NCBI RefSeq assembly: GCF_019075875.1
Contig: NZ_JAHOOZ010000001.1
Span: forward strand, 5,274,001-5,338,000
DNA from: Novosphingobium sp. G106
GTDB lineage: Bacteria > Pseudomonadota > Alphaproteobacteria > Sphingomonadales > Sphingomonadaceae
Direction of reading: 5' to 3'
DNA: 64,000 nt
Position 1 is the stretch's first letter, and each line of letters opens with the position of its first letter. This document shows, piece by piece, positions 1 through 64,000 of the stretch. The notes below the pieces were generated by a model. The model did not search any database. It was not told the origin of the DNA and was given only the letters and a program-made list of their open reading frames with translations. The position numbers and the translations under genes were made by a program.

Positions 1-2
1 TC

Positions 3-131
3 CTTTCGCTGGTGATGACCGCCATCTCGCGACTGCTGGCCATGGACAGCGTGCTCGGCGTGTCGGCCGGCCATGCCGAGACGGCGGCCTGCATGGAGGC
101 TTTCCTCGCCCAGGTCGAACCGCTCGATTGA
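3..131 (+). CDS. 3' end of an acyl-CoA-type enzyme gene (partial)
   Basis: Only the last 42 codons are present; the reading frame enters from the left edge and stops with TGA at 129-131. The visible tail contains GHAETAACMEAFLAQ and ends EPLD. A helical tail ending in a MxAFL-x-x-x-P pattern is common at the C-terminus of enoyl-CoA hydratase/isomerase proteins, so that family is my best guess, but too little is visible to be sure. It is followed 58 bp downstream by the SMP-30 gene on the same strand. Confidence 0.4.
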   Translation, partial: LSLVMTAISRLLAMDSVLGVSAGHAETAACMEAFLAQVEPLD

Positions 132-189
132 CGGCTTGCCGTGTGACCGCAAGCCATGCTCATCTGCCGGGAACAACCGGGAGAGCGTC

Positions 190-1062
190 ATGAAGATCGA
201 ACGCGTCGATACCGTCCGTTGCGGGCTGGGCGAGGGGGCGGTCTGGGATGCCGAGGCAGGCGCGCTCTACTTCCTCGACATCTTCGGCCAGCAGGTGTTC
301 CGCTACGATCCCGTCAACGGCGAGACACGGAACTGGAAGACGCCCGGCCATGTCGGCGCGCTGGCGCTGCGCGAGGGCGGCGGCGCGGTGCTGGCGATGA
401 AGGACACGCTCTACGGTTTCGATTTCGCCAACGGTGAAGCGTCGAAGCTCGCCGGTCCGGCCTTCACCAGCGACCGCGTCACGGTCAACGACGGGGCGGC
501 CGACCGCGCCGGGCGTTTCGTCTTCGGCGGCTGCAGCGCCGGGATCGATGATCCGCAGCCGATCGGCGGGCTCTATGCGCTGGGCATCGACCATACGATC
601 GCCGAGCTGGACCGCGGCACGCACCAGTCGAACAGCCACTGCTTCGCGCCCGACGGCCGGACGCTCTACGCTGCCGACAGCTTCGTCCACACGCTCTATG
701 CCTACGATTACGACGGCGCGATCGGGCAGGCCTCGAACAAGCGGGCTTTCGCGAACACGCAGGACCTCGGCGGTGTGCCCGATGGCTCGGCGGTCGACGC
801 CGACGGCGTTGTCTGGGTCTCGGTGTTCCAGGCCGGCAAGATCGCCGCTTACCGCCCCGATGGCCGGCTCGAGCGCGTGATCGACTTGCCGGTCAAGCTG
901 ATCTCCAGCGTCGCCTGGGGCGGCGAGGGGCTGGACCGGCTCTACGTCACGACGATCGATCCCGTGCAGTTCGGCTGGGCGGCTGAACAAGACGCCGGAT
1001 ACGTCTATGCGATCGACGGGCTGGGCACGCGTGGCGTGCCCGAGGGGCGCTACGCCGGATAA
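190..1062 (+). CDS. SMP-30/gluconolactonase/LRE family protein (sugar lactonase)
   Basis: A 290-residue six-bladed beta-propeller of the SMP-30 (regucalcin/gluconolactonase) family, expected to hydrolyse sugar lactones with a bound divalent metal. The start GEGAVWD supplies Glu15; SNSHCFAPDG supplies Asn148; VPDGSAVDADG supplies Asp198; TVNDG supplies Asn100. The spacing matches the known metal and substrate residues of human SMP30 (E18, N154, D204, N103). The ATG at 190 is chosen because GGGAGAG lies just upstream; the open frame back to 73 overlaps the previous gene and is unlikely to be translated. The true sugar substrate cannot be read from sequence. Confidence 0.9.
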   Translation: MKIERVDTVRCGLGEGAVWDAEAGALYFLDIFGQQVFRYDPVNGETRNWKTPGHVGALALREGGGAVLAMKDTLYGFDFANGEASKLAGPAFTSDRVTVNDGAADRAGRFVFGGCSAGIDDPQPIGGLYALGIDHTIAELDRGTHQSNSHCFAPDGRTLYAADSFVHTLYAYDYDGAIGQASNKRAFANTQDLGGVPDGSAVDADGVVWVSVFQAGKIAAYRPDGRLERVIDLPVKLISSVAWGGEGLDRLYVTTIDPVQFGWAAEQDAGYVYAIDGLGTRGVPEGRYAG

Positions 1063-1067
1063 GAAAA

Positions 1068-1090
1068 AGGCCGGGCGCCAGGCCCGGCCT
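1068..1090 (-). terminator. Intrinsic terminator of the 1096-1428 gene
   Basis: A 9-bp perfect stem (AGGCCGGGC at 1068-1076, GCCCGGCCT at 1082-1090) with a 5-nt loop. On the minus strand the stem is followed by a T run (A run at 1063-1068 on the plus strand), so it fits the leftward gene best, and it may also slow the SMP-30 transcript that ends at 1062. Confidence 0.75.
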
Positions 1091-1095
1091 CATGA

Positions 1096-1428
1096 TTACC
1101 AGCCACGATAGCCGTAGCCATAGCCATAACGGTCGCCGTAGTAGCGGTCGTTGTAGCCGTCACGGCGCCAGTCGCGGCGGTCGTGCCAGGAATCGCGGCG
1201 CGCGCGCGCGATCTCGCGGGCGCATTCGCGGCGCTCGCGCTCGTACTCGCGGCGGCTGTCGGCTCGGCGGAGCTCGCGGTGGCATTCGCGCACTTCGCGG
1301 CGCACTTCGTTGCCACCGCCGCGGTAGCCCCCACCGTAGCCATAGCCATAGGACTGGGCCGAAGCGCCGGTGGCGGCGAGCGGCGAAAGCATGGCGGCCA
1401 TGGCGGCCCCCAGGATCAGTTTTCTCAT
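1096..1428 (-). CDS. Small secreted Arg/Tyr/Gly-rich protein
   Basis: A 110-residue protein with a clear Sec signal peptide (MRKLILGAAMAAML, cleavage after GASAQ). The mature part starts with Gly-Tyr repeats (SYGYGYGGGY), continues through a highly charged Arg/Glu helix (residues about 40-85, with two Cys) and ends in another Tyr/Gly stretch (RYGYGYGYRGW). AAGGAGGATGA lies directly before the ATG, giving one of the strongest ribosome sites here. The function is unknown; the composition suggests an extracytoplasmic, nucleic-acid- or surface-binding low-complexity protein. It stands alone, with its own terminator. Confidence 0.8.
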   Translation of the reverse strand: MRKLILGAAMAAMLSPLAATGASAQSYGYGYGGGYRGGGNEVRREVRECHRELRRADSRREYERERRECAREIARARRDSWHDRRDWRRDGYNDRYYGDRYGYGYGYRGW

Positions 1429-1570
1429 ATCATCCTCCTTCAGATCTCGGCGGTCTGTCAGGAGAGAATCGCTCAAGGCGCCTGAATGGGTCCGGAGCAG
1501 TCTGTTCATCAAAATGCAAAGCGGGATGAACGGAGCGCCGCGCGCGGCGAAGTGCCGGCGGGTGTCGATT

Positions 1571-2170
1571 CTAGCCTTTGCGGAACAGGACCGAGAGATT
1601 GTTGGCCGGCATCTCAATCACTTGTTCGAGCGCGAGCCCGTTGGCCTCGGCGCAGGCTGTCACCGCGTCGAGATCGCGCAGCCCCCAGCGCGGATCTCGG
1701 CGCTTGAGGTCGGCGTCGAAGGCCGCGTTGCTCGGTTCGAGTTCTCGGTCGGGCCGGCGGTAGGGGCCGTAGAGATAGAGCGGTTCACCCGTCCCGAGAA
1801 CCCGTGCCGCACCGCGCATCAGGCCCTCGGTCGCTTCCCAGGGGCTGATGTGGATCATGTTGATGCAGAGCACCGCCCGGGCACGGTCGATCGGCCAGCA
1901 TTCCGCCGCGGCATCGAGGTCGAGCGGGGGCAGTACATTCGCCGCGCCGTCGCACCAGGCCGCGATCGAGGCGCGCGCATCGTCCGAGGGATCGCTCGGC
2001 TGCCAGGTGAGCCCGGGAAACGCTGCGGCGAAAGCGAGGGCGTGCTCGCCCGTGCCGCTGGCCACTTCCAGGGCCAGGCCATCGGTGGGCAGGACATCGC
2101 GTAGCACCGCGAGAATCGGCTCGCGATTGCGCTGCGTTGCGGGGGCGGATCGGCGATCGGCGTCGGTCAT
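1571..2170 (-). CDS. DUF938 family SAM-dependent methyltransferase
   Basis: A 199-residue class I methyltransferase of the DUF938 family. It opens with the family pattern PATQRNREPILAVL, followed by the SAM-binding loop LEVASGTGEHA (about residues 33-43), then INMIHISPWEAT in the middle and LYGPYRR, both typical of the family. The length is normal. No substrate is established for this family, so the reaction stays open. It is transcribed away from the amidohydrolase gene; the 127 bp between them must hold both promoters. Confidence 0.88.
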   Translation of the reverse strand: MTDADRRSAPATQRNREPILAVLRDVLPTDGLALEVASGTGEHALAFAAAFPGLTWQPSDPSDDARASIAAWCDGAANVLPPLDLDAAAECWPIDRARAVLCINMIHISPWEATEGLMRGAARVLGTGEPLYLYGPYRRPDRELEPSNAAFDADLKRRDPRWGLRDLDAVTACAEANGLALEQVIEMPANNLSVLFRKG

Positions 2171-2297
2171 GCCGCTCCATAGCCCGATTTGGCACTTCCG
2201 GGAGGTGAATCATCGCAAGGGCGTTGGCTCTACGCATTGAAATCGCCGCCCTGGACTGCGACATGGAGTCATTATTCCTCATCCTGGGAGAACTGCC

Positions 2298-3584
2298 ATG
2301 GCCGACGACGCCGACACCAAAGAGGCCGACACCAATCCGCAGGCCGAAAACGCCAAGATGTACTGGTCCGCGGTTGGCTACACCGAAGGCGGCGTGATCC
2401 GCGAGGTCGACTATGCCTCGCAGTCGGGCGGCCTCGATCCGATGTTCGAAGGCATCAAGATCGTCGATTGCGACACGCACATCACCGAAGCGCCCGACCT
2501 TTTCACCTCGCGCGCGCCGGCCAAGTACAAGGACAAGGTGCCCCACGTGAAGCTCGACGCCGACGGCGTGGAGCGCTGGTACGTGGGTGACCGCAACTTC
2601 GGCTCGATGGGTGGCAATGTCATCCGCAAGGACAAGAACAAGCTGCTCGGCCGCCTCGCTTTCCCGAAGCTCGAACAGGCCCACCCCGGCGGCCACATCA
2701 TCAAGGACCGCATCCAGGCGATGGATGACATGGGCATCTATGCCCAGATCGCCTTCCAGAACTCGGGCGTGACCCAGGCCGGCTCGCTGATGAGCCTCGG
2801 CGACAACGACCTCGCGGTCGAGATCGTCAAGATCTACAACGACGCCTCGGCCGAGATCCAGAAGGAGTCGGGCAACCGCATCTTCAACATGGCGCACCTC
2901 CCGTTCTGGGATCACGCCGCGATGATGGCCGAAGCCAAGCGTTGCCACGACATGGGCCTCAAGGGCTTCGTCCTGCCCGACACGCCCGAGCGCGTCGGCG
3001 TGCCGAGCTTCCTGAGCGATCACTGGACACCGTTCCTCGAGATGTGCGAAGCCACCGGCATGCCGCTGAACTTCCACCTCAACGCGGCGATCGATCCCAA
3101 CACGCTGACCTGGGACGGTTTCGGCTTCGAGCAGACGCTGTCGGTCGTCGCGACGATGTTCTCGATCGGCAATGCCGCGACGCTGGGCAACTGGATGGTC
3201 TCGGGCCGCCTCGACCAGCATCCCAAGCTCAAGATCGGCCTGATCGAGAGCGGTGCTGGCTGGGTGCCTTTCGCCGTCGAAGCGCTTGAGCATCAGTTCG
3301 ACGAGATGCTGCCCAGCAAGAAGGGCATGCTCAAGCGGCGCCCGTGGGAATACTTCCGCGACCAGTTCATGTGCAGCTTCTGGTTCGAGAAGGTCGCGCC
3401 CAAGCTGCTGCTTGAGACGATCGGCGAGGACAACATCATGTTCGAAACCGACTTCCCGCACCCGACCTCGCTCTATCCGGGCGTGCAGGCCCACCTGAAG
3501 GACGTGCTCGGCGGCCATACCCCGGCCGTGCGCAAGAAGGTCCTGCAGGACAACCCGGCGCGGTTGTACAACCTGGATCTCTGA
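2298..3584 (+). CDS. Amidohydrolase-2 family metal-dependent hydrolase
   Basis: A 428-residue TIM-barrel hydrolase of the amidohydrolase-related (ACMSD-like) superfamily. Visible signature residues are D59-x-H61 in VDCDTHITEAP, the HLPFWDH loop, His260 in NFHLN, and the late ETDFPHP (Asp385, His388), which together form the usual metal site. GGGAGA sits 6 bases before the ATG. Sphingomonads carry many such proteins, usually linked to aromatic ring-cleavage or decarboxylation steps; the substrate is not evident here because no pathway genes flank it. A strong bidirectional hairpin follows 60 bp after the stop. Confidence 0.85.
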   Translation: MADDADTKEADTNPQAENAKMYWSAVGYTEGGVIREVDYASQSGGLDPMFEGIKIVDCDTHITEAPDLFTSRAPAKYKDKVPHVKLDADGVERWYVGDRNFGSMGGNVIRKDKNKLLGRLAFPKLEQAHPGGHIIKDRIQAMDDMGIYAQIAFQNSGVTQAGSLMSLGDNDLAVEIVKIYNDASAEIQKESGNRIFNMAHLPFWDHAAMMAEAKRCHDMGLKGFVLPDTPERVGVPSFLSDHWTPFLEMCEATGMPLNFHLNAAIDPNTLTWDGFGFEQTLSVVATMFSIGNAATLGNWMVSGRLDQHPKLKIGLIESGAGWVPFAVEALEHQFDEMLPSKKGMLKRRPWEYFRDQFMCSFWFEKVAPKLLLETIGEDNIMFETDFPHPTSLYPGVQAHLKDVLGGHTPAVRKKVLQDNPARLYNLDL

Positions 3585-3643
3585 TCGAGCTTTGATGAGT
3601 TGCTGGCGCTCCGCGGAAGTGGAGCGTCGCAGCCTCAGGTTTG

Positions 3644-3676
3644 CGAAACCCTCTCCCCCAAAGGGAGAGGGTTTCG
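3644..3676. terminator. Bidirectional terminator hairpin
   Basis: A 14-bp perfect stem (CGAAACCCTCTCCC at 3644-3657 and its complement at 3663-3676) with a CCAAA loop. It sits between the amidohydrolase stop (3584) and the stop of the leftward extensin-like gene (3678), so it can end both transcripts. Confidence 0.8.
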
Positions 3677-3677
3677 T

Positions 3678-4346
3678 TTATCGGCAGAAGGCGCTGCCGC
3701 TCAGCTCGACATGGAAATGGTCGTGGTGTGCCGCGTTGTAGTTCGGCCCGAGCACCGTGCCGAAGCGCTTGCAGGCGCTGGCATGGACCAGTTGCAGGAA
3801 CTGGCGCTCCGACGCCGTGCCGCCGTTCCAGTCGCCCAGCACGCTGATCCGCCGGCCGTCCTCGAGCACGAAAGCGGAGACGTCGATCGCCTCTGCGCGG
3901 GCATGGGCCGATCGCTTGGCCGATCCGGCGACGTTGCGGCAGGAATAGGAGCCCATCGTCTCGATCCGCAGCAGGCCGCTGCCGAGCACCTGGCGCGCCG
4001 CGCGGTCGACGCCGAAGCGGGCCCAGGCGGCGAAAGTGCTGGCGAGCTGGCAGGCGACCGGGCCGAGGTTCGACAGCGCCAGCGCGGCATAGTCGCCCTG
4101 CAGGCTGGCAAGGCGCACGGTGTTAACGGTCGAGCAGCCGGCGCCGAAATACTGGTCGGGTAGCGGGGTGAAATTGGCCCGCGTCGCGCCGAGGTTGGCT
4201 AGGCACTGGCGGGCTTCGGGGCGCGGCGAGAAAGTCGTGGTGGGCTGGCGGACCGCGGGGCGCTTGGGCCCTTGCGCCTGCGGAATGTCCATGCAGCCGC
4301 CGAGCAGCGCGAGGACCGGGAGCAGAGAAAGAAATCGCCGCATCAT
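3678..4346 (-). CDS. Extensin-like C-terminal domain lipoprotein
   Basis: A 222-residue secreted lipoprotein: N-terminal MMRRFLSLLPVLALLGGC gives a lipobox with acylated Cys18. The rest is an Extensin_C domain (PF06904), recognised by HARAEAIDVSAF, by the paired cysteines, and by the closing HHDHFHVEL. That domain resembles D-Ala-D-Ala-peptidase-like zinc folds, so a role in peptidoglycan processing is plausible but not proven. Two adjacent ATG codons (4346, 4343) could start it. It ends at the strong hairpin 3644-3676. Confidence 0.85.
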   Translation of the reverse strand: MMRRFLSLLPVLALLGGCMDIPQAQGPKRPAVRQPTTTFSPRPEARQCLANLGATRANFTPLPDQYFGAGCSTVNTVRLASLQGDYAALALSNLGPVACQLASTFAAWARFGVDRAARQVLGSGLLRIETMGSYSCRNVAGSAKRSAHARAEAIDVSAFVLEDGRRISVLGDWNGGTASERQFLQLVHASACKRFGTVLGPNYNAAHHDHFHVELSGSAFCR

Positions 4347-4436
4347 GCGCGCGATTCTTAAGCAAGATGGTTAACAAAGCGTTTCACTTGCGGCAGGCCG
4401 TTGGCCTTATCCCCAGGAACCTTGCCTCCGAGCATA

Positions 4437-4460
4437 AAGGGGAGCGTAGCGCACTCCCTT
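4437..4460 (-). terminator. Possible terminator of the PEP-CTERM gene
   Basis: A short hairpin (AAGGGGAG / CTCCCTT, one bulge) 25 bp after the leftward stop at 4485, followed on the minus strand by TTTATG. The stem is weak and the T run is short. Confidence 0.35.
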
Positions 4461-4484
4461 GCCGTTTTCGAGGTGTGCCCGTGG

Positions 4485-5129
4485 TCAGGCGAAGCCGTAG
4501 CGAACCCCCTGCCGCCGACGCCGTAGCGCGCCGCCGACCGCGCCGATGCCGAGGATCATCATGCCCCAGGTCGCCGGCTCCGGAACCACGTTCACAGACA
4601 CGGCATCGAGCAGGATGCCGGCATTGGCGTCGCCGCTGCCGATGAAGGACAGCTTGGTCAGCGCGTCGTTTGCGACGAAGTTCGTCGTGTAGATCGACCA
4701 GTTCAGGTTGTTCGCCGTGGCGCTGCTGTGCGTGATGATGTCGAGCAGATCGCTGCCGATCCGCACTTCGGCCGAACGGCTGTTCGGTCCGCTGAAGGCG
4801 TTGTTCGAATAGCCGAAAGTCAGGGTGTAGGTCTGGCCGGCCACGGTCGCGAAAGTCTGCGCGATCGAGCCGGACGGCGAGAACCCGACCAGATCGAGGT
4901 ACTGGACGCCCTCGAAGGCGGTGGCCGTCGTGCCGTTGAAATTGTTGGCCATGATGTCGGCATTGACCGCGGTCCAGCTCGGAATGATGACGTTGTTCGG
5001 ATCGTTCTGACTGGTCCCGCCCGGAATCACCGGCAGCTCGAAACTGCCGTTGGCAATCAGATTGGCGGCGAAAGCCGGCTGTGTTGCAAGCAAGGCTCCG
5101 CCGACCGCGATCATCGCAATGACGCGCAT
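4485..5129 (-). CDS. DUF642-like secreted protein with PEP-CTERM (PEPxxWG) sorting tail
   Basis: A 214-residue exported protein. The N-terminus (MRVIAMIAVGGALL...AFA) is a signal peptide; NLIANGSFELP followed by IPSW is the usual opening of DUF642/choice-of-anchor beta-sandwich domains. The C-terminus has the PEP-CTERM signature: VPEPATWGMM, a hydrophobic segment, then RRRR. Such tails are thought to be cut by exosortase and to deliver the protein to the cell surface with exopolysaccharide. The start at 5129 is chosen because the signal peptide begins there; the Shine-Dalgarno site (CAGGGG) is modest. No exosortase gene lies in the window. Confidence 0.85.
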   Translation of the reverse strand: MRVIAMIAVGGALLATQPAFAANLIANGSFELPVIPGGTSQNDPNNVIIPSWTAVNADIMANNFNGTTATAFEGVQYLDLVGFSPSGSIAQTFATVAGQTYTLTFGYSNNAFSGPNSRSAEVRIGSDLLDIITHSSATANNLNWSIYTTNFVANDALTKLSFIGSGDANAGILLDAVSVNVVPEPATWGMMILGIGAVGGALRRRRQGVRYGFA

Positions 5130-5415
5130 AAATATACCCCTGTTCAGGGCCGGAACTTGGCATCCTGATAGATGGACCGACGATCCGACTTCGTGGTGAT
5201 GCTGCGACGATACAGGGGCGCACCCCGAGAAAGTATTGGGGTTTACCATGAGGTTCGCTTCGACTCGTCGCAATGGGATAGCCGGCCGAGCGAAGCGGCG
5301 GCGGCTTTCGACGGCGTGGCTCGCCGCGGGTTGACTTCCCGCCCCACCCCTCTAAACGCGGCGCCGGGCCACGCGGTCCCAACGCCGCGCGTGCTCTCTG
5401 TAAGGAGAGTCTTAA

Positions 5416-6547
5416 ATGACTGATACCCAAATGCCGGCGCGCAAGCCTGCGCGGCCGTTCTTCTCTTCCGGTCCCTGCGCCAAGCCGCCCGGATACTCCC
5501 CCCGACAAGCTCGCCACCGAATCGCTGGGCCGCTCGCACCGCGCCAAGATCGGCAAGACGCGCCTTCAGTACTGCATCGACCTGATGCGCGAAGTGCTGC
5601 AGTTGCCCGATACGCACCGCATCGGCATCGTTCCCGGCTCGGACACCGGCGCTTTCGAAATGGCGATGTGGACCATGCTCGGCGCGCGCGGCGTGACGAC
5701 GCTGGCCTGGGAAAGCTTCGGCGAGGGCTGGGTGACCGACGCGGTCAAGCAGCTCAAGCTCGAACCCACCGTTTTCCGCGCCGACTATGGCCAGCTCCCC
5801 GATCTCGACAAGGTCGACTGGTCGGACGACGTCCTGTTCACCTGGAACGGCACCACCTCTGGCGTGCGCGTCCCCGACGGCGAATGGATTCCGGCGGACC
5901 GCGAGGGCCTGTCCTTCGCCGACGCGACCAGCGCGGTCTTCGCCTACGACATCCCTTGGGACAAGATCGACGTCGCCACTTTCTCCTGGCAGAAGGTGCT
6001 GGGCGGCGAGGGCGGCCACGGCGTGCTGATCCTCGGCCCCCGCGCGGTCGAACGGCTGGAAAGCTATACCCCGTCCTGGCCGCTGCCCAAGGTCTTCCGC
6101 CTCGTCTCGAAGGGCAAGCTCGCCGAGGGCGTGTTCAAGGGCGAGACGATCAACACCCCGTCGATGCTCGCGGTCGAAGACGCGATCTTCTCGCTCGAAT
6201 GGGCGAAGTCGATCGGCGGTGCCGAAGGCCTCAAGGCGCGCAGCAACGCGAATGCCGATGCGCTCGACAAGATCGTCCACGCGCGCCCCTGGCTCGGCCA
6301 TCTCGCCGAGGATCGCGGTACGCGCTCGAAGACCTCGGTCTGCCTGACAGTCGAGGGTGCCGATGCGGACTTCATCAAGTCCTTCGCGGGTCTGCTCGAA
6401 AAGGCCGGCGCGGCCTATGACATCGCCGGCTATCGCGATGCTCCTCCGGGCTTGCGCATCTGGTGCGGCGCCACGGTCGACACGGCCGATATCGAGGCGC
6501 TCGGCCCCTGGCTCGACTGGGCCTGGGAAAGCCTCAAGGCCGCCTAA
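5416..6547 (+). CDS. serC: Phosphoserine aminotransferase, frameshifted
   Basis: PLP enzyme that makes 3-phosphoserine from 3-phosphohydroxypyruvate, the second step of serine synthesis. The N-terminus (MTDTQMPARKPARPFFSSGPCAK) reads in one frame from ATG 5416, preceded by AAGGAGAG; the rest (from about 5505) reads in another. Deleting one C from the run of six at 5498-5503 restores PGYSPDKLATESLG and a single protein of about 376 residues, the normal length of the alphaproteobacterial SerC subtype. The PLP lysine is in FSWQKVLGGEGG (about K193). serA follows 108 bp downstream. The break may be a homopolymer sequencing error or a real mutation; the remaining sequence shows no other decay. Confidence 0.85.
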
Positions 6548-6613
6548 AACAAATGCGTCACCTCGGCCTGTGAGCCGGGGGCCCGCTTCCCCTTTCCGCC
6601 CGCGTCGAACAAG

Positions 6614-6645
6614 CGGGATCCCGGGTCAGGCCCGGGATGACGAAG
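6614..6645. repeat. Palindromic intergenic repeat (CCCGGG-type)
   Basis: ATCCCGGGTCAGGCCCGGGAT (two 8-bp arms around TCAGG, 6618-6638) flanked by GCGG and GACGA, in the gap between serC and serA. This kind of GGATCCCGGGTCAGGCCCGGGATGACG element is, from general knowledge, scattered through many alphaproteobacterial genomes; only this copy is in the window. The hairpin could weaken read-through from serC to serA. Confidence 0.6.
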
Positions 6646-6655
6646 GACACAGACA

Positions 6656-8245
6656 ATGACCACCAAGCCCAAAGTCCTCATTTCCGACAAGATGGACCCC
6701 AATGCCGCGGCGATCTTCCGTATGCGCGGCTGCGAAGTCGACGAGATCACCGGCAAGACCCCCGAAGAGCTGAAGGCGATCATCGGCCAGTACGACGGCC
6801 TCGCCATCCGCTCCTCGACCAAGGCGACCAAGGAGATCATCGAGGCCGCGACCAACCTCAAGGTCATCGGCCGCGCCGGCATTGGCGTCGACAACGTCGA
6901 TATTCCTGCGGCTTCGGCCAAGGGCATCGTCGTGATGAACACGCCCTTCGGCAACTCGATCACCACGGCCGAGCATGCCATCGCGTTGATGTTCGCGCTC
7001 GCCCGCCAGCTGCCCGAGGCCGATGCCTCGACCCAGGCTGGCAAGTGGGAGAAGAACCGCTTCATGGGCGTCGAGATGACCGGCAAGACGCTGGGCCTGA
7101 TCGGTGCTGGCAACATCGGCTCGATCGTCGCCGACCGTGCGCTCGGCCTGCGCATGAAGGTCGTCGCCTTCGATCCGTTCCTCTCGCCCGAGCGTGCGGT
7201 GGACATGGGCGTCGAGAAGGTCGAGCTCGACCAGCTTCTGGAGCGCGCCGACTTCATCACGCTGCACACCCCGCTGACCGACCAGACGCGCAACATCCTG
7301 TCGAAGGAAAACCTCGCCAAGACCAAGAAGGGCGTGCGCATCGTCAACTGCGCGCGCGGCGGGCTGATCGACGAGGACGCGCTCAAGGCCGCGCTCGATT
7401 CCGGCCATGTCGCCGGTGCCGCGCTCGACGTCTTCGTCACCGAGCCGGCCAAGGAGCACGCGCTGTTCGGCACGCCGAACTTCGTCGCGACGCCGCACCT
7501 CGGCGCCTCGACCAACGAGGCCCAGGTCAACGTCGCGCTGCAGGTGGCCGAGCAGATGGCCGATTACCTCGTCAGCGGCGGCGTCACCAACGCACTCAAC
7601 ATGCCTTCGCTCTCGGCCGAGGAAGCACCGAAGCTCAAGCCCTATATGGCGCTGGCCGAGAAGCTGGGTTCGCTGGTCGGCCAGCTGACCACGGGTTCGA
7701 TCCCGCGCATCTCGATCCACACCGAGGGCGCGGCGACCGAGCTCAACATCAAGCCGATCGTCGCTGCCGTGCTTGCTGGCTTCCTGCGCGTCCAGTCGGA
7801 CAGCGTGAACATGGTCAACGCGCCCTACCTCGCCAAGGAGCGCGGCATGGAAGTGCGCGAGGTCAAGACCGAGCGCGAGGGCGACTACCACACGCTGATC
7901 CGCGTCTCGGTGAAGACCGACGCGGGCGAGCGTTCGGTCGCCGGTACCCTGTTCAATAACCGCGAGCCGCGCCTGGTCGAACTGTTCGGCATCAAGGTCG
8001 AGGCCGAGCTGGCCGGCCCGATGATGTACATCGTCAACGAGGACGCGCCGGGCTTCATCGGCCGCGTCGGCACCTTGCTGGGCGAGAACGCGATCAACAT
8101 CGGCACTTTCAACCTCGGTCGCCGCGAAGCCGGCGGCGAAGCGGTGCTGCTGCTCTCGGTCGACAGCCCGGTGTCGCAGGACCTGCTCGACAAGGCCTGC
8201 AAGCTGCCGGGTGTCAAGCGCGTGAAGGCGCTGGCCTTCTCCTGA
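6656..8245 (+). CDS. serA: D-3-phosphoglycerate dehydrogenase
   Basis: First enzyme of serine synthesis, oxidising 3-phosphoglycerate with NAD. The 529-residue length is that of the long (type I) form with catalytic, NAD-binding, intervening (ASB) and C-terminal ACT domains. The Rossmann motif GAGNIGS begins at about 149; the catalytic set is Arg234 (NCARGGL), Glu263 (VTEPAKEH) and His281 (TPHLGAST), closely matching the known triad of the Mycobacterium enzyme. The C-terminus (MYIVNEDAPGFIGRVG) is the ACT domain, which normally mediates serine feedback. The start ATG has only a weak GAAGGA site. It follows serC, so the two serine genes lie together. Confidence 0.97.
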   Translation: MTTKPKVLISDKMDPNAAAIFRMRGCEVDEITGKTPEELKAIIGQYDGLAIRSSTKATKEIIEAATNLKVIGRAGIGVDNVDIPAASAKGIVVMNTPFGNSITTAEHAIALMFALARQLPEADASTQAGKWEKNRFMGVEMTGKTLGLIGAGNIGSIVADRALGLRMKVVAFDPFLSPERAVDMGVEKVELDQLLERADFITLHTPLTDQTRNILSKENLAKTKKGVRIVNCARGGLIDEDALKAALDSGHVAGAALDVFVTEPAKEHALFGTPNFVATPHLGASTNEAQVNVALQVAEQMADYLVSGGVTNALNMPSLSAEEAPKLKPYMALAEKLGSLVGQLTTGSIPRISIHTEGAATELNIKPIVAAVLAGFLRVQSDSVNMVNAPYLAKERGMEVREVKTEREGDYHTLIRVSVKTDAGERSVAGTLFNNREPRLVELFGIKVEAELAGPMMYIVNEDAPGFIGRVGTLLGENAINIGTFNLGRREAGGEAVLLLSVDSPVSQDLLDKACKLPGVKRVKALAFS

Positions 8246-8249
8246 TGTG

Positions 8250-8318
8250 CTTCGACAAGCTCAGCACGAGCGGATGTTGGGATAAACCCAAGACCCGCTC
8301 AGCCTGAGCTTGTCGAAG
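8250..8318. repeat. Sphingomonad REP-like inverted pair (copy 1)
   Basis: The left arm CTTCGACAAGCTCAGCACGAG (8250-8270, continuing to 8273) and the right arm 8295-8318 are near-perfect inverted copies separated by about 20 bp, filling most of the gap between serA and hisZ. The same unit recurs at 15116-15183 and, as a single half, at 51137-51159. The paired layout resembles bacterial interspersed mosaic elements; it can also fold as a terminator after serA. Confidence 0.8.
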
Positions 8319-8371
8319 GCCAGGCGCCAAGGTTCGACAATCCCGTTTTACGTGACTAAAGCGCGTCCACC

Positions 8372-9496
8372 ATGGAAGATACCGACCGCGATCTGCTCCC
8401 CGAAGGGCTCGAAGACCGGCTGCCGCACGGCGCCGCGGTAGCCGCGCGCGTAACGCGCAGTGCGGTCGATGTCATGGAGAGCCACGGCTACGACCGCGTC
8501 CAGCCGCCTTCGATCGAGTTCGAGAAGTCGCTGGCGAGCCGCATGGAAGGCGTGCGCCCGCGCCGCATGTTCCGCTTCGTCGATCCGGTGAGCCTGCGCA
8601 CCCTGGCGCTGCGCTCGGACATGACGCCGCAGGTCGGCCGCATCGCTGCTACCAGCCTTGCCGTCGCGGCGCGCCCGCTGCGGCTCTGCTACGCTGGCCA
8701 GGTCGTCACGATCAAGGGGGACGGGCTCGATCCCGCGCGCGAGCACTTGCAGCTCGGCGCCGAGCTGATCGGCAGCGACTCGGTCGCCGCGGCGGCCGAG
8801 ATCGTCGCCATGGCGATCGAAGCGCTCAAGGCAGCGGGCGCACAGGGCGTTTCGGTCGACTTCACGCTTCCCGATCTTGTTGACACCCTTGCCGAAAAGG
8901 CGCTGCCGCTGGCGCCGGGGGCCATCGAGGCGGTGCGCCGCGAGCTCGATGCCAAGGACGCCGGTGGGCTCGTCGAGGCGGGAGGCGACGCCTACCTGCC
9001 GCTGCTCTACGCGATTGGCCCGTTCGAAACGGCGATCGAACGCCTCGCCGCGATCGACGCCGGCGGTGCCTTGGCCAGCCGCATCAAGGGCCTGCGCGAG
9101 ATCGCCGGCCGCGTTTCGGGACTCGCCCGCGTCACGCTCGACCCGTCGGAGCGCCACGGCTTCGAATATCAGTCGTGGTTCGGCTTCACGATCTATGCCG
9201 AGGGCGTCCCCGGCGCGCTTGGCCGCGGCGGGACCTACCGCATCCTGACCAAGGACGCCGGCCAGGACGAGGCAGCGATCGGCTTCTCGCTCTATCCCGA
9301 TCCGCTGATCGACGCGCTCGCCGCGGCAGAGCCCCGGCGCGACACGTTGTTCCTGCCGCTCGGCCACGATCCCGAAGTGGCCGCGCGGTTGCGCGCGATC
9401 GGCTGGCGGACCGTCGCCGCGCTGTCCGACGCGGATGACGCCAAGGCGCTCGGCTGCACCCACCGGCTCGACCAGGGCGAAGCGGCGGCTCTCTAA
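8372..9496 (+). CDS. hisZ: ATP phosphoribosyltransferase regulatory subunit
   Basis: A 374-residue HisZ, a catalytically inactive relative of histidyl-tRNA synthetase that forms a hetero-octamer with short-form HisG and is needed for the first step of histidine synthesis. It starts DRDLLPEGLEDRLP, has the class II motif-2-like FRFVDPVSLRTLALRSDMTPQVGR and the later YQSWFGFTIYAEG segment. The length suits HisZ rather than a full synthetase, and no anticodon-binding domain follows. hisG is not in this window. From memory, related genomes often place hisZ next to purA; here about 4.3 kb of other genes separate them. Confidence 0.9.
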   Translation: MEDTDRDLLPEGLEDRLPHGAAVAARVTRSAVDVMESHGYDRVQPPSIEFEKSLASRMEGVRPRRMFRFVDPVSLRTLALRSDMTPQVGRIAATSLAVAARPLRLCYAGQVVTIKGDGLDPAREHLQLGAELIGSDSVAAAAEIVAMAIEALKAAGAQGVSVDFTLPDLVDTLAEKALPLAPGAIEAVRRELDAKDAGGLVEAGGDAYLPLLYAIGPFETAIERLAAIDAGGALASRIKGLREIAGRVSGLARVTLDPSERHGFEYQSWFGFTIYAEGVPGALGRGGTYRILTKDAGQDEAAIGFSLYPDPLIDALAAAEPRRDTLFLPLGHDPEVAARLRAIGWRTVAALSDADDAKALGCTHRLDQGEAAAL

Positions 9497-9560
9497 TCCC
9501 GGCATCGCCAAGGCGTTGCGCTCGCGGCTTGGTCCGCCGCCTCGCCTCTGCTAAATCGAA

Positions 9561-9579
9561 ATGAGAACATTGTTCTCAT
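9561..9579. promoter_or_regulatory. Perfect inverted repeat, likely operator
   Basis: ATGAGAAC-ATT-GTTCTCAT, two 8-bp arms around 3 bp, lies immediately before the Shine-Dalgarno sequence of the GNAT gene. The size and symmetry suit a dimeric TetR-type repressor. It does not fit the alphaproteobacterial LexA box (GTTC-N7-GTTC). No regulator gene adjoins it. Confidence 0.6.
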
Positions 9580-9590
9580 GGGAGAGGCCG

Positions 9591-10187
9591 ATGCCATCGA
9601 CAATGATGCGCGCGCAAGGTGGTGATGCCGGTGCGATGATCGACACGTTCTGTGAAGCCTTCGTCGACGATCCGGGCCTCGCCTGGATCTGGCCCGACCG
9701 CGCCGATCGGATCATGCGGCTACCGCATTTCTTCGCGCCGATCGTCGGCGGGACGCTGGTGAACGGGATCGCGCTGCGGTCCGCGGCCGGCGAGGCGGTC
9801 TCGCTCTGGCGGCAGCCCGGGCGGATCAATCCCGAGCCCGGCGAAATGGCTCCCTGGCATTCAAGCATGGCCAAGGCCTTCAGCTCTGGTGCCGCGCGCT
9901 CGCAGCTCATGGGCGCGACGCTCAAGGCACATCAGCCAGGGGACTTCGACTGGTGGTATCTCCAGTTCATCGGCGTCGCGCCTACCGCGCAGGGTTTGGG
10001 GCTGGGCGGCGCGGCGGTGCGCGCCGGGCTCGATCTGGCCGGAGCGGAGGGCATGCCGGTCTATGTCGAGGTCATGAACCCGGACAACCTCGGCTACTAC
10101 CGCCACGTTGGTTTCGAGACGGTGGCCGAGTTCGACATACCCGACGCCGGCCCGCACGTCTGGGCGATGCTGTGGAGGAAGGCATGA
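9591..10187 (+). CDS. GNAT family N-acetyltransferase
   Basis: A 198-residue GCN5-related acetyltransferase. The acetyl-CoA loop is visible as VAPTAQGLGLGGAA (Q134-x-x-G-x-G), followed by YVEVMNPDNLGYYRHVGFE, the usual motif-B/C tail. The acceptor is unknown. The start at 9591 has GGGAGAGG just upstream; an earlier in-frame ATG at 9561 lies inside the palindromic operator and is less likely. It overlaps the next gene by ATGA, so the two are probably translated together. Confidence 0.85.
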   Translation: MPSTMMRAQGGDAGAMIDTFCEAFVDDPGLAWIWPDRADRIMRLPHFFAPIVGGTLVNGIALRSAAGEAVSLWRQPGRINPEPGEMAPWHSSMAKAFSSGAARSQLMGATLKAHQPGDFDWWYLQFIGVAPTAQGLGLGGAAVRAGLDLAGAEGMPVYVEVMNPDNLGYYRHVGFETVAEFDIPDAGPHVWAMLWRKA

Positions 10188-10564
10188 CCGACGCCGCGAC
10201 CGACCGGGCCGCGATCGTCGCTGCCATTGAGACCTACTGCCGTGTGCAGTCCGAACAGGACGCCGAAGGCTGGGCCGCGCTCTATGCCGAGGACGTTTTC
10301 TACGAAGACCCGGTCGGCATCCGCCGGGTCCGCGGCAAGGCCGAGGTGGTCGGCCGGATATGGAGCGACATCGTCCGCAACCAAGTCCGCATCTGGCTGA
10401 CCGACGAGATCATCGTCTGCGGGAATGAGGCGCTGGCGATCATGGCCTGCGAGATGGGGCCACCCGAAGCCCGGCGCAGGCTCACACCTGTCGTCGACCA
10501 GTTCCGCTTCGACGAGGAAGGCAGGATCGCGTCGGTCAGAGGCTTCTACAACCTGCCGCGCTAG
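10184..10564 (+). CDS. SnoaL-like / NTF2-fold protein
   Basis: A 126-residue NTF2-like protein. The start AAIVAAIETYCRVQSEQDAEGWAAL and then LYAEDVFYEDPVG are typical of the SnoaL-like family of small isomerases and limonene-epoxide-hydrolase relatives. Its ATG overlaps the GNAT stop codon (ATGA, 10184-10187), and the upstream GGAGGAAGG gives a strong ribosome site. The family covers many reactions and also non-enzymes, so the substrate is open. Its stop overlaps by two bases the stop of the convergent dehydrogenase gene. Confidence 0.8.
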   Translation: MTDAATDRAAIVAAIETYCRVQSEQDAEGWAALYAEDVFYEDPVGIRRVRGKAEVVGRIWSDIVRNQVRIWLTDEIIVCGNEALAIMACEMGPPEARRRLTPVVDQFRFDEEGRIASVRGFYNLPR

Positions 10565-11400
10565 TCCTGCTCGGCCGCCCGCGCCTTCAGCGCGTCGAAC
10601 ATCGCTTGCGCGGCGTCGAGCAGCACCCTCAGTGCGGGGTCGTCGGGATTGGCGGCGAGATGCGCGGCGTGATCGACGTCCTTCTTGAGCAGGTCATGCA
10701 GGCTGTCGAGCGAGCCTGTCGCCCCAGGCCCGCTCGGGCGGAGCAGGCCGGGCGCGACCTGCAATGCAAAGCTCTGCGCTGATCCCGCGAGCAGCGCGCC
10801 ACGCAGCACTTCAGGGTCGAAGCCGCGCTGTCGGCCGAGTTCGAGGATCGACACGGCGAGGCCATAGCCGGCGGTCGAGGCAAGGTTGTTGAGCAGCTTG
10901 CCTTCCAGCCCGCGCCCGACCGGCCCGAGATGCGCGACGCGGCCCAGTGCTTCGAGATAGGGCCTCGCCTTCGCCACGGCATCGTCCGAGCCGCCGACGA
11001 AGATCGAGGCCTTGCCCTCGCCGACATGCGGCCCGCCCGGCGAGACGCCCGCGTCGATGAGCCCGACGCCGTGCGTCGCCGCGGCATGTTCCAACCGCTG
11101 GGCCAGTTCGGGCGCGACCGTCGAATGGATCACCGCGATGCCGCCCGCGCCGACCGCGGCGAACAGCGCGCCGTCCGCGGTCAGCGCTTCGAGCTGCGCG
11201 TCGGTGCGCACGCAGAGGCCGAGCACTTCGGCGCCACGGGCGGTGGCAATCGGATCGCGCTCGCGGCGCGTCCCGGGCCAGTCGAATGCCGCCAGCATTT
11301 CGGGCGCAATGTCGCAGCCCGTCACGTCGAAGCCGACCTGCGCCAGTCGCTGGGCCATGAAGATGCCGATGCTGCCGAGGCCGATGAAGCCGACTTTCAT
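10561..11400 (-). CDS. NAD(P)-dependent oxidoreductase, beta-hydroxyacid dehydrogenase family
   Basis: A 279-residue protein of the 3-hydroxyisobutyrate/6-phosphogluconate dehydrogenase type. The N-terminal Rossmann motif is VGFIGLGSIG; DAGVSPGGPHVGEG is the substrate-binding stretch (usually DAPVSGG); the catalytic Lys is in GRGLEGKLLNNLAS. AGGAGG lies 8 bases before the ATG at 11400. The substrate is a 2- or 3-hydroxyacid in known relatives. The usual APVSGG being GVSPGG is a mild departure that may change specificity. Confidence 0.85.
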   Translation of the reverse strand: MKVGFIGLGSIGIFMAQRLAQVGFDVTGCDIAPEMLAAFDWPGTRRERDPIATARGAEVLGLCVRTDAQLEALTADGALFAAVGAGGIAVIHSTVAPELAQRLEHAAATHGVGLIDAGVSPGGPHVGEGKASIFVGGSDDAVAKARPYLEALGRVAHLGPVGRGLEGKLLNNLASTAGYGLAVSILELGRQRGFDPEVLRGALLAGSAQSFALQVAPGLLRPSGPGATGSLDSLHDLLKKDVDHAAHLAANPDDPALRVLLDAAQAMFDALKARAAEQD

Positions 11401-11464
11401 CGCGCGATGTCCTCCTGCCCGGACAGGATCGTGACCCGCCGCGCGCGCCTGCGCAAGCGGTCTC

Positions 11465-11647
11465 CTAGGGGCCATTCTCCAGTTCGACGTGTTCGAGCCA
11501 CTGGCTGAGCAATTCGCTCATGACCTCGCGGTGGACCCGGCCATCGGCGTCATCGCCCGTGGCGGTCCAGCCGCAGCTGCATTCGATCGTTGGAACCGGT
11601 TCGTGCGCGGGCGCCGCATATACGATGACGTGTTTGTTGATAGTCAT
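11465..11647 (-). CDS. Small hypothetical protein with CxCGW motif
   Basis: A 60-residue protein with no signal peptide or membrane segment. It contains a compact IECSCGWTATGDD motif with two cysteines and an acidic amphipathic C-terminal helix (HREVMSELLSQWLEHVEL). Two cysteines are too few for a classical zinc site unless the protein pairs. The ribosome site is weak. The reading frame has good protein-like composition and sits alone between two leftward genes. Function not recognised. Confidence 0.55.
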   Translation of the reverse strand: MTINKHVIVYAAPAHEPVPTIECSCGWTATGDDADGRVHREVMSELLSQWLEHVELENGP

Positions 11648-11931
11648 AACGTCCGATCGTTGCCGGGCGAAGCGAGCCGGAAAGGCGGCCCTCTCTCATC
11701 GAGTCGTGCGATCCGCATTCGTTTGGCCCCCCAATGCGCGAGATATGCGGTCGTCTACGGGAGAGACCGGTCAGTAAGCTCACGCTACTCACATCACGGT
11801 AAGTTCATCGCGAGAACGAGCAACTGGTAAATTTGCGATGAAGGCGTGTGTAACCCAATAAAACGGCGTGGAAAATCCCAAGATGTTCCAAAATGGGACT
11901 AGCCTGTTTCTTGGGCGCTGCTCGCGCTGCC

Positions 11932-12642
11932 TCAGTGCTGGTCTTCATGATCCTCGTGCAGGTCGCCCGCCAGGCCACCGATGGCCAGGCCGCCACCCAT
12001 GCCGGCGCCCATGCCCATCCCCATTCCCATACCGCCGCCGCCTTTCTCGTTGCCGCCTGAGCGGCCTTCGTCGCCCTTGCCTTTGCCGCCGCCGGACGAG
12101 GGCCGTGCCGGGCCCTGCATGGGGATCGCGAGGTCGTGGGGGATGGGATCGAGGTCCAGCGCCTCGCGGATGAAATCGCGCAGCGCGATGACCAGTTCGT
12201 GGGTGTGGACGGGATGGCCCGCGACGAGTTCGCGCGCGGCCTTCTCGGCGAGGCGGACGTGGCGCTCGGTGCCGAGCAGGATAATGTCCGACAGCGCCGC
12301 TTCCACCGTATCGCGGATCCGCCGCGAGCGGTCCGAGCCGGTCAGCGAGAGTTCCAGACCAGGGAGGGCGGTGCCGTCGCCTTCAAGGTGCCCGGTTTCG
12401 CGGAGCTGGCGCAGGTGCCGCGGATCGACCGCGAGGTCGCCGGTGAACGATCCGCCGAGCGTCTTGTAGGCGGCGATCAGGGTGCGCAGGCGCTCGTTGA
12501 TCTGGCGGTTCACCCGCTCGCGCCGCTGCTGGATCGTCGACATCGCAACGAGCCGGATGCCGACGCCGATCAGCGTTACCAGCGCCAGGCCGAACAGCGT
12601 CGCCAGCACGCTCTGCCACGACGAGAAGTCGATGTTCCGCAA
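11932..12642 (-). CDS. Membrane-anchored hypothetical protein with Gly/Met-rich tail (TTG start)
   Basis: A 236-residue protein with one N-terminal transmembrane helix (about residues 10-33: VLATLFGLALVTLIGVG), a charged cytoplasmic middle region rich in helices (RRERVNRQINERLRTLI; SDIILLGTERHV), and a low-complexity C-terminus with GMGMGMGMGAGMGGG ending in HEDHEDQH. The start is TTG at 12642, preceded by GAGGGAG; the next in-frame ATG lies after the membrane helix, so TTG is preferred. The Met-rich and His-rich tail could bind metal, but this is only a guess. No family recognised. Confidence 0.65.
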   Translation of the reverse strand: MRNIDFSSWQSVLATLFGLALVTLIGVGIRLVAMSTIQQRRERVNRQINERLRTLIAAYKTLGGSFTGDLAVDPRHLRQLRETGHLEGDGTALPGLELSLTGSDRSRRIRDTVEAALSDIILLGTERHVRLAEKAARELVAGHPVHTHELVIALRDFIREALDLDPIPHDLAIPMQGPARPSSGGGKGKGDEGRSGGNEKGGGGMGMGMGMGAGMGGGLAIGGLAGDLHEDHEDQH

Positions 12643-12688
12643 GCGAATCTCCCTCGCTGCCTACAACGACGCAGAACGCGCTTTGTGT

Positions 12689-13582
12689 CTAGCGCGCAAA
12701 AACCCGTTTCAGCCAGGCATCGACCACTGGCGTCGCGGCATACCCCGGATCGCCGAGCCGGCGGTTGATCTCCATATGCGCCATCAGCCCGTTGCCGGTG
12801 AACTGCTGGACCTCGACCGCGGTGCCGCCCTTGCGCAGCGCCGCGGCGAACTCCTGCGCCTGGCGGATGCCGTCGGGCCGCTGGACGTGGAGCAGCAGGA
12901 AGCGCGGCGCATTGGGCGCTTCGGCATGGAGCGTGGGTGAGAGCTGCCGCTCGCGTTCGAGGTTGGTGCCGAAGGCCTGTTGGTAGGTGGACTTCATGAA
13001 GGCTCCGGCATCGGCCATCTGTACGGGCACGTCGTAGCCGGCGCCGTCGATCGGGATCACCCCGGCGAGGTCGGCGAAGGACAGGCCCGCAGCGCGCAGG
13101 TAGCGCTCGTCGGTGCCGACCAGCGCGACAAGATGCGCGCCGGCGCTGTGGCCCATCAGCACGACACGGCGCTTGTCGATGCCGAGCGCCTGGGCGCGGT
13201 CGAGCAGCGCCTTCAGCGCCTGGGCGACATCCTGGGCCTCGTCCTCGACCGTGTTGCCTGGCACCAGGCGGTAGTCGATCGAGGCGAAGGCATAGCCCTG
13301 CTCGGCGTAGTGCACGGCCTTCCAGCGGCCGGTGGCATTGTCCTTGCTCCCGCGGCTCCAGCCGCCGCCGTGGACGAAGACGACCAGCGGCGCGGCGGCG
13401 AACTGGTTCTTGGCCCGCCAGAAATCGAGCCGCTGCATCGGGTCGTTGCCGTAATCGACCCGCTGGTCGGGTGTTGCAGCGGGAAAGTCGGGGCCGCCCA
13501 GCCGTCCGCCGTAGGGCTGTGCCTCCACGACTCCGGCTCCGAGCAGCGCCACCACCGCCGCAGAAACGAGCCAATTCCTCAT
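12689..13582 (-). CDS. Secreted alpha/beta hydrolase (HSL-like esterase)
   Basis: A 297-residue esterase with a signal peptide (MRNWLVSAAVVALLGAGVVEAQ). The oxyanion-hole motif FVHGGGWSRG (His71) and the nucleophile elbow LMGHSAGAH (Ser146) place it in the hormone-sensitive-lipase/carboxylesterase group; the acid and His are expected in the last third. GCAGGAG precedes the ATG at 13582. It should act in the periplasm on small esters. It is transcribed away from purA. Confidence 0.85.
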   Translation of the reverse strand: MRNWLVSAAVVALLGAGVVEAQPYGGRLGGPDFPAATPDQRVDYGNDPMQRLDFWRAKNQFAAAPLVVFVHGGGWSRGSKDNATGRWKAVHYAEQGYAFASIDYRLVPGNTVEDEAQDVAQALKALLDRAQALGIDKRRVVLMGHSAGAHLVALVGTDERYLRAAGLSFADLAGVIPIDGAGYDVPVQMADAGAFMKSTYQQAFGTNLERERQLSPTLHAEAPNAPRFLLLHVQRPDGIRQAQEFAAALRKGGTAVEVQQFTGNGLMAHMEINRRLGDPGYAATPVVDAWLKRVFAR

Positions 13583-13665
13583 GCCAGAACTCCTGCATTT
13601 CCGCCTGATTGCCGTTAAACGCGGCTCGCGACAATAAACCGTCGCTGATTTGTCATCCTGCGCGC

Positions 13666-13694
13666 TTGACCCCCGCGGGCCGCGCAAGTAAGCC
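13666..13694 (+). promoter_or_regulatory. Possible sigma-70 promoter of purA
   Basis: TTGACC (13666-13671), a 17-bp spacer, then TAAGCC (13689-13694), about 100 bp before the purA start. The -35 box is good, the -10 box poor. Confidence 0.3.
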
Positions 13695-13797
13695 GCGCCC
13701 CGCATTGGGCCCAGATGGCCCGCCTGTCCCATCCCGAGCGCCGAGTCCTGTCGAAGGGCGCTTGCGGATTTCATTGGCAGGGTGGAGGAATCTACAA

Positions 13798-15087
<1,290 letters not shown>

Positions 15088-15115
15088 CCGGCTGAAGGCG
15101 GGCCTTGCGCCGGGC

Positions 15116-15183
15116 CTTCGACAAGCTCAGGCTGAGCGGGTCGGGGTTCTACACAAGGTCCGCTCATGCTGAGCTTGTCGAAG
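15116..15183. repeat. Sphingomonad REP-like inverted pair (copy 2)
   Basis: Two inverted 24-bp arms (15116-15139 and 15160-15183) nearly identical to the pair at 8250-8318. The right arm includes the ATG (15166) that opens the next reading frame, so the repeat contributes the residues MLSLSK to the annotated start of the L,D-transpeptidase gene. Confidence 0.85.
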
Positions 15184-15681
15184 CACGTGCGCTACGCGTT
15201 CGTCTTTGCGCTTTTCCTGCTTGCTGGGCCAGCGGTCGCCGAGCCGCCTCTCGCCTTGCCCGTCGTCGACCAGATCGTCGTGCGCAAGGGCGATCGGGTG
15301 ATGGAACTCTACGCCGGCGGCCACCTCGTCCACACGATCGAGGGCATCCAGCTCGGCGATGCGCCCGAAGGCCCCAAGCGCTTTCAGGGCGACGAGCGGA
15401 CGCCCGAGGGCCGCTATACGATCGACTACGGCAATCCGGGCAGCAGCTACCACTTGTCGCTGCATATCTCCTATCCGAACGCGCAGGACATCGCCTATGC
15501 CCACGCGCAGGGGCGCAGTCCCGGCGGGCTGATTTTCATCCACGGCCAGCCCAACGATTGGACGCAGAGCGAACGTGTTCCCGGGGACTGGACCGACGGC
15601 TGCATCGCCGTCAGCGACGAGGAAATCGAAGCGCTGTGGCGCGCGGTGCCCGACGGCACGGTGATCGATATTCTTCCGTAA
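15166..15681 (+). CDS. L,D-transpeptidase (YkuD) family protein, secreted
   Basis: A 171-residue exported protein with one YkuD domain. The catalytic region reads IFIHGQPNDW ... DWTDGCIAVS, where the His and the Cys of the HxxG...S/T-x-GC motif are both present, so it is probably active in cross-linking peptidoglycan or linking lipoproteins to it. The start is uncertain: ATG 15166 lies inside the REP-like repeat; a GTG at 15187 would give a cleaner signal peptide (VRYAFVFALFLLAGPAVA). Neither has a clear Shine-Dalgarno sequence. A second repeat pair follows the stop. Confidence 0.85.
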   Translation: MLSLSKHVRYAFVFALFLLAGPAVAEPPLALPVVDQIVVRKGDRVMELYAGGHLVHTIEGIQLGDAPEGPKRFQGDERTPEGRYTIDYGNPGSSYHLSLHISYPNAQDIAYAHAQGRSPGGLIFIHGQPNDWTQSERVPGDWTDGCIAVSDEEIEALWRAVPDGTVIDILP

Positions 15682-15689
15682 ACCACAGC

Positions 15690-15794
15690 CCGTCGCCCCT
15701 GCGGAGGCAGGGGCCCAGATGAGCTCACCTCAACAGGGCGATGCTCCGCGATGACGCGCCGTTGGATGGGGCCCTGCCTTCGCAGGGGCGACGG
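15690..15794. repeat. Long imperfect inverted repeat (CGTCGCCCCTGC type)
   Basis: The left arm 15690-15716 begins CCGTCGCCCCTGCGGAGGC; the right arm 15768-15794 ends CCTTCGCAGGGGCGACGG. The arms are inverted copies with a few mismatches around about 50 bp. Each arm is itself partly palindromic (CCCCTGC..GCAGGGG). This is a second class of REP-like element, located between the L,D-transpeptidase and DUF1674 genes and able to end both transcripts. Confidence 0.75.
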
Positions 15795-15823
15795 ATTATT
15801 TGAATGGCTCGAAAATCAGCCGC

Positions 15824-16000
15824 CTAGAAATCCACGGCAATCCCGTTCCGCACCCAATCGCCATAGCGCGTGGGCGAGAGACCATCCGGATCGTCTTCGG
15901 TCACCGGCTTCTCGGGCTCGGGCGCCGGCTCGTTGGTCCAGTTGGCGGGCTTCTGGAAGCCCTCGGGGCGTTTGGTCGCGCGCTCGGTCATGCGGTCCAT
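15824..16000 (-). CDS. DUF1674 family protein (SDHAF4-like)
   Basis: A 58-residue protein easily missed because of its size. It reads MDRMTERATKRPEGFQKP, an acidic/proline middle (PAPEPEKPVTEDD), and ends PTRYGDWVRNGIAVDF followed by TAG. The closing RYGDW-x-x-x-G-x-x-x-DF is the hallmark of DUF1674, whose eukaryotic members (SDHAF4/Sdh8) assist assembly of the succinate dehydrogenase flavoprotein. A second in-frame ATG (15991) is also possible. It is divergent from the rRNA methyltransferase gene, 45 bp away. No sdh genes are in the window. Confidence 0.8.
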   Translation of the reverse strand: MDRMTERATKRPEGFQKPANWTNEPAPEPEKPVTEDDPDGLSPTRYGDWVRNGIAVDF

Positions 16001-16045
16001 GTGGGGCCACTGGCCTGATCATGCAATCTGCTTTAGGGGCCGCCG

Positions 16046-17287
16046 ATGGATATTCCCGGCCTGCCCGCTCGCCGCGCGGCGCTCAAATTGCTCGACGCCG
16101 TTCTGCGCCGCGGCGAGACGCTCGACCAGGCGGCGCACAACGCGACGCAGGGCGTGCGCGGCGATGCCGACCGCGCGCTGGCCCGCGCGCTCGCCGCCGA
16201 GGCGCTGCGCTGGATGGCTGACCTCGACACGCTGATCGACAGCGCCACCCGCCAGGTCCTGCCCGAGGACGCCAAGCCGCGGATGGTCCTGCGGTTGATG
16301 CTGGCCGGCTGGCTGCGGCTAGAGACTCCGCCGCACGCGGTGATCGCGACCGGCCTGCCGTTGCTCGCCGGCGGCCCGCGCCGGCTGGCACACGGGGTGT
16401 TCTCCACCTTGACCAAGCAGGGCGTGAGCTTGCCCAAAGCACCGACGCTGCCCGCCAATGTGGCGGAGCGCTGGGGCGAACGCAGTGCCGCGATCGCCGC
16501 CGCGCTGGCCGAGCCGCCGCCGCTCGACCTGACCTTGCGCGATGCCGCCGAGACCGCGAACTGGCTCGAACGCCTCGGCGGTGTCTCGCTGATGCCCGGC
16601 CACATCCGCCTGCCGCGCGGCGAGGCGGTCGACGGGCTCGATGGCTATCGCGCCAATGAATCCGGAGGGGGCCAGTGGTGGGTCCAGGATCTCGCCGCCA
16701 GCCTGCCCGCGCGGCTGCTGGGAGCGGGGGAGGGCAAGACGGTGCTCGACCTCTGCGCCGCGCCTGGTGGCAAGACGCTGCAACTCGCCGCGGCGGGCTG
16801 GCAGGTGACTTCGCTCGACATCAGCGCCAAGCGGCTCGAACGGCTCGAACAAAACCTGGCGCGCACCGGGCTTACCGCGGAGATCGTCGTGGCCGACGCG
16901 CTCGAATGGCAGCCCGAGGCGCCGTTCGATGCGGTGTTGCTCGATGCGCCCTGTACGGCCACGGGCACCTGCCGCCGCCATCCCGACGTGCTCCACCGCA
17001 TCGGCCCGCGCCAGATCGCCGAGATGGCCGAGCTTCAGGCCAAGCTGCTTGAGCGTGCCGCGGGCTGGGTCAAGCCGGGCGGCCTGCTGGTCTATGCCGT
17101 CTGCTCGCTCGAACGCGAGGAAGGCGAGGCTCAGGCTTCGGCCGTGACGCTCACCCCAGAGCCTATCACGCTCGAAGGTTTCGCATCGACGCCCGAAGGC
17201 TGGCTGCGTACCGATCCCGGCATGACCCCAAGTGGTTTGGCGGGTGCAGGCATGGATGGCTTCTTCGTGGGAGCTTGGCGCGCCTGA
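16046..17287 (+). CDS. rsmB: RsmB-type 16S rRNA (cytosine-5) methyltransferase
   Basis: A 413-residue RNA m5C methyltransferase. Residues 1-130 form a NusB-like RNA-binding domain (ARRAALKLLDAVLRRGETLDQ); the rest is the NOL1/NOP2/Sun catalytic domain with SAM loop DLCAAPGGKTLQL, the PCT cysteine (LLDAPCTATGT, Cys303) and the catalytic cysteine in VYAVCSLEREEGE (Cys353). The NusB domain points to RsmB (C967 of 16S rRNA) rather than RsmF. The start follows a modest GGGGCC site. Confidence 0.9.
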   Translation: MDIPGLPARRAALKLLDAVLRRGETLDQAAHNATQGVRGDADRALARALAAEALRWMADLDTLIDSATRQVLPEDAKPRMVLRLMLAGWLRLETPPHAVIATGLPLLAGGPRRLAHGVFSTLTKQGVSLPKAPTLPANVAERWGERSAAIAAALAEPPPLDLTLRDAAETANWLERLGGVSLMPGHIRLPRGEAVDGLDGYRANESGGGQWWVQDLAASLPARLLGAGEGKTVLDLCAAPGGKTLQLAAAGWQVTSLDISAKRLERLEQNLARTGLTAEIVVADALEWQPEAPFDAVLLDAPCTATGTCRRHPDVLHRIGPRQIAEMAELQAKLLERAAGWVKPGGLLVYAVCSLEREEGEAQASAVTLTPEPITLEGFASTPEGWLRTDPGMTPSGLAGAGMDGFFVGAWRA

Positions 17288-17330
17288 CTGCGGCCCGCCA
17301 TAGTCGGCCTCGGTAAAGAAGGAGAGGCCG

Positions 17331-18182
17331 ATGGCGAACGAACTCGACGGCAAGGTGGCGATCGTCACGGGCGGGGCCAACGGCATCGGCCGCGGCACGG
17401 TCGAGGTCTTTGCGGCGGAAGGTGCGCGCGTCGTCATCGCCGACCGTGAGGTCGAGGCCGGCGAGGCGCTGGCCCGCGAGATTGGGGCCGATGCCCGGTT
17501 CCTGCGCACCGACGTCTCGCGCAAGGAAGACCTTCAGGCGCTGGTCGACTTCACACTGGCAGAGTTCGGCGGGCTCGACGTGCTGTTCAACAACGCCGGC
17601 ATGCCCGGCGTATTCCATCAACGCCTGCTCGATGACGACTTCGCCGATTTCGATGCGGTGATGAACACCAACCTCGCCAGCGTCATGCATGCGACGCGCT
17701 TCGCCGCGCAGCATATGGCCAAGCAGGGGCGCGGCTCGATCATCAACACCAGTTCGATCGCCGCGCTCGAGCCGAGCTATGCGATCCCAATCTACCGCGC
17801 CTCGAAGGCCGGGATCAACGTGTTCACCCGCTGCGCCGCGGTCGATCTCGGCGAGTACGGCATCCGGGTCAACGCCATCGCGCCGGGCGGCATCCCGACG
17901 CGAATGAACAGCGTGCCGATCCCGGGGCTCAGCGACGACGAGATGAAAGGCTTGATCGCCGTGCTCGAACCCGCGCGGCTGGTGACGCAGCCGCTCAAGC
18001 ACACCGGTGATCCGCGCGACATCGGCAACATGGCGATGTTCCTCGCCAGCGACCGCGCCGCGCACGTGACCGGCCAGATCATCGCGGTCGACGGCGGCGT
18101 CACCGCCGGCGAGACGCTCAAGCAGAACGAACTGTTCGGCCAGGTCCGCGACGACTACCTGCGCTCGATCGGGAAGGCCTGA
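17331..18182 (+). CDS. SDR family NAD(P)-dependent oxidoreductase
   Basis: A 283-residue classical short-chain dehydrogenase. The cofactor motif is VTGGANGIGRG (residues 11-21), NNAG follows, then the catalytic Ser in NTSSIAAL, Tyr155 and Lys159 in IYRASKAG. The acidic residue after strand beta-2 (IADRE) favours NAD. GAGAGG precedes the ATG. Its neighbour, convergent and 27 bp away, is a cytochrome P450, so the pair could act on the same hydrophobic alcohol or ketone, but that is inference. Confidence 0.92.
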   Translation: MANELDGKVAIVTGGANGIGRGTVEVFAAEGARVVIADREVEAGEALAREIGADARFLRTDVSRKEDLQALVDFTLAEFGGLDVLFNNAGMPGVFHQRLLDDDFADFDAVMNTNLASVMHATRFAAQHMAKQGRGSIINTSSIAALEPSYAIPIYRASKAGINVFTRCAAVDLGEYGIRVNAIAPGGIPTRMNSVPIPGLSDDEMKGLIAVLEPARLVTQPLKHTGDPRDIGNMAMFLASDRAAHVTGQIIAVDGGVTAGETLKQNELFGQVRDDYLRSIGKA

Positions 18183-18209
18183 GCTCGCCGACCGAGCGCT
18201 GTTCGTCGG

Positions 18210-19472
18210 TCAGGCCGGCGTCAGCTTGAGGTTCATCGTGGCCAGGCCGCGGATGATGAAGCTCGGCTCATAGACCAGATCGGCGATGCCGCCGGGGTGC
18301 TTCTCCATGTCGAGCTCGATCTTCGAGGTGGAAGCGAGGAACTTCTCGAAGATGATCCGCACTTCGGCGCGGGCCAGCGGGGCGCCGGCGCAGACGTGCT
18401 TGCCTCGGCCGAAGCCGACGTGCTCGACGATCTTCTTGCGGCCGATCTCCAGCTCGTTCGGATTCTCCCAGCGCCGCGGATCGCGGTTGGCGGCCGAGAG
18501 CGCGACGAGCACTTTCGAGCCCGCGGGAATCTTCACGCCGCCGACTTCGGTGTCCTTTCGCGCCAGGCGGGCGGTCTGCTTGGTCGAGCCTTCGATGCGC
18601 AGCACTTCCTCGAGGAAGGCCGAGATCAGCTTGGGATCGGCGCGCAGCCGGTCCTGCAACTCGGGCTGCTCGACCAGATACTTCATCGCATTGCCGAGCA
18701 GCTTGGCCGAGGTGTCCTGGCCGGCGCCGAACATGAACATGCCGAGCTGGACGATGTCGTGGACCTCGGGCTTGGTGCCGTCCATGTAGGTGGCGTGAGT
18801 CAGTTCGGTCAGGATGTCGTCCTGCGGGTTGGCCTTGCGGTCGGCGACATAGCCGAAGAAATACTTGCCCATCACCGCGAAAGGATGACCCGCGCCTTCG
18901 GCGCCGTCGAGGCTGCCCGGAGGCGGCGCGTCGGCGATCGCGTTCATGAACACCGTACGGTCTTCCATCGGCACGCCCAGCAGGTCGGCGACGACCATGG
19001 TGACGAAAGGCGTGGCGATTGCGCTGATCAGCTCGACCTTGCCTTCGGCGACGGCCTTGCCGACCATCTCCTCGCAATACTTGTCGATGAATTCCTCGCT
19101 CGCCTTGAGCCGCGAGGGGACGAACAGCGTGTTGATCAGCGCGCGCAGCTTGGTGTGGCGATCGTCGTCCATGTTGACGACCGAATCCCAGCCCATGAAC
19201 TGGTGGCGGTGCGCGTCGAGCTGGCCGTTGATGTCCGAACCTTCGGGGGTGAAGGGCAGCGGCGCGCCGGCGCCCTGCAGCGCGATGATTGCCGAGAAGG
19301 TATCGTGGTCGCGCAGGACCTGCAGCGTCTCCTCGAAGCCGGTGACGATGAAATAGTCCTTGCCCGGCGGCTGGAAGATCGGGCCGTTGTCCCGCAGCGC
19401 GTTGAAGAAGGCGTAGGGGTCCTTCAGGATCTCGTAGTCGGTAAAGTAATCGCGTTCGACCAGGGACTGCAT
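18210..19472 (-). CDS. Cytochrome P450
   Basis: A 420-residue soluble bacterial P450. The I-helix is MFGAGQDTSAKLLG with the usual acid-Thr oxygen-activating pair altered to D-T; the K-helix ExxR is EEVLRIEGSTK; the haem loop is FGRGKHVCAGAPLAR with Cys361 as the iron ligand. GGAGA lies before the ATG at 19472. It belongs to the single-component class that needs a separate ferredoxin and reductase, which are not nearby. A TetR gene is divergent, 81 bp away, and may regulate it. The substrate is unknown. Confidence 0.95.
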   Translation of the reverse strand: MQSLVERDYFTDYEILKDPYAFFNALRDNGPIFQPPGKDYFIVTGFEETLQVLRDHDTFSAIIALQGAGAPLPFTPEGSDINGQLDAHRHQFMGWDSVVNMDDDRHTKLRALINTLFVPSRLKASEEFIDKYCEEMVGKAVAEGKVELISAIATPFVTMVVADLLGVPMEDRTVFMNAIADAPPPGSLDGAEGAGHPFAVMGKYFFGYVADRKANPQDDILTELTHATYMDGTKPEVHDIVQLGMFMFGAGQDTSAKLLGNAMKYLVEQPELQDRLRADPKLISAFLEEVLRIEGSTKQTARLARKDTEVGGVKIPAGSKVLVALSAANRDPRRWENPNELEIGRKKIVEHVGFGRGKHVCAGAPLARAEVRIIFEKFLASTSKIELDMEKHPGGIADLVYEPSFIIRGLATMNLKLTPA

Positions 19473-19553
19473 GCTTTGATCTCCAAAACCTCTATCGCAC
19501 GCAGACCGCGAAAGGGCTTGCCTAGCGCTCGGCACTGCTGTTCCACAGCGGCC

Positions 19554-20177
19554 ATGAGCGAGCGAAACGGCCCGAATCCGGATTTGTGCGATACAGTGGC
19601 GCATAGTGCCAACGGGCCACGCGGGTCAACCGCAAAGGACGCGCGCGCAGTGCGATCCGGCGCAGCGCTGCGCGATGCACTGCTGCGGCTGCTGACGGCC
19701 AAGTCGTTCGACCAGATCACCGTGCGCGACATCTGCGCCGAGGCGGGCGTCCACTACGCCACCTTCTTCCGCCACCACCCGAGCAAGGAAGCGCTGCTCG
19801 ACCACATCGCCACCGAGCAGATCGTCACTTCGGTCGAGCTGACCCTGCCGATCAAGGATGCCGGCGACGATCGCGGTTCATTGGATGCGCTCTGTGCCTA
19901 TGTCGAAGAGCACCGCGTGCTCTGGTCGATCCTGTTCAACGGCGGTGCCGGTGCGGCGATGCGCGGGGAATGGCTGCGCCAGGCGCGGATCGTGGCGGAG
20001 ACGCGGGATTCGGTGGGATCCTGGCTGCCCAAGGAACTCGGCACGATCTGCTCGACCAGCCTGATCGTCGAGACGATCGCCTGGTGGCTGACCCAGCCCG
20101 AAGGCGCCTATAGCGCCGATCAGGTGGCGGGGATTCTCGACCGGCTGGTGGCGGGGTCGACGCTAGCGCGGGACTGA
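19554..20177 (+). CDS. TetR/AcrR family transcriptional regulator
   Basis: A 207-residue repressor-type protein. After a polar N-terminal tail the helix-turn-helix reads FDQITVRDICAEAGVHYATFFRHHPSKEALLDHI, a standard TetR DNA-binding domain; the remaining helices form the ligand domain. The tail before the HTH is long, and the ATG at 19554 has no good ribosome site, so a later start (for example GTG at 19649) is possible. It is divergent from the P450 gene and is its likely regulator. Confidence 0.85.
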   Translation: MSERNGPNPDLCDTVAHSANGPRGSTAKDARAVRSGAALRDALLRLLTAKSFDQITVRDICAEAGVHYATFFRHHPSKEALLDHIATEQIVTSVELTLPIKDAGDDRGSLDALCAYVEEHRVLWSILFNGGAGAAMRGEWLRQARIVAETRDSVGSWLPKELGTICSTSLIVETIAWWLTQPEGAYSADQVAGILDRLVAGSTLARD

Positions 20178-20185
20178 AGCAAAAA

Positions 20186-20239
20186 GCTGGCCGGCAACCA
20201 TTCCGGCACCGGGGTGCAGGAGAGGATCAGCCGGCCAGC
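20186..20239. terminator. Inverted repeat between convergent genes
   Basis: GCTGGCCGGC (20186-20195) and GCCGGCCAGC (20230-20239) are perfect 10-bp inverted arms around 34 bp, directly between the TetR stop (20177) and the TonB-receptor stop (20291). An A run precedes the left arm, giving a T run for the leftward transcript. Confidence 0.6.
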
Positions 20240-20290
20240 AAGGGTGTGGGGCGACCAGGGCAGGGGGATAACCCCGGCCGCCTCCAGGGG

Positions 20291-22768
20291 TTAGAAGTCG
20301 AAGCGAACCGAAGCCGAGACCGTGCGGCCGTTGGCCACGCGGGCTTGGACGATGCCCGTCGCGGGCAGCGAGGTGTCCTGGGCGTCGATGATGGCGAGCT
20401 TGTTGAACAGGTTGTTGGCGTTGACCGTCAACTGGACCCGGTCGGTCAGACGATACTGCGCGAAGCCGTTGACCAGCGTGTAGCCGGGCAACTTGAGCGC
20501 GTTGTTGTCACCCGCATAGCTGCTCGTCGTGCCGACGAAGTTCGCGCCGATCGTGAAGCGCTCGGTCTCGAACTGGGGGGTCGCCTGGAAGATCAGGTCG
20601 GCCTGGTGCTTGGGCACGTTGCCCACCGTGGCGGCGACCAGCGCATCGGCGGTGATCTTGGCCTTGGTGTAGGTGGCTCCGGCGTTCAGGCGGAACGGAC
20701 CCTTCTTGATCGAACCCTCGAGCTCGACGCCATAGGCGCGGTACGAGCGATCCAGACCGATGTTGTGCTCCTTGGTCTTGGCCCAGAAGCCGGTGACATA
20801 GAGCTCGGCGTCCTGGCCGCGGAACTTCAGGCCACCTTCGGCCTGGGTGACCGGATCGTAGGCGGCATCCTTGCGGACGAGGCTGCCGTCGGTGGGGCTG
20901 ATGAAGTTCGAATAGAGAATACGGTCGGCGTTGGCGCGGCCGCCGCGGCTGTAGCGGCCGAAGACCGACAGCTGCTCGGCGATGCGGTAGTTCACGCCCA
21001 GCGAGTACGACAGGTAATCGTAGTCGTAGTTGACCGGAGCGGGCGTGGTCAGCGGATAGATGGCCACGCGCGTTTCCGCCGCGGAGATCACACCGTCGCC
21101 ATTGACGTCGTACGAGGTCAGGCCCTTGCGGCCACCGCCGAGGTCGGCGCCGAACACCTGTCCGCGGGCCGTGCCGAAGTCGTAGCGGATCGAGCCGCCG
21201 ATCGCGAGCTTGCCGGCATGGTAGTTCAGCGAGGCATAGGGCGCATTGACCGAATAGTTGACGTCATAGATGTTGCGCCGCGTGTTGCCGAAGAAGCTCG
21301 ACGCGAAACCGTAGAAGCCGTTCTGCGTCAGCGGCACGCCGCCGGCGCTGGTCAGGTTGAGCATCGCGGCTTCGCCGCCGCCCTTCACTTCCTGGAACAC
21401 CGAAGAGAAGTGCCAGGTCGTGTCGATCGTCTGCCCGGCCTTGTAGAAGCCCACGGTCGTGGTCAGCTTGCCGCCGGCCAGATCCCAGACGCGGCTGGCG
21501 CGGAAGTCGTTGGTGACGTTTGACAGGTCGTTGAGATCGGCGTCGAACAGCGTGGTCGAAGAGACTAGGCCGTTGCCGTTGAGCGTACTCGGATTGGCAA
21601 TCACCTGGCCGGCGTTCGGGCCGTTGGCATAGCTGAGCGTCGCGCCCGGACCGCCCCAGATGCCCATGACCACCGAGGCCGGGCCCGTCAGCGACGGCGC
21701 CAGGAAGGTGCCGCGGAAGGCACCCGAGATGTCCGAATAGCGGAAGCGCTCGTTGATCGTCCACTCGCCGAGCTCGAACTGGGCCTCGCCGCCCACCGAC
21801 TTGACCTTCGAATGCATGCCGTCGGTGTAGTCGTAGCGGGTGAGCTGGTTGTTCTCGTTCATCGAGATGTTCGACGGCAGATAGCGCGAGTACATCGTGT
21901 CGCTGCGCGCATCGAAGCCGGCGACGTTGGCATAGTGCGGATCGGCGTTGGTGCCGGTCACGCGCAGCGGCGTCTGGCTGTAGTTCGGCGACTTGTCGTC
22001 GAGGAACTTGGCGTAGAGCCGGATATAGCCGCCGTCGAAAGTCTTGGTGATGTTGAACTTCAGCTGCCCGCCCTTGTAGGCGTCGTAACCCGTCGCGCGC
22101 GGGCCTTCGCCCTGGCGGTAGAAGCCACCGACGTTGAAGCGCACGCTGTCGCTGAGCTTGCCGCCGTAGTCGAAGTCCATGCGGTAGGTTTCGTAGTCGA
22201 GGCCGGTGGTCAGTTCGACCGCGCCGCCCTGCTCCTCGCCCGTCTTGGAGATCAGGTTGATCACACCGCCCGGCGAGTTCGACGAGAAGGTCGAGGCCGA
22301 ACCGCCGCGGATCGCCTGGACCTGCGACAGCGTCAGATCGGCGCGCAGGAACTGGTCGGCCTGGCCGAAGCCGATGTCGCCGAATTCGAGCACGGGCATG
22401 CCGTCTTCCTGCAGCTGCAGGAACTTGGCGCCGCCCAGAGCGATCGGCAGGCCGCGGATCGAGATGCTCGAATAGCCCTCGCCGGCATAGGCTTCTGAGC
22501 GCATGCCTGGGATATTGCGGAAGATTTCGCTGACCGAACGCGGCGCGAACTTCTCGATCTCGGCCTCGTCGAGCGCGCTGGTCGAGATCGCGCTGTCGAG
22601 CAGGTCGCGGCCGCGGGCGACGCCCGTGGTGAAGGCCCGCTTGGTGGGCTGCGCGGTCTGCGTGGCTGCGGTTTCGGACTGCCCATCCTTGGCCGGCGTG
22701 GCATCCTCGGCATAGGCCGAGACCGGGCAGGCAAAAGCCGCGGCAAGAAGAAGGTATTTCAATTTCAT
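20291..22768 (-). CDS. TonB-dependent receptor
   Basis: An 825-residue outer-membrane active transporter. It has a signal peptide (MKLKYLLLAAAFACPVSAYA), a plug domain with FAPRSVSEIFRNIPGMRSE and SISIRGLP, and a beta-barrel ending in the family terminal aromatic VSASVRFDF. The plug includes SSNSPGGVINLISKTG, a typical conserved loop. The ligand cannot be read from the sequence; no iron-siderophore genes are close. A second TonB receptor follows on the same strand, so the two may serve related substrates. The 503 bp upstream are non-coding. Confidence 0.95.
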   Translation of the reverse strand: MKLKYLLLAAAFACPVSAYAEDATPAKDGQSETAATQTAQPTKRAFTTGVARGRDLLDSAISTSALDEAEIEKFAPRSVSEIFRNIPGMRSEAYAGEGYSSISIRGLPIALGGAKFLQLQEDGMPVLEFGDIGFGQADQFLRADLTLSQVQAIRGGSASTFSSNSPGGVINLISKTGEEQGGAVELTTGLDYETYRMDFDYGGKLSDSVRFNVGGFYRQGEGPRATGYDAYKGGQLKFNITKTFDGGYIRLYAKFLDDKSPNYSQTPLRVTGTNADPHYANVAGFDARSDTMYSRYLPSNISMNENNQLTRYDYTDGMHSKVKSVGGEAQFELGEWTINERFRYSDISGAFRGTFLAPSLTGPASVVMGIWGGPGATLSYANGPNAGQVIANPSTLNGNGLVSSTTLFDADLNDLSNVTNDFRASRVWDLAGGKLTTTVGFYKAGQTIDTTWHFSSVFQEVKGGGEAAMLNLTSAGGVPLTQNGFYGFASSFFGNTRRNIYDVNYSVNAPYASLNYHAGKLAIGGSIRYDFGTARGQVFGADLGGGRKGLTSYDVNGDGVISAAETRVAIYPLTTPAPVNYDYDYLSYSLGVNYRIAEQLSVFGRYSRGGRANADRILYSNFISPTDGSLVRKDAAYDPVTQAEGGLKFRGQDAELYVTGFWAKTKEHNIGLDRSYRAYGVELEGSIKKGPFRLNAGATYTKAKITADALVAATVGNVPKHQADLIFQATPQFETERFTIGANFVGTTSSYAGDNNALKLPGYTLVNGFAQYRLTDRVQLTVNANNLFNKLAIIDAQDTSLPATGIVQARVANGRTVSASVRFDF

Positions 22769-23271
22769 TTCGGTCCCCGTTGTCCCTGAGTGAACTTGGT
22801 GAACGGGGCGTTGGGGACTGCATGCTTAATGCGGGGATGCGGAATCGTTAGGGGAAAACACGAGGTTTGAACCCAGCCCTTCGACGCGTCAGGGTCTGAT
22901 TTTTGTCACATTTTTTGGTAATGAATTGAACGTGTTGTATTTGCGAGTAATGAATCGAGGCAGTGCCATTGCTAAATCGGTTCCGCGAACGCGGGCGTTT
23001 TGGCACGCATCTTCGGATGAAGGCGGTGTCACGTCGCGGATATCTGGAGAGGCAAGGTCGCCCTTCGAGGATTGACTGTGTGAGAACTCGTTAGTCGGGG
23101 CAAAATTCCCTCGGATTCCGACTAACTTTGGCATTTTTTTCCCCGAAAGCCGGGTCGTGCGGCGCCATTCCCGCGCACGCGCCGACCCGGCTGAGCCCTT
23201 TTGTTCGACTCCGAATCGAGACTATCTCATTTTTTGTCCCTCAGTTCGCCCGCGGGCGGCGGGGCAAGACC
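22769..23271. other. Non-coding region between two TonB-receptor genes
   Basis: No convincing gene. AT-rich blocks (22900-22965) suit a promoter for the receptor at 22768. Two perfect inverted repeats are present: GTTAGTCGG/CCGACTAAC at 23090-23098 and 23118-23126, followed by T7, and AGCCGGGTCG/CGACCCGGCT at 23148-23157 and 23183-23192. The second lies 80 bp past the stop of the upstream receptor gene and may end its transcript; the first could be an operator or a rightward terminator. Confidence 0.5.
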
Positions 23272-25551
23272 TCAGAAATGGTATTCCAGACGCACGCCGT
23301 AAGTCCGCGGCGGAGCCCAGGAGACCAGGTCGGAATAGAAAGTCGGCAGCGATCCCTGGATATAGTCGTGGTCCGAAAGGTTCTTGCCCCAGGCGATCAC
23401 GCGCAGGCCTTCCAGCCCCTTGGGCGAGAACGACAGCTCCGCATTGACCAGCGCGTACTTCCTCTGGCGCACGTGGCCGCCGGCATCGAAGGGAAAGCCC
23501 GAATTGTAGCTGCCGTTGAGGTTGATGCCGAACCGCCCCGCGCCGGTGTCCACGCCGTAGTCGATCGATCCGGTCGCGGTGAACTTGGGAGCATTCTGCA
23601 ACTGGTTGCCCGTCGCATCGACCGAGGCGCTGAAATTGCCGCAGGGGAAGGGCAGGAATTGCGCCGAACAGCCGGCCGCGGGCGTCTGCACATAGACCTG
23701 CGCGGCGGGGAAGCTGCTGTATTTGCTGTCGACGTAGGATCCGCCCAGCGTGAAATGCAGGTCGGGCGTCGCGTCCCAGGCGAGATCGAAGTCGATGCCT
23801 TTGAGGGTGCCCTCGGCCGCATTCTGGTAGATGCCGGTCGGCGGCCGGTAGATGAAGACTTGGATGTCCTTGTACTTGTAGGCGAAGGCAGCGAGGCTGA
23901 TGCTGAGCTGCCCGGCGATCCGGCCCTTGTAGCCGATCTCGAAGGCATCGACCGTCTCGGGCTTCACCGGCGCCGGGATGCACGAGCCGTCCTTCGGGCC
24001 GCCGGGGCACAGCCCGATGTTCGAACCGTCGACGAAGCCGCTTTTGAAGCCCTGCGAATAGCTGGCGTAGAGCGTGTTGTTGTCGTCCGGCTTGAAGCGG
24101 ATCACGCCGCGCGGGGTGAACTTCTTGAAAGTGAACTTGCCGCGCGGATCGACCAGCAGCGGGGGTGGGGTAGCCGGCAAGCCGAACAGCCCGGTGTGAT
24201 AGGCCAGCACGGTCTCGTAGCTGTAGCGTCCGGCGGCGGTGATCGTCAGCTGGTCGGTGAGGTCGTAGTTCAGCTCGGCATAGGCGGCGTAGCTGTTCTT
24301 CACCGTCTTCAGATAGTCGACCAGCTGGAACTGGTAGGTTCCCTTCTGGTCGAAATTCGCCGGCGGCGCGGTCTGGATATCGTAACCGCCGAATTGCGAG
24401 GGCCGGAACTGTTCCTGGCGGTTCATGTAGAAGGCGCCCGCCGAGAAGCTGAAGCGGCCCATCTTGGCCGAGGTGAAGTTCAGCTCCTGGATGAAGGCCT
24501 GACCGACGATGACCAGCGGCCGCACTTCGGCAAGGTTGATCGGCGCGGCATCGGCATCGACCAGATCGGTCACCCTGGCATGCTGATAGGCGGTCACCGT
24601 GTTCAGCGTGCCTGCATCGCCGATGTCGATCTTGCCCAGCAGGCTGGCGCCATAGGTCTTCGATAGCAGATCGGGGCGGAAGCTAGTCGCGAAGGTGTGC
24701 GGTTCGCTCGCCACCGGCGTGGTCGGGAAGATCAGCCTGGTCAGCGCGTTGCCGGTCGAATTGCCGTTGAGCGGCGCGCCCGTATAGACGCCGGAATCGT
24801 CGCGCTTCGAATAGTAGCCGGCCAGCGTGAATTCGGTCGTGTCGGTCGGTGCCAGCAGGATCTTGCCGCGGATCTGGTACGAACGCAGGCCGTCGTCGTG
24901 CCCGCCGCGCAGCAGGTCGCGGTTGAAACCGTCGCGGTCCTCGACCGAACCCGAAAGCAGCACCGCGATCTTCTGGCTCAGCGGTCCCGTGACATAGCCG
25001 TGCGCGGCGATGTCGTTGTAGTTGCCGTAGCTGGCGACGAGCTCGCCCTTGAGGTTGAAGCTCGGCTTCACCGTGTCGATGATGATCGCGCCGCCGGTGG
25101 CGTTCTGGCCATAGAGCGTACCCTGCGGGCCTTTCAGCACCTGCACCGTCTCTGTATCGGGCATATCGACGATCGCCGCGGTCTGCGTCGGCTGGTAGAC
25201 CCCGTCGACATAGATCGCGATGTTCGAACTGTCGCCGACCGAGGTGACTCCCGAGGAAATGCCGCGGATCGATGGACGCAGGAAGCCGCCGTAGAGCGGC
25301 AGGGCGAGGCCCGGCGTAACCCGCTCGAGGTCCTGCAGGTTGTTGACCCCCGCCTTGTCGAGCATTGCGGCATTGAGCGCGGTGATCGAGATCGGAACGT
25401 CGCGTGCGAGCTCCGACCGGCGCTGGGCGGTGACAACGATATCGCTGGGGTTATTGGGTTCTTCGGAAACGGTCTGCGCGAGTGCCGATGTTGCCATTGC
25501 CAGCGATGCCGCGCCGAACAGCAGACTCGCCCTGAGTATTCCGATCGCCAT
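23272..25551 (-). CDS. TonB-dependent receptor
   Basis: A 759-residue receptor with signal peptide (MAIGILRASLLFGAAS...ALAQ), the TonB-box-like DIVVTAQRRSEL, plug motifs DVPISITAL and LERVTPGL, GPQGTLYGQNATGGAI, and a barrel closing TYGVRLEYHF. These motifs are those of the large sphingomonad receptor group often tied to uptake of aromatic, terpenoid or plant-derived compounds rather than iron. GGAGGAG lies 7 bases before the ATG at 25551. The open frame further upstream is not needed. It is in line with the receptor at 20291-22768. Confidence 0.95.
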   Translation of the reverse strand: MAIGILRASLLFGAASLAMATSALAQTVSEEPNNPSDIVVTAQRRSELARDVPISITALNAAMLDKAGVNNLQDLERVTPGLALPLYGGFLRPSIRGISSGVTSVGDSSNIAIYVDGVYQPTQTAAIVDMPDTETVQVLKGPQGTLYGQNATGGAIIIDTVKPSFNLKGELVASYGNYNDIAAHGYVTGPLSQKIAVLLSGSVEDRDGFNRDLLRGGHDDGLRSYQIRGKILLAPTDTTEFTLAGYYSKRDDSGVYTGAPLNGNSTGNALTRLIFPTTPVASEPHTFATSFRPDLLSKTYGASLLGKIDIGDAGTLNTVTAYQHARVTDLVDADAAPINLAEVRPLVIVGQAFIQELNFTSAKMGRFSFSAGAFYMNRQEQFRPSQFGGYDIQTAPPANFDQKGTYQFQLVDYLKTVKNSYAAYAELNYDLTDQLTITAAGRYSYETVLAYHTGLFGLPATPPPLLVDPRGKFTFKKFTPRGVIRFKPDDNNTLYASYSQGFKSGFVDGSNIGLCPGGPKDGSCIPAPVKPETVDAFEIGYKGRIAGQLSISLAAFAYKYKDIQVFIYRPPTGIYQNAAEGTLKGIDFDLAWDATPDLHFTLGGSYVDSKYSSFPAAQVYVQTPAAGCSAQFLPFPCGNFSASVDATGNQLQNAPKFTATGSIDYGVDTGAGRFGINLNGSYNSGFPFDAGGHVRQRKYALVNAELSFSPKGLEGLRVIAWGKNLSDHDYIQGSLPTFYSDLVSWAPPRTYGVRLEYHF

Positions 25552-25911
25552 ATGCACTCCTCCCCAGATGAAATTCACGTCGTGCCCTTTTTGGGCTTCC
25601 CGAATTCTTCGCACTTTGGGGGTTTTGGATATCCCCCAAGACAAGCTGCGGACCGCCGTGTTCGGTCGGTCCGGTTAAAAAATGAATTTCAATCGGAGCA
25701 TTTCAACACAATGATCTTGCTGCGTCAAACCATCATCGGCGCCTTGCGCAGCCGCCGGTGCGATGGGTGCACCCGGTGCGAAGTCTGTAGAGCGCCGGTG
25801 ACGGACCGTTCGGGATGACAGCACGGATCGGCTCCACGTTGCCAACTTGTAACGATCCATATGCGCGTGATTGAGATATCCGGGATGTCCCAAAAAAAGG
25901 AGGGGACAACA
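25552..25911. other. Divergent promoter region
   Basis: No gene seen in 360 bp between the leftward receptor and the rightward lipoprotein gene. It contains a perfect GGGTGCACCC palindrome flanked by two CCGGTGCGA/CCGGTGCGAA copies (about 25756-25785), which could bind a regulator, and an AT-rich stretch at 25676-25720. Confidence 0.4.
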
Positions 25912-26211
25912 ATGAAACGATTTACAGGTTTCGCCGTAACGGCATTGGCAGCGCTCGCGCTCGCCGGTTGCGGCCATAAGGACAAGGCCGCCGATGCGGC
26001 GGTTGCCAGCACCGAAGCCGCGGCCGCAGCCAGCGATGCAGCGACTGCTGCCGCGGTTGCGAGCGATGCCAGCACCGAAGCAGCCATGGCCCCTTCGGGC
26101 GCCGCTAAGGCTGCCGCCGGCGACAAGGCGGCTGAAGCCGGCAAGGCTGCAGAAGCCGCTGGCGACAAGGCGGAAGCCGCTGGCGACAAGGCCAAAGACG
26201 CCGCCCACTGA
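25912..26211 (+). CDS. Alanine-rich repeat lipoprotein
   Basis: A 99-residue lipoprotein. The N-terminus MKRFTGFAVTALAALALAGC is a signal with lipobox LAGC. The rest is almost only Ala, Asp, Glu, Lys, Gly and Ser in a loose repeat (AAEAGKAAEAAGDKAEAAGDK), likely a long helix or disordered spacer. AAGGAGGGG gives a very strong ribosome site at 25900-25908. Similar small Ala/Lys lipoproteins in the outer membrane serve as envelope spacers or stress proteins; no defined family is claimed. A strong terminator follows. Confidence 0.8.
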   Translation: MKRFTGFAVTALAALALAGCGHKDKAADAAVASTEAAAAASDAATAAAVASDASTEAAMAPSGAAKAAAGDKAAEAGKAAEAAGDKAEAAGDKAKDAAH

Positions 26212-26222
26212 CGGCGCAAACG

Positions 26223-26262
26223 GAACCCGGGCGCGTGGACCCGCCCGGGTTCTATTTTCTTC
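26223..26262 (+). terminator. Intrinsic terminator of the lipoprotein gene
   Basis: GAACCCGGGCG (26223-26233) pairs perfectly with CGCCCGGGTTC (26242-26252) around an 8-nt loop, followed by TATTTTCTTC. It begins 12 bp after the stop codon. Confidence 0.9.
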
Positions 26263-26330
26263 AAATCAGCCAACATGAGCATGCCTCCGGCGCAATTCGG
26301 CGCAAAATTTGCGAGGCGACGGAAGAACGA

Positions 26331-27368
26331 ATGACCGATCGAGCGGGGCCGATAGACTCCATTCCTAGCAAAGCTGGCATGCCCCGACACCCGACTATCC
26401 CCGGCAAGTGGCTTGCTCTGCAGCTGGCATTGAGCGGCCTCATCGCCATGACGCTAATGATGCGCACAGGGCTCAAGGTAATCGAGAACCGCACTCTCAT
26501 AGGCGTCTCGATTGCAATGTCGGCGGCGGCATTGGTGCGCTACATCGTCAGGCGTTCGCATTCGCCGCGGCACCAACGACTGCGGGACTTCGCAGAATAT
26601 CTCGTTCTATTCTCAGGAACCAGCTTGTTTGGCGTTCTGGCCAGCTATCCTGCCGCAGCCCTTACGGTCGGATTCGACGATCCCATTCTCGATCGGGTAG
26701 ACAAGGCACTGCATTTCGACTGGGTTGCCTGGTACATCATGGTGGCCAATCACACGTCGCTGCAAATAGCGGGTTCGGTTGCTTATGCCGCGATCTATGT
26801 CTCACCCCTGCTGATTTTGGGTCATTTGGCGTGGACTGGACAGCGCTCGGCAGCGCGCAAGTTTCTCGTCACCTTCTGGCTCGCGGTATTGCTCACGCTT
26901 GCCCTGTTTCCGGTATTCCCGGCCGAGGGGCCTTTGGCCTTCCTATGGCACGGTTCGGTGCCCTACATGCCGACAAGCGCTCTCTATATGGAGCACATCA
27001 TTCCCGACCTGAGGGGCCACAGCGTCACGAATGTCGATCTCGGATCCCTGCGTGGCCTCGTATGTGCGCCCAGCTTTCATACCGTGTCCGCAGCCCTCTA
27101 TATCCATACAGCATGGCCTGTTCGGCGCCTTCGCTGGCCGCTCACGCTGATCAACCTGGCGATGCTGCTGGCAATACCCGTCGAAGGTACCCACTATCTG
27201 GCCGACATGATCGTGGGGCTGCTCGTGGCCATTCTGGCAATCGGTATCGTCAGGACATCGCTTTACATCCTGTGGCGGCAATGGCGCAAACCGGAGGATA
27301 TCCCGAGCTTCGACAGTGCCTGCGACGAGTCGGCATATTCGCTTCCCGCGGGCTCCCTTGTCCGTTGA
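26331..27368 (+). CDS. PAP2-family membrane protein (PAP2_3 / Aur1-like)
   Basis: A 345-residue polytopic membrane protein with about six to seven helices. The phosphatase motifs C2 and C3 of the PAP2 superfamily are present: APSFHTVSAAL (His250) and GTHYLADMIVG (His288, Asp292). The layout with LRGLVCAPSFH suits the PAP2_3 subgroup, which includes the yeast inositol-phosphoceramide synthase Aur1. A role in lipid head-group transfer or phosphate removal is likely; a sphingolipid role would suit a sphingomonad but is inference. ATG 26331 follows GGAAGAA. Its base composition is slightly lower in GC than its neighbours. Confidence 0.8.
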   Translation: MTDRAGPIDSIPSKAGMPRHPTIPGKWLALQLALSGLIAMTLMMRTGLKVIENRTLIGVSIAMSAAALVRYIVRRSHSPRHQRLRDFAEYLVLFSGTSLFGVLASYPAAALTVGFDDPILDRVDKALHFDWVAWYIMVANHTSLQIAGSVAYAAIYVSPLLILGHLAWTGQRSAARKFLVTFWLAVLLTLALFPVFPAEGPLAFLWHGSVPYMPTSALYMEHIIPDLRGHSVTNVDLGSLRGLVCAPSFHTVSAALYIHTAWPVRRLRWPLTLINLAMLLAIPVEGTHYLADMIVGLLVAILAIGIVRTSLYILWRQWRKPEDIPSFDSACDESAYSLPAGSLVR

Positions 27369-27695
27369 CCGAACAGTGGCTTTCGGGCCGAGAAAGAGTC
27401 TCCTTCGAGCGCCCACGATGTCGGCATCAGCAGGCAAAACCGTTTTCCTACATCATCCGACCCTGCCAAGCTCCCGCTTTATGCCAGCGAGCAAAACCCC
27501 CTGAAGGCGCCGGCGCGCCTTCTCGAGCCCACCCCGAGGCCGCGCCCCAGAGCGCGGCTTTCGCGTATCTGGGCCCCGGAAAGTTCGAAATTCTCCATCG
27601 CGCCCATGTGCGAAGTTCGTGAGCTTTCGGCACGTGCAAGCCTCTGGGCTGCATCCTCGCAGCCTGGCCAAAAACCGGCGATTTCAGGCTATTGC
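27369..27695. other. Non-coding region with two strong hairpins
   Basis: No credible gene. GAAGGCGC-CGGC-GCGCCTTC (27503-27522) and GCCGCGC-CCCAGA-GCGCGGC (27539-27558) are perfect stems 16 bp apart. They could be a terminator pair between the convergent PAP2 and msrA genes or part of a small RNA; there is no T run, so ordinary termination is not certain. Short minus-strand frames across it (for example 27453-27671) have shadow-like composition. Confidence 0.35.
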
Positions 27696-28232
27696 CTAGG
27701 CCTTCACCCGGTTCGCAAAGCTCTTGCGCAGCTTCAGCAACTTCGGCGGGATCACCGCCAGGCAATAGGGGTTCCGCTGGCCTTCGCCTTCCCAGTATTC
27801 CTGGTGATAGTCCTCGGCCGGATACCACTCGCTCGCTTCCTCGATCGTCGTCACGACCTTGCCGTCGTGGTACTCGTTGGCGCGCGCGATCGCGGCTTCG
27901 GCTTCGGCGCGCTGGGCGTCGTCCAGCGGGAAGATCGCCGAGCGGTACTGCGTGCCGATGTCGTTGCCCTGGCGGTTGAGCTGCGTCGGGTCGTGGGTGC
28001 CGAGGAACACGTCGAGGATCTCGGCATAGGAGATCACCGCCGGATCGTAGGTCACGCGGATCGCCTCGGCGTGGCCGGTCGTGCCGCTGCACACGGCCTT
28101 GTAGGTGGGGTTGGGCACCTCGCCGCCGATATAGCCGCTCTCTACCTGGCTGACCCCGATCACGTCGCGGAAAACCGCCTCGGTGCACCAGAAGCATCCG
28201 CCCGCGACGATCGCCGTTTCGCTTGCCGTCAT
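27696..28232 (-). CDS. msrA: Peptide-methionine (S)-S-oxide reductase
   Basis: A 178-residue MsrA, which repairs oxidised methionine using thioredoxin. The catalytic cysteine is Cys13 in GGCFWCTEAVF; GYIGGEVPNPTYKAVCSGTTGHAE and FFxxHDPTQ-like VFLGTHDPTQLNRQGND are classical. Two further cysteines (in VCSGT and near the end, PYCLAV) may act in recycling. The ATG 28232 is used because it gives the standard start; GAGG lies about 12 bases upstream. It is divergent from the methyltransferase gene. Confidence 0.96.
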   Translation of the reverse strand: MTASETAIVAGGCFWCTEAVFRDVIGVSQVESGYIGGEVPNPTYKAVCSGTTGHAEAIRVTYDPAVISYAEILDVFLGTHDPTQLNRQGNDIGTQYRSAIFPLDDAQRAEAEAAIARANEYHDGKVVTTIEEASEWYPAEDYHQEYWEGEGQRNPYCLAVIPPKLLKLRKSFANRVKA

Positions 28233-28345
28233 ATTTGTATGCCTCGCATTACTTTGTCGCACTGCAAGATAGGGAGCCCGGGCCGGGTTGTCATTGCCCG
28301 ATGCGGGCATAGAATGACGAACGGGGCCGCATGGAGGGACAACCA

Positions 28346-29155
28346 ATGCGACGCTACTTGGTCATGCTTGCCGCAACCCTGGGTTTCGCGACCCTCTCGC
28401 TTCCCGCCGACGCCACCGTTGCCGACGATGTCGAGAACTGCTCGGCCTGCGAGGCGGTGCTCGACCTCGCGCTGGCCAATCCGCGCCGCGATGCCGACAG
28501 AGGGCGTGACGGCTGGCGCCGGCCGGCCGAGACCCTGGCCTTCTTCCGCGTGCGGCCGGGCATGACCGTGGTCGACTACATGCCCGCAGGCGGCTGGTGG
28601 ACGCGTGTGCTGGTGCCCTATCTGGGCGAGGACGGTCGCTACATCGGGCTCAATCCCGGTGAGACCGCGACTTTCCCCGCCAGGGCGGCCGAATGGACCG
28701 GCGCTCCCGTTCACCGCATCGCCGCCTACAACAGCGAGGGTCTGCCGCCGGCGCTGAGCGGCACGGTCGACCGCGTGCTGATCTTCCGCGCGATGCACAA
28801 CCTCAAGCGGCTGAACCTGCTGGCGGGCGAGTTGAAGGCGGTGCATGGGCTGCTGCGGCCCGACGGCCTGCTCGGCATCGAGCAGCACCGGGCGCGGCCC
28901 GATGCGCCCGATGCCTATGCCGACGGCAGCAAGGGCTATCTGCGCGAGCGCGACGTGATCGCCATGGTCGAGGCGCAGGGCTTCGAATTCGTCGCCCGCA
29001 GCGAGATCAACGCCAATCCGCGCGATCCCGCCAACCACGAGGCCGGCGTCTGGACCCTGCCGCCGAGCCTGCGTCTCGGCGAGCAGGACCGCGAGCGCTA
29101 TCTGGCGATCGGCGAAAGCGACCGGATGACGCTTCTGTTCCGCAAGCGGGCCTGA
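28346..29155 (+). CDS. Secreted predicted methyltransferase (COG4798-like)
   Basis: A 269-residue protein with a signal peptide (MRRYLVMLAATLGFAT..PADA) and a class I methyltransferase-like domain. It shows MTVVDYMPAGGWWTRVLVPYLG, the family version of the SAM loop, and later LLRPDGLLGIEQHRA. The paired opening LANPRRDADRGRDGWRRP is typical of this exported group, whose reaction is unknown; SAM is not expected in the periplasm, so it may have another ligand. GGAGGG precedes ATG 28346. aguB begins within 14 bp of its stop. Confidence 0.8.
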   Translation: MRRYLVMLAATLGFATLSLPADATVADDVENCSACEAVLDLALANPRRDADRGRDGWRRPAETLAFFRVRPGMTVVDYMPAGGWWTRVLVPYLGEDGRYIGLNPGETATFPARAAEWTGAPVHRIAAYNSEGLPPALSGTVDRVLIFRAMHNLKRLNLLAGELKAVHGLLRPDGLLGIEQHRARPDAPDAYADGSKGYLRERDVIAMVEAQGFEFVARSEINANPRDPANHEAGVWTLPPSLRLGEQDRERYLAIGESDRMTLLFRKRA

Positions 29156-29168
29156 TATGGGCGCGCGC

Positions 29169-30032
29169 ATGAGCCAAGTCACCGTTTCCGCCCTGCAACT
29201 GGCCCTGGGCTCCGCCGACGAGGCAGAGAACATCGCCGCCGTCTCCGCGCTGGTCGAGCACGCCGCAGGGCAGGGTGCGCAGATCGTCCTGCCGCCCGAG
29301 CTGTTCTCCGGCCCCTACTTCTGCAAGACCGAGCAGGAGGAGCTCTTCGCGCTCGCCCGCCCGGTGCGCGAGCATCCTTCCGTAGTGGCGATGCAGGCGC
29401 TGGCGAAGAAGCTGAAGGTCGTCATCCCGACCTCCTTCTTCGAGCGCGACGGGCACCACTACTACAACACGCTCGCGATGATCGGCGCCGACGGCGAAAT
29501 CATCGGCACCTACCGCAAGAGCCACATCCCCGACGGGCCGGGCTACGAGGAGAAGTACTACTTCCGCCCGGGCAACGACGGCTTCAAGGTCTGGGATGTA
29601 GCCGGAACGCGGATCGGCGTCGGCATCTGCTGGGACCAGTGGTATCCCGAATGCGCGCGGGTCATGGCGCTGATGGGGGCAGAGCTGCTGTTCTACCCCA
29701 CCGCGATCGGCACCGAGCCCTATGATGCGAACCTCGACACCAGCCGCATGTGGCGCCGCGCGATGCTGGGCCATGCGGTGTCGAACTGCATGCCGGTGAT
29801 CGCCGCGAACCGCATCGGCGCCGAGGCCGAATGCGGCACCGAGCAGCGCTTCTACGGCCACAGCTTCATCACCGACGAATGGGGTGATTTCCTCAGCGAA
29901 TACGGCCAGGAGGAAACCGGCGCGCTGGTCGCGACGATCGACCTCGCGCGCGCCGCCAAGCACCGTGCCGGCATGGGCTTCTTCCGCGACCGCCGCCCGC
30001 AGCTCTACGGCCGCATCTGCCAGGATATCTGA
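29169..30032 (+). CDS. aguB: N-carbamoylputrescine amidase
   Basis: A 287-residue carbon-nitrogen hydrolase that converts N-carbamoylputrescine to putrescine in the arginine-decarboxylase route to polyamines. The nitrilase triad is visible: Glu44 (LPPELFSG), Lys117 (YRKSHIPDGPGY) and Cys154 (GVGICWDQWYPE). The KSHIPDGPGYxEK and ENRIG-like AANRIG segments fit AguB better than other nitrilases. Start at 29169 or the in-frame ATG at 29157; the first conserved residues follow 29169. No aguA is nearby. It runs directly into folK. Confidence 0.92.
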   Translation: MSQVTVSALQLALGSADEAENIAAVSALVEHAAGQGAQIVLPPELFSGPYFCKTEQEELFALARPVREHPSVVAMQALAKKLKVVIPTSFFERDGHHYYNTLAMIGADGEIIGTYRKSHIPDGPGYEEKYYFRPGNDGFKVWDVAGTRIGVGICWDQWYPECARVMALMGAELLFYPTAIGTEPYDANLDTSRMWRRAMLGHAVSNCMPVIAANRIGAEAECGTEQRFYGHSFITDEWGDFLSEYGQEETGALVATIDLARAAKHRAGMGFFRDRRPQLYGRICQDI

Positions 30033-30033
30033 A

Positions 30034-30534
30034 CTGGCCGAACGCTATCTCGTCGCGCTGGGATCGAACCGGCGCCATCACCGCCTGGGGTGTCCCGAAG
30101 CCGTACTGCGCGCGGCCTTCGCGGCGCTCGACGGCAAGGGGCTGAAGCTCAAGGCGGTGTCGGCGGTCGTCGCCAGCCGCCCGCTCGGCCCGTCGCTGCG
30201 CCGCTACGCCAACGCTGCGGCGGTGGTGAAGAGCAAGCTTGCGCCCGATGAGTTGCTCGACCGGCTCAAGGCCATCGAACAACGCTTCGGCCGCCGCATC
30301 GGCGGGCGGCGCTGGGGCGCCCGCGTGCTGGACCTCGACATCGTGCTGTGGAGCGGCGGCGCCTGGTCCTCGCCCCCTCTCACCATTCCGCATCCCGCAT
30401 TCCGCACCCGCCGCTTCGTCCTGGGGCCGGCCGCGGCGATAGCCCCGCGCTGGCGCGACCCGCTGACCGCGCTGACGGTGCGCCATCTCCTAGCCCGCTT
30501 GACCCGGCCGCGCCCTCTCCCTATCGGCACCTAG
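30034..30534 (+). CDS. folK: 2-amino-4-hydroxy-6-hydroxymethyldihydropteridine pyrophosphokinase (non-standard start)
   Basis: A protein of about 166 residues transferring pyrophosphate from ATP to the pterin in folate synthesis. YLVALGSNRRHH is the family opening, RRWGARVLDLDIVLW the substrate/Mg site with its Asp pair, and TIPHPAFRTRRFVLGPAA the closing motif. No ATG, GTG or TTG lies at the expected N-terminus. The frame between the aguB stop (30030-30032) and YLVALGSN offers CTG at 30034, with AGGAT upstream, so a CTG start with translational coupling is the best reading. The C-terminal coding end contains the tRNA promoter. Confidence 0.88.
   Translation: MAERYLVALGSNRRHHRLGCPEAVLRAAFAALDGKGLKLKAVSAVVASRPLGPSLRRYANAAAVVKSKLAPDELLDRLKAIEQRFGRRIGGRRWGARVLDLDIVLWSGGAWSSPPLTIPHPAFRTRRFVLGPAAAIAPRWRDPLTALTVRHLLARLTRPRPLPIGT
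30499..30527 (+). promoter_or_regulatory. Sigma-70 promoter of tRNA-Lys
   Basis: TTGACC (30499-30504), 17-bp spacer, TATCGG (30522-30527), placed so that transcription starts a few bases before the tRNA at 30541. It overlaps the last codons of folK. Confidence 0.6.
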
Positions 30535-30540
30535 CGGTGA

Positions 30541-30616
30541 GGGCCCTTAGCTCAGTCGGTAGAGCAACTGACTTTTAATCAGTAGGTCGCTGGTTCGAAC
30601 CCAGCAGGGCTCACCA
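30541..30616 (+). tRNA. tRNA-Lys (anticodon TTT)
   Basis: Complete cloverleaf: the acceptor GGGCCCT pairs with AGGGCTC (one G-T), D arm GCTC..GAGC, anticodon arm ACTGA-CTTTTAA-TCAGT with anticodon TTT, and T arm with GGTTCGAACCC. The discriminator A is at 30613 and CCA is encoded at 30614-30616. A strong terminator starts at the last base. Genomic islands commonly insert at tRNA 3' ends, and the following 3.7 kb does look foreign and decayed. Confidence 0.97.
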
Positions 30617-30655
30617 AAAATCAAGGACTTGGGGGAGATTAGGTCCTTGATTTTT
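30616..30655 (+). terminator. Intrinsic terminator of tRNA-Lys
   Basis: AAAAATCAAGGAC (30616-30628) pairs perfectly with GTCCTTGATTTTT (30643-30655) around a 14-nt loop, giving a stem that closes in a T run directly after the CCA end. Confidence 0.9.
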
Positions 30656-30693
30656 CCGCCAGGGTAACAGCCTAGGAAACCTGGAGCGGCATC

Positions 30694-31425
30694 TTGGCAA
30701 ATATCGTCTTCCTGGTGGGGCCGGCGCTAGTGTCGACTTTGGCCCTTTCCGGTCGGAAGTGACCTCGCACACCAGATCGAAGACCAGTTGCGCAGCGACC
30801 AGGAGGCGCAAGGCGGCCCGATCCTCGATTCCTTGAGTCACCAAGGCTATGGTGATGTGCATGATCGGGCTGTGCGACGGATAATCAATGGTCGGGGTTC
30901 CTTTGTCACTTTCAACTATGATCGCTGCATCGAACAATTCTTGCTTAATTGGGCACAGGATGCGCTCAGTCAAAGCGAGGTAGGTGCTGCTAAGCTGGTT
31001 ATGCAAATCCGGTGCTGCACGCCTTCGTACAGACTGGCCAGCTACCCCTTCTCCAGCAGGGCGCGCGAGTAGAGATAGGATTTGGAGATCAGTCGGCGCG
31101 CATGACCTGGCAAGCTACGCAGCAGATAAAGACTTTCACCGAAGAGCCGGAGAGCGGCCACGGGGCGCGTGTCAGGTCGGTGATGGCTGCTGCCGACGTC
31201 ATCGTATTTCTTGGGTTTCAGTTTCATCGGCAGAACATGGAAATCCTCTTCCCGCGAGGACAACAGCCGGCGAAAAGAATTTATGGTACTACCTTCGGGA
31301 TGTCACCGCGGGCCTGCGCAAGGCTCGAAAAGTCGATGAAGGACGGTGGGAACGTGTTCAGGTTTGCGGACATGAGGTGCCCTGATTACTTGCAGGCCAA
31401 CTACGAAGAGATCTTCGAACATTAG
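30694..31425 (+). pseudogene. SIR2-like domain gene, broken by three frameshifts
   Basis: Three frames joined in order spell a SIR2-like protein of about 240 residues. From TTG 30694 the frame reads ANIVFLVG, then after a lost G (about 30718-30722) GASVDFG, giving the nucleotide motif FLVGAGASVDFG; after a second shift (30740-30764) LAHQIEDQLRSDQEAQGG continues to GSFVTFNYDRCIEQFL; after a third (about 31000-31011) VLHAFVQTGQLPLLQQG continues to VIVFLGFQFHRQNMEILF and the stop at 31423. GAGAS, TFNYD and FLGFxFHxxN are the marks of the SIR2-like proteins often found in defence loci. All parts are in order and the rest is open, so decay is recent. It directly follows tRNA-Lys. Confidence 0.7.
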
Positions 31426-31430
31426 CAAAG

Positions 31431-31452
31431 AAAACCCCCGCCGAAGCGGGGG
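31431..31452 (-). terminator. Intrinsic terminator of the 31468-31735 gene
   Basis: CCCCCGC-CGAA-GCGGGGG stem (31435-31452) with AAAA on the left, that is TTTT on the minus strand. It lies 15 bp past the inferred original stop of the leftward gene. Confidence 0.8.
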
Positions 31453-31467
31453 CCAGGGTGTTGCTGA

Positions 31468-31735
31468 TCAGGTGGAAACGCCGCTCTCGCCGTCGACTTC
31501 GCGTTTCCGCTCGGGTTCCGGGAAACGCGACGATGTTGTCATTCTGGCGAGCGATCACCTCGTTTCCCCACCTCGTAGCCCGGCGCCCCAGCCGCACGCT
31601 GTCGCGCGCCGACCAGGTAAGACGGATCGGGGTGCCCAGGCTGTCCAACTCGATCAGGACACGGCCGCCTGGAGTGACTTCGATCAGCGTGATGTCGTCA
31701 ACGAAGAAGGCGGGGACTGCGTAGCGCTGGCTCAT
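31468..31735 (-). pseudogene. Small hypothetical gene, probably frameshifted
   Basis: From ATG 31735 the frame reads MSQRYAVPAFFVDDITLIEV, then GGRVLIELDSLGTPIRLTWS and RWGNEVIARQNDNIVAF. As sequenced it then runs on through the terminator to 31358. Removing one base near 31530 gives FPEPERKREVDGESGVST and a stop (31468-31470) just before the terminator, which strongly suggests the native C-terminus. The intact protein would be about 88 residues, mostly beta-strand, with no signal peptide and no family I recognise. The start is uncertain; there is no clear ribosome site. It may instead be a real longer frame. Confidence 0.5.
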
Positions 31736-31931
31736 GAAACGGCGAGGAATCTGTGGGTCCTTCGCGGTCGGTGTCCTGACGACTGGCTCATCGCTTTTTG
31801 GGAGGCTGCCGGCTTCGATCATGAAATCGGCCGCAGCTGGGGTTTGCATGCCGTATACAACGGCCTTGTGCGCCAGGTACGAGCGCCAACGTAAGGTAGT
31901 GCAACAGCAAGATTGGCGGTCCGGAGACCAG

Positions 31932-32834
31932 ATGACCCCAAATGACACGGCATTATTGGAGCCCGGATGGCGCGAGAGATGGTGCGAGGTTGGCGACACC
32001 AACCTCCACGTGATCGAGGCAGGCCGCGCTGGAAACCCAATGTTCGTGATGCTTCACGGATTTCCCGAGTTCTGGTGGGCCTGGCGCTATCAGATCACGC
32101 CGCTCGCCGAAGCCGGCTTCCATGTCGTGGCGCCCGATCTGCGCGGATACAATCTCAGCACCGCGCCACAGAACGTCTCCGCCTATGGTCTTGAGATACT
32201 AGCCGAAGACATCGTCCGGCTTGCCGAGGCACTCGGCTCGGAGCGTTTCTATCTAGCGGGGCACGACTGGGGCGCGGTGATCGGATGGGTCGTTGCGGCC
32301 TGTTATCCTGAGCAGGTCATGAAAGCCGTGCTGATCAGCGGACCTCATCCAGAAGCCTGGGTCGAGCAAATCTACAGGAGCCCGGCGCAACTCCTGCGCA
32401 GTTGGTACGTCGGCTTCTTTCAGTTGCCTTGGCTTTCCGAGAGGATCCTTGGCGCGTTCAATTTCGCGAGGCTTAAGGCCGCGCTGCGGCGAAGCGCGAA
32501 AGAGAACACCTTCTCATCGCAGAAGCTCAAACCTTATGTCGGAGCCTGGGCTCGGCCAGGGGCGCTATCGTGCATGCTGGCCTATTATCGTGCTCTTCGC
32601 AGGCCCTTGAAACGCCTGCCGTCACACCAGATCAAAACGCCGGTAGAAGTCATTTGGGGCAATAAAGACCGATTTCTCGGCAGAGGGTTGATGGAAGCAA
32701 GCCTCGCCCGGTGCGCCGCAGGACCCCTCACAGTCATCGACGACGGAACGCATTGGCTTCATCTGGAACAACCGGAGTTGATTGCCGAGCACTTAGTGGA
32801 TTTAATTGGATCGCATCCGAAACCGATTTCGTAA
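31932..32834 (+). CDS. Alpha/beta hydrolase, epoxide-hydrolase-like
   Basis: A 300-residue hydrolase. MLHGFPEFWWAWRYQ is the oxyanion-hole region typical of epoxide hydrolases, AGHDWGAVIGW holds the nucleophile Asp112 (Asp rather than Ser, so epoxide hydrolase or dehalogenase chemistry), Asp246 (GNKDRF) is the probable acid and His274 (GTHWLHLEQ) the base. The lid region carries two Tyr (LKPYVGAW, LAYYRAL) that could polarise an epoxide. GGAGA lies before the ATG. The gene is intact although its neighbours are decayed; its GC is lower than that of the core genes, suggesting transfer. Confidence 0.88.
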   Translation: MTPNDTALLEPGWRERWCEVGDTNLHVIEAGRAGNPMFVMLHGFPEFWWAWRYQITPLAEAGFHVVAPDLRGYNLSTAPQNVSAYGLEILAEDIVRLAEALGSERFYLAGHDWGAVIGWVVAACYPEQVMKAVLISGPHPEAWVEQIYRSPAQLLRSWYVGFFQLPWLSERILGAFNFARLKAALRRSAKENTFSSQKLKPYVGAWARPGALSCMLAYYRALRRPLKRLPSHQIKTPVEVIWGNKDRFLGRGLMEASLARCAAGPLTVIDDGTHWLHLEQPELIAEHLVDLIGSHPKPIS

Positions 32835-33026
32835 ATCGAGCGTTATAGGTCTTCGATCGAAGGCCGCTTGGTCCAATCACCCGCTTGGAAAATGCGAGTA
32901 CCAGTCCACTCCATCGCGCTCAAAGTCGAATTCGAACAGCATAAGTGACGAATGTTTAATGCCCGTAGCATTGACCATGACAGGATTGTCATTAGACCCG
33001 GAATATCCAAAATGGAGGAAATTATC

Positions 33027-33548
33027 GTGAGCGTCGAACCTACAGATCCGGGTCTTCTTGAATTGGCAACCGAACTTACGGTGGCCTGGCTTGCAAACCC
33101 GAACACCCGAGCCTCGGCCGAGGAAGTCCCCGCTTTTCTGCAATCAATGCATGGTGCTGTAACCGCGCTGGCCGCCCCCCAAACCGCAATGGAAGAAGCC
33201 GCATCAGCGAAGGAATATGTTCCTGCCGTTACGGCCCGTCGGTCGCTCGCCTCGAAAGAACACATCATCTCGCTGATCGACGGCAAACCTTACAAGACGC
33301 TCAAGCGTCACCTGTCAGGCCATGGCCTTACGCCCGCCGAATATCGCGATCGCTACGGCCTGAAGGCTGACTATCCAATGGTGGCAGAAGCCTACGCCGA
33401 GATGCGCCGCGGACTTGCCAAGAAAATTGGGCTTGGCCGCAAGCCAGGTACTAAGCTGATCCCGAAATCTGCTGTAAAGCCAGCAACAAAGGCTAAGGCT
33501 CCACGTTCGGCCAAGCCGTCGACTTCTCAAGGCGCGCTCCAGTCCTGA
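33027..33548 (+). CDS. MucR/Ros family transcriptional regulator
   Basis: A 173-residue regulator of the alphaproteobacterial MucR/Ros group. The DNA-binding region reads HIISLIDGKPYKTLKRHL followed by HGLTPAEYRDRYGL and YPMVAEAYAEMRRGLAKKIGLG. The first zinc ligand, usually Cys in a CxxD pattern, is Ser here, as in members that lack zinc. The C-terminus is a basic Lys/Ala/Pro tail. A GTG start at 33027 is chosen because GGAGGA stands 7 bases before it; ATG 33012 is possible. In this group targets include exopolysaccharide and cell-cycle genes. It follows the hydrolase gene by 190 bp of AT-richer DNA. Confidence 0.85.
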   Translation: MSVEPTDPGLLELATELTVAWLANPNTRASAEEVPAFLQSMHGAVTALAAPQTAMEEAASAKEYVPAVTARRSLASKEHIISLIDGKPYKTLKRHLSGHGLTPAEYRDRYGLKADYPMVAEAYAEMRRGLAKKIGLGRKPGTKLIPKSAVKPATKAKAPRSAKPSTSQGALQS

Positions 33549-33692
33549 CTATGCTTGCAGTCGACGTGGTGCACGTTTTCATCATCGTCGACTGCCCGTC
33601 GTGTGAGTCCAAACTCGCCGACTTTGCGGTCATTCCCGGGGCGAAAACCGTTAACTGTTAGCAGCCGTTGGTTCAGCCGGCATAATCAGCGT

Positions 33693-33884
33693 TCAGCGCA
33701 TTCTTTCAGCCTGCAGCTTCGTACTCGCGAGAACGCGCAGTACGTTCGTCCGGAAGGTACAGCGCGCGATCGGCTCCCAATATGCGACGGGATCGATGTG
33801 CAGGATGGTGGTCGCTTCGAGGTTAAGTTTAGTCCCACCATTCGGCAGTGGCGTAAGCACATAGCGCGTATTGCCGGTCACCAC
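33693..33884 (-). pseudogene. SRPBCC-like fragment
   Basis: The 63-residue frame TGNTRYVLTPLPNGGTKLNLEATT followed by a C-terminal helix resembles the last third of an SRPBCC/polyketide-cyclase-type protein (beta-strands, then a long helix). The N-terminal two thirds are missing; upstream codons run into the ArsR remnant. It is probably a left-over of a divergent ArsR/SRPBCC pair. Family assignment is tentative. Confidence 0.4.
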
Positions 33885-33963
33885 ATATCCGTAGAGGTGC
33901 GGTGACCGCGCAGCGGGTAAGCTAGCCCCGCTAAGCCGGGCATGCCGGGCGAAAGTTCGATCG

Positions 33964-34275
33964 GTTTGTCGCTGGTCACGACGCGTTCCGCGCCGACGGA
34001 TTCTCGCCTATCTCGCTCACGCCGAACTGAGCGTGGGCGAGATCGCGTCCCGCTTTGCCATTTCCAAGCCGCCGGTTTCGCAGCATCTTGCGGTGCTGGA
34101 AAATGCGGGCTTGGTCGAGAGTGAGAAGCGCGGTCAGTTCGTGTTCTACCGGCTTGTGCCAGACAATCTGGTGAACACGCTCAATGGTTATGTCCAGGAG
34201 GTGTGCCCAGTGTCACGGCCGCTCAAAGCGGAAAGCGCCGAGATTGCTCGCAAGGGTTCGAAGCGCGGCAGCTGA
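33964..34275 (+). pseudogene. ArsR-family regulator, 5'-damaged
   Basis: The frame reads RRRILAYLAHAELSVGEIAS and RFAISKPPVSQHLAVLENAG and LVESEKRGQFVFYRL, a winged-helix ArsR/SmtB domain with its recognition helix. The usual N-terminus (VFRALADPTRRR) survives only as scrambled GCGTTCCGCGCCGAC, with several bases lost, so no start codon is in place; GTG 34033 would cut off helix 1. It carries no metal-binding CxC in the visible part. Probably inactive. Confidence 0.6.
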
Positions 34276-34425
34276 TTGGTTTCGCAGAAGGTGCGCATGG
34301 CGATCGTCGCCGATATAGCGGCCGTTCGAGCGCAGCGAACTCCTGAAAACCGGACGTTCATTCAATGAAGCCGCTGTCCGCACGTTGCGGTGGGTCGCAT
34401 GTCGAAAGGCAGCGACCGTCCCCTG

Positions 34426-35868
34426 TCATTTTGCTGCGGCCATCCCGCGCGGCGAAAGCGTCGCGGTCTGCACGCGCGTGCGCCATCCGCCCCGCGTGTA
34501 CAACAGCCATGTCAGCGTCGCCGAGGCGACCGAGCTGACCGGGAAGGACCACCACAACGCATCGCCGCCGAGTGACGGATGGAGCAGGAAATAGAAGCCG
34601 AGGCGGATCGGATAGAGCGCGAGCGTCTGGATGACGAGCGGTGCCAGCACCACGCCGTAAGCGCGCATCGTACCCGACAGCACCATCATCGCTCCCATGA
34701 TGATGTAGGACCAGGTTACGGTGTGCTGGATATGCTGGGCAATCGGCAGGGCAGGGCTGTCACCGCCGAGAAAGAGCGCCAGCAATGGGTGCGAAGCCAG
34801 TACGATCAGGCCGGCAAGCAGGCCGGTCATGGCCAGGTTCGTCAGCATGCCGATGCGGGTGATTTCGTTCACGCGGTCGTGATGGCCTGCGCCGATGTTC
34901 TGCGCGACCATGGCGCTGACCGCGGTCCCGATGGCAAAGGCGGGCATCTGCAGGTAGTTCCACAGCTGCATCGAGGCGCTGTAGGCCGCCGTGGCATTGA
35001 GACCCTCGCGGTTCACGAGGCCGATCACGACGACCTGCGACGAGGAAATCAGCAGCATCTGCGCGCCCATCGGCAGGCCCTTGCCGACGATGTAGGCGAG
35101 GTCATCCTGGCGAGGGATCAGGTAGCCGAGTTCCGGCCCGCGCAGGCGCAGCGGCAAGTCGTGGCCGTAGAGCCGGTAGAGAACGAGAATGACCCCGGCA
35201 AAATTGGCGAGGCCCGTCGCCGCCGCCGACCCGGCGATGCCGAGCGCGGGCAGCGGCCCGAAACCACGGATCAGCAACGGGTTCAGCACGATGTCGAGCG
35301 CCACCGTGAGGATCATCGAATAGAGCGGCGTCTTCGAATCGCCCGTGCCGCGCAGGCCCATGCCGAGGATCATCGACAACGTGCCGAAGGGCATGGTCGC
35401 GAATACCACGCGCAGGTAGGCCTTTGCCTCCTGAAGGCTTCCCTTGGGTGTCGCGAGGAGATGAAGAAGGCGGGGTGAGAAGAACCAGCCGAGCGCCGCA
35501 ACCAGAGTCGCCACGATCACGCAGAAGCCCACCCCGCTGCCGAAGGTTCGGCGTGCCGCGGCGATGTCGCGAGCACCGAACAACTGTCCCACGCGGACCG
35601 TGGTGGCATTGCCGAGGCCGAAGACGGCTGCGAACAGCAGGAACATCACGACATTGGCATTCGCCGTAGCTGCCAGAGCGCTTTCGCCGATCAGACGGCC
35701 GACCCAGATCGAATTGATCGATCCGTTGAGCGTCTGGATCACGTTGCCGATCAGCATGGGGATCGAAAAGCCGATCAGGGTGCGCAGGATCGGTCCCTCG
35801 GTCAGGTCGCGGTGCCGCGACCGAGGATTTTCGGCGCTATCGGTTTGGTTGCTGTCGCTCACCGCCAT
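34426..35868 (-). CDS. MATE family efflux transporter
   Basis: A 480-residue inner-membrane exporter with 12 predicted helices. The two MatE halves are visible: ILRTLIGFSIPMLIGNVIQTLNGS..., with WVGRLIGESALAAT, opens the first, and GAQMLLISSSQVVVIGLVNREG the second. Members export drugs, metabolites or polyphosphate-linked compounds by Na+ or H+ antiport. The ATG 35868 has a weak site (CGGGA). The gene lies downstream of the DUF1552 gene in the same direction (126 bp gap) and may be co-transcribed with that envelope cluster, though this is unproven. Confidence 0.92.
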   Translation of the reverse strand: MAVSDSNQTDSAENPRSRHRDLTEGPILRTLIGFSIPMLIGNVIQTLNGSINSIWVGRLIGESALAATANANVVMFLLFAAVFGLGNATTVRVGQLFGARDIAAARRTFGSGVGFCVIVATLVAALGWFFSPRLLHLLATPKGSLQEAKAYLRVVFATMPFGTLSMILGMGLRGTGDSKTPLYSMILTVALDIVLNPLLIRGFGPLPALGIAGSAAATGLANFAGVILVLYRLYGHDLPLRLRGPELGYLIPRQDDLAYIVGKGLPMGAQMLLISSSQVVVIGLVNREGLNATAAYSASMQLWNYLQMPAFAIGTAVSAMVAQNIGAGHHDRVNEITRIGMLTNLAMTGLLAGLIVLASHPLLALFLGGDSPALPIAQHIQHTVTWSYIIMGAMMVLSGTMRAYGVVLAPLVIQTLALYPIRLGFYFLLHPSLGGDALWWSFPVSSVASATLTWLLYTRGGWRTRVQTATLSPRGMAAAK

Positions 35869-35994
35869 CCCGTGTCGCCGAACCGGTTTTCGCGCAAGCC
35901 AGCTTCAAGAATAAATTCAAGATTTGGACAAAATTCCGTCGCTTTCGCTTCGGCCGGCCCGACCATCAAGACATCCGGCGGCGCTGACCTGATC

Positions 35995-37338
35995 TCAAGC
36001 CACGATCTCTCCGATCGTCTTGTTGGTTTCCATGGATTTCGTGCCCCAGCGATCGACGGAAACGCCCATGATCTGCTGGCAGGTCAGGCCGACGCGGCTG
36101 ACTGGCGTACCCACGCCGTCGACGAAGAGTCCCGACTTCGCCCTGCCGCCGGCCGTGCCGGCCAGCATGATCGGGATGTTGTCGATCGTGTGGAACTTGG
36201 CGAATTCGGTTTCCGAATGCGCGAGGATCAGCGAGTTGTCGAGCAGGGTGCGGTCGCCTTCCTTCACCTTGTCCATCGCGCCAAGGAAATAGACCCAGGC
36301 CTCCATGATCTTGGTGAGGAAATACGTCGCGTTCGGCTGGTAGCCGAGGCGATTGTCCAGCACTTCCTCATGGGTGAGCTGGTGATGGGTGATCGTGCTG
36401 CCGATCCGTGTCAGCGACGAAGCGCCGTTGTTGAACATCATGTTGTAGACGCGGGTCTGGTCGCAGGCGAGCGCCATGACCAGGAGATCGGTCATGACCT
36501 CGTGATTCTTCATGACGTCCTCAATATCGCCGCTGACCTTGAGTTCGGGCGGCGCACCCTTGGGGACGACGCAGGCCTGCAACGGTTCCGGCTTGGTAAG
36601 CTCGACGTCGAGCTGGTTCTCGAGCTGGCGGATCGACGTGTAGTACTGGTCCAGCTTCTGCTTGTCTGCAGCGCCGACCGCGGCCTCTAGCGCCTTGCGC
36701 TGCTCGGTCACCGCCGAAAGCACGCTGCGCCGCGCCATCGCCGTCGGATCGGGAACGAAGGTCGCGCTGTTGGGATCCTTGAAGCCGGCCCCGAACAGGC
36801 GCTGGTAGAGCGCCACGACCGAGGTCTCCGCCGGGTTGAGGTTGCCGCCGCCGCGGCCGGAAATGGAGTTGCGGGGATCGCCGATCGCCGAAACGTCAAG
36901 CGAGCTGAAGCGGCTGCGCTTTCCGATTACGTCGCCGATCGTCACGTCGAGGCTCTCGCCCGGAAGCCCGCGCTCGGCCGTCAGCGCACGGCCGGTGCGA
37001 ATGGCCGGTCCGCCGGTCGCGTGGGGCAGGTTGGGCGCGCCGTCCAATGGCACGTTGAAGTTGCCCATGACGCTGATCCTGCTCTGGAACTCCTTGATCG
37101 GCTCGAGTTCCGGCTTGAGGTCGTAGTTCGCACCCGGCTTCGTGGGGAACCATCGGTTCGGGTTGACGCCAAGGCCCCAGAACCAGGTGCCGAAGCGTAC
37201 CGGAACCGGTGCGCCTGTCGCCGCCAGGGCCTGGCCGTTGCCGTCTAGGAAGGCGTCGAGCAGCGGCACACCCACCACCACGGCGGCGCCGTTCATCATG
37301 CCTTTCAGAGCGCTGCGGCGGCTGAGATCGTATGCCAT
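35995..37338 (-). CDS. DUF1552 domain protein, Tat-type export
   Basis: A 447-residue exported protein of family DUF1552. The N-terminus MAYDLSRRSALKGMMNGAAVV has the twin Arg of a Tat signal. The body holds FGTWFWGLGVNPNRWFP and the DUF1552 segments ATGGPAIRTGRALT, YYTSIRQLENQL and, near the end, LAHSETEFAKFHTIDNIPIM. DUF1552 proteins accompany DUF1592/1588 cytochrome-like partners in planctomycetes, myxobacteria and some sphingomonads; their reaction is unknown. It starts 21 bp after the DUF1592-type gene, so the two are one operon. Confidence 0.9.
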   Translation of the reverse strand: MAYDLSRRSALKGMMNGAAVVVGVPLLDAFLDGNGQALAATGAPVPVRFGTWFWGLGVNPNRWFPTKPGANYDLKPELEPIKEFQSRISVMGNFNVPLDGAPNLPHATGGPAIRTGRALTAERGLPGESLDVTIGDVIGKRSRFSSLDVSAIGDPRNSISGRGGGNLNPAETSVVALYQRLFGAGFKDPNSATFVPDPTAMARRSVLSAVTEQRKALEAAVGAADKQKLDQYYTSIRQLENQLDVELTKPEPLQACVVPKGAPPELKVSGDIEDVMKNHEVMTDLLVMALACDQTRVYNMMFNNGASSLTRIGSTITHHQLTHEEVLDNRLGYQPNATYFLTKIMEAWVYFLGAMDKVKEGDRTLLDNSLILAHSETEFAKFHTIDNIPIMLAGTAGGRAKSGLFVDGVGTPVSRVGLTCQQIMGVSVDRWGTKSMETNKTIGEIVA

Positions 37339-37359
37339 GGACCTATATTCCTTCTCGCT

Positions 37360-39057
37360 TTAGTTGCTCGCCATGCTGACGTGGGCTGGCGCGGCTTCCA
37401 GGGGCTTGCTGACGACGCGATAAGCCTCGGGCATCGTCGCGACCTGGAGGAACAGCGCGCGGATGTTGTAACCGGCGGCGCCAAAACGCTGATCCAGCGG
37501 CTCGACCAACGACGAAACGTCGTCGCTCGACCGGCCCGTGGCGTAAGATATCGCGCGCATCGCGACGCATTGCGTCGTGCTCGGGCTCTCGGCCATCGTC
37601 TTGCCCAGTCCGCTGGCGCCCAGGAACGTCGCGCCGTCCATCATTCCGGCCGTATCGATCGGCGCGTCGTTCTCGGTCTTGCGGAACATGCCGATGCCGT
37701 CGAAGCGTTCGAGCGACAGGCCGATCGGATCGGTAATCTTGTGGCAGCCAGAGCAGGACGGATCAGTTGCGTGCGCCATGAGCCGGATGCGTGCGGTCGG
37801 CTTGGCCTTGTTGGAGGTGTCCTGCACCGCGGTGAAGTTCACGTTCCCTGGCGGATTGGGGACCGGCTCGCACATGAGAAGCTCGCGAATGGCGCGGCCG
37901 CGCAAGGTCGGCGAACTGCGCCCGGCGTGCGAGTAGAGCGCCAGGAAGCCTGCCTGGCCGAGCAGTCCGGCGCGATCGTCGCCGGGTGCGAAGTCGTAGG
38001 GCTCCCAGCCGGCTGCCTGCTTGACCTGGGCCTGGTAGAGGCCGCCGAGCGATCGCGTCATGTAGGTGTGCGGGGTTGTGAAAAGCTGACGGTAGTCGCC
38101 GTTACGGGCTAGCAGGTGGCCGGTAATCGTTCGCAGCATCTGCTCGGGCAGTGCCTGCGCCACGTCCTGGTTGAAGTAGGGATAGATCAGCGGGTCTTTC
38201 GACAGCTCGTCGAACTTCTCGAACAGAAGCATGTCCGCGAAGAAGGCCCGCACGCCCTGTTCGAAGCGCGGCGACTTGACCATGCCGTCGGCGATCTCGT
38301 TGAGCCTGGCCGGGTCGGTGAGCGATCCGTCCTGGGCGGCCTTGAGCAACCGGTCGTTCGGCGTCGTGTTCCACAGGAGGAAGCTGAGGCGCGCGGCCCG
38401 CGAGTAGTTGTCCAGCCGCAGCCCGCCGGGATTGGCCGGGTCGGGCTCTGCCGTCTCGACTATGTAGAGGAACTGGGGCGACACGAGCATCGATGCCAGC
38501 GACAGTTCCAGCCCCTTGTAGAACGATTTGGTCGGCCCGGCGCCATCGCTTGCCAGCTTGACGTAGAACGCTTCTTCGACCCGCGAAAGCGGACGGCGAA
38601 ACAGGTAGCGGCCGAGCGGCGAGAGCACTTGCGCAGCGCAGGCCGGATCGGCCATCGCGGGATCCTTGGGAGTGCAGGACACGAACTGCGCGCGGCGTTG
38701 TTCGCCAAAGACCTGCGCGGCGACATTGCGACCGATCCCGTCGAACTGCTCGATCCCGGCGGGCGATATGCTCGCGTCGGCCGCGCCGTTGGCGATCAGC
38801 TCGTGCACGGGACGCACGATCGGCTCGACCTTGCCGGCTACGATCACGTCCGGCCCGAAAATGTCGGCGATCGTGTTGCGGTACTGGGCCTCGGTCATGC
38901 GCCGCATCGCCACGATCTTGGCGCTGGATAGGGCCAACGTCTGTGTCGGAGCGGTGTCGACGGCGGCGGATTTCGGCGCGTCGCCGGCGGCACAGCCGAC
39001 CAGAGCCAATGAGAGAGCGGCAACGCTGCCGAAAACGAGGCAGTTCAAACGGTTCAT
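37360..39057 (-). CDS. DUF1592-type (DUF1587/1592/1588/1585) haem-motif lipoprotein
   Basis: A 565-residue exported lipoprotein (MNRLNCLVFGSVAALSLALVGC). After the signal, MTEAQYRNTIADIFG is the DUF1587 opening; FRRPLSRVEEAFYV and RLSFLLWNTTPND belong to DUF1592; HAGRSSPTLRGRAIRELLMCEPVPNPP to DUF1588; SCSGCHKITDPIGLSLE gives a CxxCH haem-attachment motif (Cys435, Cys438, His439). The usual second CxxCH of the family is not seen at the N-terminus. An ATG at 39066 overlaps the previous stop (ATGA), but GAGAAG is better spaced for 39057. Likely periplasmic redox protein working with DUF1552. Confidence 0.88.
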   Translation of the reverse strand: MNRLNCLVFGSVAALSLALVGCAAGDAPKSAAVDTAPTQTLALSSAKIVAMRRMTEAQYRNTIADIFGPDVIVAGKVEPIVRPVHELIANGAADASISPAGIEQFDGIGRNVAAQVFGEQRRAQFVSCTPKDPAMADPACAAQVLSPLGRYLFRRPLSRVEEAFYVKLASDGAGPTKSFYKGLELSLASMLVSPQFLYIVETAEPDPANPGGLRLDNYSRAARLSFLLWNTTPNDRLLKAAQDGSLTDPARLNEIADGMVKSPRFEQGVRAFFADMLLFEKFDELSKDPLIYPYFNQDVAQALPEQMLRTITGHLLARNGDYRQLFTTPHTYMTRSLGGLYQAQVKQAAGWEPYDFAPGDDRAGLLGQAGFLALYSHAGRSSPTLRGRAIRELLMCEPVPNPPGNVNFTAVQDTSNKAKPTARIRLMAHATDPSCSGCHKITDPIGLSLERFDGIGMFRKTENDAPIDTAGMMDGATFLGASGLGKTMAESPSTTQCVAMRAISYATGRSSDDVSSLVEPLDQRFGAAGYNIRALFLQVATMPEAYRVVSKPLEAAPAHVSMASN

Positions 39058-39062
39058 CGGTG

Positions 39063-40280
39063 TCATCTTCTCGCAGCGGTCCGGGCGGCCGGAATGTCGT
39101 TGACGAAGGCGGGGATGGCGCTGAGCTGGAAGGCGCTGGATATGCCGTGACACTGGCCGGTCTTGGGGTCCTTGAGCCCGTCGGCCATCCTGCGTAGCGT
39201 CTTCATATAGGACGCACAGTCGATGCCGGCGACCAGCGCGGTGCCAGCACCGCCGAGCGCTTCGGCCTCGATGACGTCGAACAGCGGGCGATAGCCCCCG
39301 AGCATGCCGGTGACGCTGCCGTCCGACTGGAACTGTAGCCGAAGCCGGGCCTTGGCGAAGCGATACTGTCCGCGATTGCCACGGATATCCCGTGCTCCGC
39401 CCTGTCCCCAGGTCTGCGCGAGCGCTATGTCTCCCGGATCGGTGGTCAGCACGCCGTTGACGATACGAGCATGGAGCACGTTGCGGTGGCGCGGTTCGGT
39501 GTCGTCGATCGTGAAGGACGAGCCGCGCAGGAACTTGCCCTTGCTGTCCGCGGCAGGCCGATCCGCCGTGTTGGCGTAGATTACCTCGACGTCGTTGTCG
39601 TTCTGCAGGCTATCGACGCCGCGCAGCAGGATGACCTGGGTCCACTCACCGGAGCTGTGGAACTGCTTCATGCCGGTCTGGATGTCGTTGGAAATGCCGT
39701 CGACGCCCCGATATTCGAGCGTGCAGCCGAGCGCGCGATACTCCTGATTGTCGATGCCCTTCTCGCCGTTGGGCGTGACGAAGTCCTCATGATCGCAGGT
39801 GTCGGCTTTGGACCCGCCGTCGAGGTCGAGGCCCCACGACATCTTGCTCTGCACCGTGGGTGTGAGTGGGTGATCGAACATGTCCGGTTGCGAGCAGATG
39901 TTCGTGCCGTTGGGGCCGAAGGCGTAGGCGTGCCAGCGCTGGGTCAGTTCCTGCTCGTTCTCCTTGAGCGCAAGCCGCTGGCGTTCTGCCGGGGCCTGCG
40001 TATTCAGGTAAACGTCGCGCAGGCGCGGGGCCGGGCCGGTGGGGCAGGCGTCCTTGCCCATGACCACGGGAGGGTAGAACCCCTCGACGACGAAGCCCAT
40101 GACCCCGTCTGCCGGCGGTGAGGGCAATCGCATCGGTCGAGGCGCGGCGGATGCCGGCGCCTGTTGCAGTTCGGGCGCGCCCACGCCGAACGCGAACGCG
40201 CCTGCCACCGCGGCAGCGAGTAGCCCGTTGCGGATCGTGCGGTGCTTCATCCCTCTGGACAATTCGGCTGACGATTCCAT
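39063..40280 (-). CDS. Uncharacterised secreted protein of the DUF1552/1592 operon
   Basis: A 405-residue protein with an N-terminal export segment after MKHRTIRNGLLAAAVAGAFAFGVGA. Its core has GLDLDGGSKADTCDHEDFVTPNGEKGIDNQ, a pattern rich in Asp, Asn and Gly like calcium-binding loops, with Cys residues that could pair, and DDTEPRHRNVLHARIVNG. I recognise similar modules only in uncharacterised myxobacterial-type proteins. AGGGGAG precedes ATG 40280; an ATG at 40313 overlaps the preceding stop. It overlaps the DUF1592-type gene by ATGA, so it is part of that operon. Confidence 0.7.
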   Translation of the reverse strand: MESSAELSRGMKHRTIRNGLLAAAVAGAFAFGVGAPELQQAPASAAPRPMRLPSPPADGVMGFVVEGFYPPVVMGKDACPTGPAPRLRDVYLNTQAPAERQRLALKENEQELTQRWHAYAFGPNGTNICSQPDMFDHPLTPTVQSKMSWGLDLDGGSKADTCDHEDFVTPNGEKGIDNQEYRALGCTLEYRGVDGISNDIQTGMKQFHSSGEWTQVILLRGVDSLQNDNDVEVIYANTADRPAADSKGKFLRGSSFTIDDTEPRHRNVLHARIVNGVLTTDPGDIALAQTWGQGGARDIRGNRGQYRFAKARLRLQFQSDGSVTGMLGGYRPLFDVIEAEALGGAGTALVAGIDCASYMKTLRRMADGLKDPKTGQCHGISSAFQLSAIPAFVNDIPAARTAARR

Positions 40281-40309
40281 GCTCGTCTCCCCTGGTTCGT
40301 GCCCTGTCG

Positions 40310-41159
40310 TCATGGCCTGAGGACCGCTGCGCCTGTCGGCATGTCGGTCACGTCCGGCCCTTGTGCGACGAAGACGGACTTGCCGCGGTAAAGCCATTGC
40401 GGCGCATCGGCCTGACGGTCGATGGTCCAGTCGCCTACGCCCGCACTGCCGAGCGCGCCCGGGAAAGGCCGCCAGCTTGCGCAATCGTCGGCGCAACTGC
40501 CCGTGTACAGCAGCCGGCCTTCCTTCTGGACGAAGGCATAGGCTCCGCCCACGAAGGCGGCCGACACGTTCACCGGCGCGGCGACCTTGGGGACCGGGGG
40601 GCACGTATTTCAGGCTGTTCCAGACCTTGTCGTTCGCACCGTCATATGCGGCTGCTCCCGGCGCCTCGCCCTTGCGGACGAAAACCATATGCCAGCCCTT
40701 GTAGACCCATTGCGGTCCCTGAGGCCCGTCGATGATCGTCCAGTCCGGCGCCTTCTGGTTCTGGATCATGGCGCTCGACGGTGCTGCCGGCGCCGCGCCG
40801 CCCGCTGCAATCGCCCCTGCCGTTGCGGCCGCCAGGCGATTGCGATCGCCGAACCCTTGGGGGAACATGATGTTGGCTTTCGAGCCCGGCGGGGCGAGCA
40901 GGGGCTGCCACGCCTCGGTGCAGGCAGCCTGGCAATATTTCGAGGTATCGGCAACGGCGCGCAGCAGTGTGCGCATGTCCATGCCGTAGAGTGTGCGGCC
41001 ATCGGCGTCGGTGTAGACCTGTATGTTGCCTACGGTGCCCACCTTGACGCCCGGCGGATAGTCGCTGGTCGTCGCAGCGGGGATCGGCAGGTCGGCCGGC
41101 TGCGCATGCGCTGCCGTGCCCGAAAGCAGAATTGCCGCGATCGCAAAACCCAATCGCAT
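40310..41159 (-). CDS. COG4315-like secreted repeat protein, frameshifted
   Basis: An exported protein of about 280 residues when repaired. The signal is MRLGFAIAAILLSGTAAHA, with AGGAGGGCG upstream. It holds copies of the secreted-repeat module (PF03640): VYTDADGRTLYGMD with CTEAWQPLLAP and DWTII...WVYKGWHMVFV, then AYAFVQKEGRLLYTG with CASWRPFPGALG and WLYRGKSVFVAQG. The second half is in another frame; deleting one G from the run of six at 40596-40601 restores YVPPVPKVAAPVNVSAAF and one open frame to the TGA at 40310. The stop overlaps an upstream ATG of the next gene. First gene of the envelope operon. Confidence 0.75.
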
Positions 41160-41257
41160 TTGTTTCGCCCTCCTGGCGCAAGGTCTCGAAAGCCTTGCGT
41201 CTCTCCCGAAAGCGGTTGCCTGCAGCGCATGCGACCGCCTCATGAGGGCATTTATAA

Positions 41258-41286
41258 TTCAAAATTTTAATCAGTCAACTTTTGAA
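41258..41286. promoter_or_regulatory. AT-rich operator before the envelope operon
   Basis: TTCAAAATTTTAA (41258-41270) and an inverted half TTTTGAA (41280-41286) lie about 100 bp before the secreted-repeat gene and 40 bp after the end of the marR gene. The same 13-mer occurs before the TonB receptor (45461-45473). Confidence 0.6.
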
Positions 41287-41326
41287 TCATATTGACGATA
41301 GCTTGACGACGCAGGTCGAGGGCGCG

Positions 41327-41842
41327 TCAGGTCGAGCGAAGGGCGGTCTGCATATCGGAGAGGATTCGCGCGCAAATTCGCAGTTCCTTGGGCTTGTAGT
41401 GGCCCAGTGCTTCCGTCACCAATCCGACAAGCCCATTGCGGACTTCCTGCAGCGTCTCTTCGCCGAGAGGCGTCAGCGCGAGCTTGCTGCGGCGACGGTC
41501 GCGCTCGCCCTGCTCGCTCACGATAAGTCCTGCGGCACTGAGCTTGCCCAGCTCGAACGACACGAGGCTGCGGCCGATGTTCAGGGTCTCCGCAAGCTCG
41601 TGCGGATGATTGAGCCCGATTGCGATCAGGTTGATCACCCAGGTGCCGCGCGGGCCCAGGTCGTAGCGATCGGTAACCGCACCGGTAGCCAGGCTGAGGG
41701 GGCCGGAAGCAAACGCCATGTTGTGAGCCAGGAACGCGATGTCGCCCCAGGTCAGAGGTGAGTTGTCGAGCTTGCCGGTGCGTAAATTCTCGATCCGCGC
41801 CATCAGGCGGTCGCGGGCATCCTTGGATTCTGTTGTTCCCAC
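41327..41842 (-). CDS. MarR family transcriptional regulator
   Basis: A 171-residue winged-helix regulator. LGPRGTWVINLIAIGLNHPHELAETLNIGRSLVSFELGKLSAAGLI is the HTH and ERDRRRSKLALTPLG the wing, followed by a helical dimer domain. A GTG at 41842, 10 bp after the HiPIP stop, gives the best length; ATG 41803 is an alternative. Such proteins often sense aromatic acids or oxidants. The gene lies just upstream of the envelope operon and near copies of an AT-rich palindromic motif, the kind MarR dimers bind, so it is the likely local regulator. Confidence 0.88.
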   Translation of the reverse strand: MGTTESKDARDRLMARIENLRTGKLDNSPLTWGDIAFLAHNMAFASGPLSLATGAVTDRYDLGPRGTWVINLIAIGLNHPHELAETLNIGRSLVSFELGKLSAAGLIVSEQGERDRRRSKLALTPLGEETLQEVRNGLVGLVTEALGHYKPKELRICARILSDMQTALRST

Positions 41843-41852
41843 AGGTCTTTCG

Positions 41853-42155
41853 CTATTTACGGTGCGGCGCGAACGAAGAGCAGACAGCTCCTGCGTTGAC
41901 CGGCCCATTGAGTAGTTGGCAGGCGCCGCATCCCGGCTGCCCTGCTGTGAAGAATGTGCAGACCGAGCAATGCTTGGCCTGATCGCTCGATGCCTCGGCA
42001 TATCCCAGCGAACGCCGCCGGCTCTTCTGGCTGAGAGGCAAGGTCGCCGGATCGTAGCAGGCGGCATTTTGTGCCCGCGCGCCGCCGATACCAATCACGG
42101 CGGACAATACGCCCACTGCGGCCGACGTCAGTATGCGGCGACGATCAACCTTCAT
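41853..42155 (-). CDS. High-potential iron-sulfur protein (HiPIP) family
   Basis: A 100-residue exported protein. MKVDRRRILTSAAVGVLSAV resembles a Tat signal (DRRRIL). The mature part has Cys63-x2-Cys66, Cys79 and Cys92 (KHCSVCTFFTAG, CGACQLL, AVCSSF), the four ligands of a [4Fe-4S] HiPIP cluster, which carries single electrons in the periplasm. AAGGAG lies 8 bases before the ATG. Together with the cytochrome c-prime gene (100 bp upstream) and the CxxCH-bearing DUF1592-type protein it gives the cluster a periplasmic redox character. Confidence 0.85.
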   Translation of the reverse strand: MKVDRRRILTSAAVGVLSAVIGIGGARAQNAACYDPATLPLSQKSRRRSLGYAEASSDQAKHCSVCTFFTAGQPGCGACQLLNGPVNAGAVCSSFAPHRK

Positions 42156-42255
42156 GATGCTCCTTCGCCGGCCTGCCGGCCTTCCATAACGGCGCTAGGC
42201 CGCATCGACAACTTGGCAATCGCGCGACGCCGGGTGGGGTGCGCCGGCAGCGTTG

Positions 42256-42717
42256 CTAGGGCTTGGGTTGACGGAACTGGTCATGGCAGCCCTTGCAGGC
42301 GCCGCCGAGATTGCGTGCGGCGGCACGGATCGCGGCGACATCGCCGCCATTGGCCGCGTTCTGGAATGCGGCGGCCTGCGCCGAGAAGTCGTCCTGGGCT
42401 CGGCGGAACCCGGCCGCGTTCGTCCATATCTCAGGCTTTGCGGCAGTCTTTATGCCCGGCTGCGGCCCGGTGCCGGCGGGGAACCAGCCGTACATGGCCT
42501 GGGCAGCACCCCGGATCTGGCGGGCGGATATCTGGATCAGCATGGTTTGCGGCGTCGATGAGCGCAGGCCGTCGTTCACCGCCTTGAATGCCGCGCCCAG
42601 CTCGCGCAAGCCATCGACGCGCGTGCGAACCTGGTCGGCCGGCGCGGCGAGCAATGGCGCGGCAATTCCCGCCAGCACGAGCGATGCGAGGATTCGGGAA
42701 CGTCGCGAAGACGGCAT
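42256..42717 (-). CDS. Cytochrome c-prime family protein
   Basis: A 153-residue exported class II cytochrome c. A signal peptide (ILASLVLAGIAAPLLAA) precedes a four-helix bundle with the haem site near the C-terminus: ACKGCHDQF (Cys141, Cys144, His145), as expected for c-prime. AAGGAG stands directly before ATG 42717, so the earlier ATG (42732) is rejected. Relatives bind NO or move electrons in the periplasm. It sits between the TonB receptor and the HiPIP gene, same strand. Confidence 0.88.
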   Translation of the reverse strand: MPSSRRSRILASLVLAGIAAPLLAAPADQVRTRVDGLRELGAAFKAVNDGLRSSTPQTMLIQISARQIRGAAQAMYGWFPAGTGPQPGIKTAAKPEIWTNAAGFRRAQDDFSAQAAAFQNAANGGDVAAIRAAARNLGGACKGCHDQFRQPKP

Positions 42718-42855
42718 GGTCAACTCCTTCACGTGCCTTCCGCTGCCGGCGCGGAGCGGCGATGGCTAGGGTAACAAAACTACGCGCCGCGAGGGTCGGG
42801 CCGCAAGAGCCGAACCGCTGGCTCCTGCGCCCGGCCCGCTTGCAGCGCTTGCATA

Positions 42856-45285
42856 TCAACGTGAGCCAAAGGCGACCCTGAGATTGATGCCGAACTCGCG
42901 CGGCTCGTTCACGGAAATGCCGATATAGGGGCTGAGGACCGGCGAGGCTCGCCCGCCTACGGGCAGTCCCGAGAAACTCGTCGACTGGGGCGCGCTGTTG
43001 CGCGTGAGCACGACCAGCTTGTTGAAAAGGTTCTTGCCGTAGAGCGTAAGTTCCCAGTCACCGCTGCGCGACCGCAGCCCGAGGTAGCCGTTCAGCAAGC
43101 CATAGGAACCGATGTCGTCGAACGGGTTGTTAGGATCGTTGGCGGTCTTGCCGTTCCAGGAGAACAGCCCGCGGGCGAAAGCCTCGGAGCCGCCAGCGAA
43201 GTCGAGCGACAGCGTGTAATCGAAATGGGCGACGCCGCTCCATACCGGCGAGAACGAAGAACGCGGGCTTCCCGTGCAGATCGCCAGATGGTTGATGGCA
43301 TAATTGGGGATCGCCTGGAGCTGAGCCACCGTCGGCGGTGCTGCAAGCTGATCGGGCACGCCGTCGCCGTTGAGATCATTGCACGGCAGCACGCCATTGC
43401 GGATCTTGCCCAGCGCATAGTTGAGCGTGCCGCCGATGTTGAAGTGCGGTGTCGCCTGGAAAGATGCCTCCGCCTCGACACCCCGGGCGCGCACCTTGGT
43501 TTCAGCGACGAAGTTGAACGCGGTCCCGCCCGAGGCCACGCTCGCGATCGGCGCGGCCGGATTCGCGGGGTTCTGCGCGAAGGAGAGATAGTAGATCGTC
43601 GAGTTGGGATGGAACGGATAGTTGTTGAAGTCCTGCTGGTAAGCAGAGACGTTGAGACGCGCCCGGTGATCGAGGAAATCCGCCTTGAAGCCGATTTCGA
43701 AGGATTTCGAGGTCTCCGGAGACTGATGCGTGAAATCGGTCTCACGCTGCGACTGGTTTACGCTGAAATCGCCGACCGCGACCGAGCCCGGCCGCCACGA
43801 TGTGCCGAAGCTGGCATAGGCCATGAGGTTCTGGTTGAACCTGTGCTTGAGCGAGACGCTGTAGATCCAGTGTTCGAACGAGTCCGGCGGCGGGTTCGCG
43901 GCGGGACTGGCCACTCCGTTGATCGTCAGCACCTGAACCATGTCGTAGCTGATATGCCGCGCGCCCCCCGAGATTTCGGTGTTCTCGCCCAGATGCGCGG
44001 TCAGGTTGGCGAAGTAGCTTTTCTCCAGGGTGGCCGACCCTTGGCGGATCTGGGTCTGGATCAGGCGGAAAGACGGCGCGGTGACGATCGTGTTGTTGGT
44101 CAACGTGGTCCCGCTGCCGTTGGCCGGCATTGAATCGAGCTTGTTGTAGAAATAGCCGGCCACGTAGTCGAACATGTCGGCGATGCGATCCTCGTTCTGC
44201 AGGCGGATTTCGTGGCTGCGGCTGGTCGACAGCGACAGGGTGTCGCCACGGATCACCTGTGTCGGGAAGATGTTCGCCGCATCGGAATCGGCTCCCTTCG
44301 ACAGGGTGGACGAGTCGGTCTTGGAGCCGACATAGATCAACCGTTGTCCGGCATAGCGCAGCTGCGCCTGCCAGTTCCAGATCTTGAACTGCTGGTGGTT
44401 TTGCGTGGGGGATTTCGCGTAGGCCAGCCTGTCGCTCGGATCGATATGCACTGCGCCATCGGCGGAGCCCGGAACCACGTTGGCGAACGATTCAACCTGG
44501 CCGAACTGCTGCGTCCGGCGGTCGGTGGACTGATAGCTGCCCGACATCGACAGAAAGTCGAATGGTTCGAAACGGACGGCCGCGCGACCCGACAGGGTAT
44601 GGTCATAAGGGTTGAGCGAGCTGAGCAGGCTGCGCACGCGGTTGCCCTGGTTCTCCTCTATCACGCCGGCCAGGCGGATCGCGAGCTTGTCGGCGATGAT
44701 CGGGACGTTGAGCGCGCCGTTATAGTTCCAGCCGTGAATGTCGTTGACGGTCGCATTCGAATATCCGCCCGCCTCGTCTAGGTCGGGCCGATGCGTCGTG
44801 ATCGTGATCGACCCCGAGGGAGATGCCCGGCCGCGCAGAGTTCCCTGGGGCCCCCGCAGAACCTCGATCTGGCCGATGTCGTACATCGAGTTGAAGATTG
44901 TGCCCGAGGATATCGGAGCGTCGTTGAAATAGTATTCGATCGTGCCGCTGTTGCCGCTCACGTTGACGTCGAAATTGACGCCGCGGACCGAGGATACGGT
45001 GCCTATGCCATTGGTGTTGTTCCGCATCTGCAGGCCCGGGACGACCTGTTGGATATCCTCGAACTTGCGCAGGTTGAGCTTGGCGATCGAGTCCGCAGTC
45101 ACCGCGTTCACCACGATCGGGACGTCCTGCAGCACTTCGTCGCGGCGACGGGCCGACACGATGATCGCCGGATCGTCGGCGGTGGTCTGGGCTGGATCGT
45201 CGGTCGCCGCGCTTTGCCCGAAGGCGGATTGCGCGAAAGCGAGTGAGCTCGCGCCGACCAGCGCGAACATGCGGAATGTTTTCAT
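42856..45285 (-). CDS. TonB-dependent receptor
   Basis: An 809-residue outer-membrane receptor: signal peptide MKTFRMFALVGASSLAFAQS, TonB-box-like IIVSARRRDEVLQDVP, plug motifs LRKFEDIQQVVPGLQMRNN and GPQGTLRGRASPSGSI, and a barrel ending EFGINLRVAFGSR. GAGGAGGGGG is a very strong ribosome site. It belongs to the sphingomonad group used for large organic ligands. It is the uptake component of the cluster and has two copies of the AT-rich operator about 155-190 bp before its start. Confidence 0.95.
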   Translation of the reverse strand: MKTFRMFALVGASSLAFAQSAFGQSAATDDPAQTTADDPAIIVSARRRDEVLQDVPIVVNAVTADSIAKLNLRKFEDIQQVVPGLQMRNNTNGIGTVSSVRGVNFDVNVSGNSGTIEYYFNDAPISSGTIFNSMYDIGQIEVLRGPQGTLRGRASPSGSITITTHRPDLDEAGGYSNATVNDIHGWNYNGALNVPIIADKLAIRLAGVIEENQGNRVRSLLSSLNPYDHTLSGRAAVRFEPFDFLSMSGSYQSTDRRTQQFGQVESFANVVPGSADGAVHIDPSDRLAYAKSPTQNHQQFKIWNWQAQLRYAGQRLIYVGSKTDSSTLSKGADSDAANIFPTQVIRGDTLSLSTSRSHEIRLQNEDRIADMFDYVAGYFYNKLDSMPANGSGTTLTNNTIVTAPSFRLIQTQIRQGSATLEKSYFANLTAHLGENTEISGGARHISYDMVQVLTINGVASPAANPPPDSFEHWIYSVSLKHRFNQNLMAYASFGTSWRPGSVAVGDFSVNQSQRETDFTHQSPETSKSFEIGFKADFLDHRARLNVSAYQQDFNNYPFHPNSTIYYLSFAQNPANPAAPIASVASGGTAFNFVAETKVRARGVEAEASFQATPHFNIGGTLNYALGKIRNGVLPCNDLNGDGVPDQLAAPPTVAQLQAIPNYAINHLAICTGSPRSSFSPVWSGVAHFDYTLSLDFAGGSEAFARGLFSWNGKTANDPNNPFDDIGSYGLLNGYLGLRSRSGDWELTLYGKNLFNKLVVLTRNSAPQSTSFSGLPVGGRASPVLSPYIGISVNEPREFGINLRVAFGSR

Positions 45286-45438
45286 GTTTTCCCCCTCCTC
45301 AGGTCGGCGTGCCGCGGCGGTTCGCCGTCGACCTTCTCCCGACTATCGATTGTTTATTGCCCGCCTCCTCGCGTGCCCTGCCGTGGAAAGTGCGTGTTCA
45401 GACTGAATGAAACCCTTGCGGTGCGTCAAGCAAAAAGG

Positions 45439-45473
45439 TTCAAGATTTTAAACATATGGGTTCAAAATTTTAA
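45439..45473. promoter_or_regulatory. Paired AT-rich operator sites
   Basis: TTCAAGATTTTAA (45439-45451) and TTCAAAATTTTAA (45461-45473) are direct repeats 22 bp apart, two turns of the helix, in the divergent gap between the TonB receptor and the TPR gene. The second is identical to the site at 41258-41270. Confidence 0.65.
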
Positions 45474-45595
45474 TTACTATGGCTAGCGTGCGGCATGCTT
45501 TGCGCGTCGTACGCCCTTTGCCGACATCGCTCGCTTCGCAAACCGCGTCGAACCGTGGCAGAATGCAGGGCCCGATCCGGCGGAGACGCGCGAGC

Positions 45596-46282
45596 ATGAT
45601 AGGGCTGGTGCCAGTCGCGATCGTCTTGTCCTTTTCGGCGGCGGCAAGCGCACCGATCGTTCCTGCCCCGGGGCGGGTGGAATGTGCCGACCCGCGGGCC
45701 GCCGCGCACTACGATCGCGGTCTCGACCTCTACCGCAACGGGCAGTTTGCGCTCGCGATCCTCGCGTATGATACTGCGCTTCGGTTGCGCCCCGACTTCG
45801 CCGAGGCCTATCAGAACCGTGGGGCGGCCCATGACGCCGACGGCCAGCCAAAGCGGGCCCTGGAGGACTATGACCACGCGCTGCGGCTGACGCCCGACTG
45901 GCCCGAGTGGCTGTATGACCGCGGGCTCGCCTGGCGTCACGCCGGCGAACACGATCGCGCACTCGCCGACTTCCGGCGCGCGCTCGAACTCAGGCCCGGT
46001 TTCGTCGCCGCACTCCTTGAACAGGGGATCGTGCGGTACGAACGGCGCGATTTTGCGGGGGCGATTGTGGACTATTCAGCGGCGATCGCGCTGCAGCCAG
46101 GCCTTGCCGAAGCCTTCAACAACCGCGCGCTCGCCTATCTGAAGCTCGGCCGTTACGACCTCGCCCAGCCGGATTTCGATCGCACGATCCGGCTGCACCA
46201 GTATTACGGCAACGCGCTCATCAACCGTAGCCTCGGCGCCATGACGGCGCCGCCGCTGGCCTGCGCCGCGCCCGTTCCATAG
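45596..46282 (+). CDS. Exported TPR-repeat protein
   Basis: A 228-residue protein with an N-terminal signal or anchor (MIGLVPVAIVLSFSAAAS) and about five tetratricopeptide repeats: AHYDRGLDLYRNGQFALAILAYDTAL, then AYQNRGAAHDADGQ, LYDRGLAWRHAGEHD, LEQGIVRYERRDF and FNNRALAYLKLGRYD. TPR arrays bind partner proteins. ATG 45596 is chosen because the hydrophobic segment follows directly and GGAG lies 10 bases upstream; earlier ATGs exist at 45479 and 45563. It is divergent from the TonB receptor and shares its operator region. Confidence 0.8.
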   Translation: MIGLVPVAIVLSFSAAASAPIVPAPGRVECADPRAAAHYDRGLDLYRNGQFALAILAYDTALRLRPDFAEAYQNRGAAHDADGQPKRALEDYDHALRLTPDWPEWLYDRGLAWRHAGEHDRALADFRRALELRPGFVAALLEQGIVRYERRDFAGAIVDYSAAIALQPGLAEAFNNRALAYLKLGRYDLAQPDFDRTIRLHQYYGNALINRSLGAMTAPPLACAAPVP

Positions 46283-46289
46283 CCGGCGC

Positions 46290-47804
46290 CTAGGGGGCGG
46301 TGTCGTAGTTGATTGCGGCGATGTCGAGAATCTCCTGCCGATCTTCGCGCACGATGTGGCCGGCGCCGATCGCGGCATCGAGCGCGGCGGTGAAGCGCTT
46401 GAGATAGTCGTCCTTGCCGCCCGGATAGAGTTTGGCGAGTTCGGCTTTGGTCATCGGCGCACCGCTGCCGCCGAGCATGCCGATGAACGAGTTGGGATCA
46501 CCCTTGCCCGAGAGTCGGATCGTGGGCACGTCGACCCACGGGGTCCGCACGCCGCCGCGTGCCAGACCGTTCGCGTCGAGTGACAGCGTCGCGGTTTCGC
46601 CGGCTTTGCCGCCGCTCTCCAGCTCGAGCCGGGGCGTGCTCGCCGGAGCCCGGCCGCTGCTCACCCAGCCGCCGAGCGCGGCGATCGCCGCCTCCACCAC
46701 GTAGTGATGCGGCATCCCCGGGTTGAGCGGCACGGAGAGCTTGCCCATCATGGAATCGGTCGTCGGCACGAAGGCCTTGGCAAGCGCCGCGATTGGCGCA
46801 TGTCCCGAATCGATGAAAGCACCCCCGAACAGGTAGTTGTCGGCGTGTGACGTTCCGGCGACTTCCCATACGCGCAGCTTCGCATTGTCCGGCTGGCGCG
46901 CGGCGTGATAGCCGGGCAGCCGCGCGCCGAGCAGGTCGGTCTCGGTGATGAGCGTCAGCAGCGGCACGCGCAGGTCGGTGCGGAAGCGGAGATCGTTGGG
47001 CACCGAGGTCGGCGCGCCGGCCACGCGCGTACCGTCGATCGCCGCGCCGCTGCCGAAGCGCGAATGGATGAAGAAGCCGTCGTAGGCGCGCGCCAGCGGA
47101 TCGATGGCGTTGACGTAGGTGACGAGGAAGGCTGCCGACTGCGATTCGCCGATGCCGATGACATGGCGGGGCGCGAGCGGTCCGAGCAGGCCGCTGGCTT
47201 TGGGCGCCTTGAGCAGCGCTCCTACCTGCGAGAAGAGATCATACGAATAGGCGTCGCCCGGGTGCGACAGCTTGCCGTAGCGTGCGGGATCGACCTTCTT
47301 GAGCGGGGTGCCCTGGCCCATGATCGAATTGCCGCCTTCGACACCGACCTGTTGGGCCGAGACGCCGACATAGGCATAGCCGCGGCGAAGCATCTCGCGG
47401 TGGGCAACCATATAGTCGGCAGGGGTATCCTGACCGGCGGTGACGTTGAACCATTCGACCAGCACCGTGCCGTTGAACTTGGCCGGATCGCTGGGCCGCA
47501 GCACGACGACGCGCGTGGTGTAGGGCGCGGTCGCCGCAGCCTGCGCGCGCCACATGCCGTCTGACGTCGGCGGGCCGGGAAGGCGATAGGAGGTCGCCGT
47601 GCCGGACACGAAGTATTCGTCCATCTGATAGCCGAGCGTAGCGAGATCGTAGGAGCCGAACAGCAAGGTCGGCTTGCCGGGGACCGCGGTAACCTCGGCC
47701 TTGGCCGGGCCGGCCGCGGCGGGGACGGTTGCGGTCATCAGCAGCAGGCCGCCGAGTGCGGCGTGCATCGCTGCGGCAAGGCCGCCTTTTCTCGAACGGG
47801 GCAT
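46290..47804 (-). CDS. Secreted alpha/beta hydrolase-domain protein (PF20091-like)
   Basis: A 504-residue exported protein (signal MPRSRKGGLAAAMHAALGGLL...AAG). The nucleophile elbow is HVIGIGESQSAAFL, and VVVLRPSDPAKFNGTVLVEWFNVTAG and MVAHREMLRRGYAYVGVSAQ are typical of this large alpha/beta hydrolase family, usually annotated without function. The Ser in GESQS is the likely nucleophile. A second, diverged family member lies immediately upstream, so they may act on the same imported ester or lactone. The stop is 8 bp from the stop of the convergent TPR gene. Confidence 0.85.
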   Translation of the reverse strand: MPRSRKGGLAAAMHAALGGLLLMTATVPAAAGPAKAEVTAVPGKPTLLFGSYDLATLGYQMDEYFVSGTATSYRLPGPPTSDGMWRAQAAATAPYTTRVVVLRPSDPAKFNGTVLVEWFNVTAGQDTPADYMVAHREMLRRGYAYVGVSAQQVGVEGGNSIMGQGTPLKKVDPARYGKLSHPGDAYSYDLFSQVGALLKAPKASGLLGPLAPRHVIGIGESQSAAFLVTYVNAIDPLARAYDGFFIHSRFGSGAAIDGTRVAGAPTSVPNDLRFRTDLRVPLLTLITETDLLGARLPGYHAARQPDNAKLRVWEVAGTSHADNYLFGGAFIDSGHAPIAALAKAFVPTTDSMMGKLSVPLNPGMPHHYVVEAAIAALGGWVSSGRAPASTPRLELESGGKAGETATLSLDANGLARGGVRTPWVDVPTIRLSGKGDPNSFIGMLGGSGAPMTKAELAKLYPGGKDDYLKRFTAALDAAIGAGHIVREDRQEILDIAAINYDTAP

Positions 47805-47901
47805 ATCGTCTCCTCCCAGTGTATTGGCTGCGGACGCGCGCGGCGCCTTCTTCTCGAGATCGTGTGTTGGTGCGGCCTGCGCATTTTGTGTTTCCAGGCA
47901 G

Positions 47902-49344
47902 CTAGAAGCGCTGCGCCTCGGCTTCTTTGCGGCTGTCGGCGCTATCTTCGCGCAGGATCCAGCCTTGCGCGATCAGTTCTTCGAGCCTGGCATCGAACCG
48001 GCGGACATAGTTGGCCGGGGTGCCGTACAAGGTCCGCATTCGCTCCGGCGGGAAGGGCTTCTCGACACCCACGACGCCGCGCTTTGGCGTGCCGTCGGGA
48101 TTGATCGGATTCGCGTAGTAGGTTGAATGCGGCACGTCGATCTGCGGCGAGCGGATACCGCCGCGGGTGTTACCGTTCTCGTCCTTGGCGAGGTAGCGCC
48201 CGTCTGGCGCCAGCTCCAGCCGCGGCGCGCGTGGCGGTGCGACCCCCTTGTCCACCCATTGCACGAGGTGATGGACACCCATGCTGAACTGCTCGTCGTG
48301 CGGCATGCTGTTCATGATCACGCCCTGGGTTTCGCCGAGTACGGCCGCCCAGGTCGCCGGATCGTTGTGCGGCGCGTAACGCGTGCCCATATGGCCGGTT
48401 CCTGCCAGCTCATAGAGGCGGTAACGGTCGCCGGGCGCGTCGCTGTCCGGTCGCCGATAGCGACGGCCAACCAGGTCGGGGCCGCGCGAGTTGGCGTCCG
48501 AAACGTCTCCGTCGCTGACCATCTGGATCAGCGGTACGTCACGCGGCCCGAACGGCGCGCGCGGGAATCCCGAAGGAAAATAGCCGTCGTAGATGGGCTT
48601 GCCGCCGGGCAGGCGCTGGCGGTCATGGACGCCGAGGACATAGTTGGTGACGACAGACCCCGTCTGCGAATGGCCCATCAGGAGCACGTGTCGGACCCCA
48701 TAGCCGCGGAAGGGTCCATCCGCGGCACGCAGCGCGGCGCCTGCCTGGGCCAGGATGGCGTTGGAGGCCTGATTCATGCCGGCCTGGTAGGCGGCCATGG
48801 CCGCGGCATCGGTGGGCGCCGGCCGCTGCGCGGGCGTACCCGGCGCGGCCGCGATCCGCAGCGAGGAATAGTAGGCCGGATCCTTGGGGACGACATAGGT
48901 CTCGATCGGCAGCTTCTGCGAACCGATCATCGCCCAGCCGTGGCCGGAGCGGACGACGTAGGGCGAGGTGTACATCATCATCGGCGGCACGCCCAAGGCA
49001 TGCAGCGGTTCTGCCAGGATGACCCCGCTGAACCGCGCCGGGTTGCGTGGCCGCCAGATGTAGACCTGCGTATTGTAGGCCTGGCCGATGTCGTCCGTAC
49101 CGCTGACGAACCATTCCTCCTCGACGTAGCCGGCCTGCGCGGCATGGCTGCGATAGATCGAATTCGGGACATAGGGTGCGGGCACCTTGGGCGATGCTGC
49201 CCGATTCCAGCGTGCGGCCTCGACCGTTCGTCGTGTCCTGGCCGCCTCGACCCCGGCGGTGACTTCCGCCGCCATCAGGCTACCGAACGGCAGTGCTGCC
49301 GCGCCGCCGACCAAGCCGGCGAGCGCATCCCTGCGCGTGGTCAT
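47902..49344 (-). CDS. Secreted alpha/beta hydrolase-domain protein (PF20091-like), second copy
   Basis: A 480-residue exported paralogue of the 46290-47804 protein. MTTRRDALAGLVGGAAALPFG is a Tat-like signal with twin Arg. The elbow HVLLMGHSQTGSVV gives the nucleophile Ser; VYIWRPRNPARFSGVILAEPLHALG matches the neighbour's early segment. GGAGAGG lies before ATG 49344. The C-terminal third (YLAKDENGNTRGGIRSPQIDVP) corresponds to the same part of the neighbour, so the pair arose by duplication, an old one judging by divergence. Confidence 0.85.
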   Translation of the reverse strand: MTTRRDALAGLVGGAAALPFGSLMAAEVTAGVEAARTRRTVEAARWNRAASPKVPAPYVPNSIYRSHAAQAGYVEEEWFVSGTDDIGQAYNTQVYIWRPRNPARFSGVILAEPLHALGVPPMMMYTSPYVVRSGHGWAMIGSQKLPIETYVVPKDPAYYSSLRIAAAPGTPAQRPAPTDAAAMAAYQAGMNQASNAILAQAGAALRAADGPFRGYGVRHVLLMGHSQTGSVVTNYVLGVHDRQRLPGGKPIYDGYFPSGFPRAPFGPRDVPLIQMVSDGDVSDANSRGPDLVGRRYRRPDSDAPGDRYRLYELAGTGHMGTRYAPHNDPATWAAVLGETQGVIMNSMPHDEQFSMGVHHLVQWVDKGVAPPRAPRLELAPDGRYLAKDENGNTRGGIRSPQIDVPHSTYYANPINPDGTPKRGVVGVEKPFPPERMRTLYGTPANYVRRFDARLEELIAQGWILREDSADSRKEAEAQRF

Positions 49345-49392
49345 CTCTACCTCTCCTCTCAGCGTCGCCAGCTTCACTTGCCGGCTGATCGA

Positions 49393-49731
49393 TCACGGCT
49401 TTGGCGGAAGCTTCGACAGGTCCCAGTCGATCTTGCCGAGCGTTTCGTCGGTCAGCTGGTCGCCGGCATAGCTCTGCACCTGCTTGAGCGTGATGCTGCG
49501 TGCCATCGCGATCTGCGGGTTGTTCGCTATCGCCGGTACGTACTTCAGCAGTATCGCTTTCGCGGCGGGGTCATCGAGCAAGGTCCCGATCGGTGTTTGC
49601 GCGGTCGAATAGGGCTGGGGTGCGGTGACCGCCTTGGTGGCCGGCGACGCATCCTGTGCCTCGGCCGCAGACCCCATGGGCAGGCTCGTGCCGGCCATCC
49701 AAAGCGCGATGAACGCTGCTCTTCCAATCAT
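49393..49731 (-). CDS. Small secreted protein of the hydrolase cluster
   Basis: A 112-residue exported protein (MIGRAAFIALWMAGTSLPMGSAAEAQ). The mature part contains TPIGTLLDDPAAKAILLKYVPAIANNP and LSKLPPK at the end. GGGAAGAG lies before the ATG. I do not recognise a named family; similar short periplasmic proteins appear near PF20091 hydrolases in my general knowledge. It is the first gene of the leftward hydrolase set; a TTGATTTAAATTGA stretch about 55 bp upstream is AT-rich like the operator sites. Confidence 0.7.
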   Translation of the reverse strand: MIGRAAFIALWMAGTSLPMGSAAEAQDASPATKAVTAPQPYSTAQTPIGTLLDDPAAKAILLKYVPAIANNPQIAMARSITLKQVQSYAGDQLTDETLGKIDWDLSKLPPKP

Positions 49732-49852
49732 CTCTTCCCTCCCTCGCCGTCTTCGTTCAGACCATGCCGTGATCGGGAATATAGTTCAATAGTTGATTTA
49801 AATTGATGCGCAGAATCGTTGCCCGGCAAACGATTCTCGATTGGATCTGGCA

Positions 49853-50182
49853 TTTGCCGAACTGGATGATCCGGCGGCCGAAATCCGCTTGAACAACTTG
49901 GACCCGCTGGTGGGCCGCATCGGCCTGCGCTTCGCCAACACCGGCGAGTTCCAAGCTGGCGCGCGACAATATCCGGCATGAATTCCTCGGTGAGTCGCGA
50001 ACGGAGGTCTCTTCGGCCAGCGGCTACATTCCCTTCAACATTCGGCTCTCAAGGACCCGGTGGGAACTCGAAACCGGCATGTCGATCAGGATCATGCTCT
50101 ACGGTGAGGGCGGCTACAACGCGGCTTCAGCGGCGATTTCCATGCATGGGAGGCCAAGGGTGGGCCAAGGATCGACTGGTAA
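49853..50182 (+). pseudogene. Remnant of an autotransporter beta-barrel
   Basis: Three frame segments in order resemble the last quarter of an autotransporter barrel: DDPAAEIRLNNLDPLVGRIG and LRFANT in one frame, then KLARDNIRHEFLGESRTEVS with SASG and MLYGEGGYNA in the next, then FSGDFHAWEAKGGPRIDW and stop in the first again. Breaks are near 49950 and 50120. The LYGEGGYNA...HAWEAK pattern and the closing aromatic are typical. No passenger domain or start is left, so this is a fossil. Confidence 0.65.
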
Positions 50183-50186
50183 ATCC

Positions 50187-50213
50187 GCTTTCGCCGACAT
50201 TCCTGCCATTCGC
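50187..50213. repeat. 27-bp dispersed repeat, copy 1
   Basis: GCTTTCGCCGACATTCCTGC followed by CATTCGC, identical over 27 bp to 55751-55777. It lies just after the autotransporter remnant in non-coding DNA. Confidence 0.75.
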
Positions 50214-50350
50214 GGTTCTCGATTGATCTCCCGGAAGCTGTCGTCCGTTCAGGTTTAGCGATCGATGGGTTCGAAGTTCCGATCAGACCAGGATCACCCT
50301 CGGAGGCGGCGTCTAAAGCGCTTGATCGGCATCCAGTTAATACCTGGCGG

Positions 50351-50743
50351 CTAATTCTTAGGGCGCTCCTTCTTCTCGCGGCTTGCGTCGAGGTTCTCGA
50401 AGTACCCTCCGAGGATTCCCCGGTCGTCCGCGATTGGACGTGCCTGGCGGGCAGGATCCGCATAAAGCGTGACAAACCGGGCTTCGAACTCCGCCAGCTG
50501 CAGATCTGCCTCGGCTTCGCCATCGCTCAGATAGGTGGGAACGTGATTGGCAATTAGCCACTCACGCCAGGCTCTGCGCTCGGCAGCGCATTTCTGTACG
50601 GAGCGCGCGACGGCCAGTATCGCCGGCACATCCGGCTCAACTGGGTCGGTCCGCGCCACCTTTTGGAAGCAGAGGCCATATGCTGCACGCAGGTCGTCTT
50701 GTTCCGGTGCCTGCGCCGCCAGCCACAGCAAGATAGTGAACAT
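50351..50743 (-). CDS. Hypothetical secreted protein
   Basis: A 130-residue protein with a short signal-like start (MFTILLWLAAQAPEQ). The mature part is helical and charged (RAAYGLCFQKVAR, RAWREWLIANHVP, DLQLAEFEARFVTLYADP) and ends in a Lys-rich tail. Two Cys could pair. GGGGAGAG precedes the ATG at 50743. No family recognised. It lies alone among repeats and remnants. Confidence 0.6.
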   Translation of the reverse strand: MFTILLWLAAQAPEQDDLRAAYGLCFQKVARTDPVEPDVPAILAVARSVQKCAAERRAWREWLIANHVPTYLSDGEAEADLQLAEFEARFVTLYADPARQARPIADDRGILGGYFENLDASREKKERPKN

Positions 50744-50933
50744 CGTTGTGCTCTCCCCGAGGTGGCCGATTTAGCGCTTTATAGCCGGGGCCAATTGGCG
50801 CTTGCTACAGGAACCTGCCGTTCAAGGTTTTGTAGAATTGGTGGGCGGGCGGGCTCCCCGCCGAGAGGCATTCATAATCGTCTTCTGACAAGCCGCCTCT
50901 GCCGGAAATCAGTTTGAAACCTTAAGGACAACG

Positions 50934-51149
50934 ATGGCGGCGGCCGAATTCTCGGCATCGGAAAGTGCATCCCAATACACGAAGTTTCTTGCTGCCGCCG
51001 TTCGCCAACCTCAGCAATTTTTCCGAATGCCGCCTTTCATTCACTTGCCGGATTGCCGTCAATCGACAGGAGGACGCGGGCAACAGATTTCGGCTGGAAC
51101 CAGGAAGATCTGGAACACTATCCGGTACATCCAATCCCGCTCAGCCTGA
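50934..51149 (+). CDS. Possible small protein, uncertain
   Basis: A 71-residue frame (MAAAEFSASESASQYTK ... IWNTIRYIQSRSA). AAGGA stands 7 bases before the ATG. The stop codon lies in a REP-like half-repeat. The composition is plausible (helical, basic), but there is no homologue I recognise; it could be chance. The rest of the 50744-51186 gap holds no other candidate. Confidence 0.3.
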   Translation: MAAAEFSASESASQYTKFLAAAVRQPQQFFRMPPFIHLPDCRQSTGGRGQQISAGTRKIWNTIRYIQSRSA

Positions 51150-51159
51150 GCTTGTAGAA
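51137..51159. repeat. Single REP-like half-repeat (copy 3)
   Basis: CCGCTCAGCCTGAGCTTGT followed by AGAA matches the right arm at 8295-8318, except for one base (A for C) near the end. No inverted partner is nearby. Confidence 0.75.
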
Positions 51160-51186
51160 TGCTCCGCCTCAGCGTTAGGCTGGGCC

Positions 51187-51849
51187 ATGGCGCTCTCTCT
51201 GGCACTTCTCGTAGCTCTGTCCGCGGCTTCGCGGACAACTCCCCTGGAACAACCGATCGTCGATCAATACTATAGCTGCGAGACGTCGCGGGATCTTGCC
51301 GCAGGCAAGATCACCGCCCGGCGCGCGCTAAACTCCCTGGGGCAGAAGCTCTACTCCAGCGACGAAGCTAACTGGTTGGGAACCCCATACGATGGCATCA
51401 GCATCGATTGGAATACCTGGCCAAGAGTCACCGACGCGCGCCTTTCAGGAATACCGGGCGCAGTCAAGATTTTCATCCAGACCAAGAAGAACCAACCACG
51501 CTTGGGCAGGCTGATTTTTCGCCACGCGCAAATTGCCGGGCCCGATGAATTCCCGATCCCGATCGGAACCAGTCACGACCGCAAATCGGGCTCGGCAGGA
51601 CTTCCCCTGCGCGTCTTGCTGGCATACGCCGGCAACGACGAGACGCTGCATTGGACTTTGATGGACCCAAAGGAGCTACCCGACGGTACTCGCACCGTTC
51701 TTGCCGAGGGTGTGCTGAACGTGGCGGCGCTTCGAGAAGCCGCCAATGCGTTGCTGCAGGTCGAGGCGGCGCTCGACGACATGGCAAAAACACCAGAGAA
51801 GTCCTGCAAACTGATACCGGTCTATTACGATCCGGCCAGCGAGATCTGA
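51187..51849 (+). CDS. Hypothetical secreted protein
   Basis: A 220-residue exported protein: MALSLALLVALSAASRTTP is the signal. The body has VDQYYSCETSRDLAAGKITARRALN and KIFIQTKKNQPRLGRLIF, and near the end KSCKLIPVYYDPASE; two Cys may form a disulfide. No family recognised. The open frame continues upstream to 50965 through the REP half-repeat, but the signal peptide argues for 51187. The ribosome site is weak. Confidence 0.6.
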   Translation: MALSLALLVALSAASRTTPLEQPIVDQYYSCETSRDLAAGKITARRALNSLGQKLYSSDEANWLGTPYDGISIDWNTWPRVTDARLSGIPGAVKIFIQTKKNQPRLGRLIFRHAQIAGPDEFPIPIGTSHDRKSGSAGLPLRVLLAYAGNDETLHWTLMDPKELPDGTRTVLAEGVLNVAALREAANALLQVEAALDDMAKTPEKSCKLIPVYYDPASEI

Positions 51850-51984
51850 GGTGGCCGGGTATTACGGGCGTTCGGCTTCGATTTGGCCATCGAAAGCAGA
51901 GTGGTCAAAATTCGCCTTCTTGCGCCGACAAAGACGACATTCCGATAGCTTGGCGAGATCCCCGAAACCCGCCGTTCGTTCAGA

Positions 51985-52860
51985 CTACTTTGTGAACAGA
52001 GGTCGCGTCTGGCGAAAGGCCCATCGCAGTGTGCCGGCGAGGCCGTACGCCGCGGTTCGTACAATCGGTCCGGAGAGCGGCGGAAGGAATAGACGGTGCA
52101 TGTCCTTGGCCCAGCGCGGCAGGACGTCGACCGATGCCTGCATGAGCATTGCTTGCACGGGGGCCATGGCGCGTGACGGCGCCGGCTGGCCCAACACCAT
52201 CCGCGCCACCTCGCGGGTCCGGGCAGTCGCAATGAGTTCCGGACGGAACGCCGCGATCAGCGCTGTCGCCTCGGCGCGGGTGTCAGGCACGGGATCGGCA
52301 CCAAGCACGCGCGCGACCTCGCCGGCCTGGGCGAAATAGGTGTCCTGGTCGGCGAGCGACATGCCCGGCTCGCCGAAGGCGATCCAGGCGTCGAGGAAGC
52401 CGATCGCCTCGCAGGTATGGACCCAGGCGAGCAGGTGCGGATCGCTCGCGGCATAGGGCGTGCCGTCGTCAAGCACGCCGCGTACATGCTCGTGGACCTG
52501 GCGCACGCGTTCGATCGCAGCCTCGGCTTCGTTCCGTTCGCCGAAAGTGGTGACCGCGATAAAACGCGCGGTGCGGCGCAGGCGGCCGAGCATGTCGTTA
52601 CGGAAGGCGCTGTGATCCCACACCCCAGCCAGTGCTGCCGGATGGAGCATCTGCAGGAGCAGCGCGGTGACGCCGCCGATCATCATGGTGGTGACATCGC
52701 CGTGGACACGCCAGATCACCGAGTCTGGCGGATAGAGCGCCTGGGCGGAGCGGACCACGGGGCGTTCGCCACGCGCACGGTCGTTGAACACGGCCTGGAC
52801 CCGTCGGACCAGCAGCCGCTGCAGGGGATTGCCGGAAGGGTGGGCGGCGGTTTCAGGCAT
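51985..52860 (-). CDS. DUF2236 (MpaB/rubber-oxygenase-like) family protein
   Basis: A 291-residue protein of the DUF2236 oxygenase family (MpaB and latex-clearing-protein relatives, b-type haem). It shows SVIWRVHGDVTTMMIGGVTALLLQMLHPAALAGVWDHSAFR, the typical HPxxxAGVxxHS segment with the proposed haem His, then VRQVHEHVRGVL and LLAWVHTCEAIGF. The substrate is unknown. The ATG at 52860 overlaps the previous gene by 8 bases, so it is the last gene of the DUF4166 operon. Confidence 0.88.
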   Translation of the reverse strand: MPETAAHPSGNPLQRLLVRRVQAVFNDRARGERPVVRSAQALYPPDSVIWRVHGDVTTMMIGGVTALLLQMLHPAALAGVWDHSAFRNDMLGRLRRTARFIAVTTFGERNEAEAAIERVRQVHEHVRGVLDDGTPYAASDPHLLAWVHTCEAIGFLDAWIAFGEPGMSLADQDTYFAQAGEVARVLGADPVPDTRAEATALIAAFRPELIATARTREVARMVLGQPAPSRAMAPVQAMLMQASVDVLPRWAKDMHRLFLPPLSGPIVRTAAYGLAGTLRWAFRQTRPLFTK

Positions 52861-54361
52861 GGGTTCTCGTCTGCAAGGTTGGCCGGCGGATGGCCCGGGG
52901 TGCTCTCGCGGGAAGGCGGCCGGTGATCGCCGCCAGCGCGGTGTCGATGTCGGGATAGAGGAAGCGGAAGCCGCTGGCCAAGGCCGCGCCGGGCAGCACG
53001 CGCTGGCCGGCGAGCAGGAGTTCCTCGGCAAAGGCGCCAAGTGCCAGCCGCAGCGGCAGGCCCGGGATCGGGATCAGCGCCGGCCGCCGCAGAGCGCGGC
53101 CCAGCGCTGCAGTGAATTGGCGGTTGGTCACGGGCTGTGGTGCGGTGCCATTCATCGGGCCGCATAGAGCCGGCGTCGCCAGGGCATGGACGATCATGCG
53201 GACAAGGTCGTCGCGGTGGATCCAACTCATCCAATGCCGGCCGTCGCCGAAGCGGCCGCCCAGGCCGAATTCGAACGGTGCCAGCATTCGCGCGAGCATG
53301 CCGCCACTGCCGTCGAGAACGAGGCCCGTGCGCAGCAGTACCGTGCGGACGCCCTCTGCTTCGGCGCGCCGGGCGGCGCGCTCCCAGGTCAGGCAGACCC
53401 GGCGCGAGAAGCAAGGCGTGCCTGCATCGCCCTCCCGCAATTCCTCGTCGTCGCGCAGGCCATAAGCGCCGATCGCGGAGCCGCTGACGAATACGCCGGG
53501 TTTGCGCTCGAGCCTGTGCATCAGGCGCAACAGGGCATAGGTCGCGGCGAGGCGCGAACGGACGATGCGGATGCGCTTGGCACGGGTCCAGGGTGTGTCC
53601 GAGATCGGTTCGCCGGCCAGGTTGACCACCGCGTCGAACGGTTCATCGGCGGCGATGGCGTCGAGCGTTGCGATCACCCGCACGCGTCCGGTGATCGCCA
53701 ATGGCGCGGCCTTTGCGGGATCGCGCGTGAGCACTGTCACCTCGTGCCCCGCGGCGGCCAGCGCTTCGACCAGCCGGCTGCCGATGAAGCCCGTGCCGCC
53801 GGTGACCAGTATCCGCCAGCGTCCCATCAGGGCCTCGGCCAGCGCCGCCGCGGGCGCCGGGACCAATCGCGGGCAGCGCCGTGCCGCGGCAAGATCGCGT
53901 AGGCCCGAGATCACCACACCCACGGAGGCAATCAGGCAAAACCAGCTCATCAGGCCGTGCCAGGCGCCGGGCAGGGCTGTTGGCAGTCTGGCCCAGTTCC
54001 ACAAGACGGGGATCAGCAGGGTTAGGATGACGCCATAATTCAGCGTCAGCAGCGTATGAGTGACGCGCTCGGTGGCGGGCAGGTGGCGCGACCGGTCCTC
54101 TTCGACGAAGTCCCACAGCGTGATCAGCATCTCCCCCGCCATCAGCACCATCAGCGCCGCGGCCCAGGCGCCGTGCGGCTCGGCCCAGCCCAGCGCCAGG
54201 AACATCGCCGCATAGACAAGGTTGCGAAGGCCGTGCAGTCGCAGTTCCGTGGCTTGCTCTGGCCGCCAGGCCAGGCGCTGGGTACCTTCGTGGTGATAGA
54301 TCGTGTCGAAGGCGCCCATCATCATCTGCGCGAAGACGAAAGCCCATAGTGTCGCAGTCAT
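52853..54361 (-). CDS. Membrane domain fused to TIGR01777 epimerase
   Basis: A 502-residue fusion. Residues 1-160 form about five membrane helices (LWAFVFAQMMMGAFDTIYH, VYAAMFLALGWA, ALMVLMAGEMLITLWDF, GVILTLLIPVLWNW, WFCLIASVGVVISGL). Residues 180-500 are an NAD(P)-binding epimerase of the TIGR01777 (YfcH) type: ILVTGGTGFIGSRLVEAL (188-194), VNLAGEPI, FVSGSAIGAYG, and HWMSWIHRDDLV. It starts at ATG 54361, overlapping the DUF4166 stop by ATGA. The arrangement suggests an enzyme working on a membrane lipid or quinone. The substrate is unknown. Confidence 0.88.
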   Translation of the reverse strand: MTATLWAFVFAQMMMGAFDTIYHHEGTQRLAWRPEQATELRLHGLRNLVYAAMFLALGWAEPHGAWAAALMVLMAGEMLITLWDFVEEDRSRHLPATERVTHTLLTLNYGVILTLLIPVLWNWARLPTALPGAWHGLMSWFCLIASVGVVISGLRDLAAARRCPRLVPAPAAALAEALMGRWRILVTGGTGFIGSRLVEALAAAGHEVTVLTRDPAKAAPLAITGRVRVIATLDAIAADEPFDAVVNLAGEPISDTPWTRAKRIRIVRSRLAATYALLRLMHRLERKPGVFVSGSAIGAYGLRDDEELREGDAGTPCFSRRVCLTWERAARRAEAEGVRTVLLRTGLVLDGSGGMLARMLAPFEFGLGGRFGDGRHWMSWIHRDDLVRMIVHALATPALCGPMNGTAPQPVTNRQFTAALGRALRRPALIPIPGLPLRLALGAFAEELLLAGQRVLPGAALASGFRFLYPDIDTALAAITGRLPARAPRAIRRPTLQTRTHA

Positions 54362-55071
54362 GGCAGAAGCTCCCTTATGGCCTCGGGGCCGAGCCTGGCC
54401 GGCACCTCGGGCTGGTCGCGGAAATGGCCGACCTGGCGGACGAGTTCGCCGAGCAGCCGGTGGCGCAGCGCAAGCGTGAAGGCAAAGCTGCCTCCGCCCA
54501 GGTCCTCGTGATCGATCGTCAGCGCGCCGGGGGCGAGCCAGGGCGGCAGGCGCAGGCGCCAGATGCCCAGCCGGAGAAAATAGTGATCGCTGACGAAGCG
54601 GATGCCGTACGCGCTTGCCTCGACCCGCAGCGCGATGCCGAAACCCATGCCGAGATACTCCTCCAGCCCGGTGGGGCCTGCGAAGCGCTTGGCGCTGTGG
54701 ATCACTTGCGGGAAGCCGCTGGGGCGGGCGTACATTCGTGTCCAGACCTGGCCACCTGCAGCACCGTCTTCGGTGACGGTGACGACCGCGGCGACGCCTG
54801 CATCGCGGCCGAGCGGCAACGGCGCGCCGATCAGCCGGCAGGCCTGTGCGAGCGCCCAGCCCGCGACGTGCATCCGGCAGGTCTCCACCTGTCCGGCGTA
54901 GGTGACCGAACGGCCCGGTAACAGCCGTTTGGCGAAACGCGCCCGCACCGCCGCAGGCAATCCCGCCCATGCTTCTGCGCCGAGCAGTGCACGGAAACGC
55001 ATGTCGGGAAGCGTCTCGTCGACGGGTGCGGTGCTTGCCGCCGCCTCGTACCGCATCGCTGCCTGTGCCAT
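54358..55071 (-). CDS. DUF4166 domain protein
   Basis: A 237-residue protein of family DUF4166, which is often fused to or adjacent to TIGR01777 epimerases. It has FRALLGAEAWAGLPAAVRARF near the start, a CRMHVAGWALAQACRLIGAPLPL stretch, and FPQVIHSAKRFAGPTGLEEYLG in the middle. Known members have no assigned activity. GGAGA precedes ATG 55071. It is the first gene of an operon with the epimerase fusion and DUF2236, behind an inverted repeat at 55091-55118. Confidence 0.85.
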   Translation of the reverse strand: MAQAAMRYEAAASTAPVDETLPDMRFRALLGAEAWAGLPAAVRARFAKRLLPGRSVTYAGQVETCRMHVAGWALAQACRLIGAPLPLGRDAGVAAVVTVTEDGAAGGQVWTRMYARPSGFPQVIHSAKRFAGPTGLEEYLGMGFGIALRVEASAYGIRFVSDHYFLRLGIWRLRLPPWLAPGALTIDHEDLGGGSFAFTLALRHRLLGELVRQVGHFRDQPEVPARLGPEAIRELLP

Positions 55072-55090
55072 TACCAATCTCCAATATATT

Positions 55091-55118
55091 CCGATATTTC
55101 TGTATGGAGAGAAATCGG
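55091..55118. promoter_or_regulatory. Operator before the DUF4166 operon
   Basis: CCGATATTTCTGT (55091-55103) followed by GAGAAATCGG: an imperfect inverted repeat. Its left half GATATTTCTGT is identical to the half-site of the palindrome at the regulator's own start (55699-55724), so one protein probably binds both. Confidence 0.7.
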
Positions 55119-55133
55119 TGAGCAAATGAAAGC

Positions 55134-55712
55134 TCAGTTTGCCTCCGCCTTAGCGCCCTTCCGGTTCACGAATTTGAGCAGGCCGACCACTTTCGCGCCC
55201 ATGCGGATCAGCGTCATGATCTGGGCCGGTGGGACGTTGAGCATCTGCTGATACCAGCCTTCGACCGTGTTGACGAAGTCGTGCATCGAATGGAGGCGCT
55301 GGCGCACGGCCGGGCTGATCCGGGGATCGTCGGCCTGTTTCATCGCTTCGCGGATCGCGGCGACCATCGGATCGATCTCGCGCTCCTTGCGTCCCTGGGC
55401 GACCTTGGTCGCCATCTGCCAGAGGTCGGTTTCCGCCTCATAATGATCGCGCCGATCCCCTAGGACAGGTACGCGCCGGATCAGTTTCCAGGTCTGCAGT
55501 TCGCGCAGGCTGTTCGACACGTTCGACCGGGCGATGGCCAGCTTGTCGGCGATGTCCTCTGCGGTTAGCGGGCGTTCGGACAGGATAAGTAGCGCTTGGA
55601 TCTGCGCCACCGAGCGATTGACTCCCCACTGTCCGCCAAGATCGCCCCAACGCAGGATGAACTGCTCGACGGCGGCGGGAAGCTTGTCCGACTCGTTTGA
55701 TATTTCTGTCAT
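55134..55712 (-). CDS. GbsR/MarR family transcriptional regulator
   Basis: A 192-residue winged-helix regulator of the GbsR type. GVNRSVAQIQALLILSERPLTAEDIADKLAIARSNVSNSLRELQTWKLI is the HTH region; VLGDRRDHYEAETDLWQM follows and the C-terminus is a helical dimer domain. Its ATG at 55712 lies inside the perfect palindrome 55699-55724, so it should repress itself. The next gene downstream on the same strand (62 bp) is the DUF4166 operon, preceded by a matching half-site. Confidence 0.9.
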   Translation of the reverse strand: MTEISNESDKLPAAVEQFILRWGDLGGQWGVNRSVAQIQALLILSERPLTAEDIADKLAIARSNVSNSLRELQTWKLIRRVPVLGDRRDHYEAETDLWQMATKVAQGRKEREIDPMVAAIREAMKQADDPRISPAVRQRLHSMHDFVNTVEGWYQQMLNVPPAQIMTLIRMGAKVVGLLKFVNRKGAKAEAN

Positions 55713-55724
55713 GACAGAAATATC
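55699..55724. promoter_or_regulatory. 26-bp perfect palindrome over the regulator start codon
   Basis: GATATTTCTGTCA (55699-55711) and TGACAGAAATATC (55712-55724) are exact inverted copies with no spacer. The regulator's ATG is on the minus strand at 55710-55712. This is an autoregulatory operator by position. Confidence 0.85.
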
Positions 55725-55750
55725 TGATCTTATAGGACGTATGTCAATCA

Positions 55751-55777
55751 GCTTTCGCCGACATTCCTGCCATTCGC
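55751..55777. repeat. 27-bp dispersed repeat, copy 2
   Basis: Identical over 27 bp to 50187-50213 (GCTTTCGCCGACATTCCTGC then CATTCGC). Both copies are non-coding and 5.5 kb apart. Confidence 0.75.
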
Positions 55778-55822
55778 CTGCCCCTGCACGCACCCTAATA
55801 GCAGCCTTCAGTTCAGCTTGAA

Positions 55823-56146
55823 CTAAAGCGCGCCAGCGGGCCAGCGCGGCGGCTGGGGCCGGACTTGTCTTACGAAGCGTGAACTACGATCGGCTTCCAA
55901 TTCATATCTGCCTTGAACGTAAATGACCGCGTAAAAACTTCTCCATCCGGGATGGCCGTGGTAGCCGCGCATGTCAGCGTATATGCCGTCGAGGATGCGC
56001 CCAATTACGGCCAACGGCTGCGCAATTGGGTGCAAAGGCAGCCCAATTGGGTCCTCCCTCAACAAAGCGGCAGCTCTGTCGAGGTTGGCCGCGTTGAATG
56101 CGTTCTCCTGGATGAATTCTCGCCGCGGTTCGACGATATCGCTCAT
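55823..56146 (-). CDS. Possible hypothetical protein
   Basis: A 107-residue frame with protein-like opening (MSDIVEPRREFIQENAFNA) and WRSFYAVIYVQGRYELEADR later. The ribosome site is poor and no family is recognised. The DNA under residues 30-48 carries three CAATTGGG-like copies (about 55990-56060), which may be a repeat rather than selected coding sequence. Treat as uncertain. Confidence 0.3.
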   Translation of the reverse strand: MSDIVEPRREFIQENAFNAANLDRAAALLREDPIGLPLHPIAQPLAVIGRILDGIYADMRGYHGHPGWRSFYAVIYVQGRYELEADRSSRFVRQVRPQPPRWPAGAL

Positions 56147-56550
56147 CAGGCTGGTAACAAAATTGTCGGCGAGATCCGGTCAAACTCTATCAGGGCTGTG
56201 TGGAGATTTTGCTTTAGAAGAACCACAGCAAACATGCCGACAGAAGCCAGGTGCGGTCCTCGGAATCGAATATGGCCCGGAGTTAACTGGGGAACTGCCT
56301 TTTCCGGCCCTGAGATTAGTGGTTGTCGCGGTTTGGCCCATATGTGGTAAAATCCGAAAAGCCGCGCGGCCCTTGGCGAGGGCTCCTATGCGCTTGGTTC
56401 CGACTTAAGTGGGCGCTACAATATTCCAGTGGTTTAATTGGTATTTGAGGAGCGCGGAGCTGAAATGCGCCGGCTCCGGCAGGCACCTGGCCCCCGAATC
56501 GCCCAGGTTTCCTGGGCCTATTGTCAAGATTACCGTGCCCAGAGCCCCCG
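56147..56550. other. Non-coding, lower-GC spacer
   Basis: No supported gene. By eye the DNA is less GC-rich than the flanks, and short frames on both strands lack ribosome sites or recognisable motifs. It separates the acyl-CoA operon from the GbsR region and may be an old insertion scar. Confidence 0.4.
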
Positions 56551-57618
56551 TCAGCGGCAATTTTCCATGGATTCACGCGCCATTCGGGCGATTCTGGGGA
56601 AGGCTTCGGCTCTGTTTGCGGCGTTAGCGCTGGCGGCGGTGCCGCGCAGGACGCGGCCCTTGATGCCGTGGAAGATGGCGGCGAAGCGGAACAGGTTGAA
56701 GGCGATGGCGAATTCGTACTCGGGAATGCCGGCGCGGCCGGTGCGCGCGCAGTAGGCGGCGACGTAATCGGCTTCGCTGGGGATGCCCAGGGCGGCGAGG
56801 TCGGCGCCTTTCAGGCCCGCGACGATATCGGGCGGCATGCGGTACATCATCGCGTGGTTGGCGAAGTCGGCGATCGGGTGGCCGAGCGTCGAGAGCTCCC
56901 AGTCGAGCACGGCGAGCACGCGCGGCTCGCTCGGATGGAAGATCATGTTGTCGCAGCGGAAGTCGCCGTGGACGACGGTGCTTTCCTCGGCGGGCGGGGT
57001 GACCGTCGGCAGCCACTCGACGAGCGCGTCCATGTCGTCGTTGCGCCCCGCGAGCTCGTCGGCGAGGTACTGGCGGCTCCAGCGCGAGATCTGGCGGGCG
57101 AAGTAGTTGCCCGGCTTGCCGTAGTCGCCGAGGCCGATCGCTTGCGGGTCGTAGCTATGGAGCTGGGCCAGCGTCGCGTTCATCGCATCGAGGTAGCGCG
57201 GGCGCTCCTTGCGGGCGACATCGGGAAAGGTCGCATCCCAGAAGATCCGGCCCTCGACCATTTCCATGACGTAGAACCAGGTGCCGATGACGCTGTCGTC
57301 GGTGCACAGGCCGTAGACATGCGCGACCGGAAAACCCGCCGCGCCGAGCTTGGAGAGCACCGTCGCCTCGCGGTCGACCGCGTGCGCGCCGGGCAAGAGC
57401 TCGCCGGGCGGCTTGCGGCGCAGGACATATTTGCGCGCGGGCGTGATCAGCTGGTAGGTCGGGTTCGATTGGCCGCCCTTGAACTGGCGCACTTCGAGCG
57501 GGCCGGCGAAGCCTTCGACATGCGCCGCCATCCACGCCGCCAGCGCCGCCTCGTCGAAGCCGTAGCCCTCGCGGACCGGATCGGTGCCGCTGTTAGCCGC
57601 TGCGAAGTCCTCGCTCAT
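56551..57618 (-). CDS. APH-like phosphotransferase family protein
   Basis: A 355-residue kinase-fold protein of the aminoglycoside-phosphotransferase/choline-kinase type. VRQFKGGQSNPTYQLITPARKYVLRRKP is the ATP-binding N-lobe, VVHGDFRCDNMIFH the catalytic loop (HGDxRxDN), and VLAVLDWELSTLGHP the Mg-binding Asp loop. It resembles the domain seen at the N-terminus of eukaryotic ACAD10/11, which acts on 4-hydroxyacyl-CoAs. Here it is a separate gene, overlapping an acyl-CoA dehydrogenase by ATGA, which supports that role. Confidence 0.9.
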   Translation of the reverse strand: MSEDFAAANSGTDPVREGYGFDEAALAAWMAAHVEGFAGPLEVRQFKGGQSNPTYQLITPARKYVLRRKPPGELLPGAHAVDREATVLSKLGAAGFPVAHVYGLCTDDSVIGTWFYVMEMVEGRIFWDATFPDVARKERPRYLDAMNATLAQLHSYDPQAIGLGDYGKPGNYFARQISRWSRQYLADELAGRNDDMDALVEWLPTVTPPAEESTVVHGDFRCDNMIFHPSEPRVLAVLDWELSTLGHPIADFANHAMMYRMPPDIVAGLKGADLAALGIPSEADYVAAYCARTGRAGIPEYEFAIAFNLFRFAAIFHGIKGRVLRGTAASANAANRAEAFPRIARMARESMENCR

Positions 57619-58796
57619 TGGGCCGCACTGTCCACTTGGGCCTGTTTCCAGTCGCGCTTGATCTTCTTGGCGAGGGACCATTTGTGGACTTCGGTCGGGC
57701 CGTCGTAGATGCGGAAGGCGCGGATCTCGCGGTAGACCTGCTCGACGATCGTCTTGTCGGTGACGCCGAGCCCGCCCATGACCTGGACGCAGCGGTCGGC
57801 GATGCGCTGCAGCGCCTCCGACACCGCGACCTTGGCCATCGAGCTTTCGGCCGTGCCCAAGGAGCCCGTATCGAGCACCGAGGCGCACCAGTCGATCATC
57901 AGCTCGCATTGCTTGAGCTCGATCAGGTTCTCGGCGAGCATGAAGCCGACGCCCTCGTGGTCGATCAGCGCCTTGCCGAAAGCCTCGCGGCGACAGGCAT
58001 AGTCGGTGGCGATCTCCTGCGCGCGGATGCAGGCGCCGAGCCAGCGCATGCAGTGCGACAGGCGGGCGGGCGAGAGCCGCACCTGCGCGTATTGGAAGCC
58101 TTCGCCGGCCTCGCCCAGCATCTGGTCGGCGGGGACGCGCAAGGCCTCGATCGTCAGGGTGGCGTGGCCACCGGGCATCGAATTGTCGATCGTGTTGGGG
58201 ATGGACTCGATGCGGATGGCGGGGTCGGGCAGGTCGACGAGGAACATGCAGGCGCCTTCCTCAGCCTTGGCCATGACGATGCCGACCCTGGCGCCAAGGC
58301 AGCCGGTGATGAAGGTCTTGCGCCCGTCGATCACCCAGTGGTTGCCGTCTCGCCGGCAGGTGGTCTTCATCATCGAGGGGTCCGAGCCCGCGCCGCCCCA
58401 GTCGTAGGGCTCGGTCATGAAGAAGGCCGACCGCGCGCGGCCCTCGACCAGCGGCGCGAGGAAGCGCTCCTGCAGCGCCGGCGAGCCGACCTTGCCGAGC
58501 AGGTACATGTTGCCCTCGTCGGGAGCATTGGTGTTGCAGGCGAGCGGGCCCAAGGGCGAGAGCCCCGAGCGGATCAGCACGGTCGCGGTCTCGCGCTGCG
58601 TCAGATGCCCGCCGCCTTCGAGGATGTGCGGAGACAGCACGCCGGCCGCGCGCGCCTTCTCCTTCAGCTCGAAGACCAGCTCGTCGGTCGGTGCGCCGTG
58701 ATGATCGCGCCGCGGGTCCGCCTCGTAGGGAAATACCACCTCGCGGACGAAAGCTTCGACACGGGCGGCAATGGCAAGGGCGCGGGGCGTGGTCAT
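57615..58796 (-). CDS. Acyl-CoA dehydrogenase
   Basis: A 393-residue FAD enzyme. It carries AFFMTEPYDWGGAGSDPSMMKTT, with the FAD/substrate loop typical of ACAD10/11-like members, GNHWVIDGRKTFITG, and near the C-terminus CVQVMGGLGVTDKTIVEQVYREIRAFRIYDGPTE-like signature segments (QVMGGLGVTD; RIYDGPTEVHK). The catalytic base is not assigned with confidence. Start ATG 58796 shares one base with the VOC stop, and the gene overlaps the APH gene, so all three are translationally linked. Expected to oxidise a medium or branched acyl-CoA. Confidence 0.95.
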   Translation of the reverse strand: MTTPRALAIAARVEAFVREVVFPYEADPRRDHHGAPTDELVFELKEKARAAGVLSPHILEGGGHLTQRETATVLIRSGLSPLGPLACNTNAPDEGNMYLLGKVGSPALQERFLAPLVEGRARSAFFMTEPYDWGGAGSDPSMMKTTCRRDGNHWVIDGRKTFITGCLGARVGIVMAKAEEGACMFLVDLPDPAIRIESIPNTIDNSMPGGHATLTIEALRVPADQMLGEAGEGFQYAQVRLSPARLSHCMRWLGACIRAQEIATDYACRREAFGKALIDHEGVGFMLAENLIELKQCELMIDWCASVLDTGSLGTAESSMAKVAVSEALQRIADRCVQVMGGLGVTDKTIVEQVYREIRAFRIYDGPTEVHKWSLAKKIKRDWKQAQVDSAAQ

Positions 58797-59332
58797 CAAC
58801 CGACCACGCGCAGGGGATCGCTGCCGTCCCAATCCTTCGCTGCGTCCTTCATCATCTGGAACAGCCCCTCGGAGCCTTCCATCGGCTGCAGCAGCTCGAT
58901 GACATGGCCGGGGCCGCCGCCGGCATCGACGTAGATCACTTCGCCAGTGTCGCCGACCTTGCCCTCGACCAGGATCTCGGCGCCCACCGCAGCGCAGGCG
59001 GCGCGCGCCTCGGCGATCGATTTCACGAAGATGCAGATGTGGTGCATCTGGTCCTTCACCGCATATTCGCCGCTGTAGATCGACGGCGCGTCGTTCTCGG
59101 CGCGGATCAGCTCGATCTGGATGTCGCCCCAATAGCCGATGGCGATCGAAAATACCGCGTCCGACGGCTGTCCGCGGTACTTCATCTCGCCGAGCTGGAC
59201 ATTCTCCAGCAGGAAGAACGGGCCGACGCCGACGGTCTCGGTCCAGTACTTGAGCGTCGCGTCGAAATCCGACGGCAGATAGGCGATCTGGATGATGTCG
59301 CCGAGTGCCTTGATCGGGCCAGGTGCTTGCAT
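58796..59332 (-). CDS. VOC (glyoxalase/dioxygenase) superfamily protein
   Basis: A 178-residue VOC-fold protein with two beta-alpha-beta-beta-beta modules: IIQIAYLPSDFDATLKYW opens the first, MHHICIFVKSIAEARAACAAVG the second, and GHVIELLQPMEG the metal-binding end. The His in HHICIF and Glu in HVIELL are the likely metal ligands. Families in this fold include glyoxalase I, methylmalonyl-CoA epimerase and extradiol dioxygenases; in this acyl-CoA operon an epimerase-like role would fit but is a guess. Confidence 0.88.
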   Translation of the reverse strand: MQAPGPIKALGDIIQIAYLPSDFDATLKYWTETVGVGPFFLLENVQLGEMKYRGQPSDAVFSIAIGYWGDIQIELIRAENDAPSIYSGEYAVKDQMHHICIFVKSIAEARAACAAVGAEILVEGKVGDTGEVIYVDAGGGPGHVIELLQPMEGSEGLFQMMKDAAKDWDGSDPLRVVG

Positions 59333-59345
59333 TGCGGTACTCCTG

Positions 59346-60758
59346 TCAGGCGAAGAGCAGTTCGGGATCCTCGATCAGGCCCTTGAGCGTCGCCAGGAAC
59401 TGAGCGCCGGCGGCGCCGTCGATCGCGCGGTGGTCGACCGACAGGGTCAGCGCGATGCGGCTCTCGAAAGCCACGCCGCGGCCGGGCGTCTCGACCGGCT
59501 GGCGCGTCACCGCGCCGACGGCAAGGATCGCGGCCTGCGGCGGATTGATGATCGCATCGAACTGCTCGACGCCCATCATGCCGAGGTTGGAGATCGAGAA
59601 GGTACCGCCGTCCATGTCTTCCATGGAAAGCCGGCCGGCCATGGCCTTGTCTATCAACCGCCGGGTCTCGCCCGCGAGCTGGTCGATCCGCAGGCGGTCG
59701 GCCTGGCGAATGATCGGCGTGACGAGGCCCTTGGGACTGGCGACGGCGATGGCGATGTCGGCATGGGGGAAGCGGTGGATCGCCTCGCCATGGACCTGGA
59801 CGTTGACCCCGGGATGGCGGACGAGCGCCAGGGCCGAGGCCTTGACCAGGTAATCGTTGATCGAAGCCTTGCACCCCAGCACGAGATTGGCGGTCTTGCG
59901 CAGCGCCATCAGCGCATCGGCCGCGGCCGAGACGCGCAGGTAGAAGTGCGGGATGTCGCGCTTGGCCTCGGTCAGCCGCCGCGCGACGACTTTGCGCACG
60001 CCATCGAAGGGGACGACCTGCGGGCGGTTGTCGACCGCTACAAAGGGCGCAGACGCGCCGCCTGCAGTAGGGGCTGGGACGAGCGCCTGCACGTCGACCT
60101 TCGAAATGCGGCCGCGCGCGCCGGTGCCTTTGATGCCGGCGAGATCGATACCGTGGAGCGCGGCGATCCGGCGGGCGAGAGGCGAGGCGAAGGCCCTGGT
60201 TTCGTCATGCAGCGTGGCGGTCCCACGCAGCACGGGCCGTGCAATGGGGCGCAGCGCCTGCTGCACGTCCTGATAGGTGATCCGGCCGCCGCGGCCCGAA
60301 CCCTCGATCGCCGAGATGTCTGCACCCTCGCGCTCCGCGAGTTCGAGCGCCTGAGGGCTGATCGGGCGATTGGTGACGATCCGGGCGGGTTCGGCCCGCG
60401 CCGGTGCGGGGGCCGGGGCCGGTTCGGTCTTGGCGCCGGCCTTCGCCGCAACCGCCGTGTCCGCCGGACGAAAGCCCGCGACGAAAGCCTCGATCTCGTC
60501 CTCGCTCGCCGCGGCGTCGGCGAAGACCGCGAGCAGCGCGCCGACCGGCTGCGCCTCGCCGCCGGCCTCGACGAGCACGCGGCGCACGACCGCGTCGTAT
60601 TCGGCCTCGACTTCGTTGGTGATCTTGGCGGTCTCGATCAGGCAGAGCGTCTGGCCGCGCTTGAAGGTTTCACCTTCGCGCACCTGCCATTCGGCGAGGA
60701 CGCCTTCGGTCATCTCGATGCCCCACTTGGGCATGCAGAAGGGGCGGATGTCGGCCAT
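59346..60758 (-). CDS. 2-oxo acid dehydrogenase E2 (dihydrolipoyl acyltransferase) with two PSBDs
   Basis: A 470-residue E2 core. Residues 1-80 are the lipoyl domain, with the lipoylated Lys45 in LIETAKITNEVEAE. Two peripheral-subunit-binding domains follow in tandem: 131-169 (SPQALELAEREGADISAIEGSG...) and 190-226 (SPLARRIAALHGIDLAGIKGTG...); most E2 proteins have one. The catalytic domain begins about 245 and ends with SVDHRAIDGA (His443, Asp447). Gene order with E1alpha and E1beta shows a complex for a branched or acetoin-like 2-oxo acid. E3 is not in the window. Confidence 0.95.
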   Translation of the reverse strand: MADIRPFCMPKWGIEMTEGVLAEWQVREGETFKRGQTLCLIETAKITNEVEAEYDAVVRRVLVEAGGEAQPVGALLAVFADAAASEDEIEAFVAGFRPADTAVAAKAGAKTEPAPAPAPARAEPARIVTNRPISPQALELAEREGADISAIEGSGRGGRITYQDVQQALRPIARPVLRGTATLHDETRAFASPLARRIAALHGIDLAGIKGTGARGRISKVDVQALVPAPTAGGASAPFVAVDNRPQVVPFDGVRKVVARRLTEAKRDIPHFYLRVSAAADALMALRKTANLVLGCKASINDYLVKASALALVRHPGVNVQVHGEAIHRFPHADIAIAVASPKGLVTPIIRQADRLRIDQLAGETRRLIDKAMAGRLSMEDMDGGTFSISNLGMMGVEQFDAIINPPQAAILAVGAVTRQPVETPGRGVAFESRIALTLSVDHRAIDGAAGAQFLATLKGLIEDPELLFA

Positions 60759-60768
60759 GACCGGCTCC

Positions 60769-61782
60769 TCAGCGCCAGGCCATGAGCTTGCGCACCGCCG
60801 CCTCGATCTTGTCGACCGAGGGCAGGTAGGCGCTTTCGAGCTCGCGGGCGAAAGGCACGGGCGTGTGCGGCGGCGTCACCGCCTGGGGCGGCGCCTTGAG
60901 GCTGGCGAAGGCCTTGTTGGCGACCAGCGAGCAGATGTCGGCCGCCAGCCCGCAGCGCGGTGGCGCCTCGTCGACCACGACCAGCCGCCCGGTGACTTCG
61001 ACCGAGTCGAGTATCGCTTCCTCGTCGAGCGGGCTCGCCGTGCGCAGGTCGATGACGTCGCAGCCGATGCCGTCGGCGGCGAGCCGGTCGGCGGCCTGCT
61101 CGCAGAAGCCCAGCAGCAGGCCGGAGGAAACGATCGTCACGTCCTCTCCCGCACGGGCGAGGCGGGCGTGACCGAAGGGAATGGTGAAATCGGGATCGTC
61201 GGGTACTTCGCCGGTCATTCCGTAGAGCGCCTTGTGCTCGAGGAAGATCACCGGGTCGTCGTCGCGGATCGCCTGGCGCAGCAAGCCTTTCACGTCGGCG
61301 GGGGTCGAGGGCATGACGACCTTGAGTCCGGGCATTCCGGTGAGGATCTGGTGAACCGCCTGGCTGTGCTGCGCGGCAGCGTTGTAGCCCGCACCATAGG
61401 CCATGCGGATCACCGCAGGGCATTTCGTCTTGCCGCCGAACATGTAGCGGAACTTGCCCATCTGGTTCCACAGCTGGTCCAGACTGACGCCGATGAAGTC
61501 GGCGAACATCAGTTCCGCCACCGGCCGCTTGCCGGCGAGCGCGAGCCCGTTGGCCGCGCCGACAATGGCGCTTTCCGAAATCGGCGTATCGATCACGCGG
61601 TCCTTGCCGAACTTGCCGAACAGCCCGGTCGAGGTCGACCAGATCCCGCCGATCGCTTCGGGGCCGCCGGCCGTGCCCATGCCGCCGACTACATCCTCGC
61701 CGAGGACGACGACATTGGCGTCGCGCTCCATTTCCTCGGCGATCGTCGTAACGACGGCATCGCGGTACATCATCTTGGCCAT
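60769..61782 (-). CDS. 2-oxo acid dehydrogenase E1 beta subunit
   Basis: A 337-residue transketolase-like subunit. It has MMYRDAVVTTIAEEMERDANVVVLGEDV at the start, RVIDTPISESAIVGAANGLALAG, and HSQAVHQILTGMPGLKVVMPSTPADVKGLL in the middle, all typical of E1beta of pyruvate, branched-chain and acetoin complexes. AcoB-type members look closest by their length and the FLEHKALYG segment. GAGGAC precedes ATG 61782. It starts 10 bp after E1alpha and ends 10 bp before E2. Confidence 0.96.
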   Translation of the reverse strand: MAKMMYRDAVVTTIAEEMERDANVVVLGEDVVGGMGTAGGPEAIGGIWSTSTGLFGKFGKDRVIDTPISESAIVGAANGLALAGKRPVAELMFADFIGVSLDQLWNQMGKFRYMFGGKTKCPAVIRMAYGAGYNAAAQHSQAVHQILTGMPGLKVVMPSTPADVKGLLRQAIRDDDPVIFLEHKALYGMTGEVPDDPDFTIPFGHARLARAGEDVTIVSSGLLLGFCEQAADRLAADGIGCDVIDLRTASPLDEEAILDSVEVTGRLVVVDEAPPRCGLAADICSLVANKAFASLKAPPQAVTPPHTPVPFARELESAYLPSVDKIEAAVRKLMAWR

Positions 61783-61792
61783 CTGGGCGTCC

Positions 61793-62764
61793 TCAGTACG
61801 CGATGTAGACGTCGGCAAGGACGTCGTCGGCGGTGGGGCGCTCGGCGGCGCGGGCGGCGGTTACGGCGGCTTCGATCGCGTTCATGACCTCGGCATCGAC
61901 CGCATCGAGATCGGCGCCATCGAGCAGCTTGGCGGCGGTGACGCTGTCGCGGAACTTGCTCAGGCAATCGCGCGTCGCGCGTAGCCGGTCGATCTCGCCG
62001 GGGCCGCGGTAGCGTTGCGGATCGCCTTCGAAGTGGCCGAAGAAGCGCTCGGTATCGAATTCTACCGCGGCGGGGCCGTTGCCGGCGCGAACATAGTCGA
62101 GCACTTCGCGCATGGTGTCGTGGACCGCGAAGAAGTCGGTCCCGTCGGCGCGCCAGACCTTCATGCCGAAGGCCTCGGCGCGGCTGGCGATGTCCTTCTG
62201 CGTGCCGACGGCATAGTCGACGCCGGTGTGCTCGGAATAGTGGTTGTTCTCGAAGACGAAGATGCAGGGCGCCTGGGTGACCACTGCCATGTTCATCGCT
62301 TCGAAAGTCGTGCCCTGGTTGCAGGCGCCGTCGCCCGAAAAGGCGATCGAGACCTTGCCGGCACCGTCGAGCTTGGCCGCGAGCGCCGCACCCACCGCGA
62401 TCGGCGCGCCGCCGCCGACGATGCCGTTGGCGCCGAGCATGCCCTGGTCGACGTCGGCGATGTGCATCGAGCCGCCCTTGCCCTTGCAGAGCCCTTCGCG
62501 GCTGCCCCAAATCTCTTTCATCATGCCGTCCAGATCACAGCCCTTGGCCAGGCAATGGCCGTGGCCGCGGTGGGTCGAGACGATTTTGTCCGAGGTATCG
62601 AGATGCTCGCAGACGCCCACCGCCACGGCTTCCTGGCCGCAGTAGAGATGGGTGAAGCCGGCGATCTCGCCGGTCTGGATCTCGGTATGGAGGCGCTCCT
62701 CGAATTCGCGGATCACCTTCATCTGGCGGTAGGCGCCCAGCAGCGCCTCGCGGCTCAATTGCAT
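61793..62764 (-). CDS. 2-oxo acid dehydrogenase E1 alpha subunit
   Basis: A 323-residue ThDP-binding subunit. The ThDP/Mg motif GDG-x26-NN is present: AFSGDGACNQGTTFEAMNMA ... VFENNHYSEHT. The earlier HLYCGQEAVAVGVCEHL and STHRGHGHCLAKG segments are those of E1alpha; RYRGPGEIDRLRATRDC ends the typical part. The length suits acetoin-type (AcoA) more than the longer branched-chain form. GGGAGCAAAGG precedes ATG 62764. It is 28 bp after the acyl-CoA dehydrogenase. Confidence 0.96.
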   Translation of the reverse strand: MQLSREALLGAYRQMKVIREFEERLHTEIQTGEIAGFTHLYCGQEAVAVGVCEHLDTSDKIVSTHRGHGHCLAKGCDLDGMMKEIWGSREGLCKGKGGSMHIADVDQGMLGANGIVGGGAPIAVGAALAAKLDGAGKVSIAFSGDGACNQGTTFEAMNMAVVTQAPCIFVFENNHYSEHTGVDYAVGTQKDIASRAEAFGMKVWRADGTDFFAVHDTMREVLDYVRAGNGPAAVEFDTERFFGHFEGDPQRYRGPGEIDRLRATRDCLSKFRDSVTAAKLLDGADLDAVDAEVMNAIEAAVTAARAAERPTADDVLADVYIAY

Positions 62765-62792
62765 CCTTTGCTCCCGCTCATTCTGTTCTGCA

Positions 62793-64000
62793 TCACCCGC
62801 CCAGCCCGAGTACCGATCGCGCGATGATGTTGGCCTGGACCTCGTTGGTTCCCCCGAAGATCGTCCAGGCACGGCTGTTGAGATAGCGTGGCGCTGCAAG
62901 CTGCGCATCACGCGAATGGATGGGCTCGGGCGCGTTGTCGCCATAGAGCGGGCGCGCCATTTCGAGCTGAAGCCCAGCGGGGCCGTAGAGATCCACCGCC
63001 AGAAGATCGATCTCCTGCCGCAGGTTCGAAGCGAGCAGCTTGGTCAGCGAGGTCTGAGGCCCCGGCTTGCGGCCGCGGGCGAGCTCCGAGATGATCTTGA
63101 GCTCGATCATCTCGAGCGCCTGCACGCCGAGCCGGGCGCGGGCGAGCCGGCGCTGCCATGCCGCGTCACGCTCCATCGTGCCGCCGCGGCCGTCGCTCTC
63201 CTTGCGCGCCGCGGAAGCGAGCTGGTCCAGGTCGTAGATCAGCTTGGGCGCGTGGCACGAGCCGCCGCGTTCGTTCTCGAGCAGGAATTTGGCGATGGTC
63301 CAGCCCTGGCCTTCGTCGCCGACGAGATCCTGCGCGGGCACGACGACGTCTTCTAAGAACACTTGGTTGACCTCGTGATCGCCCGCCACGGTGAGGATCG
63401 GGCGGACCGAGATACCGGGCTGGTTCATGTCGACCAGCAGGAAGCTGATCCCAGCCTGCTTCTTCACGTCGGGATCGGTGCGAACCAGGCAGAACATGCG
63501 ATTGGCGTGGTGCGCGTGGGTGGTCCAGATTTTCGAGCCGTTGAGCACGTAACGGTCGCCGTCCCGCACCGCGCGGCATTGCAGCGAGGCGAGGTCGGAG
63601 CCGCTGCCGGGCTCGGAGAAGCCCTGGCACCAGTAGTCCTCGCCGCTGAGGATGCGCGGCAGGTAGAAAGCCTTCTGCTCTTCGGTCCCGAAGGTCCAGA
63701 TCACCGGGGCGACGAGCTTCAGCCCCAGTACCGTCAGGTTCGGCGCGCCGGCAAGCGCACATTCCTTCTCGAAGATGTAGCGCCGCAGCGGGCTCCAGCC
63801 GGTGCCGCCGTGCTGCTCGGGCCATTGGTAGCCAAGCCAGCCCTTTGCGTTGAGCACGGCATTCCAGGCCTGGCCGATCTCGGGCTCGACGAAGACCGTC
63901 GGCGAGGCAGCGGCGCCCGCGCGGATGCTTTCGGGCAGGTGTTGCTTGAGGAAGGCGCGGACTTCGTCGCGGAAGGCGGCATCGTCCGGGGAGAGGTCGA
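62793..64000 (-). CDS. Acyl-CoA dehydrogenase (5' end outside the window)
   Basis: At least 402 residues are visible; the frame enters from the right edge (DLSPDDAAFRDEVRAFLKQH). It has the substrate and FAD segments WCQGFSEPGSGSDLASLQC, YVLNGSKIWTTHAHHANRM and, at the C-terminus, FGGTNEVQANIIARSVLGLG. SEPGSGSDL is a typical acyl-CoA dehydrogenase signature. The combination of SEPGSGSDLASL with GPAGLQLEMARP is common in sphingomonad and actinobacterial enzymes for steroid or branched acyl-CoAs, so such a substrate is possible. It is the first visible gene of the leftward operon. Confidence 0.95.
   Translation of the reverse strand, partial: DLSPDDAAFRDEVRAFLKQHLPESIRAGAAASPTVFVEPEIGQAWNAVLNAKGWLGYQWPEQHGGTGWSPLRRYIFEKECALAGAPNLTVLGLKLVAPVIWTFGTEEQKAFYLPRILSGEDYWCQGFSEPGSGSDLASLQCRAVRDGDRYVLNGSKIWTTHAHHANRMFCLVRTDPDVKKQAGISFLLVDMNQPGISVRPILTVAGDHEVNQVFLEDVVVPAQDLVGDEGQGWTIAKFLLENERGGSCHAPKLIYDLDQLASAARKESDGRGGTMERDAAWQRRLARARLGVQALEMIELKIISELARGRKPGPQTSLTKLLASNLRQEIDLLAVDLYGPAGLQLEMARPLYGDNAPEPIHSRDAQLAAPRYLNSRAWTIFGGTNEVQANIIARSVLGLGG

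Follow-up and report, generated by a model that had tools for sequence, protein, structure and literature searches.

A DUF1592-DUF1552 gene block of sphingomonads as a candidate periplasmic oxidation module for polycyclic plant compounds

Within a 64,000-nucleotide stretch of the Novosphingobium sp. G106 genome (hereafter the window), we identified one copy of a gene trio, unk380-DUF1592-DUF1552, that forms a kept-together, though not strict, block in sphingomonads. We tentatively read the trio and its companions as a conserved periplasmic cytochrome-linked oxidation module for polycyclic plant compounds, for which steroidal saponins are the best supported substrate class in the case of the Sphingobium copies. 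The module unit corresponds to positions 35995-42717, in some cases extended by a TonB-dependent receptor to 45285 (Table 1). Export of the module proteins was called by eye, from a Tat-like RR or a hydrophobic start, rather than by a predictor. A MATE gene adjoins the window's copy, and the window also holds two Abhydrolase_10 proteins and a TPR protein (Pfam) within 45479-49731.

Table 1. Genes of the module copy in the window, with the TonB-dependent receptor that extends it in some cases (bit scores against profile cut-offs).
Feature	Coordinates	Strand	Basis and remarks
DUF1552 protein (PF07586)	35995..37338	-	profile match and motif HQLTHEE; Tat-like start by eye
DUF1592-type c-heme protein	37360..39057	-	PSD3-PSD5-PSD4-PSCyt3-PSD2, one CxxCH; lipobox-like start by eye
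unk380	39063..40280	-	start 40250 or 40280; exported-looking; no Pfam or NCBIfam model
COG4315-like secreted-repeat protein	40310..41159	-	frame change at C run near 40.6 kb
MarR-type regulator	41327..41803	-	24.1 bits, cut-off 27
HiPIP-like Fe-S protein	41853..42155	-	19.7 bits, cut-off 22; Tat-like start by eye
cytochrome c'	42256..42717	-	PF01322, 87 bits
TonB-dependent receptor	42856..45285	-	plug and barrel Pfam domains

The core recurs at three further places in the same genome, giving four copies, and the module was found, with a patchy spread, in at least 15 of 397 genomes of the family. Among DUF1552 loci drawn from 119 genomes of the genus Novosphingobium, unk380 lies within 5 kb of DUF1552 at 27/30 loci of the window's branch versus 0/32 canonical loci. 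Furthermore, all 14 additional loci picked by unk380 alone carry DUF1592 and DUF1552 alongside, together with cytochrome c' (11/14), cytochrome b561 (9/14), COG4315 (7/14), HiPIP (6/14) and TonB (5/14). Comparison of the distance matrix of DUF1552 with those of DUF1592, unk380, COG4315 and cytochrome c' yielded Mantel r values of 0.87-0.97. The trio is usually accompanied by cytochrome c', and variably by a COG4315-like protein, a HiPIP, cytochrome b561, a secreted VOC protein, a MarR regulator or a TonB receptor. Exceptions include Sphingobium record TomTYG65, where DUF1592-DUF1552-b561 follows immediately on an AraC gene and the sole unk380 match sits about 200 kb off; in S. herbicidovorans unk380 is split over two annotated genes. 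A preliminary description of this DNA had proposed a 14-kb cluster of uptake, redox and hydrolase genes that would be a chance neighbourhood should homologues not occur together elsewhere. Its genes do lie at the positions it gave, and for the core the joint occurrence is borne out by the 27/30 versus 0/32 and 14/14 counts. The TPR, hydrolase and small-protein genes (45479-49731) fall outside the unit: a comparison with 35 further module loci and six canonical, class-A loci (41 in all) gave no counterpart for them except a 52-residue piece at locus L005. The cluster claim therefore holds only in part, and a place for the alpha/beta hydrolases in the system is not supported.

The DUF1552 protein of the window scores 172.8 bits against its Pfam profile (cut-off 30), but the HXXSHH motif that is the namesake of PF07586 is absent, its place being taken by the motif given in Table 1. 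The corresponding HxxTH(E/Q)E replaces HXXSHH in 32/32 copies of the window's branch and is also present in 13/13 readable copies at the loci selected by unk380 alone, whereas SHH is retained in all six canonical copies examined. The window's protein therefore represents a divergent branch rather than a canonical member of the family. HxxTH(E/Q)E could form a two-His/one-carboxylate metal site; a PDB search returned no relative of the protein at E<=1. In the adjacent DUF1592 protein all five domains exceed their Pfam cut-offs, PSD3 barely so (23.6 bits versus 23), with PSD4 (PF07631) at 93 bits and PSCyt3 (PF07627) at 94.8 bits. Exactly one CxxCH, and hence one predicted heme, occurs in each of the 33 DUF1592 proteins of the window's branch. 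A PDB search at E<=1 gave a single match (0.62), to a designed protein.

The third member, unk380, is the Ca-loop-like protein of the preliminary description; it comprises 395-405 residues within the 39063-41243 frame. No Pfam or NCBIfam family was matched, nor was a PDB relative found at E<=1, and 670 relatives were detected at E<=0.001 among 8000 candidates scored. Its AlphaFold2 model (pLDDT 84.7, pTM 0.81) has a core that looks beta-barrel-like.

The accompanying genes are more variable. Both parts of the COG4315-like gene share one frame in 9/9 named relatives; given the frame change in the window, this copy is therefore broken or mis-sequenced. Its N-terminal part matched no Pfam family, equivalents at loci L007 and L062 match PF03640 (80.7 and 103.6 bits, respectively), and the L005 copy misses the cut-off of NCBIfam NF040526, the SCO0930/COG4315 lipoprotein model (21.9 bits against 275). 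The window's HiPIP falls below the PF01355 cut-off, its L005 paralogue reaches 23.9 bits, and tblastn recovers it at 48-62% at the three other module copies of its own genome. The MarR gene, also below its Pfam cut-off in the window, is found at 13 of 36 module loci, the window included. Cytochrome c' carries one CxxCH in all 25 class-B copies counted. TonB receptors that belong to the same subfamily as the window's (36% identity or more) occur at 8 of the 35 other module loci.

Evidence bearing on the substrate comes chiefly from the surroundings of the module. In Sphingobium, which includes bacteria from tomato soil, a GH106 gene resembling published tomatine hydrolases lies at a distance of 16.9-18.3 kb in 12/12 plasmid records with a DUF1552 of the branch, these records being near-identical at the module locus and perhaps representing three lineages. 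In TomTYG73 the order GH3-GH106-hydrolase-GH78 is consistent with the locus numbers of SpGH3-1/106-1/78-1 as they appear in PMC10653915. S. herbicidovorans MH degrades alpha-tomatine, and its plasmid carries the module with KshA-, HsaA- and HsaC-like steroid genes close by. The strain yields signals at m/z 410 and 408, yet 3KS-delta4-dehydrogenase is missing from its gene set; with tomatidine at about m/z 416, one dehydrogenation or more seems to lack an assigned gene. Saponin-type glycosidases and steroid-ring genes were thus both found in the neighbourhood of the Sphingobium copies. Genes resembling SpGH78 and SpGH3 (78%, 53% and 49%) also occur within 20-kb stretches around the module at loci L108, L111 and L113.

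Within Novosphingobium the association of the module with saponin genes is moderate: GH106 (15/18 versus 46/101, p=0.004), GH39 (8/18 versus 17/101, p=0.023) and KshA matches above 140 bits (9/18 versus 23/101, p=0.023) are linked to it, whereas KshA matches of any score show no association (10/18 versus 46/101, p=0.45). None of these p-values is adjusted for relatedness among the genomes or for multiple testing. By tblastn, KshA_Sp was matched at 0/50 module loci. No glycoside hydrolase was seen among those flanking genes of the window's copy that were tested; the nearest known GH106 of the genome lies 29 kb from another of its module copies, copy 2. Rieske- and F420-type pathways also flank the same module in Novosphingobium. 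SodC genes occur at four module loci, which fits O2 chemistry. The earlier proposal of import and periplasmic redox treatment of a bulky hydrophobic substrate draws partial support from the steroidal-saponin context in Sphingobium and from the TonB receptors of the window's subfamily at 8/35 other module loci.

Alternatively, the module might act in the oxidation of plant polysaccharides or their oligomers, as the sphingomonads' counterpart of the Cbp2D-type redox system that serves as an electron source or direct oxidant, which we regard as unlikely. Consistent with such a role, Cbp2D, a protein important on cellulose, combines DUF1587 with c-heme domains, PSCyt genes in Verrucomicrobia also encode carbohydrate-binding modules, chosen glycosidase queries match 10/50 module loci (four of these, L015, L064, L067 and L068, being sources of the queries), and copy 2 adjoins hexuronate-type genes (Mannitol_dh by Pfam, the rest by eye). 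However, the window's DUF1592 protein matched no carbohydrate-binding family in Pfam at E<=0.001, the hemicellulase family GH43 is unassociated with the module (12/18 versus 64/101, p=1), GH43 and GH39 matches are absent from the genome of the window, and Rieske, LLM, P450 and KshA-like genes are among the neighbours. Less probable still is a role in protection rather than catabolism, in which hemes, HiPIP and cytochrome c' would shield the envelope from membrane-active plant compounds, NO or superoxide. Cytochrome c' proteins bind NO, and the SodC genes, the efflux-type genes that TomTYG73 and S. herbicidovorans carry close to the module, and the MATE gene beside the window's copy are in keeping with defence; conversely, Rieske, LLM, SDR and dienelactone-hydrolase-type genes share a co-directional run with the module at some loci, and the patchy spread in the family suits a catabolic niche better than a general defence. 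A heme or iron uptake system, with the cytochromes as mere bystanders, appears very improbable: a TonB receptor is present, whose best NCBIfam match is weak (hemin receptor, 61.7 bits versus a cut-off of 316.85), and an ABC ATPase-like gene (by eye) recurs, but the latter does so at only 3/36 loci and the receptor subfamily is itself infrequent. Finally, while the non-recurring hydrolase, TPR and small-protein genes and the TomTYG65 record would be in line with a chance neighbourhood of independent genes, the four copies in one genome and the branch and unk380-selected counts rule this out for the core.

Under the favoured reading of a periplasmic oxidation module, the TonB receptor would take up a bulky polycyclic compound, in many cases one that bears sugars, and exported glycosidases in the periplasm would remove the sugars if present. 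Oxidation of the hydrophobic part might then fall to the DUF1592 c-heme protein together with the putatively Tat-exported DUF1552 protein, with unk380 as a putative binding or presenting partner. Cytochrome c', HiPIP and cytochrome b561 may carry electrons between the heme and the membrane, and the product could feed into cytoplasmic steroid- or aromatic-ring catabolism. A more specific and rather doubtful version is that the trio constitutes a periplasmic oxidase or oxygenase of a new type, coupled to cytochromes and directed at polycyclic plant compounds. Composed of a c-heme subunit and a two-His/one-carboxylate subunit, it would oxidise saponin aglycones before cell entry, a step as yet unassigned. 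Should these proposals prove correct, bacterial breakdown of plant saponins would gain an oxidation step in the periplasm, and the widespread DUF1592-DUF1552 protein pair would receive a function. Since the module lies near genes like the biochemically characterised tomatine hydrolases in growable soil bacteria, gene deletion with a known substrate offers a direct test.

Several known systems resemble parts of the module. Cbp2D of Cellvibrio japonicus has DUF1587 and c-heme domains, is described with CBM2, YceI-like X158 and X183, and is important when the bacterium grows on insoluble cellulose, its substrate, according to sections of PMC8981238 and PMC12542752. Like the module, Cbp2D/Cbp2E involve an exported redox protein in which DUF1587 and CxxCH domains are combined, and which those sections tie to the attack on recalcitrant plant material, whereas the window's DUF1592 protein has a single CxxCH instead of two c-heme domains and shows no carbohydrate-binding module. 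For Sphingobium sp. RC1 and related isolates, passages of PMC10653915 list glycosidases along with 3beta-HSDs, ketosteroid dehydrogenases and further orthologues from the steroid pathway; the module lies near such genes in the 12 Sphingobium plasmid records, although those passages do not name it among the RC1 genes, and TonB and cytochromes appear nowhere in the main text. In Verrucomicrobia, PSCyt3 and PSD domains occur in one chain, usually beside a gene of one uncharacterised family, as a section of PMC5615132 describes; that section leaves the family unnamed, and it is probably DUF1552. The one-chain domain mix is the same as in the window's DUF1592 protein, but the module differs in its one c-heme, its variant DUF1552, and the genes that accompany it, unk380 and cytochrome c' with, in many cases, COG4315, HiPIP or b561. 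Another such system is the canonical (class A) pair of Novosphingobium, of which 6/32 loci were examined in detail: the same two families are adjacent, with cytochrome c' and b561 near in 4/6 loci, but five of six DUF1592 copies have two CxxCH where the window's branch has one, the SHH motif is kept, and an ankyrin-repeat partner (6/6) rather than unk380 accompanies the pair. The DUF1552 and DUF1592 families are known, and in the module their pair takes a compact form.

The window covers positions 5274001-5338000 of contig C1 in a genome of 7.23 Mb, and named relatives of its genes belong mostly to Novosphingobium. Its module block includes an exported-looking protein with no family match (hereafter unk380) and a COG4315-like gene whose frame switches at a C run near 40.6 kb; both parts share one frame in 9/9 named relatives, and the switch is either a sequencing error or a real break. 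Tested flanking genes include a P450, two more TonB receptors, an acyl-CoA dehydrogenase and a 2-oxoacid dehydrogenase set, and no glycosidase was found among them.

Features of the window and their coordinates
Feature	Coordinates	Strand	Content
Module block	45285 down to 35995	minus	TonB receptor, cytochrome c', HiPIP-like protein, MarR, COG4315-like gene, unk380, DUF1592-type c-heme protein, DUF1552
COG4315-like gene	40310-41159		Frame switch
Adjoining set	to 49731		TPR gene (plus strand), two Abhydrolase_10 genes, small protein
Abhydrolase_10 pair	46290-49377		Two adjacent proteins; solved structures include no sequence relative at E<=0.1
MPAB/Lcp-type protein	51985-55084		Catalytic domain of rubber-oxygenase superfamily; overlaps epimerase/DUF1731 frame

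Four DUF1552 loci were identified in the source genome, and tblastn searches with the window genes matched DUF1552, DUF1592, unk380, COG4315-like, HiPIP and cytochrome c' at each of the three other places (the C-terminal part of the COG4315-like gene at all three, its N-terminal part at two). MarR was matched at two of these places, while the TonB receptor had a full-length relative (45%) at one and only partial matches at the others. Combining the window and these three places, found via DUF1552, with 32 loci found via unk380 gave a set of 36, in which DUF1552 was present at 33 and DUF1592 at 34; two loci (L018 and L030) lack both and one (L012) lacks DUF1552 because contig ends cut them. Also present were cytochrome c' (26 loci), COG4315 (25), a secreted VOC protein (24), HiPIP (18) and MarR (13); 8 of the other 35 loci carry a TonB receptor that shares 36% identity or more with that of the window. 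The preliminary description had counted the hydrolases, the TPR gene and the small protein as parts of the cluster; no counterparts of these were found at the 35 other loci, except a 52-residue hydrolase piece in the second own-genome copy (L005), and the inclusion of the hydrolases was mistaken. Variant forms of unk380 were also observed, comprising two genes in tandem within one module copy (L060; G589:C2:111610-113972) and a long form of 551 aa (L068:9529-11184) with an N-terminal stretch weakly like type VI secretion Hcp (18.3 bits, cut-off 23.5).

A search of 119 genomes of the genus identified unk380 in 18, DUF1552 in 47 and PSD4 (DUF1592) in 46. Based on score, DUF1552 matches were divided into two classes, comprising 32 canonical loci (327-354 bits) and 30 window-type loci (28 at 153-184 bits, and two broken loci lower), with one further match below cut-off (G552, 21.5 bits) left out. 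unk380 lay within 5 kb of DUF1552 at 27/30 window-type loci versus 0/32 canonical loci; the three window-type exceptions come from assemblies that comprise 240 and 400 contigs, and unk380 and window-type DUF1552 occur in the same 18 genomes. Canonical DUF1592-DUF1552 pairs are instead followed by an ankyrin-repeat protein in 6/6 loci inspected (L078-L083), with cytochrome c' and b561 in 4/6.

An independent set of 397 family genomes, searched with unk380 alone, yielded matches in 15 genomes belonging to 10 of 96 genera. From 15 matches outside the window's genome and genome G117, 14 loci were taken (a partial match at G823 C228 was left out), and DUF1592 and DUF1552 adjoin unk380 at all 14, escorted by cytochrome c' (11), cytochrome b561 (9), COG4315 (7), HiPIP (6), TonB (5), VOC (3) and MarR (2). 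Together with the recurrence of the core within its own genome and its restriction to one DUF1552 branch, this bears out the earlier proposal of a joint envelope system. Distances between loci also agreed with those of DUF1552 (Mantel r of 0.96 for DUF1592 at 32 loci, 0.97 for unk380 at 31, 0.94 for COG4315 at 22, 0.87 for cytochrome c' at 23 and 0.61 for VOC at 21; values reached by 0/1000 permutations), which indicates joint travel rather than joint function, because co-inherited neighbouring genes would agree too.

In an annotated plasmid collection, unk380 was identified in 13 records, 12 of them Sphingobium, and the same 12 carry window-branch DUF1552. Eleven are named TomTYG or TomMM, the remaining one being S. 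herbicidovorans MH; four of the eleven names recur in excerpted text of PMC10653915, which describes TomTYG65, TomTYG72, TomTYG74 and TomMM15 as isolates from tomatine-treated soils and reports alpha-tomatine breakdown by S. herbicidovorans MH. In S. herbicidovorans, unk380 spans two annotated genes. The distance from DUF1552 to the best unk380 match is at most 4 kb in 11/12 records, and about 200 kb in TomTYG65. The latter (L115, AP027331.1:528000-543000) keeps DUF1592- and DUF1552-sized genes, immediately preceded by an AraC-type gene and ending at cytochrome b561, with no adjacent unk380. A GH106 gene lies 16.9-18.3 kb from DUF1552 in 12/12 records. Among the 47 records with any match to this GH106, identity reaches 60% or more in 14, including all 12; the other two (Sphingomonas parapaucimobilis and Novosphingobium sp. 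P6W) have no module on the same record. TomTYG73 possesses a module ordered unk380-DUF1592-DUF1552-cytochrome c'-cytochrome b561, and a GH3, GH106, alpha/beta hydrolase, GH78 series whose glycosidases stand in the order that locus numbers would give SpGH3-1, SpGH106-1 and SpGH78-1, which are among six steroidal-saponin hydrolases (PMC10653915); from families and order, we infer that the three probably correspond. The far side of the S. herbicidovorans module holds matches to KshA_C (196.5 bits, cut-off 23.3), HsaA (398, cut-off 450) and HsaC (269, cut-off 450). Furthermore, 20-kb stretches of three loci (L108, L111, L113) hold SpGH78-like (78%) and SpGH3-like (53%, 49%) genes. Glycosidase queries matched 10/50 module loci, four of the ten being query sources, and 0/6 canonical loci, a number too small to weigh. 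Given this saponin gene context, the bulky hydrophobic substrate first suggested is plausibly right.

Within Novosphingobium, module carriers more often possess GH106 (15/18 versus 46/101, p=0.004), GH39 (8/18 versus 17/101, p=0.023) and strong KshA matches (9/18 versus 23/101, p=0.023), with no association for any KshA match (10/18 versus 46/101, p=0.45) or GH43 (12/18 versus 64/101, p=1); these p values ignore kinship and number of tests. Among 50 loci, query sources included, Rieske (7), LLM (5), P450 (4) and SodC (4) genes also neighbour the module, as does a sulfotransferase-type gene in L013, so that steroids are probably not its sole substrate. Other neighbours include F420-biosynthesis-like genes with an LLM-type enzyme (about 1-8 kb of each of L013, L017 and L027; CofC by Pfam in L017, and CofD, CofE and FbiC-like by eye), and a fatty-acid-hydroxylase-type protein at 4/50 loci (L005:15308-16072, PF04116; L014, L016, L064). 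The second own-genome copy adjoins hexuronate-catabolism-like genes (L005:1-5486; Mannitol_dh confirmed, others by eye), with a GH106 gene 29 kb away.

Taken together, these loci represent a real, compact redox module, patchily spread and sometimes plasmid-borne, which combines an altered DUF1552 branch with a partner family that neither Pfam nor NCBIfam contains. The module is unnamed in the open-access literature searched, where we found no description of it (most subscription journals lay outside this scope) and no paper treating DUF1552 together with DUF1592; an excerpt of PMC5615132 states that nothing is known of PSCyt gene functions. In a possible mechanism, substrate would be taken up through TonB, and exported glycosidases, where present, would remove sugars. 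Oxidation might follow at the DUF1592 heme and a putative metal site of DUF1552, partnered by unk380, with electrons travelling via cytochrome c', HiPIP and b561 before cytoplasmic ring catabolism. Their direction could be that of a dehydrogenase feeding the quinone pool, or of quinol-fed oxygen activation. Among known systems, the strongest external hint of an attack on resistant plant matter by such proteins comes from Cbp2D of C. japonicus, which has DUF1587 and c-heme domains and is hypothesised by its authors to do more than transfer electrons (PMC12542752; PMC8981238).
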